DNA of 49,896 nucleotides from an uncultured Caulobacterales bacterium (GTDB lineage Bacteria > Pseudomonadota > Alphaproteobacteria > Caulobacterales > Maricaulaceae): NCBI GenBank assembly GCA_937965735.1, contig CALCKU010000036.1, positions 1-49,896 on the forward strand. The letters run 5' to 3'. A model generated the notes under the pieces. That model made no database searches. It saw only the letters and a program-made list of their open reading frames with translations, and had not been told where the DNA came from. Below, piece after piece: positions 1 to 49,896 of the stretch (within the stretch, counting starts at the first letter, position 1; the number at the start of each line of letters is the position of its first letter). The position numbers and the translations under genes were made by a program.

Positions 1-224
1 GGTAAAAGTTCTAAGCTAACTGTTGGCGCGCCAACACTACCGATTGGCACAACATAAGCGTCATCAGCAAGGTCGTTGGGGTGAATAACAGAGACAGGGC
101 CATATCGCTTGATAGCTTCCTGCGCGATGAGTTTCGGCACATGAGGATCCCCGCCGCCGCCCGTGGCGAGAAAGACGGAGCCCAATGCCAGATCATCAAG
201 GTGTTCCAGGCCAATCGTTTTCAT
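1..224 (-). CDS. DUF917 / S-methyl-thiohydantoin desulfurase-type protein, N-terminal part (cut by window edge)
   Basis: The minus strand reads open from an ATG at 224 to the window edge (74 codons). The start reads MKTIGLEHLDDLALGSVFLA, then a glycine-rich ATGGGGDPH stretch, which matches the beginning of DUF917 proteins. These are usually encoded beside hydantoinase/oxoprolinase-like genes, as here. The ATG overlaps the TGA of the upstream gene in an ATGA (221-224). An AGGAGG Shine-Dalgarno lies at 231-237, so translation is probably coupled. The substrate cannot be told from this fragment. About 80% of the protein lies outside the window. Confidence 0.8.
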   Translation of the reverse strand, partial: MKTIGLEHLDDLALGSVFLATGGGGDPHVPKLIAQEAIKRYGPVSVIHPNDLADDAYVVPIGSVGAPTVSLELL

Positions 225-1771
225 GACGCACCTCCTGTGGCGAGGTCGCCAATGACTTTAACACGGACGCGCGTCGCGCCCTCATCCATATAGGGAATAG
301 CTGTTTCTTCAATATCGACAGCTTTGATTGATGCAGCATCAGCGCCTGCCTTTACCGCGCGAGCTCTCGCAGCATCAGTCACAAGCTTTATGGCCTCCTC
401 ACGCGGAGTTTCGCGGTAAGATAACATACGCTCCGATTCTCCGCCGATTTGCGCGATGGCGGCGCCAATGGCATTAGCCACCCCTGCGTTTTCAGGGCGG
501 TGGAGTTTAGACGCGGCTTTGAGACCTTGCGTGACGAGTACCGCGCCGCCGCCGACGAGTATCACTGGCATATCCTTGCCACCAGGTTTCATCATTTCAA
601 TATTTCGGTCGAGCATATCATGCATGGTTTGTATCGCGGCCTTTACGCTCGCTTGCGGAACTGAAGAAACTTTATTCGGATCACCAATATTTGACGCTCC
701 GCTCGCCACGAGAATGTCAGTGGTCGTCAATATATTCCCGCCAAACACTAATCCTTCTGTGACAAGCTTATGTCCTACAGATTGAGGGCCTACTTTGCGG
801 CCATCTTTTGAAACATGTGAGCCCCCACCCAAGCCAACCGCCATAATATCGGGCATGCGGAAGTTTGTTCGCACGCCGCCAATTTCTGTAATGATATTTG
901 ATTCGCGCGGGAAACCGCCCTGTAACACCCCTATGTCCGATGTTGTTCCGCCAATGTCGACAACAATCGCATCTTGAAGGCCCGTTAGCTTATAAGCTCC
1001 TCGTAGGGAATTTGTCGGACCGGAAGCAAAGGTCAGAGCAGGATAAGCACTCACGAAATCAGCATTCATCAAGGTGCCGTCATTCTGGCTAATGAAAGCG
1101 GGGCAATTCAATCCCCGATTAGACAGCGCGCCCAAGAATGAATTTACGACCTTATCCGCAAAGGGCAGAAGCGCCGTGTTGAGGATAGCTGCATTCTCGC
1201 GTTCCATCAGTCCAAGACGTCCAAAGTTATATGACAGTGTTATGCGAGCGTCGGGAATAGCTGCTTTAACTTTTGCGCCAATAATCTTTTCAGGATCTGC
1301 ATTCATAGGCGAAAACGCAGAAGCAATAGCCACGTTTTTGATACCTTTTTTAATCAGGTCATTAATGACCGTTTCAACTTCAGCGTCATCAATATCGGCA
1401 ACAGGAAAGCCGTCATAAAGATAGCCGCCGTGGATCATGTAAACATGCTCTCCTAAAGCCATCCGAATATCATCAGGCCAATCGACCATAGGCGGCATGC
1501 CGCGTCCAGACGGCAGGCCAATCCGAATAGCCGCAACTGGAGCAAGCTCTCGCCTCTCGACAATGGCATTGGTAAACTGGGTCGTGCCAATCATAACCGT
1601 GTCGATTTTATCTTGAGACACAGCCCCATCTTTCAGCAGTGTATCAAGAGCTGCGGTTATGCCGCTGACAACGTCCGCCGATGTTAGGGCTTTGGTTGCG
1701 GAGATAACAATATCACCGTCCAATATAACGGCGTCCGTATGCGTCCCGCCAACATCGACACCAATTCTCAT
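221..1771 (-). CDS. hydantoinase/oxoprolinase family protein (HyuA-like)
   Basis: This 516-aa protein belongs to the ATP-dependent hydantoinase/5-oxoprolinase group. Its actin-like nucleotide-binding signatures are visible: DVGGTHTD near residues 6-13, ASGPTNS near 249-255, and DIGGTTSD near 272-279. A GLGGGS loop lies near 313-318. The short length and direct coupling to a DUF917 gene fit the DUF917-associated subgroup rather than full-length oxoprolinases. The start ATG overlaps the stop of the upstream permease (ATGA, 1768-1771). The operon order permease, hydrolase, DUF917 suggests import and ring opening of a hydantoin-like or related cyclic amide. The exact substrate is unknown. Confidence 0.85.
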   Translation of the reverse strand: MRIGVDVGGTHTDAVILDGDIVISATKALTSADVVSGITAALDTLLKDGAVSQDKIDTVMIGTTQFTNAIVERRELAPVAAIRIGLPSGRGMPPMVDWPDDIRMALGEHVYMIHGGYLYDGFPVADIDDAEVETVINDLIKKGIKNVAIASAFSPMNADPEKIIGAKVKAAIPDARITLSYNFGRLGLMERENAAILNTALLPFADKVVNSFLGALSNRGLNCPAFISQNDGTLMNADFVSAYPALTFASGPTNSLRGAYKLTGLQDAIVVDIGGTTSDIGVLQGGFPRESNIITEIGGVRTNFRMPDIMAVGLGGGSHVSKDGRKVGPQSVGHKLVTEGLVFGGNILTTTDILVASGASNIGDPNKVSSVPQASVKAAIQTMHDMLDRNIEMMKPGGKDMPVILVGGGAVLVTQGLKAASKLHRPENAGVANAIGAAIAQIGGESERMLSYRETPREEAIKLVTDAARARAVKAGADAASIKAVDIEETAIPYMDEGATRVRVKVIGDLATGGAS

Positions 1772-3045
1772 AGCATTTTCCTTTTACGGCTCAACAATGC
1801 CAAGGCTGTATAGGTAATTCCTGCCATAAGGATTGCATCAATAGATGTGATACCAGTGGGACTTGGAATTAAGCCGTGAGATATCATAAGTGCAAAACCT
1901 GCGCCTATGGCCCAAGCGGTAAGCCCCGCCCAATTAAATGAGCGGTTATCTGTCAGCGTATCTATATGGTAATCTTTGCGGCGCATCAGGAGCGCATCCA
2001 CAATGATAACGCCAGCAACCGGTACAAAAATATCAGATAGAAAAATCAAAAATGGGATGAAGTTATCGAGTAAATTCATCAATGCCGCTATGACGCCAAC
2101 AGCACCCAATCCAATCGCAAGCCACGTGCTATTAAGTTTAGTGAACGTCGCTTTTGTGCCCAAGATAGCGCTGTAGAGATTGAGAGAATTCAGCACCCAG
2201 CTACTGCCAATAACAATCAAAAATGCACCAATGCCAAGATGGAGGTCGAGCATAATGTCTAAAATATCAGTCTTGCCAGACACAGCACCCGCTAGTGCAG
2301 CTGCGCCCATGACGGCCAACTGCACAACCAGATATGCGATGACAGCCGTATAGATAGCCCCGCTCCAGTGCTTCACAAACCGCGTTATATCTGGCATGAT
2401 AATTGCCCCGATAATAATTGCTCCAACAATCGCGGATATGCCTTGCCCTGTTGTTATTGTCTCCACTCGCTCGGCCGCTAGAATATCTGTCAGGCTTTGA
2501 GTGCTAAGGGCAGATTTCGCCAAAAGAAACGTGACTATGGCCAGTATCGGCACCATGAGCGTGGCAAGAATATTGATAGCCTTAAACCCAATAATCGTTG
2601 TTGCTGTCATGCATATGCTGGCAAAGATAGCCAAAGCGAGCGTTGGAATTTCAAGTTCAAATAAGTCCAAGGCCAGACGCGATACCGCATCCGCAAACAA
2701 ATTGATATTGACTCCAAACCACCCCAGCAAAGATATCGCAAAAGCGATATTTACTAGGCTTGCGCCTTTATCACCAAAGGCAATACGGACGAGAAGATAC
2801 GAACTCATACGGCCTTTTGCGCCGATCGCCCCCATAACTCCGCCAATGAGTAAGATGATAAGCGAACCCAAAACTAAGGCCCAAACGGCGTTCATAGGTG
2901 AGAGCCCTTGAGAGACTTCCAGTCCGGTAATAAAGGTCGGTAGAGAAAATGCCACCATTGCCGCAACAGCGGCTACACGCGGCCAAGGCACGAGTTTATC
3001 ATCAGTAATGGCAACTGCCGCAAACTCACTCATATTCTCTGCCAT
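1768..3045 (-). CDS. NCS1-type cytosine/purine/hydantoin permease
   Basis: The gene encodes a 425-aa inner-membrane protein with about 12 hydrophobic segments. The N-terminal pattern (WPRVAAVAAMVAFSLPTFITG, then repeated glycine-rich helices) resembles the CodB/NCS1 purine-cytosine permease family, which carries nucleobases, allantoin or hydantoins with a cation. It is the first gene of the minus-strand operon and overlaps the next gene by 4 bp. A divergent Lrp-type regulator begins about 165 bp away, so the operon is probably controlled by it. Substrate specificity cannot be read from the sequence; the hydrolase downstream suggests a hydantoin-like ring. Confidence 0.82.
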   Translation of the reverse strand: MAENMSEFAAVAITDDKLVPWPRVAAVAAMVAFSLPTFITGLEVSQGLSPMNAVWALVLGSLIILLIGGVMGAIGAKGRMSSYLLVRIAFGDKGASLVNIAFAISLLGWFGVNINLFADAVSRLALDLFELEIPTLALAIFASICMTATTIIGFKAINILATLMVPILAIVTFLLAKSALSTQSLTDILAAERVETITTGQGISAIVGAIIIGAIIMPDITRFVKHWSGAIYTAVIAYLVVQLAVMGAAALAGAVSGKTDILDIMLDLHLGIGAFLIVIGSSWVLNSLNLYSAILGTKATFTKLNSTWLAIGLGAVGVIAALMNLLDNFIPFLIFLSDIFVPVAGVIIVDALLMRRKDYHIDTLTDNRSFNWAGLTAWAIGAGFALMISHGLIPSPTGITSIDAILMAGITYTALALLSRKRKML

Positions 3046-3149
3046 ATAGCCCCCATCAAGGCAAAGCGTTGTAGCAATGCGCTTCTAAACGTAACGTATC
3101 TGATAATAAGCTAAATATGTTTTTGAACTTATGTCCACTCGCACAGCAA

Positions 3150-3172
3150 AATTTCGTTATTGATGTGAAATC
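3150..3172. promoter_or_regulatory. possible Lrp-type operator between divergent promoters
   Basis: The 165-bp gap between the permease and regulator starts contains an AT-rich inverted repeat, ATTTC (3151-3155) and GAAAT (3167-3171), with 11 bases between. Lrp/AsnC proteins often bind such AT-rich palindromes and regulate the divergent neighbour and themselves. Short arms make chance occurrence quite likely. Confidence 0.2.
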
Positions 3173-3210
3173 AAAATCCGATTTATACAGTATTGAAACA
3201 AGGTGATGAC

Positions 3211-3714
3211 ATGGCGAAGACGCAGCGGGTAAAGCTGGATTCAATTAATAAAAAAATTCTATCCATAACGCATATAAGATCGGACATTTCAAATCAGGAT
3301 TTGGCTGAGCAGGTTGGACTCTCTAACAGCGCTTGTTTTCAACGCGTGAAAGCCCTGAAAGAAGCAGGTTATTTCGTGAAATTCACGACAGACCTAGACT
3401 TGGACCGTATGGTCGAACATGTGCTAGCCTATGTTGAATTCACACTAGAAACCAATACGCCCAAATCCCGCAAGGCCTTTGAAGCCGCAATTGCTGACAT
3501 CCCCGAATTTATGGACTGCCTACGCGTGACGGGGGATGTGGATTATATTTCCTTTACCTGCTGTTCCAATACACAAGCATTGAATAATATTGTTGATCAA
3601 ATAAGCGGCAATGAAGCCCTAGGCATAAAAATCGTCAAGACACGCATCATCCTAGAGCGAGCCAAATGGTACCTAGGGTACCCGCTAGCAAAGTTAAAAT
3701 GGCTGGATGATTGA
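3211..3714 (+). CDS. Lrp/AsnC family transcriptional regulator
   Basis: This is a 167-aa DNA-binding regulator of the feast/famine type. An N-terminal winged helix (LDSINKKILSITH... NQDLAEQVGLSNSACFQRV) is followed by an alpha/beta ligand-binding domain with the typical LRVTGDVDYISFTCC strand. The ATG at 3211 is preferred over an in-frame TTG at 3193 because AAGGTG lies 5 bases upstream of it. The gene is divergent from the permease-hydrolase-DUF917 operon, its most likely target. The effector is probably an amino acid or related catabolite of that pathway, which is inference. Confidence 0.9.
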   Translation: MAKTQRVKLDSINKKILSITHIRSDISNQDLAEQVGLSNSACFQRVKALKEAGYFVKFTTDLDLDRMVEHVLAYVEFTLETNTPKSRKAFEAAIADIPEFMDCLRVTGDVDYISFTCCSNTQALNNIVDQISGNEALGIKIVKTRIILERAKWYLGYPLAKLKWLDD

Positions 3715-3851
3715 GTTATGTTCAACAAAAACCTGAAATGAATGTAGGTATTTGAACGGTTTAAGCCGCTGGCAAAACGTGACTATATCCCGTGGCTGTG
3801 TGAAAACGCCATGTTGTGATATGTTTCTGGTGATTGAATCGGAGGTGTATC

Positions 3852-4001
3852 GTGAAGCGCTTTATCCAAGGTCAAGACCGCAGCCAGTCGACGTTATTTC
3901 CTGAAAGTTTGGAAGAGTATATAGACGAGGATAATGCGGTTCGGATTGTCGATGCCTATGTTGATGAGCTCGACTTATTCGCCTTGGACTTGCTTCACTA
4001 A
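3852..4001 (+). pseudogene. IS1182-like transposase, N-terminal fragment cut by the IS3 element
   Basis: A GTG start with GGAGGT 5-10 bases upstream opens a 49-codon frame beginning MKRFIQGQDRSQSTLFPESL and continuing EDNAVRIVDAYVDELDL. This is the characteristic N-terminus of IS1182-type transposases. The frame runs into the left inverted repeat of the IS3 element at 3985 and stops at once (DLLH, stop). The rest of the transposase is not on the other side of the IS3 element, so the downstream part has been deleted. The bases from about 3760 to 3851 (GGCTGTGTGAAAACG region) probably come from the terminal region of the same element. Confidence 0.75.
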
Positions 4002-4019
4002 AGTGGAGAGTGTTTGGGT

Positions 4020-4917
4020 TTAATTATTCATGATCTCATATTTTATTGGGCTTGTATATGCACAGACAGAGTGCCGTCTGACGGGATTATAAAAGCCATC
4101 GATATATTGGCCTATTTCCGAGAGGGCTTGCTGGCGCGTATGGAATGTCACGCGCCAGACGAGTTCTGATTTCAGCGTTTTGAAGAACGTCTCAACTACA
4201 GCATTATCATAGCAATTCCCTTTACCTGACATTGACGGCACAGCTTCAATTTCGTTCAGCCTGTCCCGATACTCATAAGCGCAATATTGCGCCCCGCGGT
4301 CTGAATGATGCATCAGTCCTGGTGGCGGCCTTCGCAAGGCGATCGCACGGTTTAACGCTTCCAGCGGAAGAGCCGTCTTCATGCGCGGGCCCGCAGACCC
4401 GTTGACCGGCAGGCGATTGCGCAGCAATCACCGAGAGGGGGCCAACAATCCGCCGTGAATAGAGATCCATAACAATCGCCAGATAGAGCCAACCTTCCTT
4501 CGTCCAGATATAGCTCATATCAACCGCCCAACATGTATTTCGGGCCTCGGGCGTAAATGCACGGGCCAGATGATTGCGGGCAACAGGATGGGAATGAGCA
4601 CTATCGGTCGTGCACTTGAACCGCCGCTTTATACGGGCCTGCAGGCCGTCTTCGCGCATGAGGCGAGCAATAGGGCGGCGGCCGACTGTGAAGCCTGCTT
4701 CGCGCAGTTCATGCACCATACGAGGGCTACCATAAGTCTCATTGGACTGCGCAAAAGCGGCGCGGATGTGTGCCAGTAGCCTCATATCTGTACGTACTTT
4801 TGGGCTAACGGGGCGCTCTAGCGCGGCATAATATCCGCTTGGGCTGACCTCCATAAGTTCGCAAGCCCGCTGCACGGAGATACCCGCCTTCTCCGCTGCG
4901 ATGAACCGGAACCTCAT
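4020..4917 (-). pseudogene. IS3-family orfB (DDE transposase), frameshifted
   Basis: The first part begins MRFRFIAAEKAG and contains the HTH_21 region and the start of the rve integrase core (CWAVDMSYIWTKEGWLYLAIVMDLYSR split over the usual positions). The second part carries HHSDRGAQYCAYEY and SMSGKGNCYDNAVVETFFKTLK, including the later catalytic Asp and Glu. The two parts lie in different frames. The junction near 4398-4438 is a 41-bp repeat that has no place in the family sequence. Removing it would join RRIVG to the GPRMKTALPLEALNRA segment as expected. No functional transposase can be made from this copy. Confidence 0.85.
4398..4438 (-). repeat. 41-bp repeat, copy A, inside orfB
   Basis: Read on the minus strand, this segment matches the plus-strand segment at 4942-4982 at 33 of 41 positions by eye. 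Its core is a hairpin with a perfect 6-bp stem and 3-base loop (GATTGC TGC GCAATC). It lies exactly where the orfB reading frame is lost, so it looks like an insertion into the IS rather than an IS component. Confidence 0.6.
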
Positions 4918-5244
4918 CGCTTTGTCTCCGCTGCGAAGAAACCTCTCGGTAATTGCTACGCAATAATCTGATGGTCAATGGGCGGTTGCCTTTTTTTACA
5001 GGTCGCGCTCCTGCCGCAAAATTTCGTTCTCGCGGCGCAGACGGATCAGTTCTTTATCCGGATCGTTTTGTGTCGGCGTGGGGTTACTGTCCCGGCTGGG
5101 CTGCTCCCGGCGCCAACGGGTAAGGCTTGATAACTCAACTCCCAAATCATCGGCAACTTCTCGGATGGTTCGTCCGCTGGAGTAGCTGAGCCGAACAGCC
5201 TCCCGCCGAAACTATTCAGTGAACTCTTTGTGTCTTCCTGTCAT
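4914..5244 (-). pseudogene. IS3-family orfA (helix-turn-helix), broken
   Basis: From an ATG at 5244 the frame reads MTGRHKEFTE, then TAG (5212-5214), then FRREAVRLSYSSGRTIREVA and a leucine-rich end (LIRLRRENEILRQERDL) followed by TAA (4996-4998), where the family has LKKATA. After the A-rich slippery stretch KKATA continues, then a 41-bp repeat (4942-4982) interrupts the frame. The true end FFAAETKR overlaps the orfB ATG as ATGA. The layout is classic IS3 with programmed frameshifting, but this copy is dead at three points. Confidence 0.8.
4942..4982 (+). repeat. 41-bp repeat, copy B, at the end of orfA
   Basis: This segment is the inverted partner of 4398-4438. It shares CTCTCGGT, ATTGCT, CGCAAT and GGTCAA blocks and has the same hairpin core (ATTGC TAC GCAAT). 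It interrupts orfA between the KKATA and FFAAETKR segments, which adjoin in family members. Differences from copy A are mostly transitions. Confidence 0.6.
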
Positions 5245-5296
5245 AAATGCCTCCTAAGCTGCAGGAAACACTCTCCACTTTAGTGAAGCAAGTCCA

Positions 5297-5457
5297 GTCC
5301 CGGCTAATCCCGAACTGACGGGCTATCTCTCTCCCGCTAAGCCCGTCTTGATAATGTGCGCAGCGCACACGTAAATATATCTCCACTGTGAAAATCTCCC
5401 GGCCCTCCTCAAAACAGAAAGACCTTAAACTGGACGACTTTTAAACCGCCGTTTACA
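5297..5457 (-). mobile_element. IS21-family end and istA N-terminal fragment
   Basis: On the minus strand a terminus beginning TGTAAACGGCGGTTTAAAAG (5457 downwards) resembles IS21-family ends. It is followed by a GTG-started frame at 5386 reading VEIYLRVRCAHYQDGLSG and REIARQFGISRD, the N-terminal helix-turn-helix of IstA transposases. The frame runs into the IS3 inverted repeat at 5296. The rest of istA and istB are missing. The element had inserted into the serine recombinase gene that resumes at 5458. Confidence 0.7.
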
Positions 5458-5985
5458 CTTTTGGCTAATCTCAAGCCTTTTGACGACTTTGTGCGGGTGT
5501 TCAAAGCAATGTTTAAAATGCAGTGGGAGCATCGCGCAAAGCAATCCGTCGAGATTGCCAAAGAATTCGCCGTTGAAGCATTGGCTATAGAAAAGAAAAT
5601 AGGCGATATATTGGACAAACTTATGACTGTCTCAAATTCGCGGGTTATTAGCGCCTATGAAGGACGAATTGACGATTTAGAGCGCCAAAAGCGCATATGC
5701 GTAGAAAAATCGGAAAATGCGGGTCAATCCAAAGTGTGCTTCGGGGATATGATTGAACACGCTTTTATGTTCTTCTCAAACCCTGAAAAAATGTGGAAAA
5801 GCAATAGGTTAGACCTGCAACGCCTAACCCTTCGGTTAGCCTTTGCGGGGCCACTGTCCTATGATCGGGAAACAGGTGTACTGAACACCAATTTATCTCT
5901 ACCTTTCAGAGTGTTAGGTAAAAATTTTACCCATAAGGGTAAAGTGGCGGAGACGAAGGGATTCGAACCCTCGATGGGCTTATGA
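5458..5985 (+). pseudogene. serine recombinase (resolvase/invertase family), C-terminal fragment
   Basis: The frame from 5458 to the TGA at 5985 has no believable start. It reads like the C-terminal coiled and zinc-ribbon-distal part of large serine recombinases: LDKLMTVSNSRVISAYEGRI, a charged helix, then MFFSNPEKMWKSNRLDLQRL and LRLAFAGPLSYDRETGV ending LPFRVLGK. The catalytic N-terminal domain is missing, removed by the IS21-like insertion and later rearrangement. The last 13 codons overlap the 3' end of tRNA-Ser on the other strand, which is the arrangement left when an element integrates at a tRNA gene. It is probably the relic integrase of a former island. Confidence 0.72.
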
Positions 5986-6035
5986 CCAATACTCCCTTAG
6001 CAGGGGAGCGCCTTCGACCACTCGGCCACGTCTCC
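5945..6035 (-). tRNA. tRNA-Ser (GCT anticodon)
   Basis: The minus strand folds as a 91-nt class II tRNA. The acceptor stem pairs GGAGACG with CGTCTCC, followed by G and an encoded CCA (5945-5947). The anticodon stem CTCCC/GGGAG encloses the loop CTGCTAA, giving anticodon GCT. A long variable arm and a GGTTCGAATCC T-arm are present. Its 3' end overlaps the recombinase remnant, so it probably served as an attachment site. Confidence 0.95.
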
Positions 6036-6413
6036 GAGCGGGGAAATGCCTTTTTTTGTAGGTTTTGGCAAGGCTTCTTTTTGTAAAAAATATATATTGA
6101 GTTTTTTAGGGCTTTATATTCGTTTTGTGGGTCGATGTTTAATCTTTGAATCGGGCCTAACGCTTTATAAAAACAGTGCCGTGAAACACAACTTTAATTA
6201 CGCTTTAACTCTCTTTCCTATTTCGTTCTGTAGTGAGCCAATAAAGCTTAGTCATGGTAAACATAAATTAACCGTAATTACAAAAATAAAGTCCTAACGG
6301 ATCAAATCTAAACGTTTCTGTACTCTAATTGACGTACTGAATTTATCAAACGCGTATGCAGGAATTTTTCTTTTCCGTTATTTCGAAGGAAATAAATAAT
6401 ACGCATGAAATAA
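6036..6413. other. AT-rich intergenic region upstream of the polysaccharide operon
   Basis: This 378-bp stretch lies between the tRNA-Ser 5' end and the first polysaccharide gene. It must hold the tRNA promoter (minus strand) and probably the promoter of the plus-strand operon. An 83-codon open frame at 6046-6297 has biased, phenylalanine-rich composition and no ribosome site, so it is not called. No clear sigma-70 boxes or hairpins were recognised. Confidence 0.4.
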
Positions 6414-8165
6414 ATGGCGAGAAAAATGAAGACACAGAAAACAAATATACCGATGGGCAGGGCGCCACAATCTTCCCCTGTACAATCTTCCTCTGTACAG
6501 GCTTCCTCTGTACAATCAATGCCAGCACAAGGCTCCATTCAAAGTCAAACACAGATGCCATTCCCAAACCAAGCCTCTGCTTTGGATAGAAGCCGCACTG
6601 TAGCAAGGCCCCAAAAACGGATCGATGAAGAGAAACGGCAAGCGCAGAATCATGCCGCAGACGGCGGTGGTTTTATCGCCACAACAAGCCGAGAAACCCA
6701 ATCGAAGCCGACAGAGCGACGCCAAAGACGAATGCAGGCTTCTGATTTAAGCGCACCCAAAAATCAAACTAATGTCAATATCTTACGTCACATATGGCGT
6801 TTATCGGACATTTTCTGGATTACGGCGACGATTATGTTCGGGCTGTGGAATGCATATATTGGGATCAATGGACGCGGGAGTCTGGCCACAATCGCTGCGG
6901 GTTGTGTTGGTGCGGTCAGTTTTATATCAATGCTCTTTGCGATGCAGGCATATCAATTCAAGGCCGCAGAAACCTATTCCCTTCACATCAAAAAAGTGCT
7001 TTTAGCCTCGGCTGCCGCACTCGGCATCTGGTTGACCTTCGCCTTAATCGTGCGCCCAGAAACTTTTTTGCCAAATGCCCTCGCAATGTCTGGAATTATC
7101 GCCATTTCGGCCTTAATTATCTTGCATACGGTCTATTTCGTACAGGCCAAAAGTCTGCATGAAAAAGGCGCGCTGACGCCGACGATCGTCATGTTAGGCG
7201 CGACTGAATCAGCCCGACGCATCATTGAAGAGAATGCCAAAACACGCGAGCTTAATATTGTCGGCATTTTTGACGAACGCTTATCCCGCGCACCTTTAAA
7301 TATTCATGGTGTGCCTGTGGTGGGGAAAATACAAGATCTATTGGAATGGGAAGATTTACCTTATATTGACCGGGTCGTCGTTACCCTGCCGAGCCTGGCA
7401 GAAGATCGCAAGAAAGAGTTCTTAGAACAAGTTAGATTACTCCCCAACCGCATTGCCTTTGTGGTCGATGAATTTGAAAAACTTGATCACGTTCACCAAA
7501 GGCTTTCGGAGATTGCTGAAATCAGCCTTAGGGACGTCACAGACCATTCGAAAAGCAGTCTTCACACTATGATAAAACGCGCAATGGATTTATCCATAAG
7601 CGCAGTGGCCCTAATCCTTGGTGCGCCTTTTCTTCTCTTGATCGCGCTCTTGATTAAGCTTGATAGTCCTGGCCCTGTTTTGTTTAAACAACCCCGACAC
7701 GGATTTAACAACCGCGTCTTTAATGTGTTTAAATTTCGGTCAATGCGGATTGAAACGGAGGACAAAGAAGCGCGCAAGCAAGTTACGCAAGGCGATAACC
7801 GGATTACAAAACTGGGGCGTTTCATTCGCAAAACCAGTATTGATGAATTGCCGCAACTCTTAAATGTCTTAAAAGGTGATATGTCTTTAGTGGGGCCCCG
7901 CCCTCACGCGGTGGGCATGCATACAGGCGATATCGAAAGCTATAAGCTTGTCGAAGAATACGCCCATCGCCACCGTATGAAGCCTGGCATGACGGGCTGG
8001 GCGCAAATCAACGGATCCCGCGGCCCACTTCATAATGCACAAGATGTCGCGAGACGGGTTCAGCTTGACATTGAATATATTGAACGCAGTTCGGCCGTTT
8101 TTGACCTAATGATCATGCTTAAAACCCTGCCATGCCTATTGGGCGACCGCGAAAATATACGATGA
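6414..8165 (+). CDS. polyprenyl-phosphate sugar-1-phosphate transferase (WcaJ/HfsE-like)
   Basis: This 583-aa membrane enzyme should start repeat-unit assembly by moving a sugar-1-phosphate from a nucleotide sugar to undecaprenyl phosphate. After a disordered Q/S-rich N-terminus come about five membrane helices, a CoA-binding-like domain near residue 250 (VMLGATESARRIIEE) and the catalytic bacterial sugar transferase domain from about 385. The latter shows FKQPRHGFN, FKFRSM and DELPQLLNVLKGDMSLVGPRP. The N-terminal tail contains three 15-bp tandem units (6472-6516) encoding SSPVQ-like repeats. An ATG at 6426 with GGCGAG upstream is an alternative start. It leads a plus-strand operon; in Caulobacter the equivalent position is HfsE. 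Confidence 0.9.
   Translation: MARKMKTQKTNIPMGRAPQSSPVQSSSVQASSVQSMPAQGSIQSQTQMPFPNQASALDRSRTVARPQKRIDEEKRQAQNHAADGGGFIATTSRETQSKPTERRQRRMQASDLSAPKNQTNVNILRHIWRLSDIFWITATIMFGLWNAYIGINGRGSLATIAAGCVGAVSFISMLFAMQAYQFKAAETYSLHIKKVLLASAAALGIWLTFALIVRPETFLPNALAMSGIIAISALIILHTVYFVQAKSLHEKGALTPTIVMLGATESARRIIEENAKTRELNIVGIFDERLSRAPLNIHGVPVVGKIQDLLEWEDLPYIDRVVVTLPSLAEDRKKEFLEQVRLLPNRIAFVVDEFEKLDHVHQRLSEIAEISLRDVTDHSKSSLHTMIKRAMDLSISAVALILGAPFLLLIALLIKLDSPGPVLFKQPRHGFNNRVFNVFKFRSMRIETEDKEARKQVTQGDNRITKLGRFIRKTSIDELPQLLNVLKGDMSLVGPRPHAVGMHTGDIESYKLVEEYAHRHRMKPGMTGWAQINGSRGPLHNAQDVARRVQLDIEYIERSSAVFDLMIMLKTLPCLLGDRENIR
6472..6516 (+). repeat. 3 x 15-bp tandem repeat in the N-terminal tail
   Basis: Three copies of a 15-bp unit of the form CTTCCYCTGTACARK lie in frame and encode SSPVQ, SSSVQ and ASSVQ. 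The unit length keeps the frame, so copy-number changes would only alter the disordered tail. Confidence 0.85.
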
Positions 8166-8202
8166 AATTGAATCAACCAAACGTTAGACAGGGAGTAGAC
8201 TT

Positions 8203-9684
8203 ATGATTGGAAAATCAGCCCTCGCTTATATTCCCGTGAATTTAGCGAATATGCTTACAAGCTTTGGGACCATTATCATCCTGACGCGTCTCTTTTCAGG
8301 GGCAGAATTTGGCCTTTATGCTTTGGCGATGGTCACACTGCAATTCGTGCATATGGGACTTCTTACATGGCTCGAAGCGGCTATGGTACGGTTTCAAGCC
8401 CGCGCTGAAAAAAATGATGATGTCAACTCACACCTCAAAACTTTGTTTATCACAGCCTTGGTTACGTCACTGATTGGCATTAGTTTAATCTTAGGGGTTT
8501 TGCTTCTTTTGCCGTTACCCAACACGATGAAAATTGTGTTTCTTTTTGCGATTGGATCGTCTTGTATCACGATCTTCTTTAACCTCAGCATGGAAGCTCA
8601 TAAAGCAGCCCATAGAATCCGACGTTTTAGCACGATTTATACAGGACACTGTGTTTTAGCGTTTTCACTGGGTATTTTTCTTATCCTAGCCACGCCTTTA
8701 AGGGTCGAAGCCCCGTTTATTGGTCTCATTTTAGCCGGGATTGTATGTGTTGCCATTGATCTACCCTTTATGCTGAAGCGCATGAAAAACGGCGTCTTTG
8801 AGACTGAAAAGCTACAAACATACTTCAAATACGGGGCCCCTATGTGTATCTCGCTTCTCCTAACATATATATTGGCCGCTGCCGATATATATTTATTAGC
8901 GGGCTATATGGGCACAGAAGTTGCGGGCCAATATAATGCAGGTTATAACTTAGCCAATCGAACTCTAGAGACGGCTTTTGTCTGGCTGTCCATGGCTTTT
9001 ACACCAATTGCAATCACGGCCATGGAGAACAAGGGAGAAGCTGAATCGACTGTGATTTTAAATAATTACGCAGTAACGTTATTGTGGTTTGTTTTACCCG
9101 CCGCAACAGGCATAGCACTTGTTGCACCCGAAGCTGGGTTTATTCTGGGTGAATCCGTCCGAACAGAAGCGGTCAAAATCATGCCATGGATTGCCTTTTC
9201 CGCAGTCTTTAACGGGCTTATGAATTTTTACGCGCAACGCGCATTCATGCTATCTGGCAAGACAGGCATGTTTGTCTGGTGCATGTTACCGCCTGTTATC
9301 ATCAATATTAGTTTAAATATCCTATGGATCCCTATTTACGGAATGATGGGCGCAGTTTATGCAACCCTTGCTGCCTACGCGCTCGGTTTTGTTATTTCAG
9401 TGTGGGTCGGAAGAAAATATTATCCCCTCCCCTTACCCGTTATGGCCACTTTGAAAATTGGACTGGCCTGCCTGTCTATGGCGGTTTGCGTCCACTTTGT
9501 TCCTCTTTCAGATACATGGCCCGATTTTGTTAAGCTTGTCTTCAAGGCCACAATTGGCGGCGGTGTATATTTAATCGCAAGCCTGTTTTTTAACACATCA
9601 AACTGTCGTTCAATTTTGCAAGACAGTGTCGGGAAATATATTCAAGACAAGAAGATGTCGCATCAAGTGGTAGATACCCAATGA
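8203..9684 (+). CDS. polysaccharide flippase (MOP superfamily, Wzx/HfsF-like)
   Basis: The 493-aa protein has 12-14 hydrophobic segments along its whole length and begins with a typical flippase N-terminus (ALAYIPVNLANMLTSFGTII, then LTRLFSGAEFGLYALAM). Proteins of this type move lipid-linked repeat units across the inner membrane. It lies 37 bp after the initiating transferase and overlaps the next glycosyltransferase by 4 bp (ATGA), so it belongs to the same operon. It corresponds to HfsF if the locus makes holdfast. Confidence 0.88.
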   Translation: MIGKSALAYIPVNLANMLTSFGTIIILTRLFSGAEFGLYALAMVTLQFVHMGLLTWLEAAMVRFQARAEKNDDVNSHLKTLFITALVTSLIGISLILGVLLLLPLPNTMKIVFLFAIGSSCITIFFNLSMEAHKAAHRIRRFSTIYTGHCVLAFSLGIFLILATPLRVEAPFIGLILAGIVCVAIDLPFMLKRMKNGVFETEKLQTYFKYGAPMCISLLLTYILAAADIYLLAGYMGTEVAGQYNAGYNLANRTLETAFVWLSMAFTPIAITAMENKGEAESTVILNNYAVTLLWFVLPAATGIALVAPEAGFILGESVRTEAVKIMPWIAFSAVFNGLMNFYAQRAFMLSGKTGMFVWCMLPPVIINISLNILWIPIYGMMGAVYATLAAYALGFVISVWVGRKYYPLPLPVMATLKIGLACLSMAVCVHFVPLSDTWPDFVKLVFKATIGGGVYLIASLFFNTSNCRSILQDSVGKYIQDKKMSHQVVDTQ

Positions 9685-10778
9685 GAGAGCGAGCCGAAAA
9701 AACTGTGCCTATTGAAAAACATGTGAGTCCGAAAAATACGGCTCAAGCGAATATCAATCAAAACGCGCATGCGGAAACTTCCCGAACAGAAACTTCCAAA
9801 ACGGGCATGCCGATACCTGCGCTCTCGGTTCTGATCCCCTTTTACAATGACAACCCTAGCGAGTTAATAAAAGCACTCGCATTACAATCCGATCAGACCG
9901 TTGAGATTTTATTATATGATGACGGCACGGCGAACGCAGAGTTAACGCGACACGTAGAAGCGTGTATTGCGACGCTTGACAGCCCGCACCAAATAGCGAG
10001 CCAGACGACAAGTAAGACAGCTTTTAACCCAGATTTAAAGATGTCCCCGGCTATCTCTAAAGCTAAAATCACCTTGATGACTGCGCTTAAGAACAAAGGC
10101 CGTTCCGCCGCGCGCAACGCGCTACAAGCCCGCGCAAAAGCCGATTGGGTTTTATTCTTAGATGCAGATATGCGTCCACAAACGCCGCATTTCCTTAAAG
10201 ATTATCTCGGTCTAATCAAAGACGATACGGCCGATATAATTTTTGGCGGCTTTACCGTCTTAGAAACCTCTGAAACGCCAGAACAAGAATTACACCGCGC
10301 CCTCTCTGAAGTCTCCGATTGTTTGGATGCTAAGACCCGAGAGGACGCGGGGCCGCAATTTGTCGCCAGTTCGAACCTCTGCGTTCGCAAAACAGTCTTA
10401 GATTCTGAAAAGTTCGATGCTGGTTTTACGGGATGGGGGTGGGAAGATAGCGAATGGGCGGCGCGTGTCGCTCAAAAATACACGCTTAAACACGCCGACA
10501 TTCCCGCGATTCATCTCGGTTTAGAGACAACAGACACGCTTTTGAGCCGCTTCCGCGATAGCGCTCAAAACTACGTTCGTTTCACCAATAAACATCCCGA
10601 CTTGGCCCAAAAACTGACCTTATATAAAACGGCACAAAAGCTCAAAAAGATACCAGGTCAGCGCGTGATGCGCCCGCTATTAAAACAGCTTGTCTGTATC
10701 AATGCCGCGCCCATTAAGGCCCGTTTACTCGCGCTCAAACTCTGGCGGGCAAGCTGGTATGCGGAGGCTTTGCCGTGA
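9681..10778 (+). CDS. family 2 glycosyltransferase (A)
   Basis: This 365-aa enzyme has a GT-A fold N-terminal domain beginning near residue 49 (LSVLIPFYND), a DDG-type nucleotide-sugar site (LLYDDGT), a DxD-like FLDADMRP near 159, and a GWGWEDSEWAARV acceptor/catalytic motif near 250. Galactosyltransferase-like GT2 enzymes carry the last motif. The first 48 residues are a low-complexity tail rich in E, T and S with an internal near-repeat (AETSRTETSKTG), unusual for the family. It overlaps the flippase gene by 4 bp. It probably adds a sugar to the lipid-linked repeat unit. Which sugar cannot be told. Confidence 0.85.
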   Translation: MRERAEKTVPIEKHVSPKNTAQANINQNAHAETSRTETSKTGMPIPALSVLIPFYNDNPSELIKALALQSDQTVEILLYDDGTANAELTRHVEACIATLDSPHQIASQTTSKTAFNPDLKMSPAISKAKITLMTALKNKGRSAARNALQARAKADWVLFLDADMRPQTPHFLKDYLGLIKDDTADIIFGGFTVLETSETPEQELHRALSEVSDCLDAKTREDAGPQFVASSNLCVRKTVLDSEKFDAGFTGWGWEDSEWAARVAQKYTLKHADIPAIHLGLETTDTLLSRFRDSAQNYVRFTNKHPDLAQKLTLYKTAQKLKKIPGQRVMRPLLKQLVCINAAPIKARLLALKLWRASWYAEALP

Positions 10779-10885
10779 ACCGTTTTTTAAAAAAAAATCG
10801 TCCTGCAAATATTGTCTATATAAAAACTCAACACAGGCATACGCGCACCAATATACCAACCATAAACTTTGCTTAAGGTCTAACC

Positions 10886-11647
10886 ATGAATATCGTTTAT
10901 GAACCTTCCCGCACGCTTTCGTCTCGAATCAAAAGACGCATTGCCCCTTATCAAAAACAAAATAAAATCTCTGTGAAATTGGATCGCCCGATTGTCAGTT
11001 TTTCATTTGATGATTGCCCTTTATCTGCCATTGAGAACGGATTGCCTTTATTGGATGCGAAAGGGTGGCAAAGCACGGTCTATATTGCATGTGGCTTGTT
11101 TGATATAAACAATCACTTCGGCCTGCATATGGGTAAAAATGATGTACGGGCCGTTTTTAGAGCGGGGCATGAAATTGGCGACCATACATTTTCGCATTGT
11201 GATATTAGTGAGCGCTCTTTGTCAGACAGTCTCGCCGATATTCGTAAAAACCAAGCGGAATTAAACCGGCTGGATATACCCGAAAGTGAGACATTTGCTT
11301 ATCCCTACGGACAAGTAACACCGGCGTTAAAACGAGCATTACAAACTTATTTTTTAGGGGCACGTGGGATTAAACCAATTGTGCATAAAAAATCTGTGGA
11401 TTTGAACCAGATCGGTTCTATGCCTTTATTCAATGATAAACGTTTTGAGCAGTTATTAAACGCGATCTCAAGCCTAAAAAAAACGTCTGGATGGATGACT
11501 ATTTTTACCCATGATGTCACGGATAACCCAAGCGCTTGGGGCTGCACACCAGCGCAATTGCAGGCCGTAATCGAGGCCGTAGACCGTATTGACGCCGAAG
11601 TTATGCCCATAAGCGCTGCGATTAAAAAGTTGGAGACACAATCGTGA
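10886..11647 (+). CDS. NodB-type polysaccharide deacetylase (HfsH-like)
   Basis: The 253-aa protein has the carbohydrate esterase 4 motifs in order: SFSFDDCP near residues 37-44 (catalytic Asp and metal Asp), HEIGDHTFSH near 94-103 (metal His pair), AYPYG near 137, and FTHDV near 207. Family members remove N-acetyl groups from GlcNAc-containing polymers. There is no signal peptide, as in Caulobacter HfsH, which is of similar size (about 250 aa). The start has AAGG about 8 bases upstream. It overlaps the next gene as GTGA. In holdfast systems deacetylation is needed for adhesion and cohesion. Confidence 0.87.
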   Translation: MNIVYEPSRTLSSRIKRRIAPYQKQNKISVKLDRPIVSFSFDDCPLSAIENGLPLLDAKGWQSTVYIACGLFDINNHFGLHMGKNDVRAVFRAGHEIGDHTFSHCDISERSLSDSLADIRKNQAELNRLDIPESETFAYPYGQVTPALKRALQTYFLGARGIKPIVHKKSVDLNQIGSMPLFNDKRFEQLLNAISSLKKTSGWMTIFTHDVTDNPSAWGCTPAQLQAVIEAVDRIDAEVMPISAAIKKLETQS

Positions 11648-12633
11648 CCGCACATAGATTAAATCAAACCGAAAATACAGATTGGTCTCAAGGAATTTCT
11701 ATTATAATTCCAACATTTCGACGTCCAGACGGTATAAAAACCGCATTAAAAAGCGTAATATCGCAGAGCTCAAATGGTCATTTAATGGAAATTGTCGTTG
11801 CCGATAACGACCCCGATGCCAGCGCGCGCGATTATGTCGAAACTATGCAAGATCAAACGACGCTTCCCATACGATATGAACACGTTCCGATCCCAGGGGT
11901 TTCAAATGCCCGTAACGGCGCGTTAGACGTGGCAAGAGGCCGTTATATAATTTTCTTAGATGATGACATGGAAGCCACCGAAGGCTGGGTAGAGCGCTTC
12001 TTAGAGGTCGCAGAGACCTATAATGCTGGAATCGTCTTTTTACCTGCTGTCGCGGCTATGCCAAACCCTGAGGATCCTTTGAATACATATATGGCGCCGT
12101 TCTTCTCCCGGGTTTTTGATGCGCCAGAAGGCTTGGTTGATGAATGCTTAGGCACAGGGGGCTGTATGCTAGATTTAAATTTATGCCAAATGCCAAGCCC
12201 TGCTTTTGACCCCGCATTAAATGAAGTTGGCGGCGAGGATGATTTTTTGTTTAACTATTTAATGGCCACAGGTACAAAAGTTGCGTGGTCCCCCAATGCG
12301 CTTGCGTACGAACATGTCCCAGCCTCTCGCGCGACACCCGAATATTTATGGACCCGTAACTTTGCCTTTGGGCAAGGGCCAACGCAATCCTCTGCCGATA
12401 AAGGTCTACGCGGAACATTATCCGTTATTCGGTGGATGTTCATTGGGGTCATGCAACTGATCGTCTACGGTAGTCTCTTCCTGATCTTAAAAGCCCTTGG
12501 TCGCCCTTTGTTTATGAAATACATGGCCCGCACGGCGCAAGGTCTGGGTAAAATATTCTGGTGGGGGAACTTCACGCCGAAACTTTACGGAGCCGCCAGT
12601 TTAAACAAACAAAAAGCTGGCAAGACCGTTTAA
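11644..12633 (+). CDS. family 2 glycosyltransferase (B), HfsG-like candidate
   Basis: The 329-aa protein begins with a GT2 domain: SIIIPTFRRP near residues 18-27, VVADNDPDA near 52-60, FLDDDME (DxD) near 104, and GGEDDFLFNY near 195. A hydrophobic segment near 265-290 probably anchors it to the inner membrane. It starts at a GTG overlapping the stop of the deacetylase gene, so the two are translationally coupled. It is the last gene of the plus-strand operon and ends one base before the convergent polymerase gene. It or glycosyltransferase A could be the HfsG counterpart. Confidence 0.85.
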   Translation: MTAHRLNQTENTDWSQGISIIIPTFRRPDGIKTALKSVISQSSNGHLMEIVVADNDPDASARDYVETMQDQTTLPIRYEHVPIPGVSNARNGALDVARGRYIIFLDDDMEATEGWVERFLEVAETYNAGIVFLPAVAAMPNPEDPLNTYMAPFFSRVFDAPEGLVDECLGTGGCMLDLNLCQMPSPAFDPALNEVGGEDDFLFNYLMATGTKVAWSPNALAYEHVPASRATPEYLWTRNFAFGQGPTQSSADKGLRGTLSVIRWMFIGVMQLIVYGSLFLILKALGRPLFMKYMARTAQGLGKIFWWGNFTPKLYGAASLNKQKAGKTV

Positions 12634-12634
12634 T

Positions 12635-13945
12635 TTAGACATTCGGCAAGAAGTAGGCCGTTCGAACGCGATTACGCCAATAAGGGCGTTCAAATGCAAA
12701 AAGTTTGGCCGAGGTCATAACGAAAATCACCCAACTCAAATCATTTTGTTGCAAGATTGAACTCTCTGACATTGAGAGCATTAAATACATCACGGTCGAC
12801 AGAACAACCCAATAGGTTTCGACCCCGCCGCGTTTGATCCGGTCCACGGCTAATGCCAATGTCAAAATATATAATATCGCAAAGGCACCCACACCCAGTG
12901 CGCCGATTGACAGCCATGTTTCAATCCAGCCATTATGGGCGGATGGAATACCCCACTGCAATATCAAACGTGTATAATAGGACGGCCCAAGCGGATCTTG
13001 CCAGTAAACACCATAGCCATAGCCTAATAATGGTTTTTGCTGGATACTCACAATAAGCGCATTCCAAATATCGGTTCGACCCGTTAATGTGCGCTCTTTA
13101 CCGATAATCGCAAACATCTCATCTGGGATCGTTAGCATAAGCGTAGTAAAAATACCCGCACCCGCAAGAATAGACCACAAAAGCGGAATCCTCAAAATTG
13201 GGAAACGTCGAAATATTCGTAACAGAATAAACAAAATAATTGACGTCAATGAGATTAAGAGCGCGGTTTTTGACGTTGACATGATGACCAAGAATAAACA
13301 CAAAAACCCTGCTGGCACCCATATTTTACCGCGCGAGGGCATCATAGCAAAAGCACACATCATGAAAATAAGCCCACGGCTCATTTGTCCGCCTAAATAA
13401 TTTTTCTCAACCCAAAGCCCCCGCCATGCGCCGACATGGATTTCGTGCATAACACCTCGGGAAGGCAATAAAGCCGAATAGAAAAGCGAGGTGATAGCCA
13501 GAATTAAATAGGCTATTGCAAATCTTTGTATCAATTGATTCCAATCATAACGCGCCGCAAGAATAAGGCCAAACAATGTACTGATAGCAAGGGCCACAGA
13601 ACGCCGCATTGTCAACGCTGGATCGACCGACCAGAGCATACTGATCCCACACAACATCACACACAGTATCAATATCGGATTAAAAACAACAATCCGCACG
13701 AGTTGTGGAAAAATTCGCAAAGCGAGCAGAATAACCAATCCATAAGCTGGAAACCAAAGTGAACGCGCTAAGGAATTTTCTGCCGCCCCAACTTCAACGG
13801 GAGCCGGAAACAGAACCGTCATTATCGCCCCTGTAAAAAACAAAATACAGAAGAAATAGAGCCCGTGCTCAAAGGCCAGAAAGTAGCGTATAACGCTTCT
13901 ATCGCGCTGGCTCTCTTGGAGTGTATCTTGGCTATAAGTAACCAT
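12635..13945 (-). CDS. O-antigen ligase/Wzy-type polysaccharide polymerase (HfsC-like)
   Basis: The 436-aa product has about 11-12 hydrophobic segments and a large periplasmic loop in its second half (PLLGYGYGVYWQDP, then SAHNGWIETWLSIG). The loop with the HNGW motif is typical of Wzy_C/O-antigen ligase proteins. It should join lipid-linked repeat units in the periplasm. The gene is convergent with the glycosyltransferase operon and lies on the same strand as the co-polymerase gene. In Caulobacter the hfs cluster contains such polymerases (HfsC, HfsI). Confidence 0.85.
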   Translation of the reverse strand: MVTYSQDTLQESQRDRSVIRYFLAFEHGLYFFCILFFTGAIMTVLFPAPVEVGAAENSLARSLWFPAYGLVILLALRIFPQLVRIVVFNPILILCVMLCGISMLWSVDPALTMRRSVALAISTLFGLILAARYDWNQLIQRFAIAYLILAITSLFYSALLPSRGVMHEIHVGAWRGLWVEKNYLGGQMSRGLIFMMCAFAMMPSRGKIWVPAGFLCLFLVIMSTSKTALLISLTSIILFILLRIFRRFPILRIPLLWSILAGAGIFTTLMLTIPDEMFAIIGKERTLTGRTDIWNALIVSIQQKPLLGYGYGVYWQDPLGPSYYTRLILQWGIPSAHNGWIETWLSIGALGVGAFAILYILTLALAVDRIKRGGVETYWVVLSTVMYLMLSMSESSILQQNDLSWVIFVMTSAKLFAFERPYWRNRVRTAYFLPNV

Positions 13946-13988
13946 TAGCGACTAAGACGACCTCTTCTTTTAAGGACATGGCCCCTTG

Positions 13989-14012
13989 ACCCTAATCTGG
14001 ACCCTAATCTGG
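13989..14012. repeat. 2 x 12-bp tandem repeat
   Basis: The unit ACCCTAATCTGG occurs twice back to back in the 189-bp gap between the polymerase and co-polymerase genes. Function is unknown; it resembles the other short tandem duplications of this window. Confidence 0.8.
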
Positions 14013-14134
14013 ACAAATGAATACAGTCAAATTCAGATTTCTGGTAATCGCCTAGAACATATGACATTAAAAAGTGTATCCAATGAAGTTTTCTAATTAT
14101 GAGTGAAACTCACGAAAGCGGTAAAACTTTTGCA

Positions 14135-16234
14135 TTACCCATCTTCGTTTGAAGGCAAATAGCCTGAATTTTGTAATGGATTAGGATAAGCTACGCCTTG
14201 CCCATTGTTTTGCATAGTTTCAGCCGCTGTAGAGGCGGGGTCTAAATAAGGATTATACTCGGCGTTTGTATTCTGTACTGCGTTATAATCATAAGCGGCG
14301 TTCCCGTCAGTTTGCGGCGCATGGTTTGAGGCTGAATTCGGGGGGGTGCCATCATTTTGCGTTCTTGTTTCATAGGCCAAAGTCGAGGTATTTAGCGCCT
14401 CGTTTACATAGGTTTGTGCAGAATAAGTTGAGTCTGAATAAGGCTGGCTTGTCTGCATATTAAACTGGGCTTGATTCGTTCCGTATGCATGATCATGGCG
14501 CGCAACATCAAAACCAGAAGATTCTTGAAAACCAGAAGATTCTGGGTGCGTCGCATTATAATGCGCATAAGTGGGTACAGACGCCGCAACCGAGTTGGCG
14601 ACCGGCATATTCGCAGATCCTGGCACTTGTTGAGGCACAGGGTTAGATGTTGGCACGCTCCCAGGTCTGTATTCGGTAACGGCTTCAGGAATATAATCAC
14701 TTCGTCGTCTTTGTATGACGCGCGGCGTCTCAGTGCCGCCTGATGCAGAAGTCGCATATAAACGTGGATCTAAGAAGACCCGTAATAAACCCAACATAAA
14801 GACGGTGAAGCCCCAAGCGACAAAGGCTACAGCAAACATAATCATACGCATATTGCGACCCTTTCGCGGAAGATCAGATATGCTAATAACCCGCACGTTT
14901 TCACTATCGGCTTGCGCTTGCTGTTGGTTGATGAGCGCTTCTTGTTCTTTGGTTGTGTAATTTCTTAAACGTGTGTCCAATGTGCCGCGTTCGCGTAAAA
15001 GATTATCATAAGTCGGCTGTAATCGCGTCAGTTTTTTAACTTTTGCATCTGCCGCGTTTAATTGTCGTTGCAACGTAAACTCTCTTTCTCGAAAGCTATC
15101 GGCGGTCGCTTGAAGGGTGTTCCGGCGCGTCAAAAGTCCTTGATATACCGTGTTCGGCCCAACGCGGCGTCCACCTGATGCTTGACCCGCTCCAGTGGAT
15201 GAAACCGTTTTCAAAAGACGCAATTCCTCACGTTTTTGGCGCACAGGATTACTATTGGGAAGATATTTTGCCAAAAGTTGTTGAAGTTCCAATTCAGTTT
15301 GTGCCACGCGTTGTGACGCACGGTCATCAACAAATAAGTTAATTTGCTCTGGAGTGTTCCGTAATTGTGTTTCCACCGTGACCAAAGCCGTTTCGGTTTC
15401 TGACATATTGGCCCGCAGTAAATTAAGTGCGGCGCGCAATTCTTCCGTTCGTTCTTGCGCACCCGTCTGTTCAGACGTAAAATCAGAGATACGATTATCA
15501 CGTAGAAATTTTTGAATGGCCGCCTCGTTGGAATCTAATTGCACCTCTGTTGCAACACGGCGTTCCGTTATTATATCGCTAGAGCCTTCAACGAAAATAT
15601 CTTTTCGTGCATCCATATAAGCATTGATAAAAAGGTTCATACCTCTGACGGCAATATCAGGGTCTTCATGCTTAAAGACGAGATCAACAATTGAAGACTT
15701 AGGCTTGGGGACGACAACATAACGCGTATCAATGAATTTATATAAATCCACAATCGCATTCTTTTTGGCGATCGGGTCATTGCCAGAGCTCTTAATCTTT
15801 TCGTATTGAGCTTTCGCAAGACGCCTCTCACCAAATTCATCGCGAAGCTCACCCGTGACGCGGGCAATAATATCTGTATTTTTCATCAAACCAATTTCGT
15901 TTAGAACGATATGGTCAGGCGTTAACATCAAACCCGAGGATTGGGCATTATTCGTCACAGACTCGTAAACATATTCACTGCCAAGTTGAACAAGAATACG
16001 GCCTTCCCCTGCATAAGTGCGTTTAATATTTTTGGTTCCAAACCAAGCAAAAGCGGTTCCGATGATAAGCATCGGAATCATCCATGTGAGTTGTCTGCCA
16101 AAGGACTTAAACATTTCGCCAATGCGGATTGTTGGCATTCCATTCGCATAATCCCCAACCGTCAAGTCCATTGGACTAGGCTGAGATCGGGCGCTGGCCC
16201 CATCATTGATTGGTTTGTGACCATATTGGGTCAT
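14135..16234 (-). CDS. Wzz/PCP-type polysaccharide co-polymerase without kinase domain (HfsA-like)
   Basis: The 699-aa protein has a Wzz domain with a first membrane helix near residues 51-67, a long periplasmic coiled-coil region (about 240-430) and a second membrane helix near 460-482. Such proteins control chain length and link polymerase with the Wza channel. Instead of a BY-kinase domain, it carries about 200 C-terminal residues of low-complexity sequence rich in N, Q, S, T, Y and P. That tail contains a QESSGF repeat encoded by an 18-bp duplication near 14511. The start ATG has AAGGA 6 bases upstream. It is divergent from the export gene, 119 bp away. Confidence 0.87.
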   Translation of the reverse strand: MTQYGHKPINDGASARSQPSPMDLTVGDYANGMPTIRIGEMFKSFGRQLTWMIPMLIIGTAFAWFGTKNIKRTYAGEGRILVQLGSEYVYESVTNNAQSSGLMLTPDHIVLNEIGLMKNTDIIARVTGELRDEFGERRLAKAQYEKIKSSGNDPIAKKNAIVDLYKFIDTRYVVVPKPKSSIVDLVFKHEDPDIAVRGMNLFINAYMDARKDIFVEGSSDIITERRVATEVQLDSNEAAIQKFLRDNRISDFTSEQTGAQERTEELRAALNLLRANMSETETALVTVETQLRNTPEQINLFVDDRASQRVAQTELELQQLLAKYLPNSNPVRQKREELRLLKTVSSTGAGQASGGRRVGPNTVYQGLLTRRNTLQATADSFREREFTLQRQLNAADAKVKKLTRLQPTYDNLLRERGTLDTRLRNYTTKEQEALINQQQAQADSENVRVISISDLPRKGRNMRMIMFAVAFVAWGFTVFMLGLLRVFLDPRLYATSASGGTETPRVIQRRRSDYIPEAVTEYRPGSVPTSNPVPQQVPGSANMPVANSVAASVPTYAHYNATHPESSGFQESSGFDVARHDHAYGTNQAQFNMQTSQPYSDSTYSAQTYVNEALNTSTLAYETRTQNDGTPPNSASNHAPQTDGNAAYDYNAVQNTNAEYNPYLDPASTAAETMQNNGQGVAYPNPLQNSGYLPSNEDG
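14511..14546 (-). repeat. 18-bp tandem duplication in the co-polymerase tail
   Basis: Two adjacent 18-bp units (AAACCAGAAGATTCT plus three variable bases, plus strand) encode QESSGF twice in the disordered tail. The second unit differs only in its last three bases. Confidence 0.75.
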
Positions 16235-16353
16235 GTATATTCCTTAAAAAACGAATCGTTAACGCAGTGGACTTTGTAAATTTTAATTTTTCGTTATCCA
16301 TTCTTGTTAAGAGTTGGGAAACGTTAATTTTTTGCACTAAAAGAAGATATTTT

Positions 16354-17475
16354 ATGAAAACAATGGCTCAAAACCCAATTTTCCGCAGTATTATGGGGGT
16401 TTGGGTGGCGTCATTAGCCCTCCATACCGAGGCAAATGCGCAATATTACCCTGCAAAAACGAATCACTTTGCGCAGTCTTCACCGGCTTATCCGTCCCCT
16501 TTAGGCGTAAATACGGGCGTCATGTACGGCTATCCGCCGATGAATATGGTTAACTCGCCGATGAATATGGTTAACTCGCCCATGAATGTTAACAGAATTT
16601 ACCCGCAAAACTTGCAACATATTTCTGCACACCACAGCGTGCCAAGCGCTCAATATGGTCTTCAATACGGCCCTCAACAGGGAATGCCCCGCCCAGTTAA
16701 TCGCGGTTATAATCATCGCAGATATAAAAGACCTGGACTGTTCAGCTGGTTAAGCGGGCGCAAGCCCCTCGCGCGGCAAATTCCAGCCCCTCATCCAGGA
16801 CCACAAAACATGTTCCAACGCTGGGTAGAATATGAACCCCAATACAAATTTTATCCAGGAGATCAGCTTGATATTGTCGTAGCCACCGCACCAGAACTCT
16901 CACGAACCTTGACCATTGGCCCAGACGGTCGTGTCTCTATGCCATTAGTGGAGCCTATCATGGCAGCAGGTCGCCCGCTTCAGCACATTCAAAATAGTAT
17001 GCGCGCGGAACTCGCAAAACAATTGGTTGACCCCGCCGTAACTGTGACACCACGGGCCTTTGCGCCTGCACAAGTCTATGTCGGCGGCGAAGTAAACGCG
17101 CAAGGCACTTATACATTACCAGGCCCTCTCGGCGCGCTGGAAGCGATTATTATGGCAGGCGGTATGAACGCTTCAGCCAAATCTAGTAATATAGCTGTTT
17201 TAAGACGGGCGCCCAATGGCGGTATGATGATGCGAACTGTGAACATACGCAATGGCATGCGCAATATTCGCGAATATAATGATAATATGCAATTACGTCG
17301 GGGTGATATAGTTTTCGTGCCACGGACGACACTCGCCGAAGTTGGTGTTTTTGTTCAAGCCTTACGCGCAGCTTTGCCAGTTGACGTCAATGTCAGTTAT
17401 AACATTGGCAATAATGGCGGAGGGACGGACCCATCCATCACAAATAATGGAACCGGAACCACGATTACGCCGTAA
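16354..17475 (+). CDS. Wza-type outer-membrane polysaccharide export protein (HfsD-like)
   Basis: The ATG at 16354 gives a 373-aa precursor with a cleavable signal peptide (FRSIMGVWVASLALHTEANA); a longer frame from 16210 is not supported. After a Y/N/P-rich linker, the poly_export domain starts near residue 164 (YKFYPGDQLDIVVATAPELS, GPDGRVSMPLVEPI). It is followed by an SLBB segment (VYVGGEVNAQGTYTLPGPLG). The family forms the outer-membrane channel for capsule, exopolysaccharide or holdfast. No lipobox cysteine is obvious. The linker has an in-frame 21-bp repeat. It is transcribed away from the co-polymerase gene. Confidence 0.88.
   Translation: MKTMAQNPIFRSIMGVWVASLALHTEANAQYYPAKTNHFAQSSPAYPSPLGVNTGVMYGYPPMNMVNSPMNMVNSPMNVNRIYPQNLQHISAHHSVPSAQYGLQYGPQQGMPRPVNRGYNHRRYKRPGLFSWLSGRKPLARQIPAPHPGPQNMFQRWVEYEPQYKFYPGDQLDIVVATAPELSRTLTIGPDGRVSMPLVEPIMAAGRPLQHIQNSMRAELAKQLVDPAVTVTPRAFAPAQVYVGGEVNAQGTYTLPGPLGALEAIIMAGGMNASAKSSNIAVLRRAPNGGMMMRTVNIRNGMRNIREYNDNMQLRRGDIVFVPRTTLAEVGVFVQALRAALPVDVNVSYNIGNNGGGTDPSITNNGTGTTITP
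16537..16578 (+). repeat. 2 x 21-bp tandem repeat in the export gene
   Basis: Two perfect copies of a 21-bp unit (16537-16557, 16558-16578) and a partial third encode PMNMVNS repeats in the linker before the export domain. Confidence 0.85.
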
Positions 17476-17556
17476 TTAGATTGATAAACCAAGCCTCACG
17501 GTCAAAAGACAGATTCCCTCTTTTGAATTGTGTCACGCGAAATCTTTTCGCGTTTC

Positions 17557-17594
17557 ACTCTAAGCCCTCATCTGTTTTGAACGGGGCTTAGAGT
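17557..17594. terminator. probable bidirectional terminator
   Basis: An 11-bp perfect stem (ACTCTAAGCCC at 17557-17567 with GGGCTTAGAGT at 17584-17594) lies between the convergent export gene and Sel1-like gene. A second hairpin (CGCGAAA/TTTTCGCG) precedes it at about 17537-17552. T-runs are short, so efficiency is uncertain. Confidence 0.55.
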
Positions 17595-17597
17595 CTC

Positions 17598-17888
17598 TTA
17601 GGCTTGCTGGCGTGCTCTGTTTTCCGCCAGCCATCCACGCGCGGCTTTTTGTGCCAATGTTAAATCTTGATGGGACATTTCAAGCTTTAACTCTTCGCGG
17701 TACGCTTTTGCAGGGCTAGACCCCATCATAGCCGCAAGGCTAAACCATTTGTGCGCTTGAATGTAATCAGGCCCGCGATCTTCCATCTCTGTTGAATAAA
17801 TCAACCCTAATCGGAATAAATCTTCAGAACTTGCACCCTCTGAAACTGCGGCTTCTGCATTTCTAACTTCGACTTCAGTAAAGGCCAT
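17598..17888 (-). CDS. small Sel1-repeat-like protein
   Basis: The 96-aa protein has a TPR/Sel1-like helical core: LFRLGLIYSTE, then YIQAHKWFSLAAMMGSSPAKAYREEL. This carries the WFxxAAxxGxxxA pattern of Sel1 repeats. No signal peptide or membrane segment is visible, so it is probably cytoplasmic. An AGGAGG site lies just upstream of the ATG. Small proteins of this kind are common in alphaproteobacteria, and their role is not known. It stands alone, facing the export gene. Confidence 0.7.
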   Translation of the reverse strand: MAFTEVEVRNAEAAVSEGASSEDLFRLGLIYSTEMEDRGPDYIQAHKWFSLAAMMGSSPAKAYREELKLEMSHQDLTLAQKAARGWLAENRARQQA

Positions 17889-18721
17889 GGCCTCCTCCTA
17901 TTTTTCATTTCACCTAACGCTTTCAAAACTGCACTTTTTGAAAGCTTATGAGCCTCACTGCCTATAACCCAGCTCAACTCATACTTGAATTTTTACGCCA
18001 CAAGATAAATTAAAAGTTAATCGAAAAGAGTGTTAATACGATTTATTACTTAGCAAACTTGGTAAATATTTATTAAAACAAATATAAAATCATGTATTCT
18101 TGAAATAAACAGGTCTTTTAATTGCAATTAAAACAGTATTCGCAATCAATTTTATGAAAAAACGACCATACTTGACATAGAATAGAAATAAGGACTGTTT
18201 CGAAAAAAAAGTGAAAAAAAGAGATTTTTCTAATCAATTTCACCGTATTGAGGCCTAATGTTAATAAATACAGAGGCTAATTTTTCTTGAAATTTCAATA
18301 AGTTAGCAAAATTATCGTTAATATTTATTTTATTTCCAAGCGAAAGGCTCGGCGCCCCGTCCTTTTTCTAAGACAGGTCAAACACTTGGCTCCAACTCTT
18401 TCCAAACCGTAGTTAGGGCGCTTTGCTCCACCCATTCAATCTATCACAAATATAAAAACAAGGTTGTAAATTGGGCTACGCGGTGGATGCCCCAATCTAT
18501 TTCAGAGGTACAAATTTCAGATGCGCCTATTTTAGATGCCTTATTTTAGGCAAGTCTATTTCAAATCAATTTATTTTAAATCACCCCAAAACGAGCACTT
18601 CGAGCCTCACCTTGCCTCACGCGTCTCTTTTAAAGCCTCGTGTGCGTAAAATTAAGCGCCCTTACAATTAAGTCCTTGTGAACCTCTGTAAGCTTTTGGC
18701 CGTGTTGAAGGCAAACCCAGC
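17889..18721. other. long AT-rich intergenic region
   Basis: This 833-bp stretch separates two minus-strand genes. Its first half is strongly AT-rich with runs of A and T. It contains an exact 18-bp palindrome at 18116-18133 (TTTTAATTGCAATTAAAA). A 66-codon open frame at 18471-18671 is low-complexity and has no ribosome site, so it is not called. A regulatory region, a small RNA or a decayed gene are all possible. Confidence 0.4.
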
Positions 18722-19414
18722 CTATTCCCCATAGAATTTTACGACCGTCTCCACATCCGTACGGTCCGCGCGCAATTGATTGACGGGGGCTTGTGGATTA
18801 GCGTAGCCAAGTGACAAGCCGACTAAAACTTCTTCGGCTTCAGGAATCTCTAAATGTTCTGACAGAAGCCCTGGCCACTGGCGCCACCACCCTTGCGCCG
18901 CCGTATGCAAGCCCTCTTGACGCGCTAATAGCATTAAGCTTTGCAGATAAATTCCAATGTCCATATATTGCGGCATTTCGAGACGTTTATCTCCGGTAAT
19001 AATTATTCCGACAGGCGCTTCGAAAAACTTGATGTTTTGCATCAACCACATCAGCCGGCCGAGCTTATTCTCTTTCTCAATCCCAATTTTGGCATACATG
19101 TCTTCACCAAGTTTATAACGCCAAGAGCGCTGTGGTTCCCATAGCGGGCTGGGATAGGCACGGTAAGTCGGCGTCTCAGTCGCACCGCTCTGGGCGCGCT
19201 TTACGCCCGCTTCTGTCAAAGCTTTTAGCGCATCCCCGCGTAACACATGGATTTTCCAAGGTTGAAGGTTTCCGCCAGACGGGCTGCGTAAGGCCTGTTT
19301 TAAAATTTTTTGCAAAACCGCGTCTGGCACGGGCCGCTCTAAAAAGTCCCGTACTGTGATGCGAGAGTCGAGCGCGTCTGAAACATTTATGCTTTTATCC
19401 GTTATTAAACTCAT
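18722..19414 (-). CDS. nitroreductase family protein
   Basis: The start at 19414 (MSLITDKSINV) overlaps the stop of the upstream small gene (ATGA) and has GAAGG upstream; the longer TTG-started frame is less likely. The 230-aa product shows the FMN-binding features of nitroreductases: SRITVRDFLERPVPD near the N-terminus, RSPSGGNLQPWKIHVL, and a C-terminal GLSLGYANPQAPVNQLR stretch. Such enzymes reduce nitro groups, quinones or enoates using NAD(P)H. The physiological substrate is unknown. Confidence 0.85.
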   Translation of the reverse strand: MSLITDKSINVSDALDSRITVRDFLERPVPDAVLQKILKQALRSPSGGNLQPWKIHVLRGDALKALTEAGVKRAQSGATETPTYRAYPSPLWEPQRSWRYKLGEDMYAKIGIEKENKLGRLMWLMQNIKFFEAPVGIIITGDKRLEMPQYMDIGIYLQSLMLLARQEGLHTAAQGWWRQWPGLLSEHLEIPEAEEVLVGLSLGYANPQAPVNQLRADRTDVETVVKFYGE

Positions 19415-19593
19415 TTTCGGCCTTCTTTCCAATTTGCGATCCAGATTAATACGAAATAGTCGATCAACGCGACCCATACACCCGCCGCAATAGACAGATA
19501 CAAACTCTTGGTTTTCTGAAACAATAAAAACGCAACCCCGCCGCCGAGTATAAATGCGCCAAATGCGGGGCCTTCTTGAATATTTATTTTCAT
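19411..19593 (-). CDS. small membrane protein
   Basis: The ATG at 19593 is preferred because AGGAG lies 8 bases upstream; an ATG at 19611 would precede that site. The 60-aa product has two hydrophobic segments (FGAFILGGGVAFLLF and a longer one, IAAGVWVALIDYFVLIWIA) and a short basic tail. It overlaps the nitroreductase gene by 4 bp, so the two are co-translated. No family was recognised. Confidence 0.6.
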   Translation of the reverse strand: MKINIQEGPAFGAFILGGGVAFLLFQKTKSLYLSIAAGVWVALIDYFVLIWIANWKEGRK

Positions 19594-19611
19594 ATATGCG
19601 CTCCTATTCAT

Positions 19612-20080
19612 ATATCAAACTATACAAGCTTTGAATAATTTAACACCCATTTTAGGCGATCAACTCTGTCTTATCATTGCGCCACCCAGACGTTACTTTA
19701 AACCTTCGCGCTTCAAACTTTGGCTTCTGTAATTTCTGGTATCAAAGTTTTATAAAAGCCCATTACGCACCGATAGCAGGCATGGCTCGCAATTATCTCA
19801 CCCATATCTTGTAAATATAAAGCATGACAAAAGTGCAATTCAGTTAAATCTCGATAACCCAAACAGTTTTAACCGCTTTAAACGCGTACGGGTAAGCCCA
19901 ATAATAATCGATACGTTCTATGTGTAATTGGAGTTTTAAATCTGCAATTCATCCTATATAGAGCAATGAATTTAACACAAACGAAGCACAAGCTCAGTTG
20001 GATACACCGTAACAAGCCAAAGTAGCTTTCGTCATCAGGCTAACTTATAGGGCCTACTTAAATCATAGAGGATCGGCATA
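19612..20080. other. intergenic region with divergent promoters
   Basis: This 469-bp gap lies between the divergent small membrane protein and gmd genes. It must contain both promoters. AGAGG about 9 bases before the gmd ATG is a plausible ribosome site. No open frame, hairpin or repeat stood out. Confidence 0.4.
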
Positions 20081-21148
20081 ATGAATACGAATAAGGTCGC
20101 ATTAATTTCAGGTGTAACAGGACAAGACGGCGCTTATTTGGCCCGTCTACTGTTAGACAAGGGCTACCGCGTACACGGCATTAAACGCCGTGCCTCAAGT
20201 TTTAACTCAGCTCGAATTGAGGACATTTATCAAGACCCGCATGAAGACGATCCACGCTTCACATTGCATTACGGCGACATGACAGACTCAACCAATCTAA
20301 TTCGCATTATACAAGAAACACAACCTGATGAGATTTATAATCTTGCCGCTCAAAGCCACGTTATGGTCAGTTTTGAAACCCCTGAATATACCGCCAATTC
20401 GGACGCACTCGGTACACTGCGAATGCTAGAGGCCATTCGTATTTTGGGCCTTGAGAAAAAAACCAAATTCTACCAAGCTTCGACTTCTGAGCTTTATGGA
20501 TTGGTACAAGAAGTCCCACAAAGCGAGACAACGCCTTTTTATCCACGCTCCCCTTACGCGGCGGCTAAACTTTACGCCTATTGGATAGTGGTCAATTACC
20601 GCGAAGCCTATGGTATACATGCTTCAAACGGCATTCTCTTCAACCATGAAAGTCCTTTACGCGGCGAAACATTTGTTACGCGAAAAATTACCCGCGCGGC
20701 AGCGGCCATTAAGCTCGGCCAGCAAGATAAATTATTTCTTGGCAATCTCGACGCGCAACGTGATTGGGGTCATGCCCGCGAATATGTCGAAGGCATGTGG
20801 CGTATGATGCAACAAGAGACATCAGATGATTATGTTTTAGCGACAGGCGTTACAACGCGCGTCCGCACCTTTGTAGAATGGTGTTTTGAAGAGATTGGGA
20901 TTACTCTCATTTGGCGCGGCGAAGGCGTGGATGAGAAAGGGTATTGCTCTGAAACTGACCGGCTTTTGGTCGAGGTCGATAGTCGCTATTTCCGTCCAAC
21001 AGAGGTCGAGCTTTTACTCGGCGACCCAACAAAAGCAAAAACCGTCTTGGGTTGGACACATAACACATCTGCCAAAGACCTTGCGATTGAAATGGTACAA
21101 TCTGATTTAAAAATTATGAGTGATCTTGCGGCAGCGAAAGCGATTTAA
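20081..21148 (+). CDS. gmd: GDP-mannose 4,6-dehydratase
   Basis: The 355-aa enzyme converts GDP-mannose to GDP-4-keto-6-deoxymannose, the first step to GDP-L-fucose and related sugars. It is an extended SDR with the NAD(P) motif [15 protein letters not shown] at residues 9-23, the Gmd-typical [23 protein letters not shown], and the catalytic YxxxK in [12 protein letters not shown]. It also has [20 protein letters not shown]. Length is normal for the family. The next gene starts immediately after its stop codon, forming a two-gene operon. It could supply deoxy-sugars to the nearby polysaccharide locus. Confidence 0.96.
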
Positions 21149-22078
21149 ATGTTTCACCTAGCGGGTAAGAAAATATATGTGGCAGGTCATGGCGGCATGG
21201 TCGGCAGTGCCGTTGTTAGAAAACTGAAAGCGGAATCCTGTGACATTATCACAGCATCGCGGCATGATGTTGATTTAACCCGTCAAGATCACGTTACCAA
21301 ATTCTTGCAAGACACACGGCCTGACGCTGTCATCATGGCGGCAGCAAAAGTTGGCGGCATCCTTGCTAATCAGACCTATCCCGTGGATTTTTTATATAAT
21401 AATCTGATAATGCAATCCAATGTCACACAGGCCGCTCATGCGGCTGGGGTTCAGAGGCTTCTATTTTTAGGGTCGAGCTGTATTTATCCTAAACTGGCCC
21501 AACAGCCGATTGAAGAAAGTGCGCTCCTGACAGGGCCTTTAGAGCCGACAAACGAGTGGTATGCAATTGCAAAAATTGCGGGCATTAAACTCGCCGAAGC
21601 CTACCGCAAGCAATATGGTGTCGATTATATTTCCGCTATGCCAACAAATTTATATGGACAAGGCGATAATTTTGATTTGCAATCCAGTCACGTCTTGCCC
21701 GCCCTTATTCGTAAAGCCCATGACGCCAAAAAAGCAGGCCATGATACGATTACAATTTGGGGAACCGGTAAAGTTCGACGTGAGTTTTTACATGCGGATG
21801 ATTGCGCCTCTGCTTTAGTTTTCTTGCTCAAACATTATTCGGAAGACCAACACATTAATGTTGGATCGGGATCTGACATCACGATCCTAGAACTCACCCA
21901 ACTGATATGCGACATTGTCGGATTTAAAGGCGGGATTGAACACGATCTTTCCAAACCGGATGGTACGCCGCGCAAACTCATGTCATCAAAAAAGCTTGAA
22001 AGCCTCGGCTGGACACCCTCCATTCATTTAGAAGCAGGTATAAAAGCCACTTATGAATGGTATCTCAGCCAAGAATGA
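21149..22078 (+). CDS. fcl: GDP-L-fucose synthase
   Basis: The 309-aa epimerase/reductase turns GDP-4-keto-6-deoxymannose into GDP-L-fucose. Visible features are the N-terminal nucleotide motif GHGGMVGSAVVR, the family signature LFLGSSCIYPKLAQQPIEES, and the catalytic YxxxK in NEWYAIAKIAG. MPTNLYGQGDNFD and RREFLHADDCA follow. It begins at the base after the gmd stop, so the two genes are co-translated. Together they commit mannose to fucose for glycan synthesis. Confidence 0.95.
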   Translation: MFHLAGKKIYVAGHGGMVGSAVVRKLKAESCDIITASRHDVDLTRQDHVTKFLQDTRPDAVIMAAAKVGGILANQTYPVDFLYNNLIMQSNVTQAAHAAGVQRLLFLGSSCIYPKLAQQPIEESALLTGPLEPTNEWYAIAKIAGIKLAEAYRKQYGVDYISAMPTNLYGQGDNFDLQSSHVLPALIRKAHDAKKAGHDTITIWGTGKVRREFLHADDCASALVFLLKHYSEDQHINVGSGSDITILELTQLICDIVGFKGGIEHDLSKPDGTPRKLMSSKKLESLGWTPSIHLEAGIKATYEWYLSQE

Positions 22079-22209
22079 TTGTCCGCTTTATAAATTTGAG
22101 CTTTAGATATTAGAAAATCTAAAATTTATTAGTGAAGCGCAAATTTTTCAAATTTTTGTTTAAAACTGAGACCATAAAATTTGACTTATAAACCAAACGG
22201 ATCCTCTCT

Positions 22210-23133
22210 ATGTTACGTCGATTGCGACATTCCAATATTTTAAAATATGCGAGCATAGCCAGTCTAATTTCAGCCAGTTTTATTTATGGCGTCTCTGTCG
22301 GGGCGTATAAAGTTTTTCCTTATAACCTTCTAAAAAACGCAAAAGCAAAAATCACTGGCTCTGAACCCCTACCCTTACACAAGCGCTTAAAGTGTGAAAT
22401 TCCACAGGTTCAAAACGTGTCTCCAGACAGTGTCGTTATCGTCGGTCACGCCTATAGCGGCAGTCAAGACTTTATCAACCCATCTCTAGAACGTTTTTTA
22501 AAAACACAGTCCAAAAATATTGATCATGTATTTTTTACTGGCGATGTCTTGGGGCGCCCCAGCCAATCAAAATGGGAAAATTTGAAAGCGTTTTTTACTA
22601 CGGAAAGTTTAGATTTCTCCATTATCCCCGGAAATCATGATGTTGGATTTGGCGATAATGCCCTTAGAGATATATTCACTTCACAATTCGAATTTTCTCA
22701 TATGAAACCGATAACATTCAGGGCCGCAGACGCCACATTTATACTTGAAGACAGTACGCTCTTGGACGGAAAACTTAGCCAAGAGTCGATTTCAACCTTG
22801 AACCAAAATTATGACGGTGAACACAAACTTATTCTTTTACGCCACCATATCCCTGTTACAGAACTGCTCTATTCTGCCAACCGATTGAGTGGGTATGCCG
22901 ATGACCTGCATGCTATCGTAGAATTAGAACGTCAAATCACGCAAAATCTTACAATTATTGCAGGTGACGGTGGACAAAATTCCAAATTATCTGGATCAGA
23001 GTGCGCACAATTCGGTAAGATAAAAATTATTGTTAACGGTCTTGGTAATGTCGCGCGCGATGAGGTTTTAATCATCCATTCGGGTCAAATTGGACGCTAT
23101 AAAATCGGACAAAACAGAAAAGCGAGCGATTAA
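22210..23133 (+). CDS. calcineurin-like metallophosphoesterase-related protein
   Basis: The 307-aa product has an N-terminal membrane anchor or signal (ASIASLISASFIYGVSVGAY). It then has a metallophosphoesterase-like domain: FFTGDVLGRP, IIPGNHDVGFGD and LLRHHIP. The usual first motif DxH is replaced by VGHAYSG, and the last GHxH motif reads AGDGG, so the two-metal site is incomplete. It may be catalytically altered or have a different substrate. The gene is convergent with the VTC-CotH operon, overlapping its end by 4 bp, and might act on the same phosphate polymer. That link is inference. Confidence 0.7.
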   Translation: MLRRLRHSNILKYASIASLISASFIYGVSVGAYKVFPYNLLKNAKAKITGSEPLPLHKRLKCEIPQVQNVSPDSVVIVGHAYSGSQDFINPSLERFLKTQSKNIDHVFFTGDVLGRPSQSKWENLKAFFTTESLDFSIIPGNHDVGFGDNALRDIFTSQFEFSHMKPITFRAADATFILEDSTLLDGKLSQESISTLNQNYDGEHKLILLRHHIPVTELLYSANRLSGYADDLHAIVELERQITQNLTIIAGDGGQNSKLSGSECAQFGKIKIIVNGLGNVARDEVLIIHSGQIGRYKIGQNRKASD

Positions 23134-23723
23134 ACCGATAGGTCAAAAGACAAATAAGCCCTTGCATATTTTGAAAAGCGAGAAGCGGGTGTCGGTATCA
23201 AATCCGCTAACAGATCATCATCGGTTTCATACGGCACTTTGATTTCCACAACTTCTTCAAAATCTTTGACTTCACGTAATGATCGACTGTCTTGATAAAA
23301 AATTTCAGAATCAAACGTGATCCGATGCCCGTCCAACATAAAATAAGCGCGCCTGTAACTTATAACAACAGACGGCATGACATGCCCGTATAGATTATCC
23401 ATATAACCCTCACGGCAAATTCTTGCAAAATCATCCAAACGGATCGGGCGACTCGTCTTAAACCGCCCTTCGATTGAGGAAACTTTTTCTTCCCATGCAA
23501 GCTTGGAACGGTCTTGATTATACCAACGCGTTCGTATTTTCTTTCGCGGCAAGCTGCCTTCCTCTGAATCATGAAACGCTTTATCATCCCGTGCATCAAA
23601 ATACTGGCTTGTGATAAGACGATCTGGGTAGAGGGGTTTCATACCGCGCCCAAACAACTCCGACTTTAAGGCTTGCGCGTCATAATGGCTTAGACGGAAT
23701 TTGCGCTCTTTACGGAAACTCAC
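23130..23723 (-). CDS. VTC-domain protein (polyphosphate polymerase-like)
   Basis: A GTG at 23723 overlapping the upstream stop (GTGA) starts a 197-aa protein (SFRKERKFRLS); a longer frame to 23780 lies inside the upstream gene. The VTC tunnel-fold residues are visible in order: RKERKF, YFDARDDKAFHD, KIRTRWYN, LAWEEKVSS, SYRRAYF, RITFDSEIFY, VVEIKVPYE and SRFSKYA. In yeast Vtc4 this domain makes polyphosphate from ATP. Bacterial members form operons with CotH and DUF4956 proteins, as here, and their product is not established. No membrane segment is present, so it probably works on the inner face of the membrane with DUF4956. Confidence 0.85.
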   Translation of the reverse strand: MSFRKERKFRLSHYDAQALKSELFGRGMKPLYPDRLITSQYFDARDDKAFHDSEEGSLPRKKIRTRWYNQDRSKLAWEEKVSSIEGRFKTSRPIRLDDFARICREGYMDNLYGHVMPSVVISYRRAYFMLDGHRITFDSEIFYQDSRSLREVKDFEEVVEIKVPYETDDDLLADLIPTPASRFSKYARAYLSFDLSV

Positions 23724-25999
23724 GGGGTGGTTCCCAAAACAAGTAAGGACTGGGAATCTTTTATCGTTTTTCCGTCGCAAGAGGGATGTTTTATCTGAAG
23801 TGTACCACCCCCATATTCTTGTTTTTTACGAAATGTCTCAAAACAAATCTCAACGGCTTTGCCGTTAAAGTCTTGAACTGTCGTAACAGAGGAATCCTTA
23901 GACGATATCGCGATCAAAGCCGTATCAACGTGAATGGATTTTGCGTCAAAGATCGAGTTTTCACCAACAGAGACCCCCTTATCACCACACCCCTTAGCCC
24001 TTACATCCCCAATATCATAGCGACCACCGCTTACATCCAAACAGTCATTACCTGTATTATCAACCCAAATTGCGTCAATATGAATATCCGCAAAGTCAAT
24101 ATCAATCGCGTCAGAGAAGCCGTTTTGTACTTTTAATAGGTCAATCTGGCCCGTTGAAGACACAACATTAATGCTGTCCTCGCAGCCGCCCTCTTTGGCC
24201 AGAACAGAGGTTTTTGAAAATTGGCTTTTGTAAAAATTCACACATCCTGTCAGACCGTAACGATTAAACCTTTGCGCGCCCGCTGATAGTGGTGTCGCGG
24301 GCAAGCCTTCAAATTTAATCGTCCAACCTGTTAAATCCGTGCCCGAAAATAAAATCCAATCATCAGGACTCTTTTGACCTAATGTGACAAGCATTGCATC
24401 AGAGTCTATTGCGACTTGCGCGCCAGATGCATGAATAATTTCACCGCCTGAAAAAACTTGAGACGGGTAAGAAACACCGCCACTGGCTTCCTCCTGAGGG
24501 AGCAAAATCGTCCGCATTTTCTCAAATTTAAGATCGCCAAGTAATTTTGCAACATCGCCGCGGCCAAGCGCTATTGCAGAGGATGAGGCGGATTCCAAGT
24601 CAAGGCTTACGTCTTTGGCTTCATAGTCTTTAAACAAAAACCGACCCGATTGATTTTGAACTTCGGTAAAGTATCTGGCTTCAACACCATGCCCCTCAGA
24701 AGCCTTTATGAACCGCTGAAACAATTCTTTTGAACTCGGGTGTTTAAATTTAGGTCCCGTATTGATGTCGCGACTTGCTAAGCGCACATTCATTTTTTCA
24801 GCAGTCTTTAAAATCACGCTCAACGTTTCAGTAATGAACGCATCAGTGCCTCGAAAGTCAGCGCCAAGTCGCAGGGTCACATTTTTATAAAAATCGGAAT
24901 CTTTTTTTAATTCAGTCAATTTATTTATAATTTGGCTTATATAATCTGCATCGGCATGGTTAAGATAATAATCCAATTCAGGGTCTGAAAAACCACGGGC
25001 CCCAGACCGCGCGGGCGAAATATTCCCATCATAATAGATCGGTTCATAGGCTTGTAAGAAACTGTTGAAATAAAATTTCCTGTTATGGGGCTGTAGGGCA
25101 TGCCCTGCCCCCATAATATGCAATAATAAAGCGTAATGACTAAATACAGGAGAATCAGGATTAAGGCGAATTACACTGTTGAAAGCAGAGCCGTTATAGC
25201 CGTTTAAAAGATAACCTTTTTGTACACCCCTATACGCATCTAGGGCGATACGGGTCGATGTGTCCCCTTTTTCAGCCCATTTATCATTGACCAATTTCGT
25301 CAAGGATACATCTTTTAAATTGGTCGTGTATTTTTGATGATCCCAAATTAACGTTTCGTCCCCTTGGAACATGGGCCCTTCACGCCTTAAATTACGCTCC
25401 AATAATTCCTTTGCCGCTTTTTCTTGAAACAAAAACTGACCTTCGACACCGTTTATATCCCCCGAGACCATAAAGGTTTCTGGGGATATAAAGCCGAAAG
25501 CTTGGATCAATTGAGTGCCCATCACTTCAAATTCAGAATTGCGGGTCTCAGGCAGAAGCAGTTTAAACCGAACTGCATTTAAAATGTTACCTGCTTTAAG
25601 TTTCACATCCAAACTGGCAATAATTTGCCCCGTCCGATTAAAAGAGATATGATCTTTCCAGTCCCCGTTCTGACGCACACGCGCAGGGTAAGTACAGGTG
25701 CCAAAAGGATAAGAGACTGTAAGTGTCGCTTGTAGTCTATCTTTATATTTTTCTAAAATATTCCGATTAGGATTTGTAATGATTTTGAGGCCATTTGTTA
25801 CCCATTTTCGACTATTGTGAATTTTGACAGAAATATGTTCAACCGCACTCGGGTCTTGCAAGCCATCTCTATATTCCGCCGTTGAGAAATCACAGTCTGC
25901 AAAGGCGAGTGGAGCCCATGAAACGCTCACCAAACCAAGCATTCCGCCGAGCATATTTCGGCGTAAGGATCGAATGAAGGACGCTTTACGATCTGTCAT
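23720..25999 (-). CDS. CotH-kinase-like protein with C-terminal beta-helix, exported
   Basis: The ATG at 25999 lies 4 bases after the upstream stop and gives a clean signal peptide (MLGGMLGLVSVSWAPLAFAD); the frame extends further to 26047 without support. The 759-aa protein has a CotH-like region: ARVRQNGDWKDHI, INGVEGQFLFQEKAAKELL, and NRKFYFNSFLQ followed by YEPIYYDGN. The C-terminal third reads as a right-handed beta-helix (SDAIDIDFADIHIDAIWVDN, GNDCLDVSGG). CotH proteins are atypical protein kinases of the spore coat. Here the substrate is unknown and the conserved DW of the first catalytic motif is not evident. It is coupled to DUF4956 upstream and VTC downstream. Confidence 0.78.
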   Translation of the reverse strand: MTDRKASFIRSLRRNMLGGMLGLVSVSWAPLAFADCDFSTAEYRDGLQDPSAVEHISVKIHNSRKWVTNGLKIITNPNRNILEKYKDRLQATLTVSYPFGTCTYPARVRQNGDWKDHISFNRTGQIIASLDVKLKAGNILNAVRFKLLLPETRNSEFEVMGTQLIQAFGFISPETFMVSGDINGVEGQFLFQEKAAKELLERNLRREGPMFQGDETLIWDHQKYTTNLKDVSLTKLVNDKWAEKGDTSTRIALDAYRGVQKGYLLNGYNGSAFNSVIRLNPDSPVFSHYALLLHIMGAGHALQPHNRKFYFNSFLQAYEPIYYDGNISPARSGARGFSDPELDYYLNHADADYISQIINKLTELKKDSDFYKNVTLRLGADFRGTDAFITETLSVILKTAEKMNVRLASRDINTGPKFKHPSSKELFQRFIKASEGHGVEARYFTEVQNQSGRFLFKDYEAKDVSLDLESASSSAIALGRGDVAKLLGDLKFEKMRTILLPQEEASGGVSYPSQVFSGGEIIHASGAQVAIDSDAMLVTLGQKSPDDWILFSGTDLTGWTIKFEGLPATPLSAGAQRFNRYGLTGCVNFYKSQFSKTSVLAKEGGCEDSINVVSSTGQIDLLKVQNGFSDAIDIDFADIHIDAIWVDNTGNDCLDVSGGRYDIGDVRAKGCGDKGVSVGENSIFDAKSIHVDTALIAISSKDSSVTTVQDFNGKAVEICFETFRKKQEYGGGTLQIKHPSCDGKTIKDSQSLLVLGTTP

Positions 26000-26003
26000 A
26001 GAC

Positions 26004-26693
26004 TTACCGATTGAGACGTTTACTCGAAACCGTCGATAGTTCGGCAATTTGATCAGAAATAATCACGAGATCAGAAAATTTTGTCGCGGCCAAAATATAT
26101 TGGAAACCCTCTGCATTCTGCGTTTCAGAGAGTAAAAAATCACTGCTATGTAACGTCTTAATCGATGCGCTCGCTTTCACTTCCAAAGTACTCATTTGAT
26201 TGCCTTCACTAAAAGAGGCCTGAAACAAAGGTTTGGAAAAGACCGTTTTTGAAACCCATGTTAAGATCGCTAAAACGAGCAAAGCTAGGCTGAGTGAAAG
26301 CACTAAGAATATCAACCATTTCGGCGATACGGACGTCGCAATGCCCATTGTGATGCTAGCAAAATAAACAGAGAGTTCAAAGGGTGATTTGACTGGATTA
26401 CGAAACCGAACAATTGAAAGCGCTCCGACCATACCCAAAGATAGCGCGATGTTCCCTGAGATAACCTTGGTAATCACAAAAGTAATAATCGGTAAAAATA
26501 TCAAGGTTGCCGTATGCGAAAATGTACCAATCCATTTTTGCCCCATAGCCAATAATATAAAACGCATGCTCAGCGACATGAATATTAAAAGCACGATTGA
26601 GAGCATATCTAATCGAAATGGCATCATATGACCGAGTAATATATCTAACACGTCACTATCCTTGAATTGATAATATCCGACAAGCGGACACAT
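26004..26693 (-). CDS. DUF4956 membrane protein
   Basis: The 229-aa protein has about four membrane helices followed by a soluble C-terminal domain. The stretch GNIALSLGMVGALSIVRFRN and PVKSPFELSVYF is the DUF4956 hallmark. It is the first gene of the operon with CotH-like and VTC genes (gaps 4 bp and overlap 4 bp). The ATG at 26693 has no ribosome site; a GTG at 26651 preceded by AAGGA is an equally good start and would shorten it by 14 residues. DUF4956 may form the membrane part of a polymer synthase or exporter with VTC, which is inference. Confidence 0.82.
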   Translation of the reverse strand: MCPLVGYYQFKDSDVLDILLGHMMPFRLDMLSIVLLIFMSLSMRFILLAMGQKWIGTFSHTATLIFLPIITFVITKVISGNIALSLGMVGALSIVRFRNPVKSPFELSVYFASITMGIATSVSPKWLIFLVLSLSLALLVLAILTWVSKTVFSKPLFQASFSEGNQMSTLEVKASASIKTLHSSDFLLSETQNAEGFQYILAATKFSDLVIISDQIAELSTVSSKRLNR

Positions 26694-27115
26694 TTTTTGA
26701 CGACATAAACTCTCAACCTAAGCTGTGCAAGCCATAAATACCGCAGGTTTAATGACTTTAAAACCTTCATCTCTGTAAGGGTTTCACGGAATGTCATTGC
26801 ATCCGCACAGCGTATATTTACAATCTACATCCTTAATCCTGCAACAGGATATTTCTGAATCCCAAAATTTTACGCTCCAATATTTGTAAGGCACTTAGAG
26901 GTCGTAAAAGGATTGAAACGCTTCACGTTTAAGCGCTGCAAACAGGTCAGCTTGCTATACCATTTTCCATATGTGACGAAAATGCAACATTTAAAAATAA
27001 AAGAGTATTGGTCATACCAATTAAACTTAATTGGTAACTGTAATAGGTTGACAGACCTGTGATAATTGCGTTCTGTTACCGCAGTGTTTCAAAAAATTAA
27101 ATAGAGGGGAAACAA
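26694..27115. promoter_or_regulatory. divergent promoter region of the DUF4956 operon and TonB receptor
   Basis: This 422-bp gap has no credible gene. The receptor side contains an exact palindrome, ATTGGT CAT ACCAAT, at 27007-27021, followed by another ATTGGT at 27030-27035. AGAGGGG lies just before the receptor ATG as ribosome site. The other half holds no repeat that I recognise. Confidence 0.6.
27007..27021. promoter_or_regulatory. FadR-type GntR operator candidate upstream of TonB receptor 1
   Basis: ATTGGTCATACCAAT is a perfect 6-bp inverted repeat with a 3-base spacer, the spacing typical of FadR-family GntR operators (TGGT-N3-ACCA). It sits about 95 bp before the receptor start. The GntR/FCD regulator at 45074-45823 is the obvious candidate to bind it. 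Confidence 0.6.
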
Positions 27116-30100
27116 ATGTTTCAAGCTAACACTGATATAAAAACATCACGCAATCATAATCAATCCATACTACGGAAATCACTCCTTTTAGGCGTCGGCT
27201 TATCGACTCTTGCCTTCGCACAGAGCGCTATGGCACAAACTGCAAATAATGATGAAGTGATTGTTACGGGTATTCGTCAATCCCTTGAAAACGCCCTTAT
27301 TGAAAAACGTAGCTCTGACAGCCTCGTTGAAGTTATTTTAGCAGAAGACATTGGTAAACTGCCCGACCAAAACCTTGCGGAAGTTCTCGAAAACATTACG
27401 GGTATTCAAATTACACGTACCGCAGGTGTCGGCACAGGCGTTCAAATTCGCGGTACGAATGCAAACCGTATCGAAATTAACGGCGTCTCTACCGTCAGCT
27501 CTGGCTCTGGTCGTAGTGGTATTGATTTTGAAGATGTGAATGCATCAATTATCGCAGGTGTTGAAGTTATAAAGGCCTCTCAAGCCAAAACGATCGAAGG
27601 CTCTGTCGGCGGTACAGTTAACTTAAGAACAATACGTCCACTTGATTTGAAAAAACCTTTAATCTCCGCACGTATTCAAGGTGAGCAAAGCAATCTCAGT
27701 ACAGAAGGCATTAAACCCAGACTTTCAGGCGCTTTAGGCAACAAATGGGACACCGGAGGCGGTGAAATTGGCGTTGTTATTAGCGGTAGTTACACTGAGC
27801 AAGCTTCTGTTTCGTTTCGCCCGCGTGCTGACAGAGATAATATTGCCTCTGCACCTGGGGCACAATTCCCTGAATATAATGGCATTCAATTCTTGGTTCA
27901 GGAACAAGAAAATTTCGACTATGAAACGCTTAATTTGGCTTCATCATTGGAATGGGCACCCAATAACGAGTTAAAATTCCACTTTGATGCCATTATTAAT
28001 GAGCAAACACGGACACAAGACTCCTACCGTCTTCAAGCTTCAGGAATTAGTAATCTAAGAAACTTCAATGCACCAACATCATTTGAACAGGTTGATTATG
28101 GTTTTGGTGATAGAGCGGTTCAACAGGCTGCTCTAACGGGTAACCTTGAACCTTGTATTGGCACCGCTGGCGTTGCGCAAACTTGTAACCAAAGTGACGG
28201 TAATTTGCGTACATCCAGTGATACGGGATCGCGGGTTACAGATAGTCAAATATTCTCGATTGGCGGCGATTGGGAACGGGATAACTGGACTGCAAGTGTT
28301 GAGCTTTCGACAACCAAGTCAGATACAAAAAACCCAAATCTAAGCACCACCCTAAACTTCTTAAACCCTAATTCTCCCTTGGTTACAGAAGTTCGGTATA
28401 ACACACCTTCTGGTGAACCAGGTGTCCCACGTTATTATTATGCTTTGAGTGCGGATCAAAGAACCGCTGTAGAAGGTGATTTCGCGAATGCGGCAGCAAT
28501 TAACAGCGCTTTTGCAGCAGACAGCATGGCGCGTGCAATTGCGATCAATCCGAATGCAACGCTTCGCAGCACGACGCTCTTTAATGATAATGCCACACCC
28601 TTTATATATGACTTGAGTGGCGACTCATTGGCTTTTGGTATCAACTTTAACTCACCCTTCGCACCAACAGCGGAGCAACTTAGAGACCCTGCTAACTATG
28701 TACTCGATCAGGTACAAGTGAGCCGGAACACGACCAATAATAAAGAAGATGCATTGCGCTTTGACGTCTCTTACGACTTTAGTAACAATGATATGGTGGG
28801 CAACTTCCTAAATTCCGTTGATGTCGGTTATCGTTATAATAAATCCTCAAGCAGATTTAATGCGGTCAGAGACAATATTGGTGGATTTAGTAATCTAAGA
28901 GATTCCCCAAGAGGCAATCTTTTCAGTGAACTCCTTGTCGCCGGCCCGAATAATTATGGTGACGCTGATGGTAGAAGCCTATTTATCAGTAACTTCCTTC
29001 TCCTAGATCCAGATCGTTCTTTTTCGGATCCAGAGGGAACACTCGCGATTATCGAAGCGGCCGTCCGCGCCCATGACCCAAGCGGCCCTGATGTGCTGAA
29101 CCTTCAAGCGGATCAGAATGCATTTTTTGATGTAACTGAAAAAACCAATGCCTTCTATGCTCAAGCTAATTTTGAAACGGGCATTTTCCGAGGCAATGCA
29201 GGTCTACGTTATATCGACACTAAAATTGACTCGGTCGCTTTCGGTCCTTCGGTAAATGGAACACGGTCACTTGTATCAACACCTGGTAGTTATGATTTCT
29301 TCCTACCCCGTTTCAACCTTATCGCAGATGTTCGCGAAGACATTGTTGTTCGCGCGAGCTATGGCAGAGATTTACGGCGTCCAAATTTTGATGATCTGAA
29401 CACCTCATTTACATTTGGCACGAGCGAAAACGCTTCTGTTTCATTGGGGAACCCAAACTTGTTACCCGAAAAAGTCGATTCATATGACATCTCTGCTGAC
29501 TGGTATTTTGCCCCTTCAGCCGTATTAAGTGTCGGTTATTTCACGAAAGACCGTACAAATATATTCGGTGAGGATTTCGAAGGCGCTTTACTTGTCAACG
29601 ATCCAAACACACCGGGTGGATTGGCACGTGAAACAGATCCAAACTGCCCTGGCGGCGGTATCTTCAACCCTGACGTTGTACCCAATGTTCTAGGGGATCC
29701 GACCACGACTGGTTTATGTGTTGATTTCACGCGTCCTGGGAATGACTCAGCCGTCACAACACAATCTGGTATTGAAGTCGCGTTCCAATATGACTTCTCT
29801 AACTTTGAAGATAAGTTGGGTAAATTTGGCTGGGCCTCTGGTTTCGGTGTTATTGCAAACTATACGAACCAGAAATTCTCTGGTGGCTCCGCTACGGATA
29901 CCACTTCAGGGCGCGGTCTGACCGTACTTGGCGATGTTAGTATCCCAAGAGGACTGCTTGATTTCTCTAAAAATGCTTATAACCTTACAGCATTCTATGA
30001 GAAGTATGGCCTATCTGCGAGAGCACGCTACACATGGCGTCAAGGCTTCCGTACCAATGATTTTGGTGGCGGCGCGAATACCTCAGGGAGTTCTACACTC

Positions 30101-30304
30101 AGCTTCCCTGTCCATACACTGGATAGAGGCCAGCTTAACGCCAGCATCAATTATGATGTAACGGACAACTTCAATATCGGTATTGAAGCCGTTAACCTCA
30201 CGAAATCACGCATTATCCAAAAATGTGTGAGTGAAACTGGCACAACGTGTTTCGTTGGATATCCTGACAGACGGATTGTCTTTGGCGGTAGCTACACGTT
30301 CTAA
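27116..30304 (+). CDS. TonB-dependent receptor 1 (Caulobacter type)
   Basis: The 1062-aa outer-membrane receptor has a signal peptide ending near AMAQ (residue about 41). It then has a TonB box-like DEVIVTGIRQSLENAL, a plug domain (IGKLPDQNLAEVLENITGIQ, VQIRGTNANRIEINGV) and a long beta-barrel ending in an aromatic residue (GGSYTF). This layout is typical of the large TonB-receptor group that imports oligosaccharides in caulobacteria and sphingomonads. It probably takes up uronate oligosaccharides made by lyases of this locus. A strong terminator follows. A GntR-type operator lies upstream. Confidence 0.93.
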   Translation: MFQANTDIKTSRNHNQSILRKSLLLGVGLSTLAFAQSAMAQTANNDEVIVTGIRQSLENALIEKRSSDSLVEVILAEDIGKLPDQNLAEVLENITGIQITRTAGVGTGVQIRGTNANRIEINGVSTVSSGSGRSGIDFEDVNASIIAGVEVIKASQAKTIEGSVGGTVNLRTIRPLDLKKPLISARIQGEQSNLSTEGIKPRLSGALGNKWDTGGGEIGVVISGSYTEQASVSFRPRADRDNIASAPGAQFPEYNGIQFLVQEQENFDYETLNLASSLEWAPNNELKFHFDAIINEQTRTQDSYRLQASGISNLRNFNAPTSFEQVDYGFGDRAVQQAALTGNLEPCIGTAGVAQTCNQSDGNLRTSSDTGSRVTDSQIFSIGGDWERDNWTASVELSTTKSDTKNPNLSTTLNFLNPNSPLVTEVRYNTPSGEPGVPRYYYALSADQRTAVEGDFANAAAINSAFAADSMARAIAINPNATLRSTTLFNDNATPFIYDLSGDSLAFGINFNSPFAPTAEQLRDPANYVLDQVQVSRNTTNNKEDALRFDVSYDFSNNDMVGNFLNSVDVGYRYNKSSSRFNAVRDNIGGFSNLRDSPRGNLFSELLVAGPNNYGDADGRSLFISNFLLLDPDRSFSDPEGTLAIIEAAVRAHDPSGPDVLNLQADQNAFFDVTEKTNAFYAQANFETGIFRGNAGLRYIDTKIDSVAFGPSVNGTRSLVSTPGSYDFFLPRFNLIADVREDIVVRASYGRDLRRPNFDDLNTSFTFGTSENASVSLGNPNLLPEKVDSYDISADWYFAPSAVLSVGYFTKDRTNIFGEDFEGALLVNDPNTPGGLARETDPNCPGGGIFNPDVVPNVLGDPTTTGLCVDFTRPGNDSAVTTQSGIEVAFQYDFSNFEDKLGKFGWASGFGVIANYTNQKFSGGSATDTTSGRGLTVLGDVSIPRGLLDFSKNAYNLTAFYEKYGLSARARYTWRQGFRTNDFGGGANTSGSSTLSFPVHTLDRGQLNASINYDVTDNFNIGIEAVNLTKSRIIQKCVSETGTTCFVGYPDRRIVFGGSYTF

Positions 30305-30322
30305 GCATTACAGATAAAATAG

Positions 30323-30351
30323 AAAAGGGCCGTTACTTTACGGCCCTTTTT
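30323..30351 (+). terminator. rho-independent terminator after TonB receptor 1
   Basis: An exact 11-bp stem (AAAAGGGCCGT with ACGGCCCTTTT) and a short loop, followed by T residues, begins 19 bases after the receptor stop. Confidence 0.9.
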
Positions 30352-30759
30352 AGTGCGTATTGGCGCTTCGCTTTGCGATTAAAGCCCACCAATATTGTCT
30401 GGTTCACGCGCATTAACGCATAAAACGAACCCAGCTAGAGCCCCCGTCCACACGAGGCGCACCGTGTGATTAGTTATATGGAACCAACGACACCCCAAGA
30501 AAGAATACACGCATTAAAACACAAGCCAGCCACCCATAAAATTGCCGTAGAGACTTACCAAGGCTCCAGCATTTTAGTTTTTAAAGACGAAATAAACATG
30601 ACGGTGCGATGACCTCTGATTTCAAATAAACGACTCCCTATTTTCCCGATTATATGGGTAAAAAAAACGAGGGGAAGAAATGAAAATAAGTGTGATTATA
30701 TTCAGGCTTTTTTCAAGTGAGCGATGAATGCTGCAACGCGTATATGCTAGGTATAAATT
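30352..30759. other. intergenic region before the beta-helix gene
   Basis: This 408-bp stretch holds the promoter of the plus-strand beta-helix/TRAP genes. A 44-codon open frame at 30478-30612 (MEPTTPQERIHALKHKP start) has no ribosome site and is left uncalled. A single ACCAAT half-site lies at 30388-30393. Nothing else was recognised. Confidence 0.35.
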
Positions 30760-32469
30760 ATGAAAACACTACTTTCATATCTTTGTTTAACGGCTGTTTC
30801 TGCTGGCACTTTTTCCCTTATGCTAAGCCAAACGGCCCAAGCCAATAATGACGGGACGATCAAAATCCTTACCGACGATACCGTCATTAAATCGCACACC
30901 CTCCCTGACTTTTCTTATGCAGGTTATAATCACGGCATTGGTGAAATTCCCGCAGCTAAAGGCACGGTTATCGACGTGACGCAGTACGGCGTTATTGCCG
31001 ATGACGAGATTGACGATTCAAAAGCCTTGCTGAAAGCCTTAGACGCAGCTCACAAAATGCACGGGCCGGTGATTGTTCAATTCCCGCAAGGAAAAGTCAT
31101 TCTATCTGAAATCTTAAAAATCAACCGTAGCCATATTGTATTACGCGGTACGGGAACTGGAGGAAAAGCGTCTGGGGGAAAAGGCACACATCTGCATATC
31201 CCAAGACCGCTACAAATGGTTGAGACTTCGGGTGCTCTTGACGAGCTTAGAGACTATTTAAAAAAATATGACAAACGCCAAAGAGAGGCCGATAAAAACA
31301 TAGACGCCCTGTTTTCCGAATACTCGTGGAGCGGCGGGTTTATTTGGGTTCAAAAAGAGGGGACACGCGCCGCCGCCTACCTCGAAGACCGAGACCCTGA
31401 GATTGTAATCTTAGCTGACGCACTGACAGGTGCAGCCGGTAGCCATAACGTCACAGTGCGTGCCACGGGCACCCTTAAAGTCGGGGACGTTGTTGAACTT
31501 CAATGGCTAAATCGCAGGGGTGAAGACGGTCCGCTTTTAAAGGCAATGTACGGCGACACCGATTTAAAAATCGGGTCGCATCACTGGACATTCAAAGACC
31601 GTCCCCTCATTCGTCAAAAAACAAAAATACACTCGATTAATGGTACGACTCTCACGATCAGCGATCCTCTGCTCCACACGATTTCTGCGGACATACCGGC
31701 CCAATTTGCAAAGTGGGAACATTTAACAAATGTCGGAATAGAAGATCTTAGCATTACCTTTCCGCAATCGCCTTATTTCGGGCATCACCTTGAGCGCGGA
31801 TATAATGGCATTTACTTCACGAGCGTGTTTGACAGTTATATTCGCGATGTCACCTTCCAGAATGCGGATAGCGGTATATTGAGCTATAACAGCGCCAATG
31901 TAACCCTTTCTAATATTGAGACCACAGGCGATAGGCAGGCCCATTATTCCGTCCATGTGGGGAATGTTCATAATGTTCTTGTCGAAAACCTAACCGTTAA
32001 AAATGCCCCCATCCATTCATTAAGTTTGAATACACAGTCAACCAAATGCGTTTTTAAAAATGCGATCGTAAACGAGGCGGCCGTTTTGGATCAACATGCA
32101 GGGGCCAATCACCAAAACCTATTTGACAATATAACCTTGAATGTCGATGCTAAGCGCGATGAAAATGGCCCTTATTACCCTGTTTGGGACGGTAGCGGCG
32201 CAGGGTATTGGCAACCGGGGCATGGGCGCTTTAACACAACATGGAATCTAAAGGTCAATATACGCAGCGGGGCCAACCGCGATGAAAGTGTTGAACTCCG
32301 CGGGCTTGCCGAAGGCCCTGAAGCTAGGATTGTTGGCGTGTCAGGCAACCGGACATTTCGTGTTAAATATGTACCTATGCCGTATTTAGAACGCATTAAT
32401 GAACCCATGCAAGATGTCCCCTCGCTCTATGATTATCAACGCGCGCGGCGTCAATCGGCGTATAAATAA
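30760..32469 (+). CDS. secreted right-handed beta-helix protein, possible polysaccharide lyase
   Basis: The 569-aa protein has a signal peptide (cleavage near residue 28, QTAQAN). It then has a pectate-lyase-3-like start (VIDVTQYGVIADDEIDDSKA, KALDAAHK, GPVIVQFPQGKV) and repeated beta-helix coils such as NVGIEDLSITF, SYIRDVTFQNADSGILSYNS and NVTLSNIETTGDRQAHYS. The fold is typical of lyases and hydrolases acting on uronic acid polymers. I could not place it in a numbered PL or GH family. Its position between a TonB receptor and a TRAP transporter suggests a role in substrate depolymerisation in the periplasm. Confidence 0.75.
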   Translation: MKTLLSYLCLTAVSAGTFSLMLSQTAQANNDGTIKILTDDTVIKSHTLPDFSYAGYNHGIGEIPAAKGTVIDVTQYGVIADDEIDDSKALLKALDAAHKMHGPVIVQFPQGKVILSEILKINRSHIVLRGTGTGGKASGGKGTHLHIPRPLQMVETSGALDELRDYLKKYDKRQREADKNIDALFSEYSWSGGFIWVQKEGTRAAAYLEDRDPEIVILADALTGAAGSHNVTVRATGTLKVGDVVELQWLNRRGEDGPLLKAMYGDTDLKIGSHHWTFKDRPLIRQKTKIHSINGTTLTISDPLLHTISADIPAQFAKWEHLTNVGIEDLSITFPQSPYFGHHLERGYNGIYFTSVFDSYIRDVTFQNADSGILSYNSANVTLSNIETTGDRQAHYSVHVGNVHNVLVENLTVKNAPIHSLSLNTQSTKCVFKNAIVNEAAVLDQHAGANHQNLFDNITLNVDAKRDENGPYYPVWDGSGAGYWQPGHGRFNTTWNLKVNIRSGANRDESVELRGLAEGPEARIVGVSGNRTFRVKYVPMPYLERINEPMQDVPSLYDYQRARRQSAYK

Positions 32470-32620
32470 AATCCAGTTGAAGCGTTTCAGACCACACGAA
32501 TTAGACCGAACGGATCACAATATGATAGACAGAAATCAAATCCTAAAGAATGCCCCTAACCCCAAGCCCCCCATTCATGGAACGGAACCTTTGGCTTTAG
32601 CGACAAATGAAGACTCGATT

Positions 32621-33619
32621 ATGGACCGTAGACGTTTTGGTGGGCTGATGTTAGGCGGTTCACTCGCCGTGTCAGCGTGCTCAAATAAAGCCTTATCATC
32701 AAAACGCGTTCTCTATTCAACGGACTCATTGCCCAATGGCTACCCAACGGTGGAGGCCGTTCGCGCAATGGGGACGTTTTTGCATGAAAAAACGAATGGG
32801 CGGCTGGGTGTAAAAATTTATCCAGGCGGGCAGTTGGGCTCGGAAGGCAGTACACTAGAAATTGCCATGTTTGGCGGTCTTGACATGACCCGAACCTTTA
32901 GTGCCGCCCTGAATAATATCGCGCCATTGACCAAGCTGTTTAGTTTGCCCTTCCTTTTTCGTTCGACCGAGCATCAGCGCAATGTTGCCGACGGGGACAT
33001 TGGAAATACAATTTTAGAATCGCTAGAAGCTTTTGGTCTGCGCGGATTAGCGATTTATGATACGGGCGGTCGTGGATTTTATACGACAGAGACCCCTATT
33101 CCGCATCCATCGGCCTTAAAAGGTCAAAAGATCAGAGTGCCAAACTCTGACATTTTCTTAGCCACGATGCGGGCTTTGGGGGCCAATCCAACCCCGATGA
33201 ATTTCAGTGAAGTCTATCAAGGGCTCGTTCAAAATGTTATTGATGGTGCCGAGAATAACTGGCCAAGCTATATCAGCACGCGCCATTATGAAGTGGCGCC
33301 CTTTTATTCAGAGACAGGGCATTTTAGAACTCCGGACATTCTGATTATGAGCTTGAGAACGTGGAATAGTTTTTCAAAAGAAGATCAGGATTTAATTATG
33401 GAGGCCGCCCGCCACTCTGTTGGCGTCATGCGAAGCCTTTGGGACGCGCGGGTTGATGTTTCCAAAAAAACGCTCATTGAACATGGCGGAAGCATTCTGA
33501 CAGACATAGACAGCGCTCCGTTTCGGGCGTTGATGGAACCTGTCTATAAACAATTCGTCACGCCTGAACTTAAGCCGTTTCTGACAAGAATTGACCGTAT
33601 TGCGGAGCAAGGGACATGA
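32621..33619 (+). CDS. dctP: TRAP transporter substrate-binding protein
   Basis: The ATG at 32621 gives a 332-aa precursor with a lipoprotein-like signal (MDRRRFGGLMLGGSLAVSAC, with cysteine after LAVSA). Earlier in-frame starts at 32522 or 32399 would place the signal internally. DctP features are clear: LPNGYPTVEAVRAMGTF, the substrate-gripping arginine in GQKIRVPNSDIFLATMRALG, and NPTPMNFSEVYQGLVQNVID. It captures acidic sugars or carboxylates in the periplasm. It overlaps the small permease gene by 4 bp. In this locus, unsaturated uronate monomers or KDG are the likely ligand (inference). Confidence 0.92.
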   Translation: MDRRRFGGLMLGGSLAVSACSNKALSSKRVLYSTDSLPNGYPTVEAVRAMGTFLHEKTNGRLGVKIYPGGQLGSEGSTLEIAMFGGLDMTRTFSAALNNIAPLTKLFSLPFLFRSTEHQRNVADGDIGNTILESLEAFGLRGLAIYDTGGRGFYTTETPIPHPSALKGQKIRVPNSDIFLATMRALGANPTPMNFSEVYQGLVQNVIDGAENNWPSYISTRHYEVAPFYSETGHFRTPDILIMSLRTWNSFSKEDQDLIMEAARHSVGVMRSLWDARVDVSKKTLIEHGGSILTDIDSAPFRALMEPVYKQFVTPELKPFLTRIDRIAEQGT

Positions 33620-34125
33620 ATAAAGCATCCGTAAAACAAGCACCCGTGAAAAACCTACTGGACACTTTAAGTAAAATTTCACTCTATATCAGCATGACGA
33701 GTCTTGTCGTGATGACCGCGATTATTACCTACCAAGTTGTGGCACGATATTTCTTTAATGACAGCCCTGCATGGTCGGAACGTTTATCACTTGTCTTACT
33801 CGGCTATCTCGTCTTCTTCGGCGCGGCAGTGGGTGTCCATGAACGCTTTCACATTCGGATCGATGCCCTGCGCGACGCTGTTCCGCCGCGTTTGGCAAAA
33901 CTGTTTGATGTCTGTGCCAATATCGCTGTTGTCGGCGCGGGTATTGTGATGATTATTGCGGGATTTCAACTCACGACAACACTCTGGCCATTTGATATTC
34001 CGTCACTCGGAATTCCAAGAGGCTTAGCCTTGCTTCCGATTCCAATAGCAGGCTTTCTGATTACACTATTTGCTGGCGCTCAACTCATCAATGATCTGCG
34101 CACACACCCTAAAGAGGCCGAATAA
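33616..34125 (+). CDS. dctQ: TRAP transporter small permease
   Basis: The 169-aa inner-membrane protein has four hydrophobic segments. It carries the DctQ pattern: VVARYFFNDSPAWSERLSLV, then VFFGAAVGVHERFHIRIDAL. It starts at an ATG overlapping the stop of the binding-protein gene (33616-33619), and its own stop shares one base with the start of the large permease (TAATG). It pairs with DctM to form the sodium-driven transporter. Confidence 0.93.
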   Translation: MNKASVKQAPVKNLLDTLSKISLYISMTSLVVMTAIITYQVVARYFFNDSPAWSERLSLVLLGYLVFFGAAVGVHERFHIRIDALRDAVPPRLAKLFDVCANIAVVGAGIVMIIAGFQLTTTLWPFDIPSLGIPRGLALLPIPIAGFLITLFAGAQLINDLRTHPKEAE

Positions 34126-35396
34126 TGGAACTACTAATTCTTCTTCTAAGCCTTATTGGCCTCCTCGCGATTCGCGTACCCGTAGCGTTCTGCCTGCTTA
34201 TTTCGTCCATGATCGTATTTGCTTTATTAGGCCTTAACCCGCTTGTCGCCGTGCAAAGACTATCCGCTGGGATTGATGTTTTCACATTGATGGCGATTCC
34301 CTTTTTCATTTTTGCAGGCGATCTGATGACACAAACAGGAATTGCCGCGCGACTGATTAAAGTGGCCGAAGGCATGTTTGTCCGCGTCAGAGGCGGTCTT
34401 GGTCATGTCAATGTAGGCGCATCAATGATGTTTGGGGCTGTCTCTGGTTCTGCCATTGCAAGTGTATCGGCGATTGGATCAACCATGATCCCGATTATGG
34501 AAGAAAAAGGCTATGACCGGAATTTTTCAGTCAATGTCACATGTTCAGCCGCAGTACTGGGGCTCATCATTCCGCCAAGTCATAATATGATTATTTATGC
34601 CGCAGCTTCCGGGGTTTCCATTTCTATTGGCGACCTTTTCATTGCAGGTATTCTGCCGGGCATTCTCTGCGGTATTGCTTTGATGATTGTTGTTTCAATT
34701 ATCGCTCGAAAAAAGGGATATCCAAAAGGAATTTTTCCTGGGTTCAGAGCTTTATTACTATCGGCAATCGCAGCGATTCCAGGCCTCTTAACAGCTGTGA
34801 TAATTGTGGTCGGTATTTTGGGCGGTGTGTTCACACCGACTGAAAGCTCAGCTGTTGCAATCGTCTATACCTTGCTGATCGGAATTTTTTTCTACCGCAC
34901 ATTAGGCTTGAAAGAATTTAAAGTGGCCGTGGTCAATTCAGCGCGAACAACCGCGATGATTATGTTGATTATCGGTGCGGCAGCGGCATTTGGTTGGCTA
35001 CTCGCTTTGCTCGAAGCGCCTCTGATGATGTCTAACCTCATTCTGGGAATTACAGAATCGCCAACGCTCATTCTCTTATTGGTACTTTTCTGCCTTTTAA
35101 CCTTAGGCACATTTATGGATATGGCCCCGCTGATTATCATCGTGACCCCTATCTTTTTACCCGTTGTACAGACAATAGGCATAGATCCTGTCCACTTTGG
35201 TATCATTATGATGCTTGCCCTTGGCATAGGCACGATCACACCGCCTGTAGGTACCGTTTTGTTTGTTGGATCTGCGGTCGGCAAAATCCGCATGGAAGAC
35301 ACGGTTAAAACTATGTGGCCGTTTTACCTCGCCCTTATTGTTTGCCTGCTTATCATCACTTACGTCCCGCAAATATCCTTATTACTAGTGGGATAG
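34125..35396 (+). CDS. dctM: TRAP transporter large permease
   Basis: The 423-aa protein has about 12 membrane helices and typical DctM motifs: PVAFCLLISSMIVFALLG, IPFFIFAGDLMTQTGIAARL, and GAVSGSAIASVSAIGSTMIP. It also has GLIIPPSHNMIIYA and a C-terminal TPPVGTVLFVGSAVGK. It moves the ligand with sodium down its gradient. A strong terminator ends the three-gene operon. Its size and start (TAATG overlap) are normal. Confidence 0.94.
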   Translation: MELLILLLSLIGLLAIRVPVAFCLLISSMIVFALLGLNPLVAVQRLSAGIDVFTLMAIPFFIFAGDLMTQTGIAARLIKVAEGMFVRVRGGLGHVNVGASMMFGAVSGSAIASVSAIGSTMIPIMEEKGYDRNFSVNVTCSAAVLGLIIPPSHNMIIYAAASGVSISIGDLFIAGILPGILCGIALMIVVSIIARKKGYPKGIFPGFRALLLSAIAAIPGLLTAVIIVVGILGGVFTPTESSAVAIVYTLLIGIFFYRTLGLKEFKVAVVNSARTTAMIMLIIGAAAAFGWLLALLEAPLMMSNLILGITESPTLILLLVLFCLLTLGTFMDMAPLIIIVTPIFLPVVQTIGIDPVHFGIIMMLALGIGTITPPVGTVLFVGSAVGKIRMEDTVKTMWPFYLALIVCLLIITYVPQISLLLVG

Positions 35397-35404
35397 CTCG
35401 ACTC

Positions 35405-35439
35405 AAAAAACCCACCTCGCCTCGCGAAGTGGGTTTTTT
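35405..35439. terminator. bidirectional terminator between convergent operons
   Basis: AAAAAACCCAC pairs with GTGGGTTTTTT around a short GC-rich inner stem, with A and T runs on both sides. It lies 9 bases after dctM and about 80 bases beyond the 3' end of the minus-strand kduD gene, so it may stop transcription from both sides. Confidence 0.88.
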
Positions 35440-35519
35440 AAACGATAACTAGGTTGAGGCCTTTTCTCACGTATTTTCTGATGTGTATTGAGCGGGGTTA
35501 AATCTTAACCCTCAAAAGC

Positions 35520-36269
35520 CTAGCGTGATAACCATCCGCCGTCGACGGGCAAGGTAATGCCTTGCACATAATCCGAGGCTTGAGAGGCTAGAAATACCAC
35601 TGCGCCGCCAAGGTCAGACGCTTTTCCCCAACGACCGCTTGGAATACGACCCAGAATTTCTGCATTGCGTTTTTCATCGGCCTGTAAGGCTGCCGTATTG
35701 TTTGTTGCAAAATAACCGGGCGCAATCGCATTCACATTGATACCGTGCGGCGCCCATTCATTCGCTAAGGCTTTGGTAAGCCCGCCGACACCGCTCTTGG
35801 AAGCCGTATAGGACGGCACACGAATACCCCCTTGAAAGGTCAGCATAGAGGCGATGTTAATGATCTTACCATTTTTGCTTTCAGACACTATATGTCGTGC
35901 GAAGGCTTGTGATAAAAAGAAGAGTGTGCGCAAATTTACATTCATCACCGAATCCCACTCATCTAGTGTGAAATCAATCGCGGCATTGCGTTTGATGATA
36001 CCCGCATTATTGACAAGAATATCCACGCGGCCCAATTTTGTGACCACTTCAGCAATAATATCGGCCACACGATCCGCCTGACTCAGATCGGTCAGAATAG
36101 AGTGCGTTTTTACATCAAATTGAGAAAGCTTTTGGAGCGTCTCGGCGGGATCAGACCGCCCGATAAGCGCGATATCAGCGCCCGCTTCTGCCAATGCGAT
36201 TGCCATACCTTGTCCAAGACCAGTATTGGCACCCGTGATAAGGGCCACTTTTCCAGATAGATTAAACAT
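35520..36269 (-). CDS. kduD: 2-dehydro-3-deoxy-D-gluconate 5-dehydrogenase (SDR)
   Basis: The ATG at 36269 shares a base with the stop of kduI (TAATG), giving 249 aa starting [13 protein letters not shown]; a slightly longer frame is not needed. The SDR features are TGANTGLGQG (cofactor), NNAGII, and the catalytic Ser and YxxxK in SYTASKSGVGG. NVNAIAPGYFATNNTAAL is typical of KduD. The enzyme interconverts 2,5-diketo-3-deoxygluconate and KDG using NADH. It is the last gene of the uronate operon. Confidence 0.9.
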   Translation of the reverse strand: MFNLSGKVALITGANTGLGQGMAIALAEAGADIALIGRSDPAETLQKLSQFDVKTHSILTDLSQADRVADIIAEVVTKLGRVDILVNNAGIIKRNAAIDFTLDEWDSVMNVNLRTLFFLSQAFARHIVSESKNGKIINIASMLTFQGGIRVPSYTASKSGVGGLTKALANEWAPHGINVNAIAPGYFATNNTAALQADEKRNAEILGRIPSGRWGKASDLGGAVVFLASQASDYVQGITLPVDGGWLSR

Positions 36270-37117
36270 TACTGTAATTGACAAATATCGCAGACACTAA
36301 GGTCTGTGTAATCAAGGTTTTCGCCGCCCATACCCCAGATAAAAGAATAAGCGCTTGTACCCGATCCCATGTGAATAGACCAAGGCGGTGAAATCACGGC
36401 TTCTTCATTTTCCATGACAATATGCCGAATTTTATCGGCTTCACCCATGAAATGGAAGAGGCGCGAATCTGTATCTAAATCGAAATAAAGATACACTTCG
36501 GAACGACGATCATGCAAATGCGGCGGCATTGTGTTCCACACACTGCCTTCGCTCAAAATCGTTAGGCCAAGCAATAATTGACAAGACTTTGCAGTTGTCG
36601 GCACGACATATTGATAAATAATCCGCTCATTACTCTCAGCAAGCGAGCCACGTTCAAGCGGAACAGCATCTTCAATCGAAATCTTTACAACGTCATATGC
36701 CGCATGGGCAGGTGTAGATAAAAGATAATACTTCGCAGGGTTTTTAGGATCATCCGATGTGAAGGTCACATCTTTGCTTCCCATAGGAATGTAAAGCCCG
36801 TCCAATTTATTGAGGGTTTGCTTGTCACCATCGATCGTAACCGTGCCAGAACCACCGCCAATATTGATAACCCCTAATTCACGGCGCTCTAAAAAGGGGT
36901 GCCCCTTAGCCGAAGCTGGCACGGACTGTGTTGGCAGCGATATTGTTTTGGATATTGGTGCCACACCGCCAATTACAAACCGTTCATTGTGAGAGTAATT
37001 GAGATTAATTTCATCATCTTTAAACAATCCCGAGACAATGTAACGATCACGCAATTGTTCATTGCTGACACCTTCCATCATATCGGGATGTGTTGCGTGA
37101 TATGTTTTATTGAACAT
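36269..37117 (-). CDS. kduI: 5-dehydro-4-deoxy-D-glucuronate isomerase
   Basis: The 282-aa protein starts [20 protein letters not shown], as in KduI. It has the cupin-type zinc site [17 protein letters not shown] and a second stretch near the C-terminus ([20 protein letters not shown]). The family isomerises 5-keto-4-deoxyuronate (from pectin or glycosaminoglycan unsaturated uronates) to 2,5-diketo-3-deoxygluconate. GGAGAG precedes the start. Its presence in an otherwise alginate-type operon suggests that a second uronate substrate is also used. Confidence 0.95.
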
Positions 37118-37194
37118 TTATCTCTCTCCAAAAATTTGAACTTGTTTGATTGCCAATGTATTTAATTTCCAGTGTGTAGGGCTTGGTGAAGCGT

Positions 37195-38232
37195 TTAACG
37201 TTGAACACGTCCAGAACCGTCTCCCCCCATTAAGGCTTCGACTTCTTTACGATTAACGCGGTTGAAATCACCCAAGATTGAATGTTTCAATGCAGACCCC
37301 GCAACCGCAAATTCCAAACTTTTCTGACGGTCTTCATAAAGGTTCATACCGGCAATAAACGCCGATGCAAAACTATCGCCGCCACCAACGCGGTCAACAA
37401 TATCAGTCAGTTCATATTTTTTTGACAGTAAGAAACCATTTTTCCGGTCACGCATACACGCTGACCACCCATTGATATTGGCATTGACAGCCGCCCGTAA
37501 GGTAATGGCAATTGTGGACATGCCGGGATAAATATCTAGCACTTTCTGAGACAATTCTTCATATTTCGAAGTGTCTAAATGCCCACTCCCACTTTCGACA
37601 TCAACGTCCACAGAAATACCAAGCGATTTTTGACAATCTTCCTCATTGGCAATACCGACATCAATATGTTTGACCAAGTCTTTCATCACTTCAGGAGCAG
37701 TCTTACCATATTTCCAAAGCTTACCCCGAAAGTTAAAATCACACGATGTCGTAACACCTGCTTTTTGCGCTTCCTTTACGCATTCAAGCGATAAGTCTGC
37801 ACTGTCTTGTGAAAGCGCTGGTGTAATACCTGTAATGTGAAGCCATTTCGCGCCTTTAAATATTGTAGGCCAATCAAAGTCACCAATTTTACATTGGCTG
37901 ATAGAAGACGCCGCGCGGTCATAGATGACTTTTGAAGCCCGTTGATTGGCTCCAGTTTCAAGATAGTAAATCCCGACACGATCACCTTGACGTTTCACAT
38001 GAGACGTATCTACGCCCAGTGCACGAAGTGAATTAATCGCATTCTGTCCAATGTCATTATCGGGTAGCGCAGAAATAAATCCAGCATCAAACCCGTAATT
38101 TGAAAGCGATACGGCCACATTCGCCTCCCCGCCGCCAAATGTGGCTTCAAAGCTCGGGCTCTGGAAAAACCGTTCATAGCCATTCGTGCGGAGACGCAGC
38201 ATAATTTCGCCAAAAGAAAGGAAGTCAGTCAT
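37195..38232 (-). CDS. kdgK: 2-keto-3-deoxygluconate kinase (PfkB family)
   Basis: The 345-aa sugar kinase begins [20 protein letters not shown] and carries the PfkB N-terminal signature [16 protein letters not shown]. The C-terminal active-site signature is [19 protein letters not shown], with the catalytic Asp in GGGDS. It phosphorylates KDG to KDPG. KDG kinases usually have this length and lie beside the aldolase gene, as here. It follows eda with a 108-bp gap and precedes kduI by 77 bp in the minus-strand operon. Confidence 0.9.
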
Positions 38233-38340
38233 TTTAAGTCTCTATTTGTTTAGGAGAATGTGTTTATTGGGTGAGTTAGGAACCTTTGAAGGCATATTGT
38301 GTGATTTATTTTTGCGCGATTGCCTATTTTGTGTAATCGC

Positions 38341-38970
38341 TTACTTTTGCGCAATTGCTATGGCCTCTTTGGCCAAGCTCGTTATGGCCGCAAAATTTCC
38401 AGCTTCAATCGCCTCTTTGGGGGTAAGCCAAGATCCCCCACACGCCAACACGGCTGGAACAGCAAGATATTCATTGAGGTTTGTCGGGCTGACGCCGCCT
38501 GTTGGCATAAAGCGTACATCGCGAAAAACAGACGACAAAGCTTTCAATATTTTTGGCCCGCCAACAAGTGAGGCTGGAAATAACTTCACCGTCCGTAGCC
38601 CCATATTCCAAGCTTGTTGCAACTCCGTAGCCGTTGATATGCCGGGTAATATTGGAATCGCAGCCGCACTCGCAACGTCCACAGACGCCGCGTCAAGTCC
38701 CGGAGACACAATAAAACTAGCCCCGCGTTCAATAACCGCTTTCGATTGTTCGGCACTCAAAACCGTACCCGCGCCTACATGCGCCTCTGGGAACTCTTTT
38801 GCGATCGCCTCTAAACAGTCTAATGCGGCATCTGTGCGTAAGACGACTTCGAGAACATCAAGCCCCCCCGCTAACAGCGCTTCAGATATTTTCAGCGCTG
38901 TTTTCGGATCGTCGGATTGAACCAGCGGAACAACCCGCTTGGCTTCGAGAGATTCAATAAGTTTTGACAT
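38341..38970 (-). CDS. eda: 2-dehydro-3-deoxy-6-phosphogluconate aldolase
   Basis: The 209-aa class I aldolase shows the KDPG aldolase motifs: KRVVPLVQSDDP, EVVLRTDAALDCLEAIAKEF, GAGTVLSAEQ, and the Schiff-base lysine in TVKLFPASLVGG. PTGGVSPTNLNEYL follows. It splits KDPG into pyruvate and glyceraldehyde-3-phosphate, the last step of the pathway encoded in this operon. Length is normal. It sits between kdgK and the dehydrogenase gene. Confidence 0.93.
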   Translation of the reverse strand: MSKLIESLEAKRVVPLVQSDDPKTALKISEALLAGGLDVLEVVLRTDAALDCLEAIAKEFPEAHVGAGTVLSAEQSKAVIERGASFIVSPGLDAASVDVASAAAIPILPGISTATELQQAWNMGLRTVKLFPASLVGGPKILKALSSVFRDVRFMPTGGVSPTNLNEYLAVPAVLACGGSWLTPKEAIEAGNFAAITSLAKEAIAIAQK

Positions 38971-39023
38971 GGATTAATCCTTAACACCCAATTCGAATGC
39001 ACGCGCTTTCAAATGCATGCGTT

Positions 39024-39905
39024 TTACTTTTTTAGTTTGACAAAATAATCATAGATTTCAGGGACATTACCATTGCCCATGCCAGCATCAACGGCCGCTT
39101 GCAAGCTCTGAGACGTTGCTTCGGCTACCAATGAGCGCGAACCCAAATCAGAAACCATCTGTGCAAAATATCCCAAATCTTTATTGGCGTTATTTATAGA
39201 AAACCCTAAGTCGCTCACGCCGTCTACTGCGTAGTGTTTGCAAAATTTCATAAACGGAGAATTAGAAGGCCCTGCCGACATGATGTCATATAGCTGTTGG
39301 CGATCTACGCCAGCGAGCTCTGCAGCCGCGAAAGCTTGAGACATTGCTGTCACGGTCGTCATACCCATAAAGTTATTAATAAGCTTGGTTGTATGTCCAG
39401 CCCCGAGTGCCCCAAGGTAAAAGACGTTTTCGCCCTGTTCTTTGAGCAATGGCGCGTATTTATCAAAGGTTTCCTTATCACCCGCCGCCATAATATTGAG
39501 CAAGCCGTCCTTAGCGTGGGCGGGCGTACGGCCTAATGGCGCATCAATCATGCCAACCCCTTTTTTCGCTAAATCAGCGCCAATTTTCTTGGTAGAGGCT
39601 GGGATAGACGTGCCAAAATCAATTAGAACGGATCCTTTTTTTATACCCGCTAAAACACCGTCTTCAGCATAGATAATTTTTTCAACCACAGCGGATGTCG
39701 TAAGGCAGAATTGAACCACGTCACTTTGTTCAGCCAATGCCTTCGGCGTTTTGGCTTCGGTCGCATTTCCACGCGCAAGTACACGGTCAACGGCTTCTTT
39801 ATTGAGGTCCATAACAATAACTTCAAAACCTCGCTTTTGAAGATTTTCAACCATATTTCCGCCCATAAGGCCTAGACCGATGAAACCGATGACTGGCTTT
39901 GACAT
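39024..39905 (-). CDS. beta-hydroxyacid dehydrogenase family; probable DEH reductase
   Basis: The 293-aa enzyme has the family layout: Rossmann motif GFIGLGLMGGNMVENL at the N-terminus, substrate-binding DAPLGRTPAHAKDG, and the catalytic lysine in GHTTKLINNFMG. Relatives include tartronate semialdehyde and 3-hydroxyisobutyrate dehydrogenases. In Vibrio alginate loci a member of this family reduces 4-deoxy-L-erythro-5-hexoseulose uronate (DEH) to KDG. Location between kdgF and eda in an alginate operon makes the same role likely here. That specific function is inferred from context. Confidence 0.82.
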   Translation of the reverse strand: MSKPVIGFIGLGLMGGNMVENLQKRGFEVIVMDLNKEAVDRVLARGNATEAKTPKALAEQSDVVQFCLTTSAVVEKIIYAEDGVLAGIKKGSVLIDFGTSIPASTKKIGADLAKKGVGMIDAPLGRTPAHAKDGLLNIMAAGDKETFDKYAPLLKEQGENVFYLGALGAGHTTKLINNFMGMTTVTAMSQAFAAAELAGVDRQQLYDIMSAGPSNSPFMKFCKHYAVDGVSDLGFSINNANKDLGYFAQMVSDLGSRSLVAEATSQSLQAAVDAGMGNGNVPEIYDYFVKLKK

Positions 39906-39969
39906 AACATACTCCTAAAATTTATTATCTAATTGGCGCCCAATGCACCCGCTATCTTTGAACTCTCGT

Positions 39970-40329
39970 TTAAGAGAAATTTCCTTTTTTATAATTCTCA
40001 AAAAAGTCTTCACGAATTGGGGAGAACATATCCAGAAGCACGCCTGCCTCAATGCATATTGCGCCGTGCATGACATGCGGTTCAACGAAATAGCAATCCC
40101 CCGCTTTTTGTCTTTTGGTGACACCGTTAATCGTCACGTCAAATACGCCGCTTTCTATATAGGCGACTTGTGAATGATAATGCGAATGTTGATAGCCCTC
40201 AGCCCCTTTTTCAAAAATGGCTTTGACAAGCATAATATCATCATTGTGACCCAGAATTTGTCTTTTAATGCCGGGATCAACATCCTCGACATCAACTTTG
40301 TCACCGAATAAAAAATTTGGGCTTTGCAT
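39970..40329 (-). CDS. kdgF: KdgF-type cupin, unsaturated uronate ring-opening enzyme
   Basis: The 119-aa single-domain cupin has the metal-binding motif HSHYHSQVAYIESGVFDV and the second motif GDCYFVEPHVMHGAICIE. KdgF speeds conversion of the cyclic 4,5-unsaturated uronate released by alginate or pectin lyases into its linear keto form. The gene begins 2 bases after the stop of the PL17 lyase that makes the substrate. GGAGG lies about 9 bases upstream. Size is normal for the family. Confidence 0.9.
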   Translation of the reverse strand: MQSPNFLFGDKVDVEDVDPGIKRQILGHNDDIMLVKAIFEKGAEGYQHSHYHSQVAYIESGVFDVTINGVTKRQKAGDCYFVEPHVMHGAICIEAGVLLDMFSPIREDFFENYKKGNFS

Positions 40330-40331
40330 GC

Positions 40332-42590
40332 CTATTGGCCTCCATGAACGGGGTTGTCTGAATGAACGGGTTTATTTGAATTCATATGTTTGTCTGAGTG
40401 AAATAATTTATAAGGGCCAGTCCAGTTTTTCGTCACACCCTCAACCTCAAGACTATGTGTGGCGTCCAGAGCCATATCGCCTGAAATCGCTAAGCCGACG
40501 CGCGCTCCGGCCTTTGTTTCAATCTGTATATATTCATCAGAACCACTTTCAAAATGGCGGACGGATTTAACATTAGAATGGCTATTAAGCGTATATTCGA
40601 CCGTTGGGTTATAATCCCCGTGCGGTTCAATCACAGACACAAAAGAAACACCGTCATCACGATTGGCACGAAGAATAAAGGCCGGTTCACGACGCAAATT
40701 AAAGTCTGGATCATTGGCCCCAATCTCAGCAAATATGATTTTTGTATTTTCGGGAACCGCAGATGTCACAGAATAAAAAACACTCCCTAACAACCACGTA
40801 ATTTGCGATATACCGCGAACCGAAGACGCCTCGCCCACACGCCAAAGATATTCATACCCATTTTTGAAACCTAGCGGCTTGCGTAAGTTCGTATCCGCAT
40901 TGATTTTAAAATTCGTCTCTATGAGCTGACCATTATAATAAAAAGGTAAGTCATATTGATGCGGGTTTTCAGAATGTGCTTCCATAAGATCAACAATAAT
41001 GGGGCTTGGAAACGCCGCGTCACTTATCATTGCCATTGTACGGTCTAACGCAACATCTGGATAGGCCGTTGCAATTGAAGCCGAGGTAATTTTCAAATCT
41101 CCGCTATCAGAGAAGACACCTAATTCTGGCGCATTCATATTTCCAAGACGGACATCCGCATCAAAGTGGCTAGTTTCATCAACGACTAATGCGTTATGGG
41201 CAATGGTTTGTTTTGCAAATTTATTATTCTCTGCAAGATAATGCCCACCATATTTTGCCTCAACATTCAAAAAACGCGCCGCGCCGTAATCACGCAAAAT
41301 CTCTTCACCCGCATCATACAGCAAGAAACCAAGCTTATCAAAATGACCATGCCCCAGACCCTGAGACGTATTCTTGGCAACGAGGACAAGATCCGTTGGA
41401 TATTGGGAAGCTCGAATAATATCAAGCGCACCTTCCGTGCCGTCCTCACCATCACCCAGACGCATTGTTTTATAATCAAAAGGCTCAGCCTTACCCGCTG
41501 CAATATCCTTTGCCAGTTGGCGACTTTCTGGAGTTAAAACATATTTACCTTGCGCCTGCGAGACAGCCAATAAACCTTTATCGCCCGTCAATTCATAGGC
41601 AATCGCAACGCCGTGCAGTAATTCGCGCGTTTTAATCCCTTTATCTTTGATCGCGTCATTTATTGGGAAAAACAATCCACCGTAATTTTGTTGAATCGTT
41701 GTGTAAATGGCCTTCTTTAGAATGCCATCGCGCTTTTCAAAAATCTGAATCTCTGGATTATTCTGCTCGACGGCTTGGGCAAAAATGACAAATGGCATGA
41801 GAGCAAACCGTTGATAATACGGCCCCTCATTATAATAACCGTCAGGCGAGAAAAGCTTGTCCATCTGCTTGAGGAACCCAGCCTCGCCCGATTTATCAAG
41901 CCCCATTAACGCTTGTTCAACATAGTCCGCATCGTCAATCGCATAGCCCGTAAGCCCGACAGCCGCCGTTGCCCATGTGCCGTGATTATGGACTTTGTTA
42001 AACGTTTCTGGAGATCCGACAGATAAAAAATCAGCCATATTGCGAAGCACATTGGTTTCAATTTTTTCGCGTTCCGCTTCCGTCAGAATGTCTTTAATCG
42101 CAGCATAACTTTGAGAGACGTTTAAAAGCCACATGCTTTCATTCAAATTTTGCCAAAACATTCTCCCTGGAGACTGCTCTTTTTTGGCCGGATGTAAGGC
42201 CCAGCTAGGATAAACATCAGCATAGGCCAGCATCTGATTACGGGCATATTCAGCATATTGCATTTCACCGCTTAGCGTGAAGATTTGCCCTGCATTGTAA
42301 ATCAGTGTTGCATTCTGCTTATGCTTTTCATGTGTATATCCCCCCCCGGGATCTTTGGGTACAGGCACGGTTATCGGCAAGCGCATTTGCGCATCAAGCT
42401 CTGATTTCGCTTTGGCGAGCGTTCTATCAAAACCATTTTCCTGCAAGACAGAGTTTTGAATATTGTTGCTTTGAATATCTAAAGCGTTTGCAGGCGTTTT
42501 TTGCACCGCTTTATTTTGACAAGCCGTCAGAGTGGCCCCCAGAGAGACCGCAAGAGCCATAGCCGTTGTGATATGAAGAAAAGTCCGCAC
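40332..42590 (-). CDS. PL17 oligoalginate lyase, lipoprotein
   Basis: The 752-aa protein has a lipoprotein signal (AVSLGATLTAC QN), an alginate_lyase helical-barrel domain (GRMFWQNLNESMWLLNVSQS; VHNHGTWATAAVGLTGYAID; DGYYNEGPYYQRFALMPFV) and a heparinase II/III-type beta-sheet domain (GHGHFDKLGFLLYDAGEEIL). The NHGTW histidine and EGPYYQR tyrosine region are the PL17 active site. It is exolytic in known members and releases unsaturated monomers. It starts at GTG 42590, 2 bases after the PL6 stop. It would act in the periplasm, anchored to a membrane. Confidence 0.92.
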   Translation of the reverse strand: MRTFLHITTAMALAVSLGATLTACQNKAVQKTPANALDIQSNNIQNSVLQENGFDRTLAKAKSELDAQMRLPITVPVPKDPGGGYTHEKHKQNATLIYNAGQIFTLSGEMQYAEYARNQMLAYADVYPSWALHPAKKEQSPGRMFWQNLNESMWLLNVSQSYAAIKDILTEAEREKIETNVLRNMADFLSVGSPETFNKVHNHGTWATAAVGLTGYAIDDADYVEQALMGLDKSGEAGFLKQMDKLFSPDGYYNEGPYYQRFALMPFVIFAQAVEQNNPEIQIFEKRDGILKKAIYTTIQQNYGGLFFPINDAIKDKGIKTRELLHGVAIAYELTGDKGLLAVSQAQGKYVLTPESRQLAKDIAAGKAEPFDYKTMRLGDGEDGTEGALDIIRASQYPTDLVLVAKNTSQGLGHGHFDKLGFLLYDAGEEILRDYGAARFLNVEAKYGGHYLAENNKFAKQTIAHNALVVDETSHFDADVRLGNMNAPELGVFSDSGDLKITSASIATAYPDVALDRTMAMISDAAFPSPIIVDLMEAHSENPHQYDLPFYYNGQLIETNFKINADTNLRKPLGFKNGYEYLWRVGEASSVRGISQITWLLGSVFYSVTSAVPENTKIIFAEIGANDPDFNLRREPAFILRANRDDGVSFVSVIEPHGDYNPTVEYTLNSHSNVKSVRHFESGSDEYIQIETKAGARVGLAISGDMALDATHSLEVEGVTKNWTGPYKLFHSDKHMNSNKPVHSDNPVHGGQ

Positions 42591-42592
42591 GC

Positions 42593-44953
42593 TTAGTTTA
42601 ATCCTTGATTATCTTCAATCACAGCTGTTGGCGGCAAACCGCTATTGAGCTCATATACTTTTGGCGCCGCCGTATTCTTGAAACGGTTTTTAAAAATGCG
42701 CGTTTTCGGCTCGCTCACAGTGTGATTTATAAGAAAAGGCGCGCTGTCTTCAAACGTGTTATCCGAAATGTTTGTGACCTGTACGCCGTGTAAATGGATG
42801 GAGGCTTTAGAGCGGTTCCGCGGCCCGCCGCCGACATTGATAAGCGTCGAACCCGTCATATTGAAATGCGGGCCAAACGTGCTTTCATCTCTGCCGCCGC
42901 GGTAATAATCAACCAAGGCGCCTTCTACATCCTTAAACTGTGAATTTTCAATGGTCAGATATTCCGCATTGTAAATCCCGTAATCCTCGTTTTCTGTATC
43001 TAACTTTAAAATTGCGCCCGACACCGTCTCGAAGCGAGAGTCTTTGATGAGGATATTATCCGCAAATGTTCCCTTAGCTGCAGACACCACATTAAAAGAT
43101 TGGTTCACGTCAAGGTCTGTGAAACTTGTACCGATGATCTCTAATCGGTAATTTTGTAACATAGCGTAAGGTGACGTTCTGATAACGGCATTCCCCTTAT
43201 AATCGGGGGCGTCATGGCCAGAAATATCAAGGTCAATGAGTTGGAGGCTCCCGCCGTCAAGGATTTCAAAAAGCGCAGAACGCTCAAAACTCAACTTAAC
43301 GCTACCGCTGGCCTTAAAGGTTAAAGGCTTATCAAGCCGCAGAAACTTACTGACCACATAATCGCCTGAGCTTAGAACAAGCACATCTCCAGCACGGGCC
43401 TCTTTAACCGCCTTTAACAAAGCGCCTTCTTCCGATGTCACCGCAATCGTTTTGCCAGACTGGAACGGCACAATCGGTTCTGTCTTTGGGAACCACGGCG
43501 TGCCTGTCATTGCCTTCGTCGTCACAACTAAATCACGCGGCACGCCAGCCTGAATCGTGTGGCTTGGATCTTCGTTCCTAATAGCATCGTACGGATAGAT
43601 TAAACCATTACGGGCACGCTTGACCGTGAATGTCTCACGGACAAAACCATCCGTAAACTCTGGCGGATCCATAGACCCTAAAACATTGCTCTTGAAATCA
43701 ATGCCCGACATATCATCATAAACGGTGAACACATCACGCGCATCATCATTATAGATCAAATTACTCGCGAAACGGCTCTCACTTGGCGGCCCGCTGCGTT
43801 CTGCGTCACGGCCAGCCCCCAGCTGTATATTATCACTATTAATCAAGCTATTGTTTTCAATTACGGCGCCGATAACAGGGTCATAACGATTGATCGGGCC
43901 ATTCGGCACACCGTTCATTACAACCAACGCACCGCCAAAGCGTGTACCTTTAAGACCTTCCATATAATTATTACGGACGGTCTGGCCAGCATTAATCACC
44001 CGAATACCGCCTGTATGGTCAACATCATTGCCAAAGAATACATTCCCTTCAACCAAGGTATTATTCCCGTGGCGCATGGTGAGCGTTCCACGCGATTCAA
44101 AGAAAGTGTTATTGAGAATTTTGTTTTTACCCGATTTGCTGGAAATTATTTCGAGTTCACCATCGCATCGGTCGAAATAGTTATTTGCGACCGTCGTATA
44201 AGAATTTAAACGCGAGTGGTGACTCGTACCAATGCGCAGGGTTTCCCCCCCATTCGACCCCAAGATTTGACGGGGGCCAAAATAATTATGGTCAATTTGG
44301 TGATAGTTTTCACGGCTCTCTTCGCTGTTCATTCGCACAGCCATCGTCACGCCCTTATTGCGCTTACCGACAAGGTGATTATGGTCAAAACGATTATTCT
44401 TTCCATACATCATCACCCAGAAATCGACTTCATAGCGTTCTGGGTTATTATAATTGTCAATCACGACTTCAGTCACACGCGAATGATTGGCGAATTCTTT
44501 TGCGTTTTTGCGAAACGCAATAACTTCGCTTGTCGGAGTATAGCCCTCTTTAAAGACGAGGCCCGAGACTTCCAAATACGCACCCGCGAGACGAAGATTT
44601 GACTGCCCCGACAAAATCACCTTCCCTTTGGTTTCTGCGGTTAGGGTAATCGGTTTGTCTTTTTCACCTTGGCCCGTAAAGACAATCTCGAAATCTTTCC
44701 AAACACCATTCGCAAGACGAATAACATCACCAGGCTTCGCAGTCTTTACAGCCGCATTATAAGCAGCCTGATCGCGTACAATAACCCCAGTGACAGTCTC
44801 GCCAGAAAGGGAACTATCAGAAATAGAAGCATCAGAAATAGGCGCATCAGAAACAGACTCAGCGCACCCGCTCATTAGCGCTGACACGAGCATTAAACTT
44901 GACACGCTTAGGCGTGATTTTTTTAGAGTCCAATTAGTGATATTCGCCCCCAT
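42593..44953 (-). CDS. PL6 alginate lyase (chondroitinase-B-like), lipoprotein
   Basis: The 786-aa protein has a lipobox (LMLVSALMSGC AES), an S/D-rich linker with three 15-bp DNA repeats, and a PL6 beta-helix domain. The catalytic pair is visible as K273 in EIISSKSGKN and R294 in GTLTMRHGNN. The calcium-binding acidic motif NGGETLRIG is nearby. A second beta-helix domain fills the C-terminal half, as in the long, two-domain PL6 group. It cleaves alginate, often at MG or poly-M/poly-G links. It heads the uronate operon, 120 bp downstream of gntR. ATTGGT/ACCAAT sites lie upstream. Confidence 0.93.
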   Translation of the reverse strand: MGANITNWTLKKSRLSVSSLMLVSALMSGCAESVSDAPISDASISDSSLSGETVTGVIVRDQAAYNAAVKTAKPGDVIRLANGVWKDFEIVFTGQGEKDKPITLTAETKGKVILSGQSNLRLAGAYLEVSGLVFKEGYTPTSEVIAFRKNAKEFANHSRVTEVVIDNYNNPERYEVDFWVMMYGKNNRFDHNHLVGKRNKGVTMAVRMNSEESRENYHQIDHNYFGPRQILGSNGGETLRIGTSHHSRLNSYTTVANNYFDRCDGELEIISSKSGKNKILNNTFFESRGTLTMRHGNNTLVEGNVFFGNDVDHTGGIRVINAGQTVRNNYMEGLKGTRFGGALVVMNGVPNGPINRYDPVIGAVIENNSLINSDNIQLGAGRDAERSGPPSESRFASNLIYNDDARDVFTVYDDMSGIDFKSNVLGSMDPPEFTDGFVRETFTVKRARNGLIYPYDAIRNEDPSHTIQAGVPRDLVVTTKAMTGTPWFPKTEPIVPFQSGKTIAVTSEEGALLKAVKEARAGDVLVLSSGDYVVSKFLRLDKPLTFKASGSVKLSFERSALFEILDGGSLQLIDLDISGHDAPDYKGNAVIRTSPYAMLQNYRLEIIGTSFTDLDVNQSFNVVSAAKGTFADNILIKDSRFETVSGAILKLDTENEDYGIYNAEYLTIENSQFKDVEGALVDYYRGGRDESTFGPHFNMTGSTLINVGGGPRNRSKASIHLHGVQVTNISDNTFEDSAPFLINHTVSEPKTRIFKNRFKNTAAPKVYELNSGLPPTAVIEDNQGLN
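44815..44859 (-). repeat. 3 x 15-bp tandem repeat in the PL6 linker
   Basis: Three in-frame 15-bp units of the form YATCAGAAAYAGRMG (plus strand) encode SDAPI, SDASI and SDSS-type linker residues between the lipobox and the lyase domain. Confidence 0.8.
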
Positions 44954-45005
44954 TCGGACATGTTAAATAATTGTCTGAAATATCAGCAATGATGCGAATA
45001 TTGTC

Positions 45006-45037
45006 AACCAATATATAAGACCAATTTACAATATTGG
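45006..45037. promoter_or_regulatory. cluster of GntR half-sites upstream of the PL6 operon
   Basis: ACCAAT occurs at 45006-45011 and 45019-45024, and ATTGGT at 45032-45037. The 14-bp block AGACCAATTTACAA (45017-45030) recurs exactly before TonB receptor 2 (49343-49356), in the same orientation relative to the gene. The cluster is 50-85 bp upstream of the PL6 start. Confidence 0.55.
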
Positions 45038-45073
45038 TATGGAAAGCCATAACAGCTCTCAACAAAATGGCTT

Positions 45074-45823
45074 TTAGGCGATTTTAGAACTCAGCAAAAA
45101 GCGTGAACGGCTCTCAGAGGCTTTTCGCTTTACCTCTCTATAGGCCTCTTCTTCCGACGCGACTAACAAGGCTTCGATCATGCGCGTGAAATGCGCGCGC
45201 ATAGCCGTGCGCGCCTTGGTCGAATCACGTTCTTTCAAAGCGTCTAAAATCGCCATATGCTCATCTTCAAGCAGCATGTTATCACTATGGCAAACCGACT
45301 CGTAGACATTTTGAACCTTTTTCGCTTCAGTCCGCATTTGCCACATACTATCAATGGTATAAATAATGACGGCATTATTGGTTGCCTTTGCAATAGTGAG
45401 ATGAAAAAGTCTGTCCGCCTCTTCATGGTCCATGCGAGAGCTTTCAGCCTTGCCCACCATAGCCTGAATATATCCTTCAAGCTCTTGGATGGCTTCATCA
45501 GTAATAATCGGCGCAGCCAAAGCCGCCGCTTCAGCTTCAAACAAAGCGCGCGCTTCGGTGAGCTCGAAAGGCCCGACCTTCGGCATTCCAAGTCCCAAAA
45601 GGCCACCCCCGTCGAGTACATAGGCACCTGAGCCGACTTTTATTTCTAATCGTCCTTGGGCTTGCAATGAGATTTCGGCTTCGCGGATCGACACGCGGCT
45701 AACGCCAAATTTATCTGCCAAATCACGCTCACCCGGGAGCCGACTACCGGGTGGAAACACCCCTGAATCGATCAATTCTAAAATCTGATTTGCGACTTTA
45801 TGATATAAGCGTTGATCGCCCAT
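45074..45823 (-). CDS. GntR/FadR (FCD) family regulator
   Basis: The 249-aa repressor-type protein has a winged helix N-terminus (VANQILELIDSGVFPPGSRL, ERDLADKFGVSRVSIREA). It is followed by an all-helical FCD ligand domain with metal-binding-type Asp/His residues (DRLFHLTIAKATNN and a C-terminal MRAHFTRMIEALL). FadR-type regulators in uronate loci usually sense a pathway intermediate such as KDG or KDPG. The gene lies between the PL6 operon and TonB receptor 2 on the same strand. Two ATTGGTATAG sites in its own promoter suggest autoregulation. Confidence 0.9.
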   Translation of the reverse strand: MGDQRLYHKVANQILELIDSGVFPPGSRLPGERDLADKFGVSRVSIREAEISLQAQGRLEIKVGSGAYVLDGGGLLGLGMPKVGPFELTEARALFEAEAAALAAPIITDEAIQELEGYIQAMVGKAESSRMDHEEADRLFHLTIAKATNNAVIIYTIDSMWQMRTEAKKVQNVYESVCHSDNMLLEDEHMAILDALKERDSTKARTAMRAHFTRMIEALLVASEEEAYREVKRKASESRSRFLLSSKIA

Positions 45824-45844
45824 AGTCCCCCCAATGGCTTCTAT

Positions 45845-45882
45845 ACCAATTATGTATTTTACTATGATTTTCCTATACCAAT
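45845..45882. promoter_or_regulatory. two direct ATTGGTATAG sites in the gntR promoter
   Basis: On the minus strand ATTGGTATAG occurs twice (plus-strand ACCAAT at 45845-45850 and 45877-45882), 32 bp apart and so on the same helix face. A similar ATTGGTATGG lies before PL6. They are probable GntR binding sites for autoregulation. Confidence 0.5.
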
Positions 45883-45888
45883 TTGTTC

Positions 45889-45926
45889 AAAAAAAAAAGC
45901 ACAACTTTTACTTAGAAAAGTTGTGC
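45889..45926 (-). terminator. rho-independent terminator after TonB receptor 2
   Basis: Read on the minus strand, AGCACAACTTTT pairs with AAAAGTTGTGCT across a 6-base loop and is followed by a run of ten T residues. It lies 45 bases after the receptor stop and just upstream of the gntR promoter, insulating the two genes. Confidence 0.92.
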
Positions 45927-45970
45927 TCTCATCAGAGGTTTAAAACGAGGTTTAAACCTCTGGCATAGGC

Positions 45971-48900
45971 TTAGAAACGACCCCGAAGTCCAAAGAACAC
46001 GCGCGGGCCATAATCATTGATTTCATAGCGATCATCATCAACATACATGAATTGCTCTTTTGGCTCACTAAAGAGGTTGATAGCCTCGACAGAAACCCTG
46101 AAATTATCCGTGACATCATAAGAAGCACGGGCTTCCCAAACCCCGTTATCCCCAATGTAACGAAGCCGTGTTCCGTCAGAGGTGAATGGCTGGAAGTACT
46201 GAGTCCGGTATTTATACCGAACCGATAAATCTAAATCCCCTGTCTGGTAATAGGCTTGCGCCGATAAGGTGTGCTTTGACAATCCTGGCAAGCCACCGGG
46301 GGCAATGATACCAGCATTTGTTTGAACGCTTGATCCATCGGCAAGCCCTTGGAAGATATTTCCATATCGACTGTCTTCAAATTCAAAATCCGAGTCGACA
46401 TAGTTATAACTGACCTTTGCTCCCAAACCGCTGAATAGACCGGGGAGATAACTAAAGCGGTGTGACCCTGTAAGCTCTACACCGTAAAGGTTACTGGTCT
46501 CATCAGAAACTTGTTGAAGCCCCGCAACATCAAAAGTCACATCCTCGCCATTGATAACATAAGTTTCTTTTTCGGTTACATTTGAAAAACCGCCTTCGAA
46601 AGCCTTGTAATAACCACTTAAGGCTAAGATCGAGTCTTCATTCGGATACCACTCAACACCGGCGTCAAAATTCCAAGCCATAAGCGGATCCAATGACGGA
46701 TTACCAAACCCGGTGACACCCGATATTAACTCACCGATCGACGCGGCCTCTTCATCTTCATCAACAGCCGTCACAAAGGAGCGCCCAAGCCCCATATCCG
46801 CTGGGTCTGCACGGGACATTGAACGGAATGCTCCAAGACGCAATATCTTATCATCTGACAGCTCAACAACCGCAATGGCACTGGGTAAAACCCGTGTATA
46901 ATCATGCTTAATTCTGAATTTTTCCAGCTCGTCTCCGACTTGAAGCGTAAAGGCGCCCGCTTGGCCCGAAACAATCAACTCAGGCCGATAGCCCGTAGCC
47001 GTCACATTGGTTTGAACCACACGAACACCCAAATTGCCTGAAATCGGGAAATCATTGAAACGCGTCTCATACCCCGCCATGGCATAAAACGCCTTAGTTT
47101 CCTCTTTAACGTCAATTGTTCTCTGATTAACCTCAAGCAAATCAGGAATTTTAGTTGAGAACGGATTGATCGACGCCCCGAAACTATTTTCAGTCGCATC
47201 AGGATTATTTGAATAGGCATTAATAGCGTCCAGAATACTGTTCAACGAATTTACAGCCGTATTCGCAACGCAAGACGCATCAAATGTCGCAAAACTATTT
47301 GTTGAGCTTATAATAGACCCATCATTCGCAACATTGGTCACAAGATCTTGACCATTCCGAAGACTGCTTAAGAAATTATTTTCCGGAAAGGCAGCATAAC
47401 AAGCCGTATTTGTATCGCTGATGATGGATATAAGACTGTTCTGCAATGCGCTTTGTTGCGCAAAGGCTGGATCATTACTGCCTTCATTGGAATCATCAAG
47501 AATTTCACGCCCATTGACCGTTAGCTCACCATCATTCTCAATTTCAAAAGAAAACCGTCCTGTATCCGACAATAATGGATTGCCCGTATCAAGACCGCCG
47601 CCTCCCCCCGGTAGCTCTAGGTAATCTTGCTGACCCCAACGGACGCCCGCTTCAATATTTGTGAAGAAATTATTATCTAATGCGTAATCGGCATCAAAAC
47701 GCAGAGAATTCACCGTATTGTCGCGGTAAACATCATTATCAATACGCACCCGCAGGCGGTCAACATAATTTGTTGGATCGTTTACATCGAAAACGGCGTC
47801 ATAAAGCGTATAGACTGGGACATCTCTATTTCTTTGATCAAATTCGATCACAGGTGAAATATCCGACTGAATCCGAAACTCTATGGCTTTTTCCGTCCGC
47901 TCTGTATTGGAATAGCCATAATCGGCAGAAACAGAGAGCTTGTCAGACACATCATAAACGACATTAAAACCAACGCCTGTATAAGTTTCTTTCCGCTCGA
48001 AATCTCCGCCACCAATTTCTATGTTACCATCCGTAATCCCGCGTAAAATCCCGCCTTGGGGCGTGACAACAAGGGAGTCTAAAGTCGTTGTCGTTCCCCC
48101 CGGACCAATATTCAAAGATGTATCGTTACGGCGACCCGCATTAAAGGTTAGATCATTACGAATTTCAGACTGCACACGCTCTGACCACTGCGCGTCAACA
48201 TTAACATCGATCCGGTCAGTTGGTTGCCACTGCACGGTACCAAAGATCGCATCCCTTTGATCGCGCGTATCATTCTGACGGAAACTACGCTGAGACGGTG
48301 CAAAAACAAACGGCGTGCCATTATCAATTGCCAGCCCAGTTGCAGGATCAATGGACGTATCAAATCCTTCCGTATCAGATCCCCGTGTATCTTCGTTCGC
48401 GGGATTACGGCGATCGTTAAAATCATCACAATCATCGTCTCCGCGATCTCTTGTTTCAGGATCATTAGAATATCCTGTGAAAGTCCCCCCATTCGTTTGG
48501 TCTGTATAGCGCGCTAAACCGTCTGACACCAAACACGCGGCCCGAGAGTTAAACGGCGGCAATCCACTTGTTTGACGACTTTCGGCTTCGGGTTGTGAAA
48601 TATCACTGCGCTGCCCCCCGATTGAGATACCAATATCCCCTAATCCTTTGACTTCAAACTGGTCGACATAAGACAATGTGCCTCGGTAGCCAATATCACC
48701 GGCCATAGTGTCGTCTTGATTGAGTTGGTCAGGGTTGATATTGCCTTTAATCTCCCCTTGAATACGGCGCTTACCATAATCAAGTGGCTTCAAAGTATCG
48801 ATTTGAATTTGACCCGCGACACCGCCTTCTATTTGGCTCGCATCTTGGGTTTTAAAGACCGCTAACTTATTGATTAGTTCTGAAGGGAATTGTGAAAAAT

Positions 48901-49297
48901 TTACCGAGCGATCGCCCGAACCATTTGTAGCCACACGACCATTCACGATCGTGGACGAAAGATAAGGGCCAAGCCCGCGAATGGAGACTTCAGTCGCGCC
49001 GCCATTTTCACGATGGGAAGCAACACCCGTAATCGTCTCCAAAGCTTCACCAATTGACAGCGCTGGAATGTCTCCAATTTCATCGGCTGAAAGGCCATCA
49101 ACGATTTGTGTATTGTCACGCTTTAACGCAATCGAGTCTTGAATAACTTGGCGCGAGCCTGTGACAATCACTTCATCCGTAAGATCGCTCTGCGCCAATG
49201 CGGCTTGAGACATTGCAATCATCCCTAGAGAGGATCCTGCCAATAGCAAAAATTTGACCGACTTTATCGCGTAAGACTGCGTGTATGAAATTGACAT
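45971..49297 (-). CDS. TonB-dependent receptor 2 (Caulobacter type)
   Basis: The 1108-aa outer-membrane receptor has a signal peptide ending near ALAQ. It then has a TonB box-like DEVIVTGSRQVIQDSI, a plug (IGDIPALSIGEALETITGVA, VSIRGLGPYLSSTIVNGR) and a long barrel ending in RVFFGLRGRF with terminal phenylalanine. Large receptors of this type carry oligosaccharides, and the neighbouring lyases point to alginate oligosaccharides. It is longer than receptor 1 and only distantly similar at the plug. A perfect GntR-type palindrome and further half-sites lie upstream; a terminator follows. Confidence 0.93.
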   Translation of the reverse strand: MSISYTQSYAIKSVKFLLLAGSSLGMIAMSQAALAQSDLTDEVIVTGSRQVIQDSIALKRDNTQIVDGLSADEIGDIPALSIGEALETITGVASHRENGGATEVSIRGLGPYLSSTIVNGRVATNGSGDRSVNFSQFPSELINKLAVFKTQDASQIEGGVAGQIQIDTLKPLDYGKRRIQGEIKGNINPDQLNQDDTMAGDIGYRGTLSYVDQFEVKGLGDIGISIGGQRSDISQPEAESRQTSGLPPFNSRAACLVSDGLARYTDQTNGGTFTGYSNDPETRDRGDDDCDDFNDRRNPANEDTRGSDTEGFDTSIDPATGLAIDNGTPFVFAPSQRSFRQNDTRDQRDAIFGTVQWQPTDRIDVNVDAQWSERVQSEIRNDLTFNAGRRNDTSLNIGPGGTTTTLDSLVVTPQGGILRGITDGNIEIGGGDFERKETYTGVGFNVVYDVSDKLSVSADYGYSNTERTEKAIEFRIQSDISPVIEFDQRNRDVPVYTLYDAVFDVNDPTNYVDRLRVRIDNDVYRDNTVNSLRFDADYALDNNFFTNIEAGVRWGQQDYLELPGGGGGLDTGNPLLSDTGRFSFEIENDGELTVNGREILDDSNEGSNDPAFAQQSALQNSLISIISDTNTACYAAFPENNFLSSLRNGQDLVTNVANDGSIISSTNSFATFDASCVANTAVNSLNSILDAINAYSNNPDATENSFGASINPFSTKIPDLLEVNQRTIDVKEETKAFYAMAGYETRFNDFPISGNLGVRVVQTNVTATGYRPELIVSGQAGAFTLQVGDELEKFRIKHDYTRVLPSAIAVVELSDDKILRLGAFRSMSRADPADMGLGRSFVTAVDEDEEAASIGELISGVTGFGNPSLDPLMAWNFDAGVEWYPNEDSILALSGYYKAFEGGFSNVTEKETYVINGEDVTFDVAGLQQVSDETSNLYGVELTGSHRFSYLPGLFSGLGAKVSYNYVDSDFEFEDSRYGNIFQGLADGSSVQTNAGIIAPGGLPGLSKHTLSAQAYYQTGDLDLSVRYKYRTQYFQPFTSDGTRLRYIGDNGVWEARASYDVTDNFRVSVEAINLFSEPKEQFMYVDDDRYEINDYGPRVFFGLRGRF

Positions 49298-49389
49298 GAG
49301 AGCTTTCCCTGAATTTAGATTCTTTTCTATTCTTTTGATAAAAGACCAATTTACAAGAAAATGTCAACCTGATTTCCAACCAATTTTTA

Positions 49390-49408
49390 ACATTGGTGTT
49401 ACCAATGT
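49390..49408. promoter_or_regulatory. FadR-type GntR operator candidate upstream of TonB receptor 2
   Basis: ACATTGGTGTTACCAATGT is a perfect 8-bp inverted repeat with a 3-base spacer, matching the TGGT-N3-ACCA form of FadR-family operators. Additional ACCAAT half-sites lie at 49345-49350 and 49379-49384. The site is about 95-110 bp upstream of the receptor start, the same distance as the site at receptor 1. Confidence 0.65.
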
Positions 49409-49538
49409 ATTCTTTTCCAGCCCTTTCGCAAGTCGTATTGTTGTGAACATCCCACTCCTTTGAGAACACTCTTATTCAAAGCGGTTGCCAAACACGTTAT
49501 CAGGCACGTTGCAAGATATGTATTTTGTATAAGCCTTC

Positions 49539-49578
49539 TTGAAACCCTGCCAGACCAATTGAAACCCTGCCAGACCAA
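49539..49578. repeat. 2 x 20-bp perfect tandem repeat
   Basis: TTGAAACCCTGCCAGACCAA occurs twice back to back (49539-49558 and 49559-49578) in non-coding DNA. No function was recognised. Confidence 0.9.
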
Positions 49579-49784
49579 GCAACAACGTTCTTCAAGCGTT
49601 CAAATTTGGTCATTTAAATTTTTATGCCACGGCCTGTATTTAGACTTGTAAAATCAGAGTAAAATATTGTAACTCTCCAGCACAAAGACTGTATTTCAAC
49701 ACAAAATCGATGTTTTGCTGAGGACAGCAAAATCATACGAGTTGACGGAACGGACAAAACCTATCAATGCACAGCCATTGAAAC

Positions 49785-49859
49785 GCCGCAGTAGCTCAGT
49801 GGTAGAGCGCATCATTGGTAATGATGAGGTCGGGAGTTCAATTCTCCCTTGCGGCACCA
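49785..49859 (+). tRNA. tRNA-Thr (GGT anticodon)
   Basis: The 75-nt sequence folds as a standard tRNA. GCCGCAG pairs with TTGCGGC (one G-T pair), the D-arm is GCTCAGTGGTAGAGC, and the anticodon stem CATCA/TGATG encloses TTGGTAA, giving anticodon GGT. The T-arm is GGGAGTTCAATTCTCCC, and ACCA is encoded. Its last 12 bases plus TT are duplicated directly downstream. Confidence 0.95.
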
Positions 49860-49875
49860 TTCTTGCGGCACCATT
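49848..49875 (+). repeat. 14-bp tandem duplication of the tRNA-Thr 3' end
   Basis: CTTGCGGCACCATT occurs at 49848-49861 (tRNA end) and again at 49862-49875. A second copy of a tRNA 3' end is what an integrated element leaves as an attachment site, but with no gap between copies slippage is also possible. Confidence 0.85.
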
Positions 49876-49896
49876 TTTAATACAGCACGGGTTTTG

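Follow-up and report, generated by a model that had tools for sequence, protein, structure and literature searches.

A recurrent DUF4956, CotH-fold/beta-helix and VTC gene module beside an exopolysaccharide locus of an uncultured Caulobacterales bacterium: a candidate phosphate-polymer system

Our analyses of a 49,896-nucleotide stretch of DNA from an uncultured Caulobacterales bacterium (contig CALCKU010000036.1; referred to here, at its full length, as the window) have identified a three-gene module, encoding a DUF4956 membrane protein, a putatively exported CotH-fold/beta-helix protein and a VTC-domain protein, that is real and widespread. The association of these genes is partly known already from Gram-positive bacteria, where the trio forms accessory genes of Pel clusters (PMC7112168) and a C. 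perfringens locus carries VTC and CotH genes together (PMC2879425). New in the present work are the mapping of the VTC protein onto yeast Vtc4, a histidine (His300) at an essential CotH position, a residue ladder on the beta-helix, the MgtC-like and ACT-like character of the DUF4956 protein, the horizontal movement of the module, its location in a non-Pel glycan locus and the presence of phosphatase relatives beside it. The explanation that we place first, tentatively and with somewhat less than even confidence, is that VTC and DUF4956 form a membrane unit producing polyphosphate, which would serve a CotH/beta-helix protein that handles glycan in the periplasm.

The three genes are located on the minus strand in the order DUF4956 (26004..26693; PF16316), CotH-fold/beta-helix (23720..25999; 759 aa; structure match to 5jd9 and hhalign match to CotH) and VTC (23130..23723; 197 aa, GTG start; PF09359). 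The ATG of the CotH-like gene (25999) starts 4 bp after the DUF4956 stop, and a GTGA is shared between the GTG start of the VTC gene and the CotH stop (23720). A metallophosphoesterase-like gene on the plus strand (22210..23133; PF00149), a possible fourth component, converges on the trio, with its stop overlapping the VTC stop by 4 bp (23130-23133). An earlier, sequence-only reading of the window had described both the single operon with these junctions and the convergent overlap, and the coordinates agree with it on each count. It had further stated that VTC, CotH and DUF4956 genes recur together in bacteria and had proposed a neighborhood survey; the survey made here reveals a real recurring module.

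For this survey, DUF4956 alone was used as the query against 84,980 genomes, yielding at least 586 confirmed stretches, of which the best 80 were taken. Among these best 80 of at least 586 loci, VTC is present in 72 and CotH of either type in 44. Fifty of the best 80 extend for at least 3 kb on both sides, and VTC is found within 1.5 kb and on the same strand in 42 of these 50, and past an intervening CotH gene in a further 5. The complete trio is also present in 19 of 20 SAR11 regions, the remaining one being cut by a contig end, vs. 0 of 20 control regions taken from those genomes; because the SAR11 regions were chosen by CotH, what is tested here is whether DUF4956 and VTC accompany it. The association greatly exceeds chance and extends across many phyla, which supports the polymer model, and the notion that the neighborhood is an accident of assembly or of chance is contradicted by the surveys and retains a negligible probability. 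The authors of a 2025 study of Streptococcus intermedius reported no synteny of the trio outside the Pel locus (PMC12345266); contrary to that report, the loci examined here show such synteny. Gene order or spacing varies in a few loci (L138, L141, L143, L151, and L152). In two rearranged SAR11 trios (L138:7628-11143 and L141:2286-6293), the CotH gene of one is convergent to DUF4956-VTC and the VTC gene of the other precedes CotH. A Kordiimonadaceae contig (L076:35-12399) carries three CotH/beta-helix, three VTC and two DUF4956 genes in about 12 kb.

The CotH protein with a beta-helix is carried by 28 of 247 SAR11-order genomes (about one in ten), and two Prochlorococcus records carry the module. 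The window CotH protein groups with the SAR11 sequences, the two Prochlorococcus records and a G939 copy (7 rows, 100/100) to the exclusion of four copies from its own family, and hence horizontal acquisition is indicated and vertical inheritance within the host family was rejected. Carriage by viruses was likewise set aside, no confirmed relative having been found on viral contigs. A role in anti-phage defence was rejected on the basis of PADLOC, which gave no model match for the trio and only weak partial matches for the phosphatase. In the literature searched, no paper was found that describes the trio in SAR11 or Prochlorococcus.

The VTC protein matches PF09359 with an E value of about 6.4e-21 to 8.7e-21 (75.4 bits, curated cut-off 23), and 23 of its columns are invariant among 30 relatives. 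Alignment to solved structures shows that 17 positions of yeast Vtc4 between R196 and K458 (viz. R196, K200, Y241, D243, R264, R266, E279, K281, K294, Y359, R361, R373, D377, E426, K428, S457, and K458) are matched by type in the window protein and are invariant or nearly so in the 30 relatives. K458 is catalytic in yeast Vtc4 (PMC4641920). The earlier statement that the charged tunnel residues all look intact is supported, and the correspondence with Vtc4 supports the polymerase reading. A tripolyphosphatase possesses glutamates at sites where the polymerase has basic residues (PMC4641920), and at those discriminating sites, whose placement is by register and inferred, the window protein has the basic residues R4 and K162 and the acidic residue E6. 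The last of these is an invariant acidic-patch Glu typical of triphosphatases, within a start that reads RxExK, and it counts against the polymer model. Together with the tunnel fold common to VTC proteins and triphosphatases, it could indicate that VTC acts as a triphosphatase or tripolyphosphatase, removing a by-product on behalf of the glycan locus, with DUF4956 serving only as its anchor; we regard this as very unlikely, given the invariant polymerase Lys and the basic R4 and K162 at sites that in triphosphatases are occupied by Glu. The residues thus favor a predicted cytosolic polyphosphate polymerase, in keeping with the polymer model.

The host genome also encodes PPK1 and PPK2, and VTC is therefore not needed for bulk polyphosphate, a point that weighs against the polymer model. 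VTC is rare among the relatives of the host, being found in 5 of 137 genomes of its family and 7 of 387 of its class. In L185 and L187, the VTC frames are 480-485 aa long and suggested a fusion of DUF4956 to VTC, which was rejected because their N-terminal parts, which are read-through of another frame, do not match DUF4956. The earlier proposal that VTC makes a polymer at the membrane with DUF4956 is supported in respect of the residues and the neighborhoods, while the joint action of the two proteins is something that we infer, no gene fusion having been found. In a marine copy that is close to the window copy (L189:5551-8594; also L180 and L181), the VTC match is split in two, which may reflect a frameshift or an assembly error.

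The DUF4956 protein matches PF16316 with an E value of 2.5e-8 (34.3 bits, cut-off 30.6). Conservation identifies as its family signature the motif VGALSIVRFR (residues 89-98; 26400..26429, minus strand), in which V89, G90, A91, S93, I94, V95, R96, and R98 are invariant in 44 relatives. Its predicted model consists of helices spanning residues 23-152 followed by a C-terminal ferredoxin-like fold with ACT/Lrp-like matches; all 44 relatives match PF16316, 9 of the 44 also match MgtC (PF02308), weakly, and one an ACT domain. As modelled, the protein combines an MgtC-like bundle of membrane helices with an ACT-like domain at its C-terminus, and the S. intermedius authors give this same layout for SIR_1592 (PMC12345266). 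The membrane helices and the ACT-like C-terminus are shared with the MgtC family members that carry such a domain, from which the window protein differs in matching only DUF4956 and in its operon context. DUF4956 and VTC also occur together without CotH, with two loci adjoining a PHO4 phosphate transporter, which is in favor of the polymer model. These two loci (L018:7023-10012 and L020:8621-11772) have the order of a shorter DUF4956-like gene without VGALSIVRFR, then VTC, then PHO4, and thereby show, within a single family of the Alphaproteobacteria, a second way in which VTC is arranged. PHO4 was considered as a constant partner and discarded, since it is seen only in L018 and L020.

The CotH-like protein has no Pfam match even at E<=10, so that PF08757 is not matched by the window protein itself and its assignment to CotH had to be tested. 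Relatives at the same operon position do match PF08757 (L019, 7.8e-18; L086, 4.9e-22; L075, 3.3e-11), profile-profile comparison to classical CotH by hhalign gave 97.7% (E=2.2e-12), and the structure predicted from 25 sequences (pLDDT 85, pTM 0.86) has as its top PDB match the CotH protein of B. cereus (5jd9/5jda; E=1.8e-9 for 5jd9). The homologues, the profile comparison and the predicted fold together establish that the protein has a genuine CotH fold, and the beta-helix that the sequence-only reading had placed on it is also present in the predicted structure. A putative signal peptide comprises residues 1-34, ending AFA before DC as read from the sequence (25898..25999, minus strand), and the CotH-fold half, delimited by the model and the profile alignment, comprises about residues 52-450 (24650..25846, minus strand).

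Within this half, profile alignment places His300 at the essential Asp228 of CotH (B. subtilis numbering), a column that is His in 39 of 45 relatives and Asp in none of the 45; Asp324 aligns to the catalytic Asp251 and is kept in 40 of 45. The substitution D228Q inactivates B. subtilis CotH (PMC7821199). Among the Gram-positive CotH proteins found next to DUF4956-VTC, both catalytic Asp residues are retained in 10 of 10 readable sequences, and thus the window protein and its relatives, of which none of 45 has Asp at position 228, form a distinct, altered branch. The earlier reading had CotH transferring phosphate to an exported partner; in a kinase model of this kind, CotH would be an active extracytoplasmic kinase that phosphorylates a protein or glycan of the surface, with ATP or exported polyphosphate as the donor. 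The CotH fold, the retention of Asp324 at the Asp251 position and the intact Gram-positive homologues speak for this model; His300, the inactivating effect of D228Q and the stronger conservation of the beta-helix than of the kinase-like half speak against it, and we judge it decidedly unlikely. In its simple form, the claim that CotH transfers phosphate is not supported: simple kinase activity of the window protein is doubtful from its residues, and because Asp228 is replaced by His, a role in binding or in some altered chemistry is more probable for this half than that of a classical protein kinase. The protein shares with the Bacillus CotH spore-coat kinase (5jd9) its fold and Asp251, and differs from it in His300, in the added beta-helix and in its putative export by a Gram-negative non-spore-former.

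The most conserved region of the protein, above the kinase-like half, is the C-terminal right-handed beta-helix (about residues 513-755, from strands in the model; 23735..24463, minus strand), which bears an Asp/Lys/Glu ladder running from D608 to K725. Identity in 43 of 45 relatives is seen at each of 14 ladder positions (viz. D608, D630, D633, D635, D652, D655, D673, K674, S677, G679, E680, K701, D702, and K725), whose motifs read CEDxxN, DAxDxDF, GNDxxDxS, GDKxxSVGE, SKDxS, and KKxEYG. The ladder may form an active site or a site for a metal or ligand, and its conservation is a further point for the polymer model. Membership of GH28 was rejected, the matches being weak (2 of 19, best 4e-4), as was membership of PL3/pectate lyases (weak, 2 of 19, best 0.029). 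In the same test, the best E value of the beta-helix against the PDB was 0.023, and hhalign of the beta-helix to two GH28 proteins gave values near zero from alignments that were shallow. A genome search with PF03211 gave no match anywhere, controls included, and so is not informative on this point. A version of the module in which an altered kinase-like domain is joined to a strongly conserved beta-helix appears to be undescribed.

The convergent gene at 22210 matches PF00149 with an E value of 1.9e-5 (25.6 bits, cut-off 21.5). Its alignment contains GD and GNHD, the first DxH and the last GHxH not being evident, and it encodes a putative metallophosphoesterase of divergent type with an N-terminal hydrophobic stretch. 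Relatives occur in three other fetched loci only (L145, L026, and L100), in each of which they directly adjoin the trio; this supports the polymer model, and the phosphatase may belong to the module, the adjacency being no more than suggestive, since these loci had themselves been selected by the trio or by DUF4956. A phosphatase search of the SAR11 order gave one strong match, which is a training sequence and thus provides no independent support.

The window trio is situated at the end of a Wzx/Wzy-type exopolysaccharide locus (6414..17475), whose genes encode a sugar transferase, a flippase, two GT2 proteins, a deacetylase, Wzy_C and a Wza-like export protein, together with GDP-mannose dehydratase and epimerase genes of GDP-fucose type (20081..22078, plus strand) that lie outside the module. 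None of the named neighbors is a Pel gene (pelDEADAFG contiguity), the flanks being the Wzx/Wzy-type locus and a TonB receptor. Near the SAR11 copies, the leading families, counted per family, include GT2 with 10 of 140 genes, epimerase with 10 and GT1 with 4, and no glycan family is present among the 25 commonest families of the control genes. Housekeeping genes are also common near the SAR11 copies and several copies sit among them, which counts against the polymer model; the glycan neighbors in the window and near the SAR11 copies count for it. The suggested link with cell-surface glycan is sustained by these neighborhoods and by the published connection to Pel; the earlier interpretation as a whole is supported in respect of the module, the VTC tunnel and the glycan link, and is not supported in respect of CotH simply transferring phosphate. 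The region 30760-45823 adjoining the trio resembles a polyuronate (alginate-type) utilisation locus, with a TRAP transporter, an SDR, a sugar kinase, an aldolase, two lyase-like proteins and a GntR-type regulator (gene 30760 Pfam-checked, the rest read from sequence). Transposase-like reading frames at 4020-4917, lying in two overlapping frames, may represent a frameshifted IS3-type element.

The earlier statement that the trio has no established function needs qualifying, because deletion phenotypes exist in S. intermedius: loss of SIR_1592 (DUF4956) raised Pel and loss of SIR_1594 (CotH) lowered it, aggregation being reduced in both, and no such change was reported for loss of SIR_1593 (VTC) (PMC12345266). 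The altered Pel levels are in favor of the polymer model; the lack of a reported VTC effect and the opposite directions of the Pel shifts are against it, as a simple linear pathway would lead one to expect otherwise. The main rival is a regulatory role, in which VTC and the ACT domain of DUF4956 would sense a nucleotide or phosphate state in the cytosol and, via the exported CotH/beta-helix protein, set the amount of surface polysaccharide that is produced or retained, no polymer being exported. It is favored by the ACT-like domain and by the opposite effects of two deletions in which Pel is still made, and we consider it possible but on the whole unlikely, since the fully conserved VTC tunnel with its catalytic Lys suggests turnover rather than sensing.

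In the polymer model, cytosolic VTC would, as predicted from its residues, move the gamma-phosphates of ATP into polyphosphate or a short phosphate chain. DUF4956, with its ACT-like domain probably in the cytosol, would dock and control VTC and possibly carry the chain through the membrane, in the way that the membrane part of yeast VTC does. The exported CotH half might then bind a phosphate-bearing ligand, the Asp/Lys ladder of the beta-helix would hold or work on an exported glycan, and the polymer would modify or stabilise the coat; where present, the exported phosphoesterase may trim or recycle phosphate. The window proteins resemble the yeast VTC complex in that a membrane protein accompanies a VTC catalytic domain in which every mapped tunnel residue is present, and differ from it in lacking an SPX domain and a fusion to the membrane part, and in that their DUF4956 protein is MgtC-like, with a putative channel role. 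The Pel accessory operon (SIR_1592-1594; PMC12345266) likewise has the cotH-PPP-DUF4956 gene set in one operon adjoining polysaccharide genes; unlike it, the window has a Wzx/Wzy-type locus and no Pel genes, and its CotH protein has a beta-helix instead of FN3 and His for Asp228.

The survey separates a beta-helix branch in which a catalytic Asp has been lost and an invariant ladder kept, and it shows that the module also occurs away from Pel clusters, contrary to the 2025 authors. Named residues, viz. K185 of VTC, H300 and D324 of CotH and D652, D673, and K674 of the ladder, make the question of its function directly testable. A bolder form of the proposal, to which we assign a low probability, is a dedicated machine that exports the polyphosphate of VTC-DUF4956 and, via the CotH-fold/beta-helix protein, couples it to surface polysaccharide or retains it there, giving about one in ten SAR11-order genomes and some Prochlorococcus a phosphate-polymer coat apart from PPK polyphosphate. 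If the module does make exported polyphosphate, some of the most abundant cells in the ocean would bear a PPK-independent phosphate polymer at their surface.
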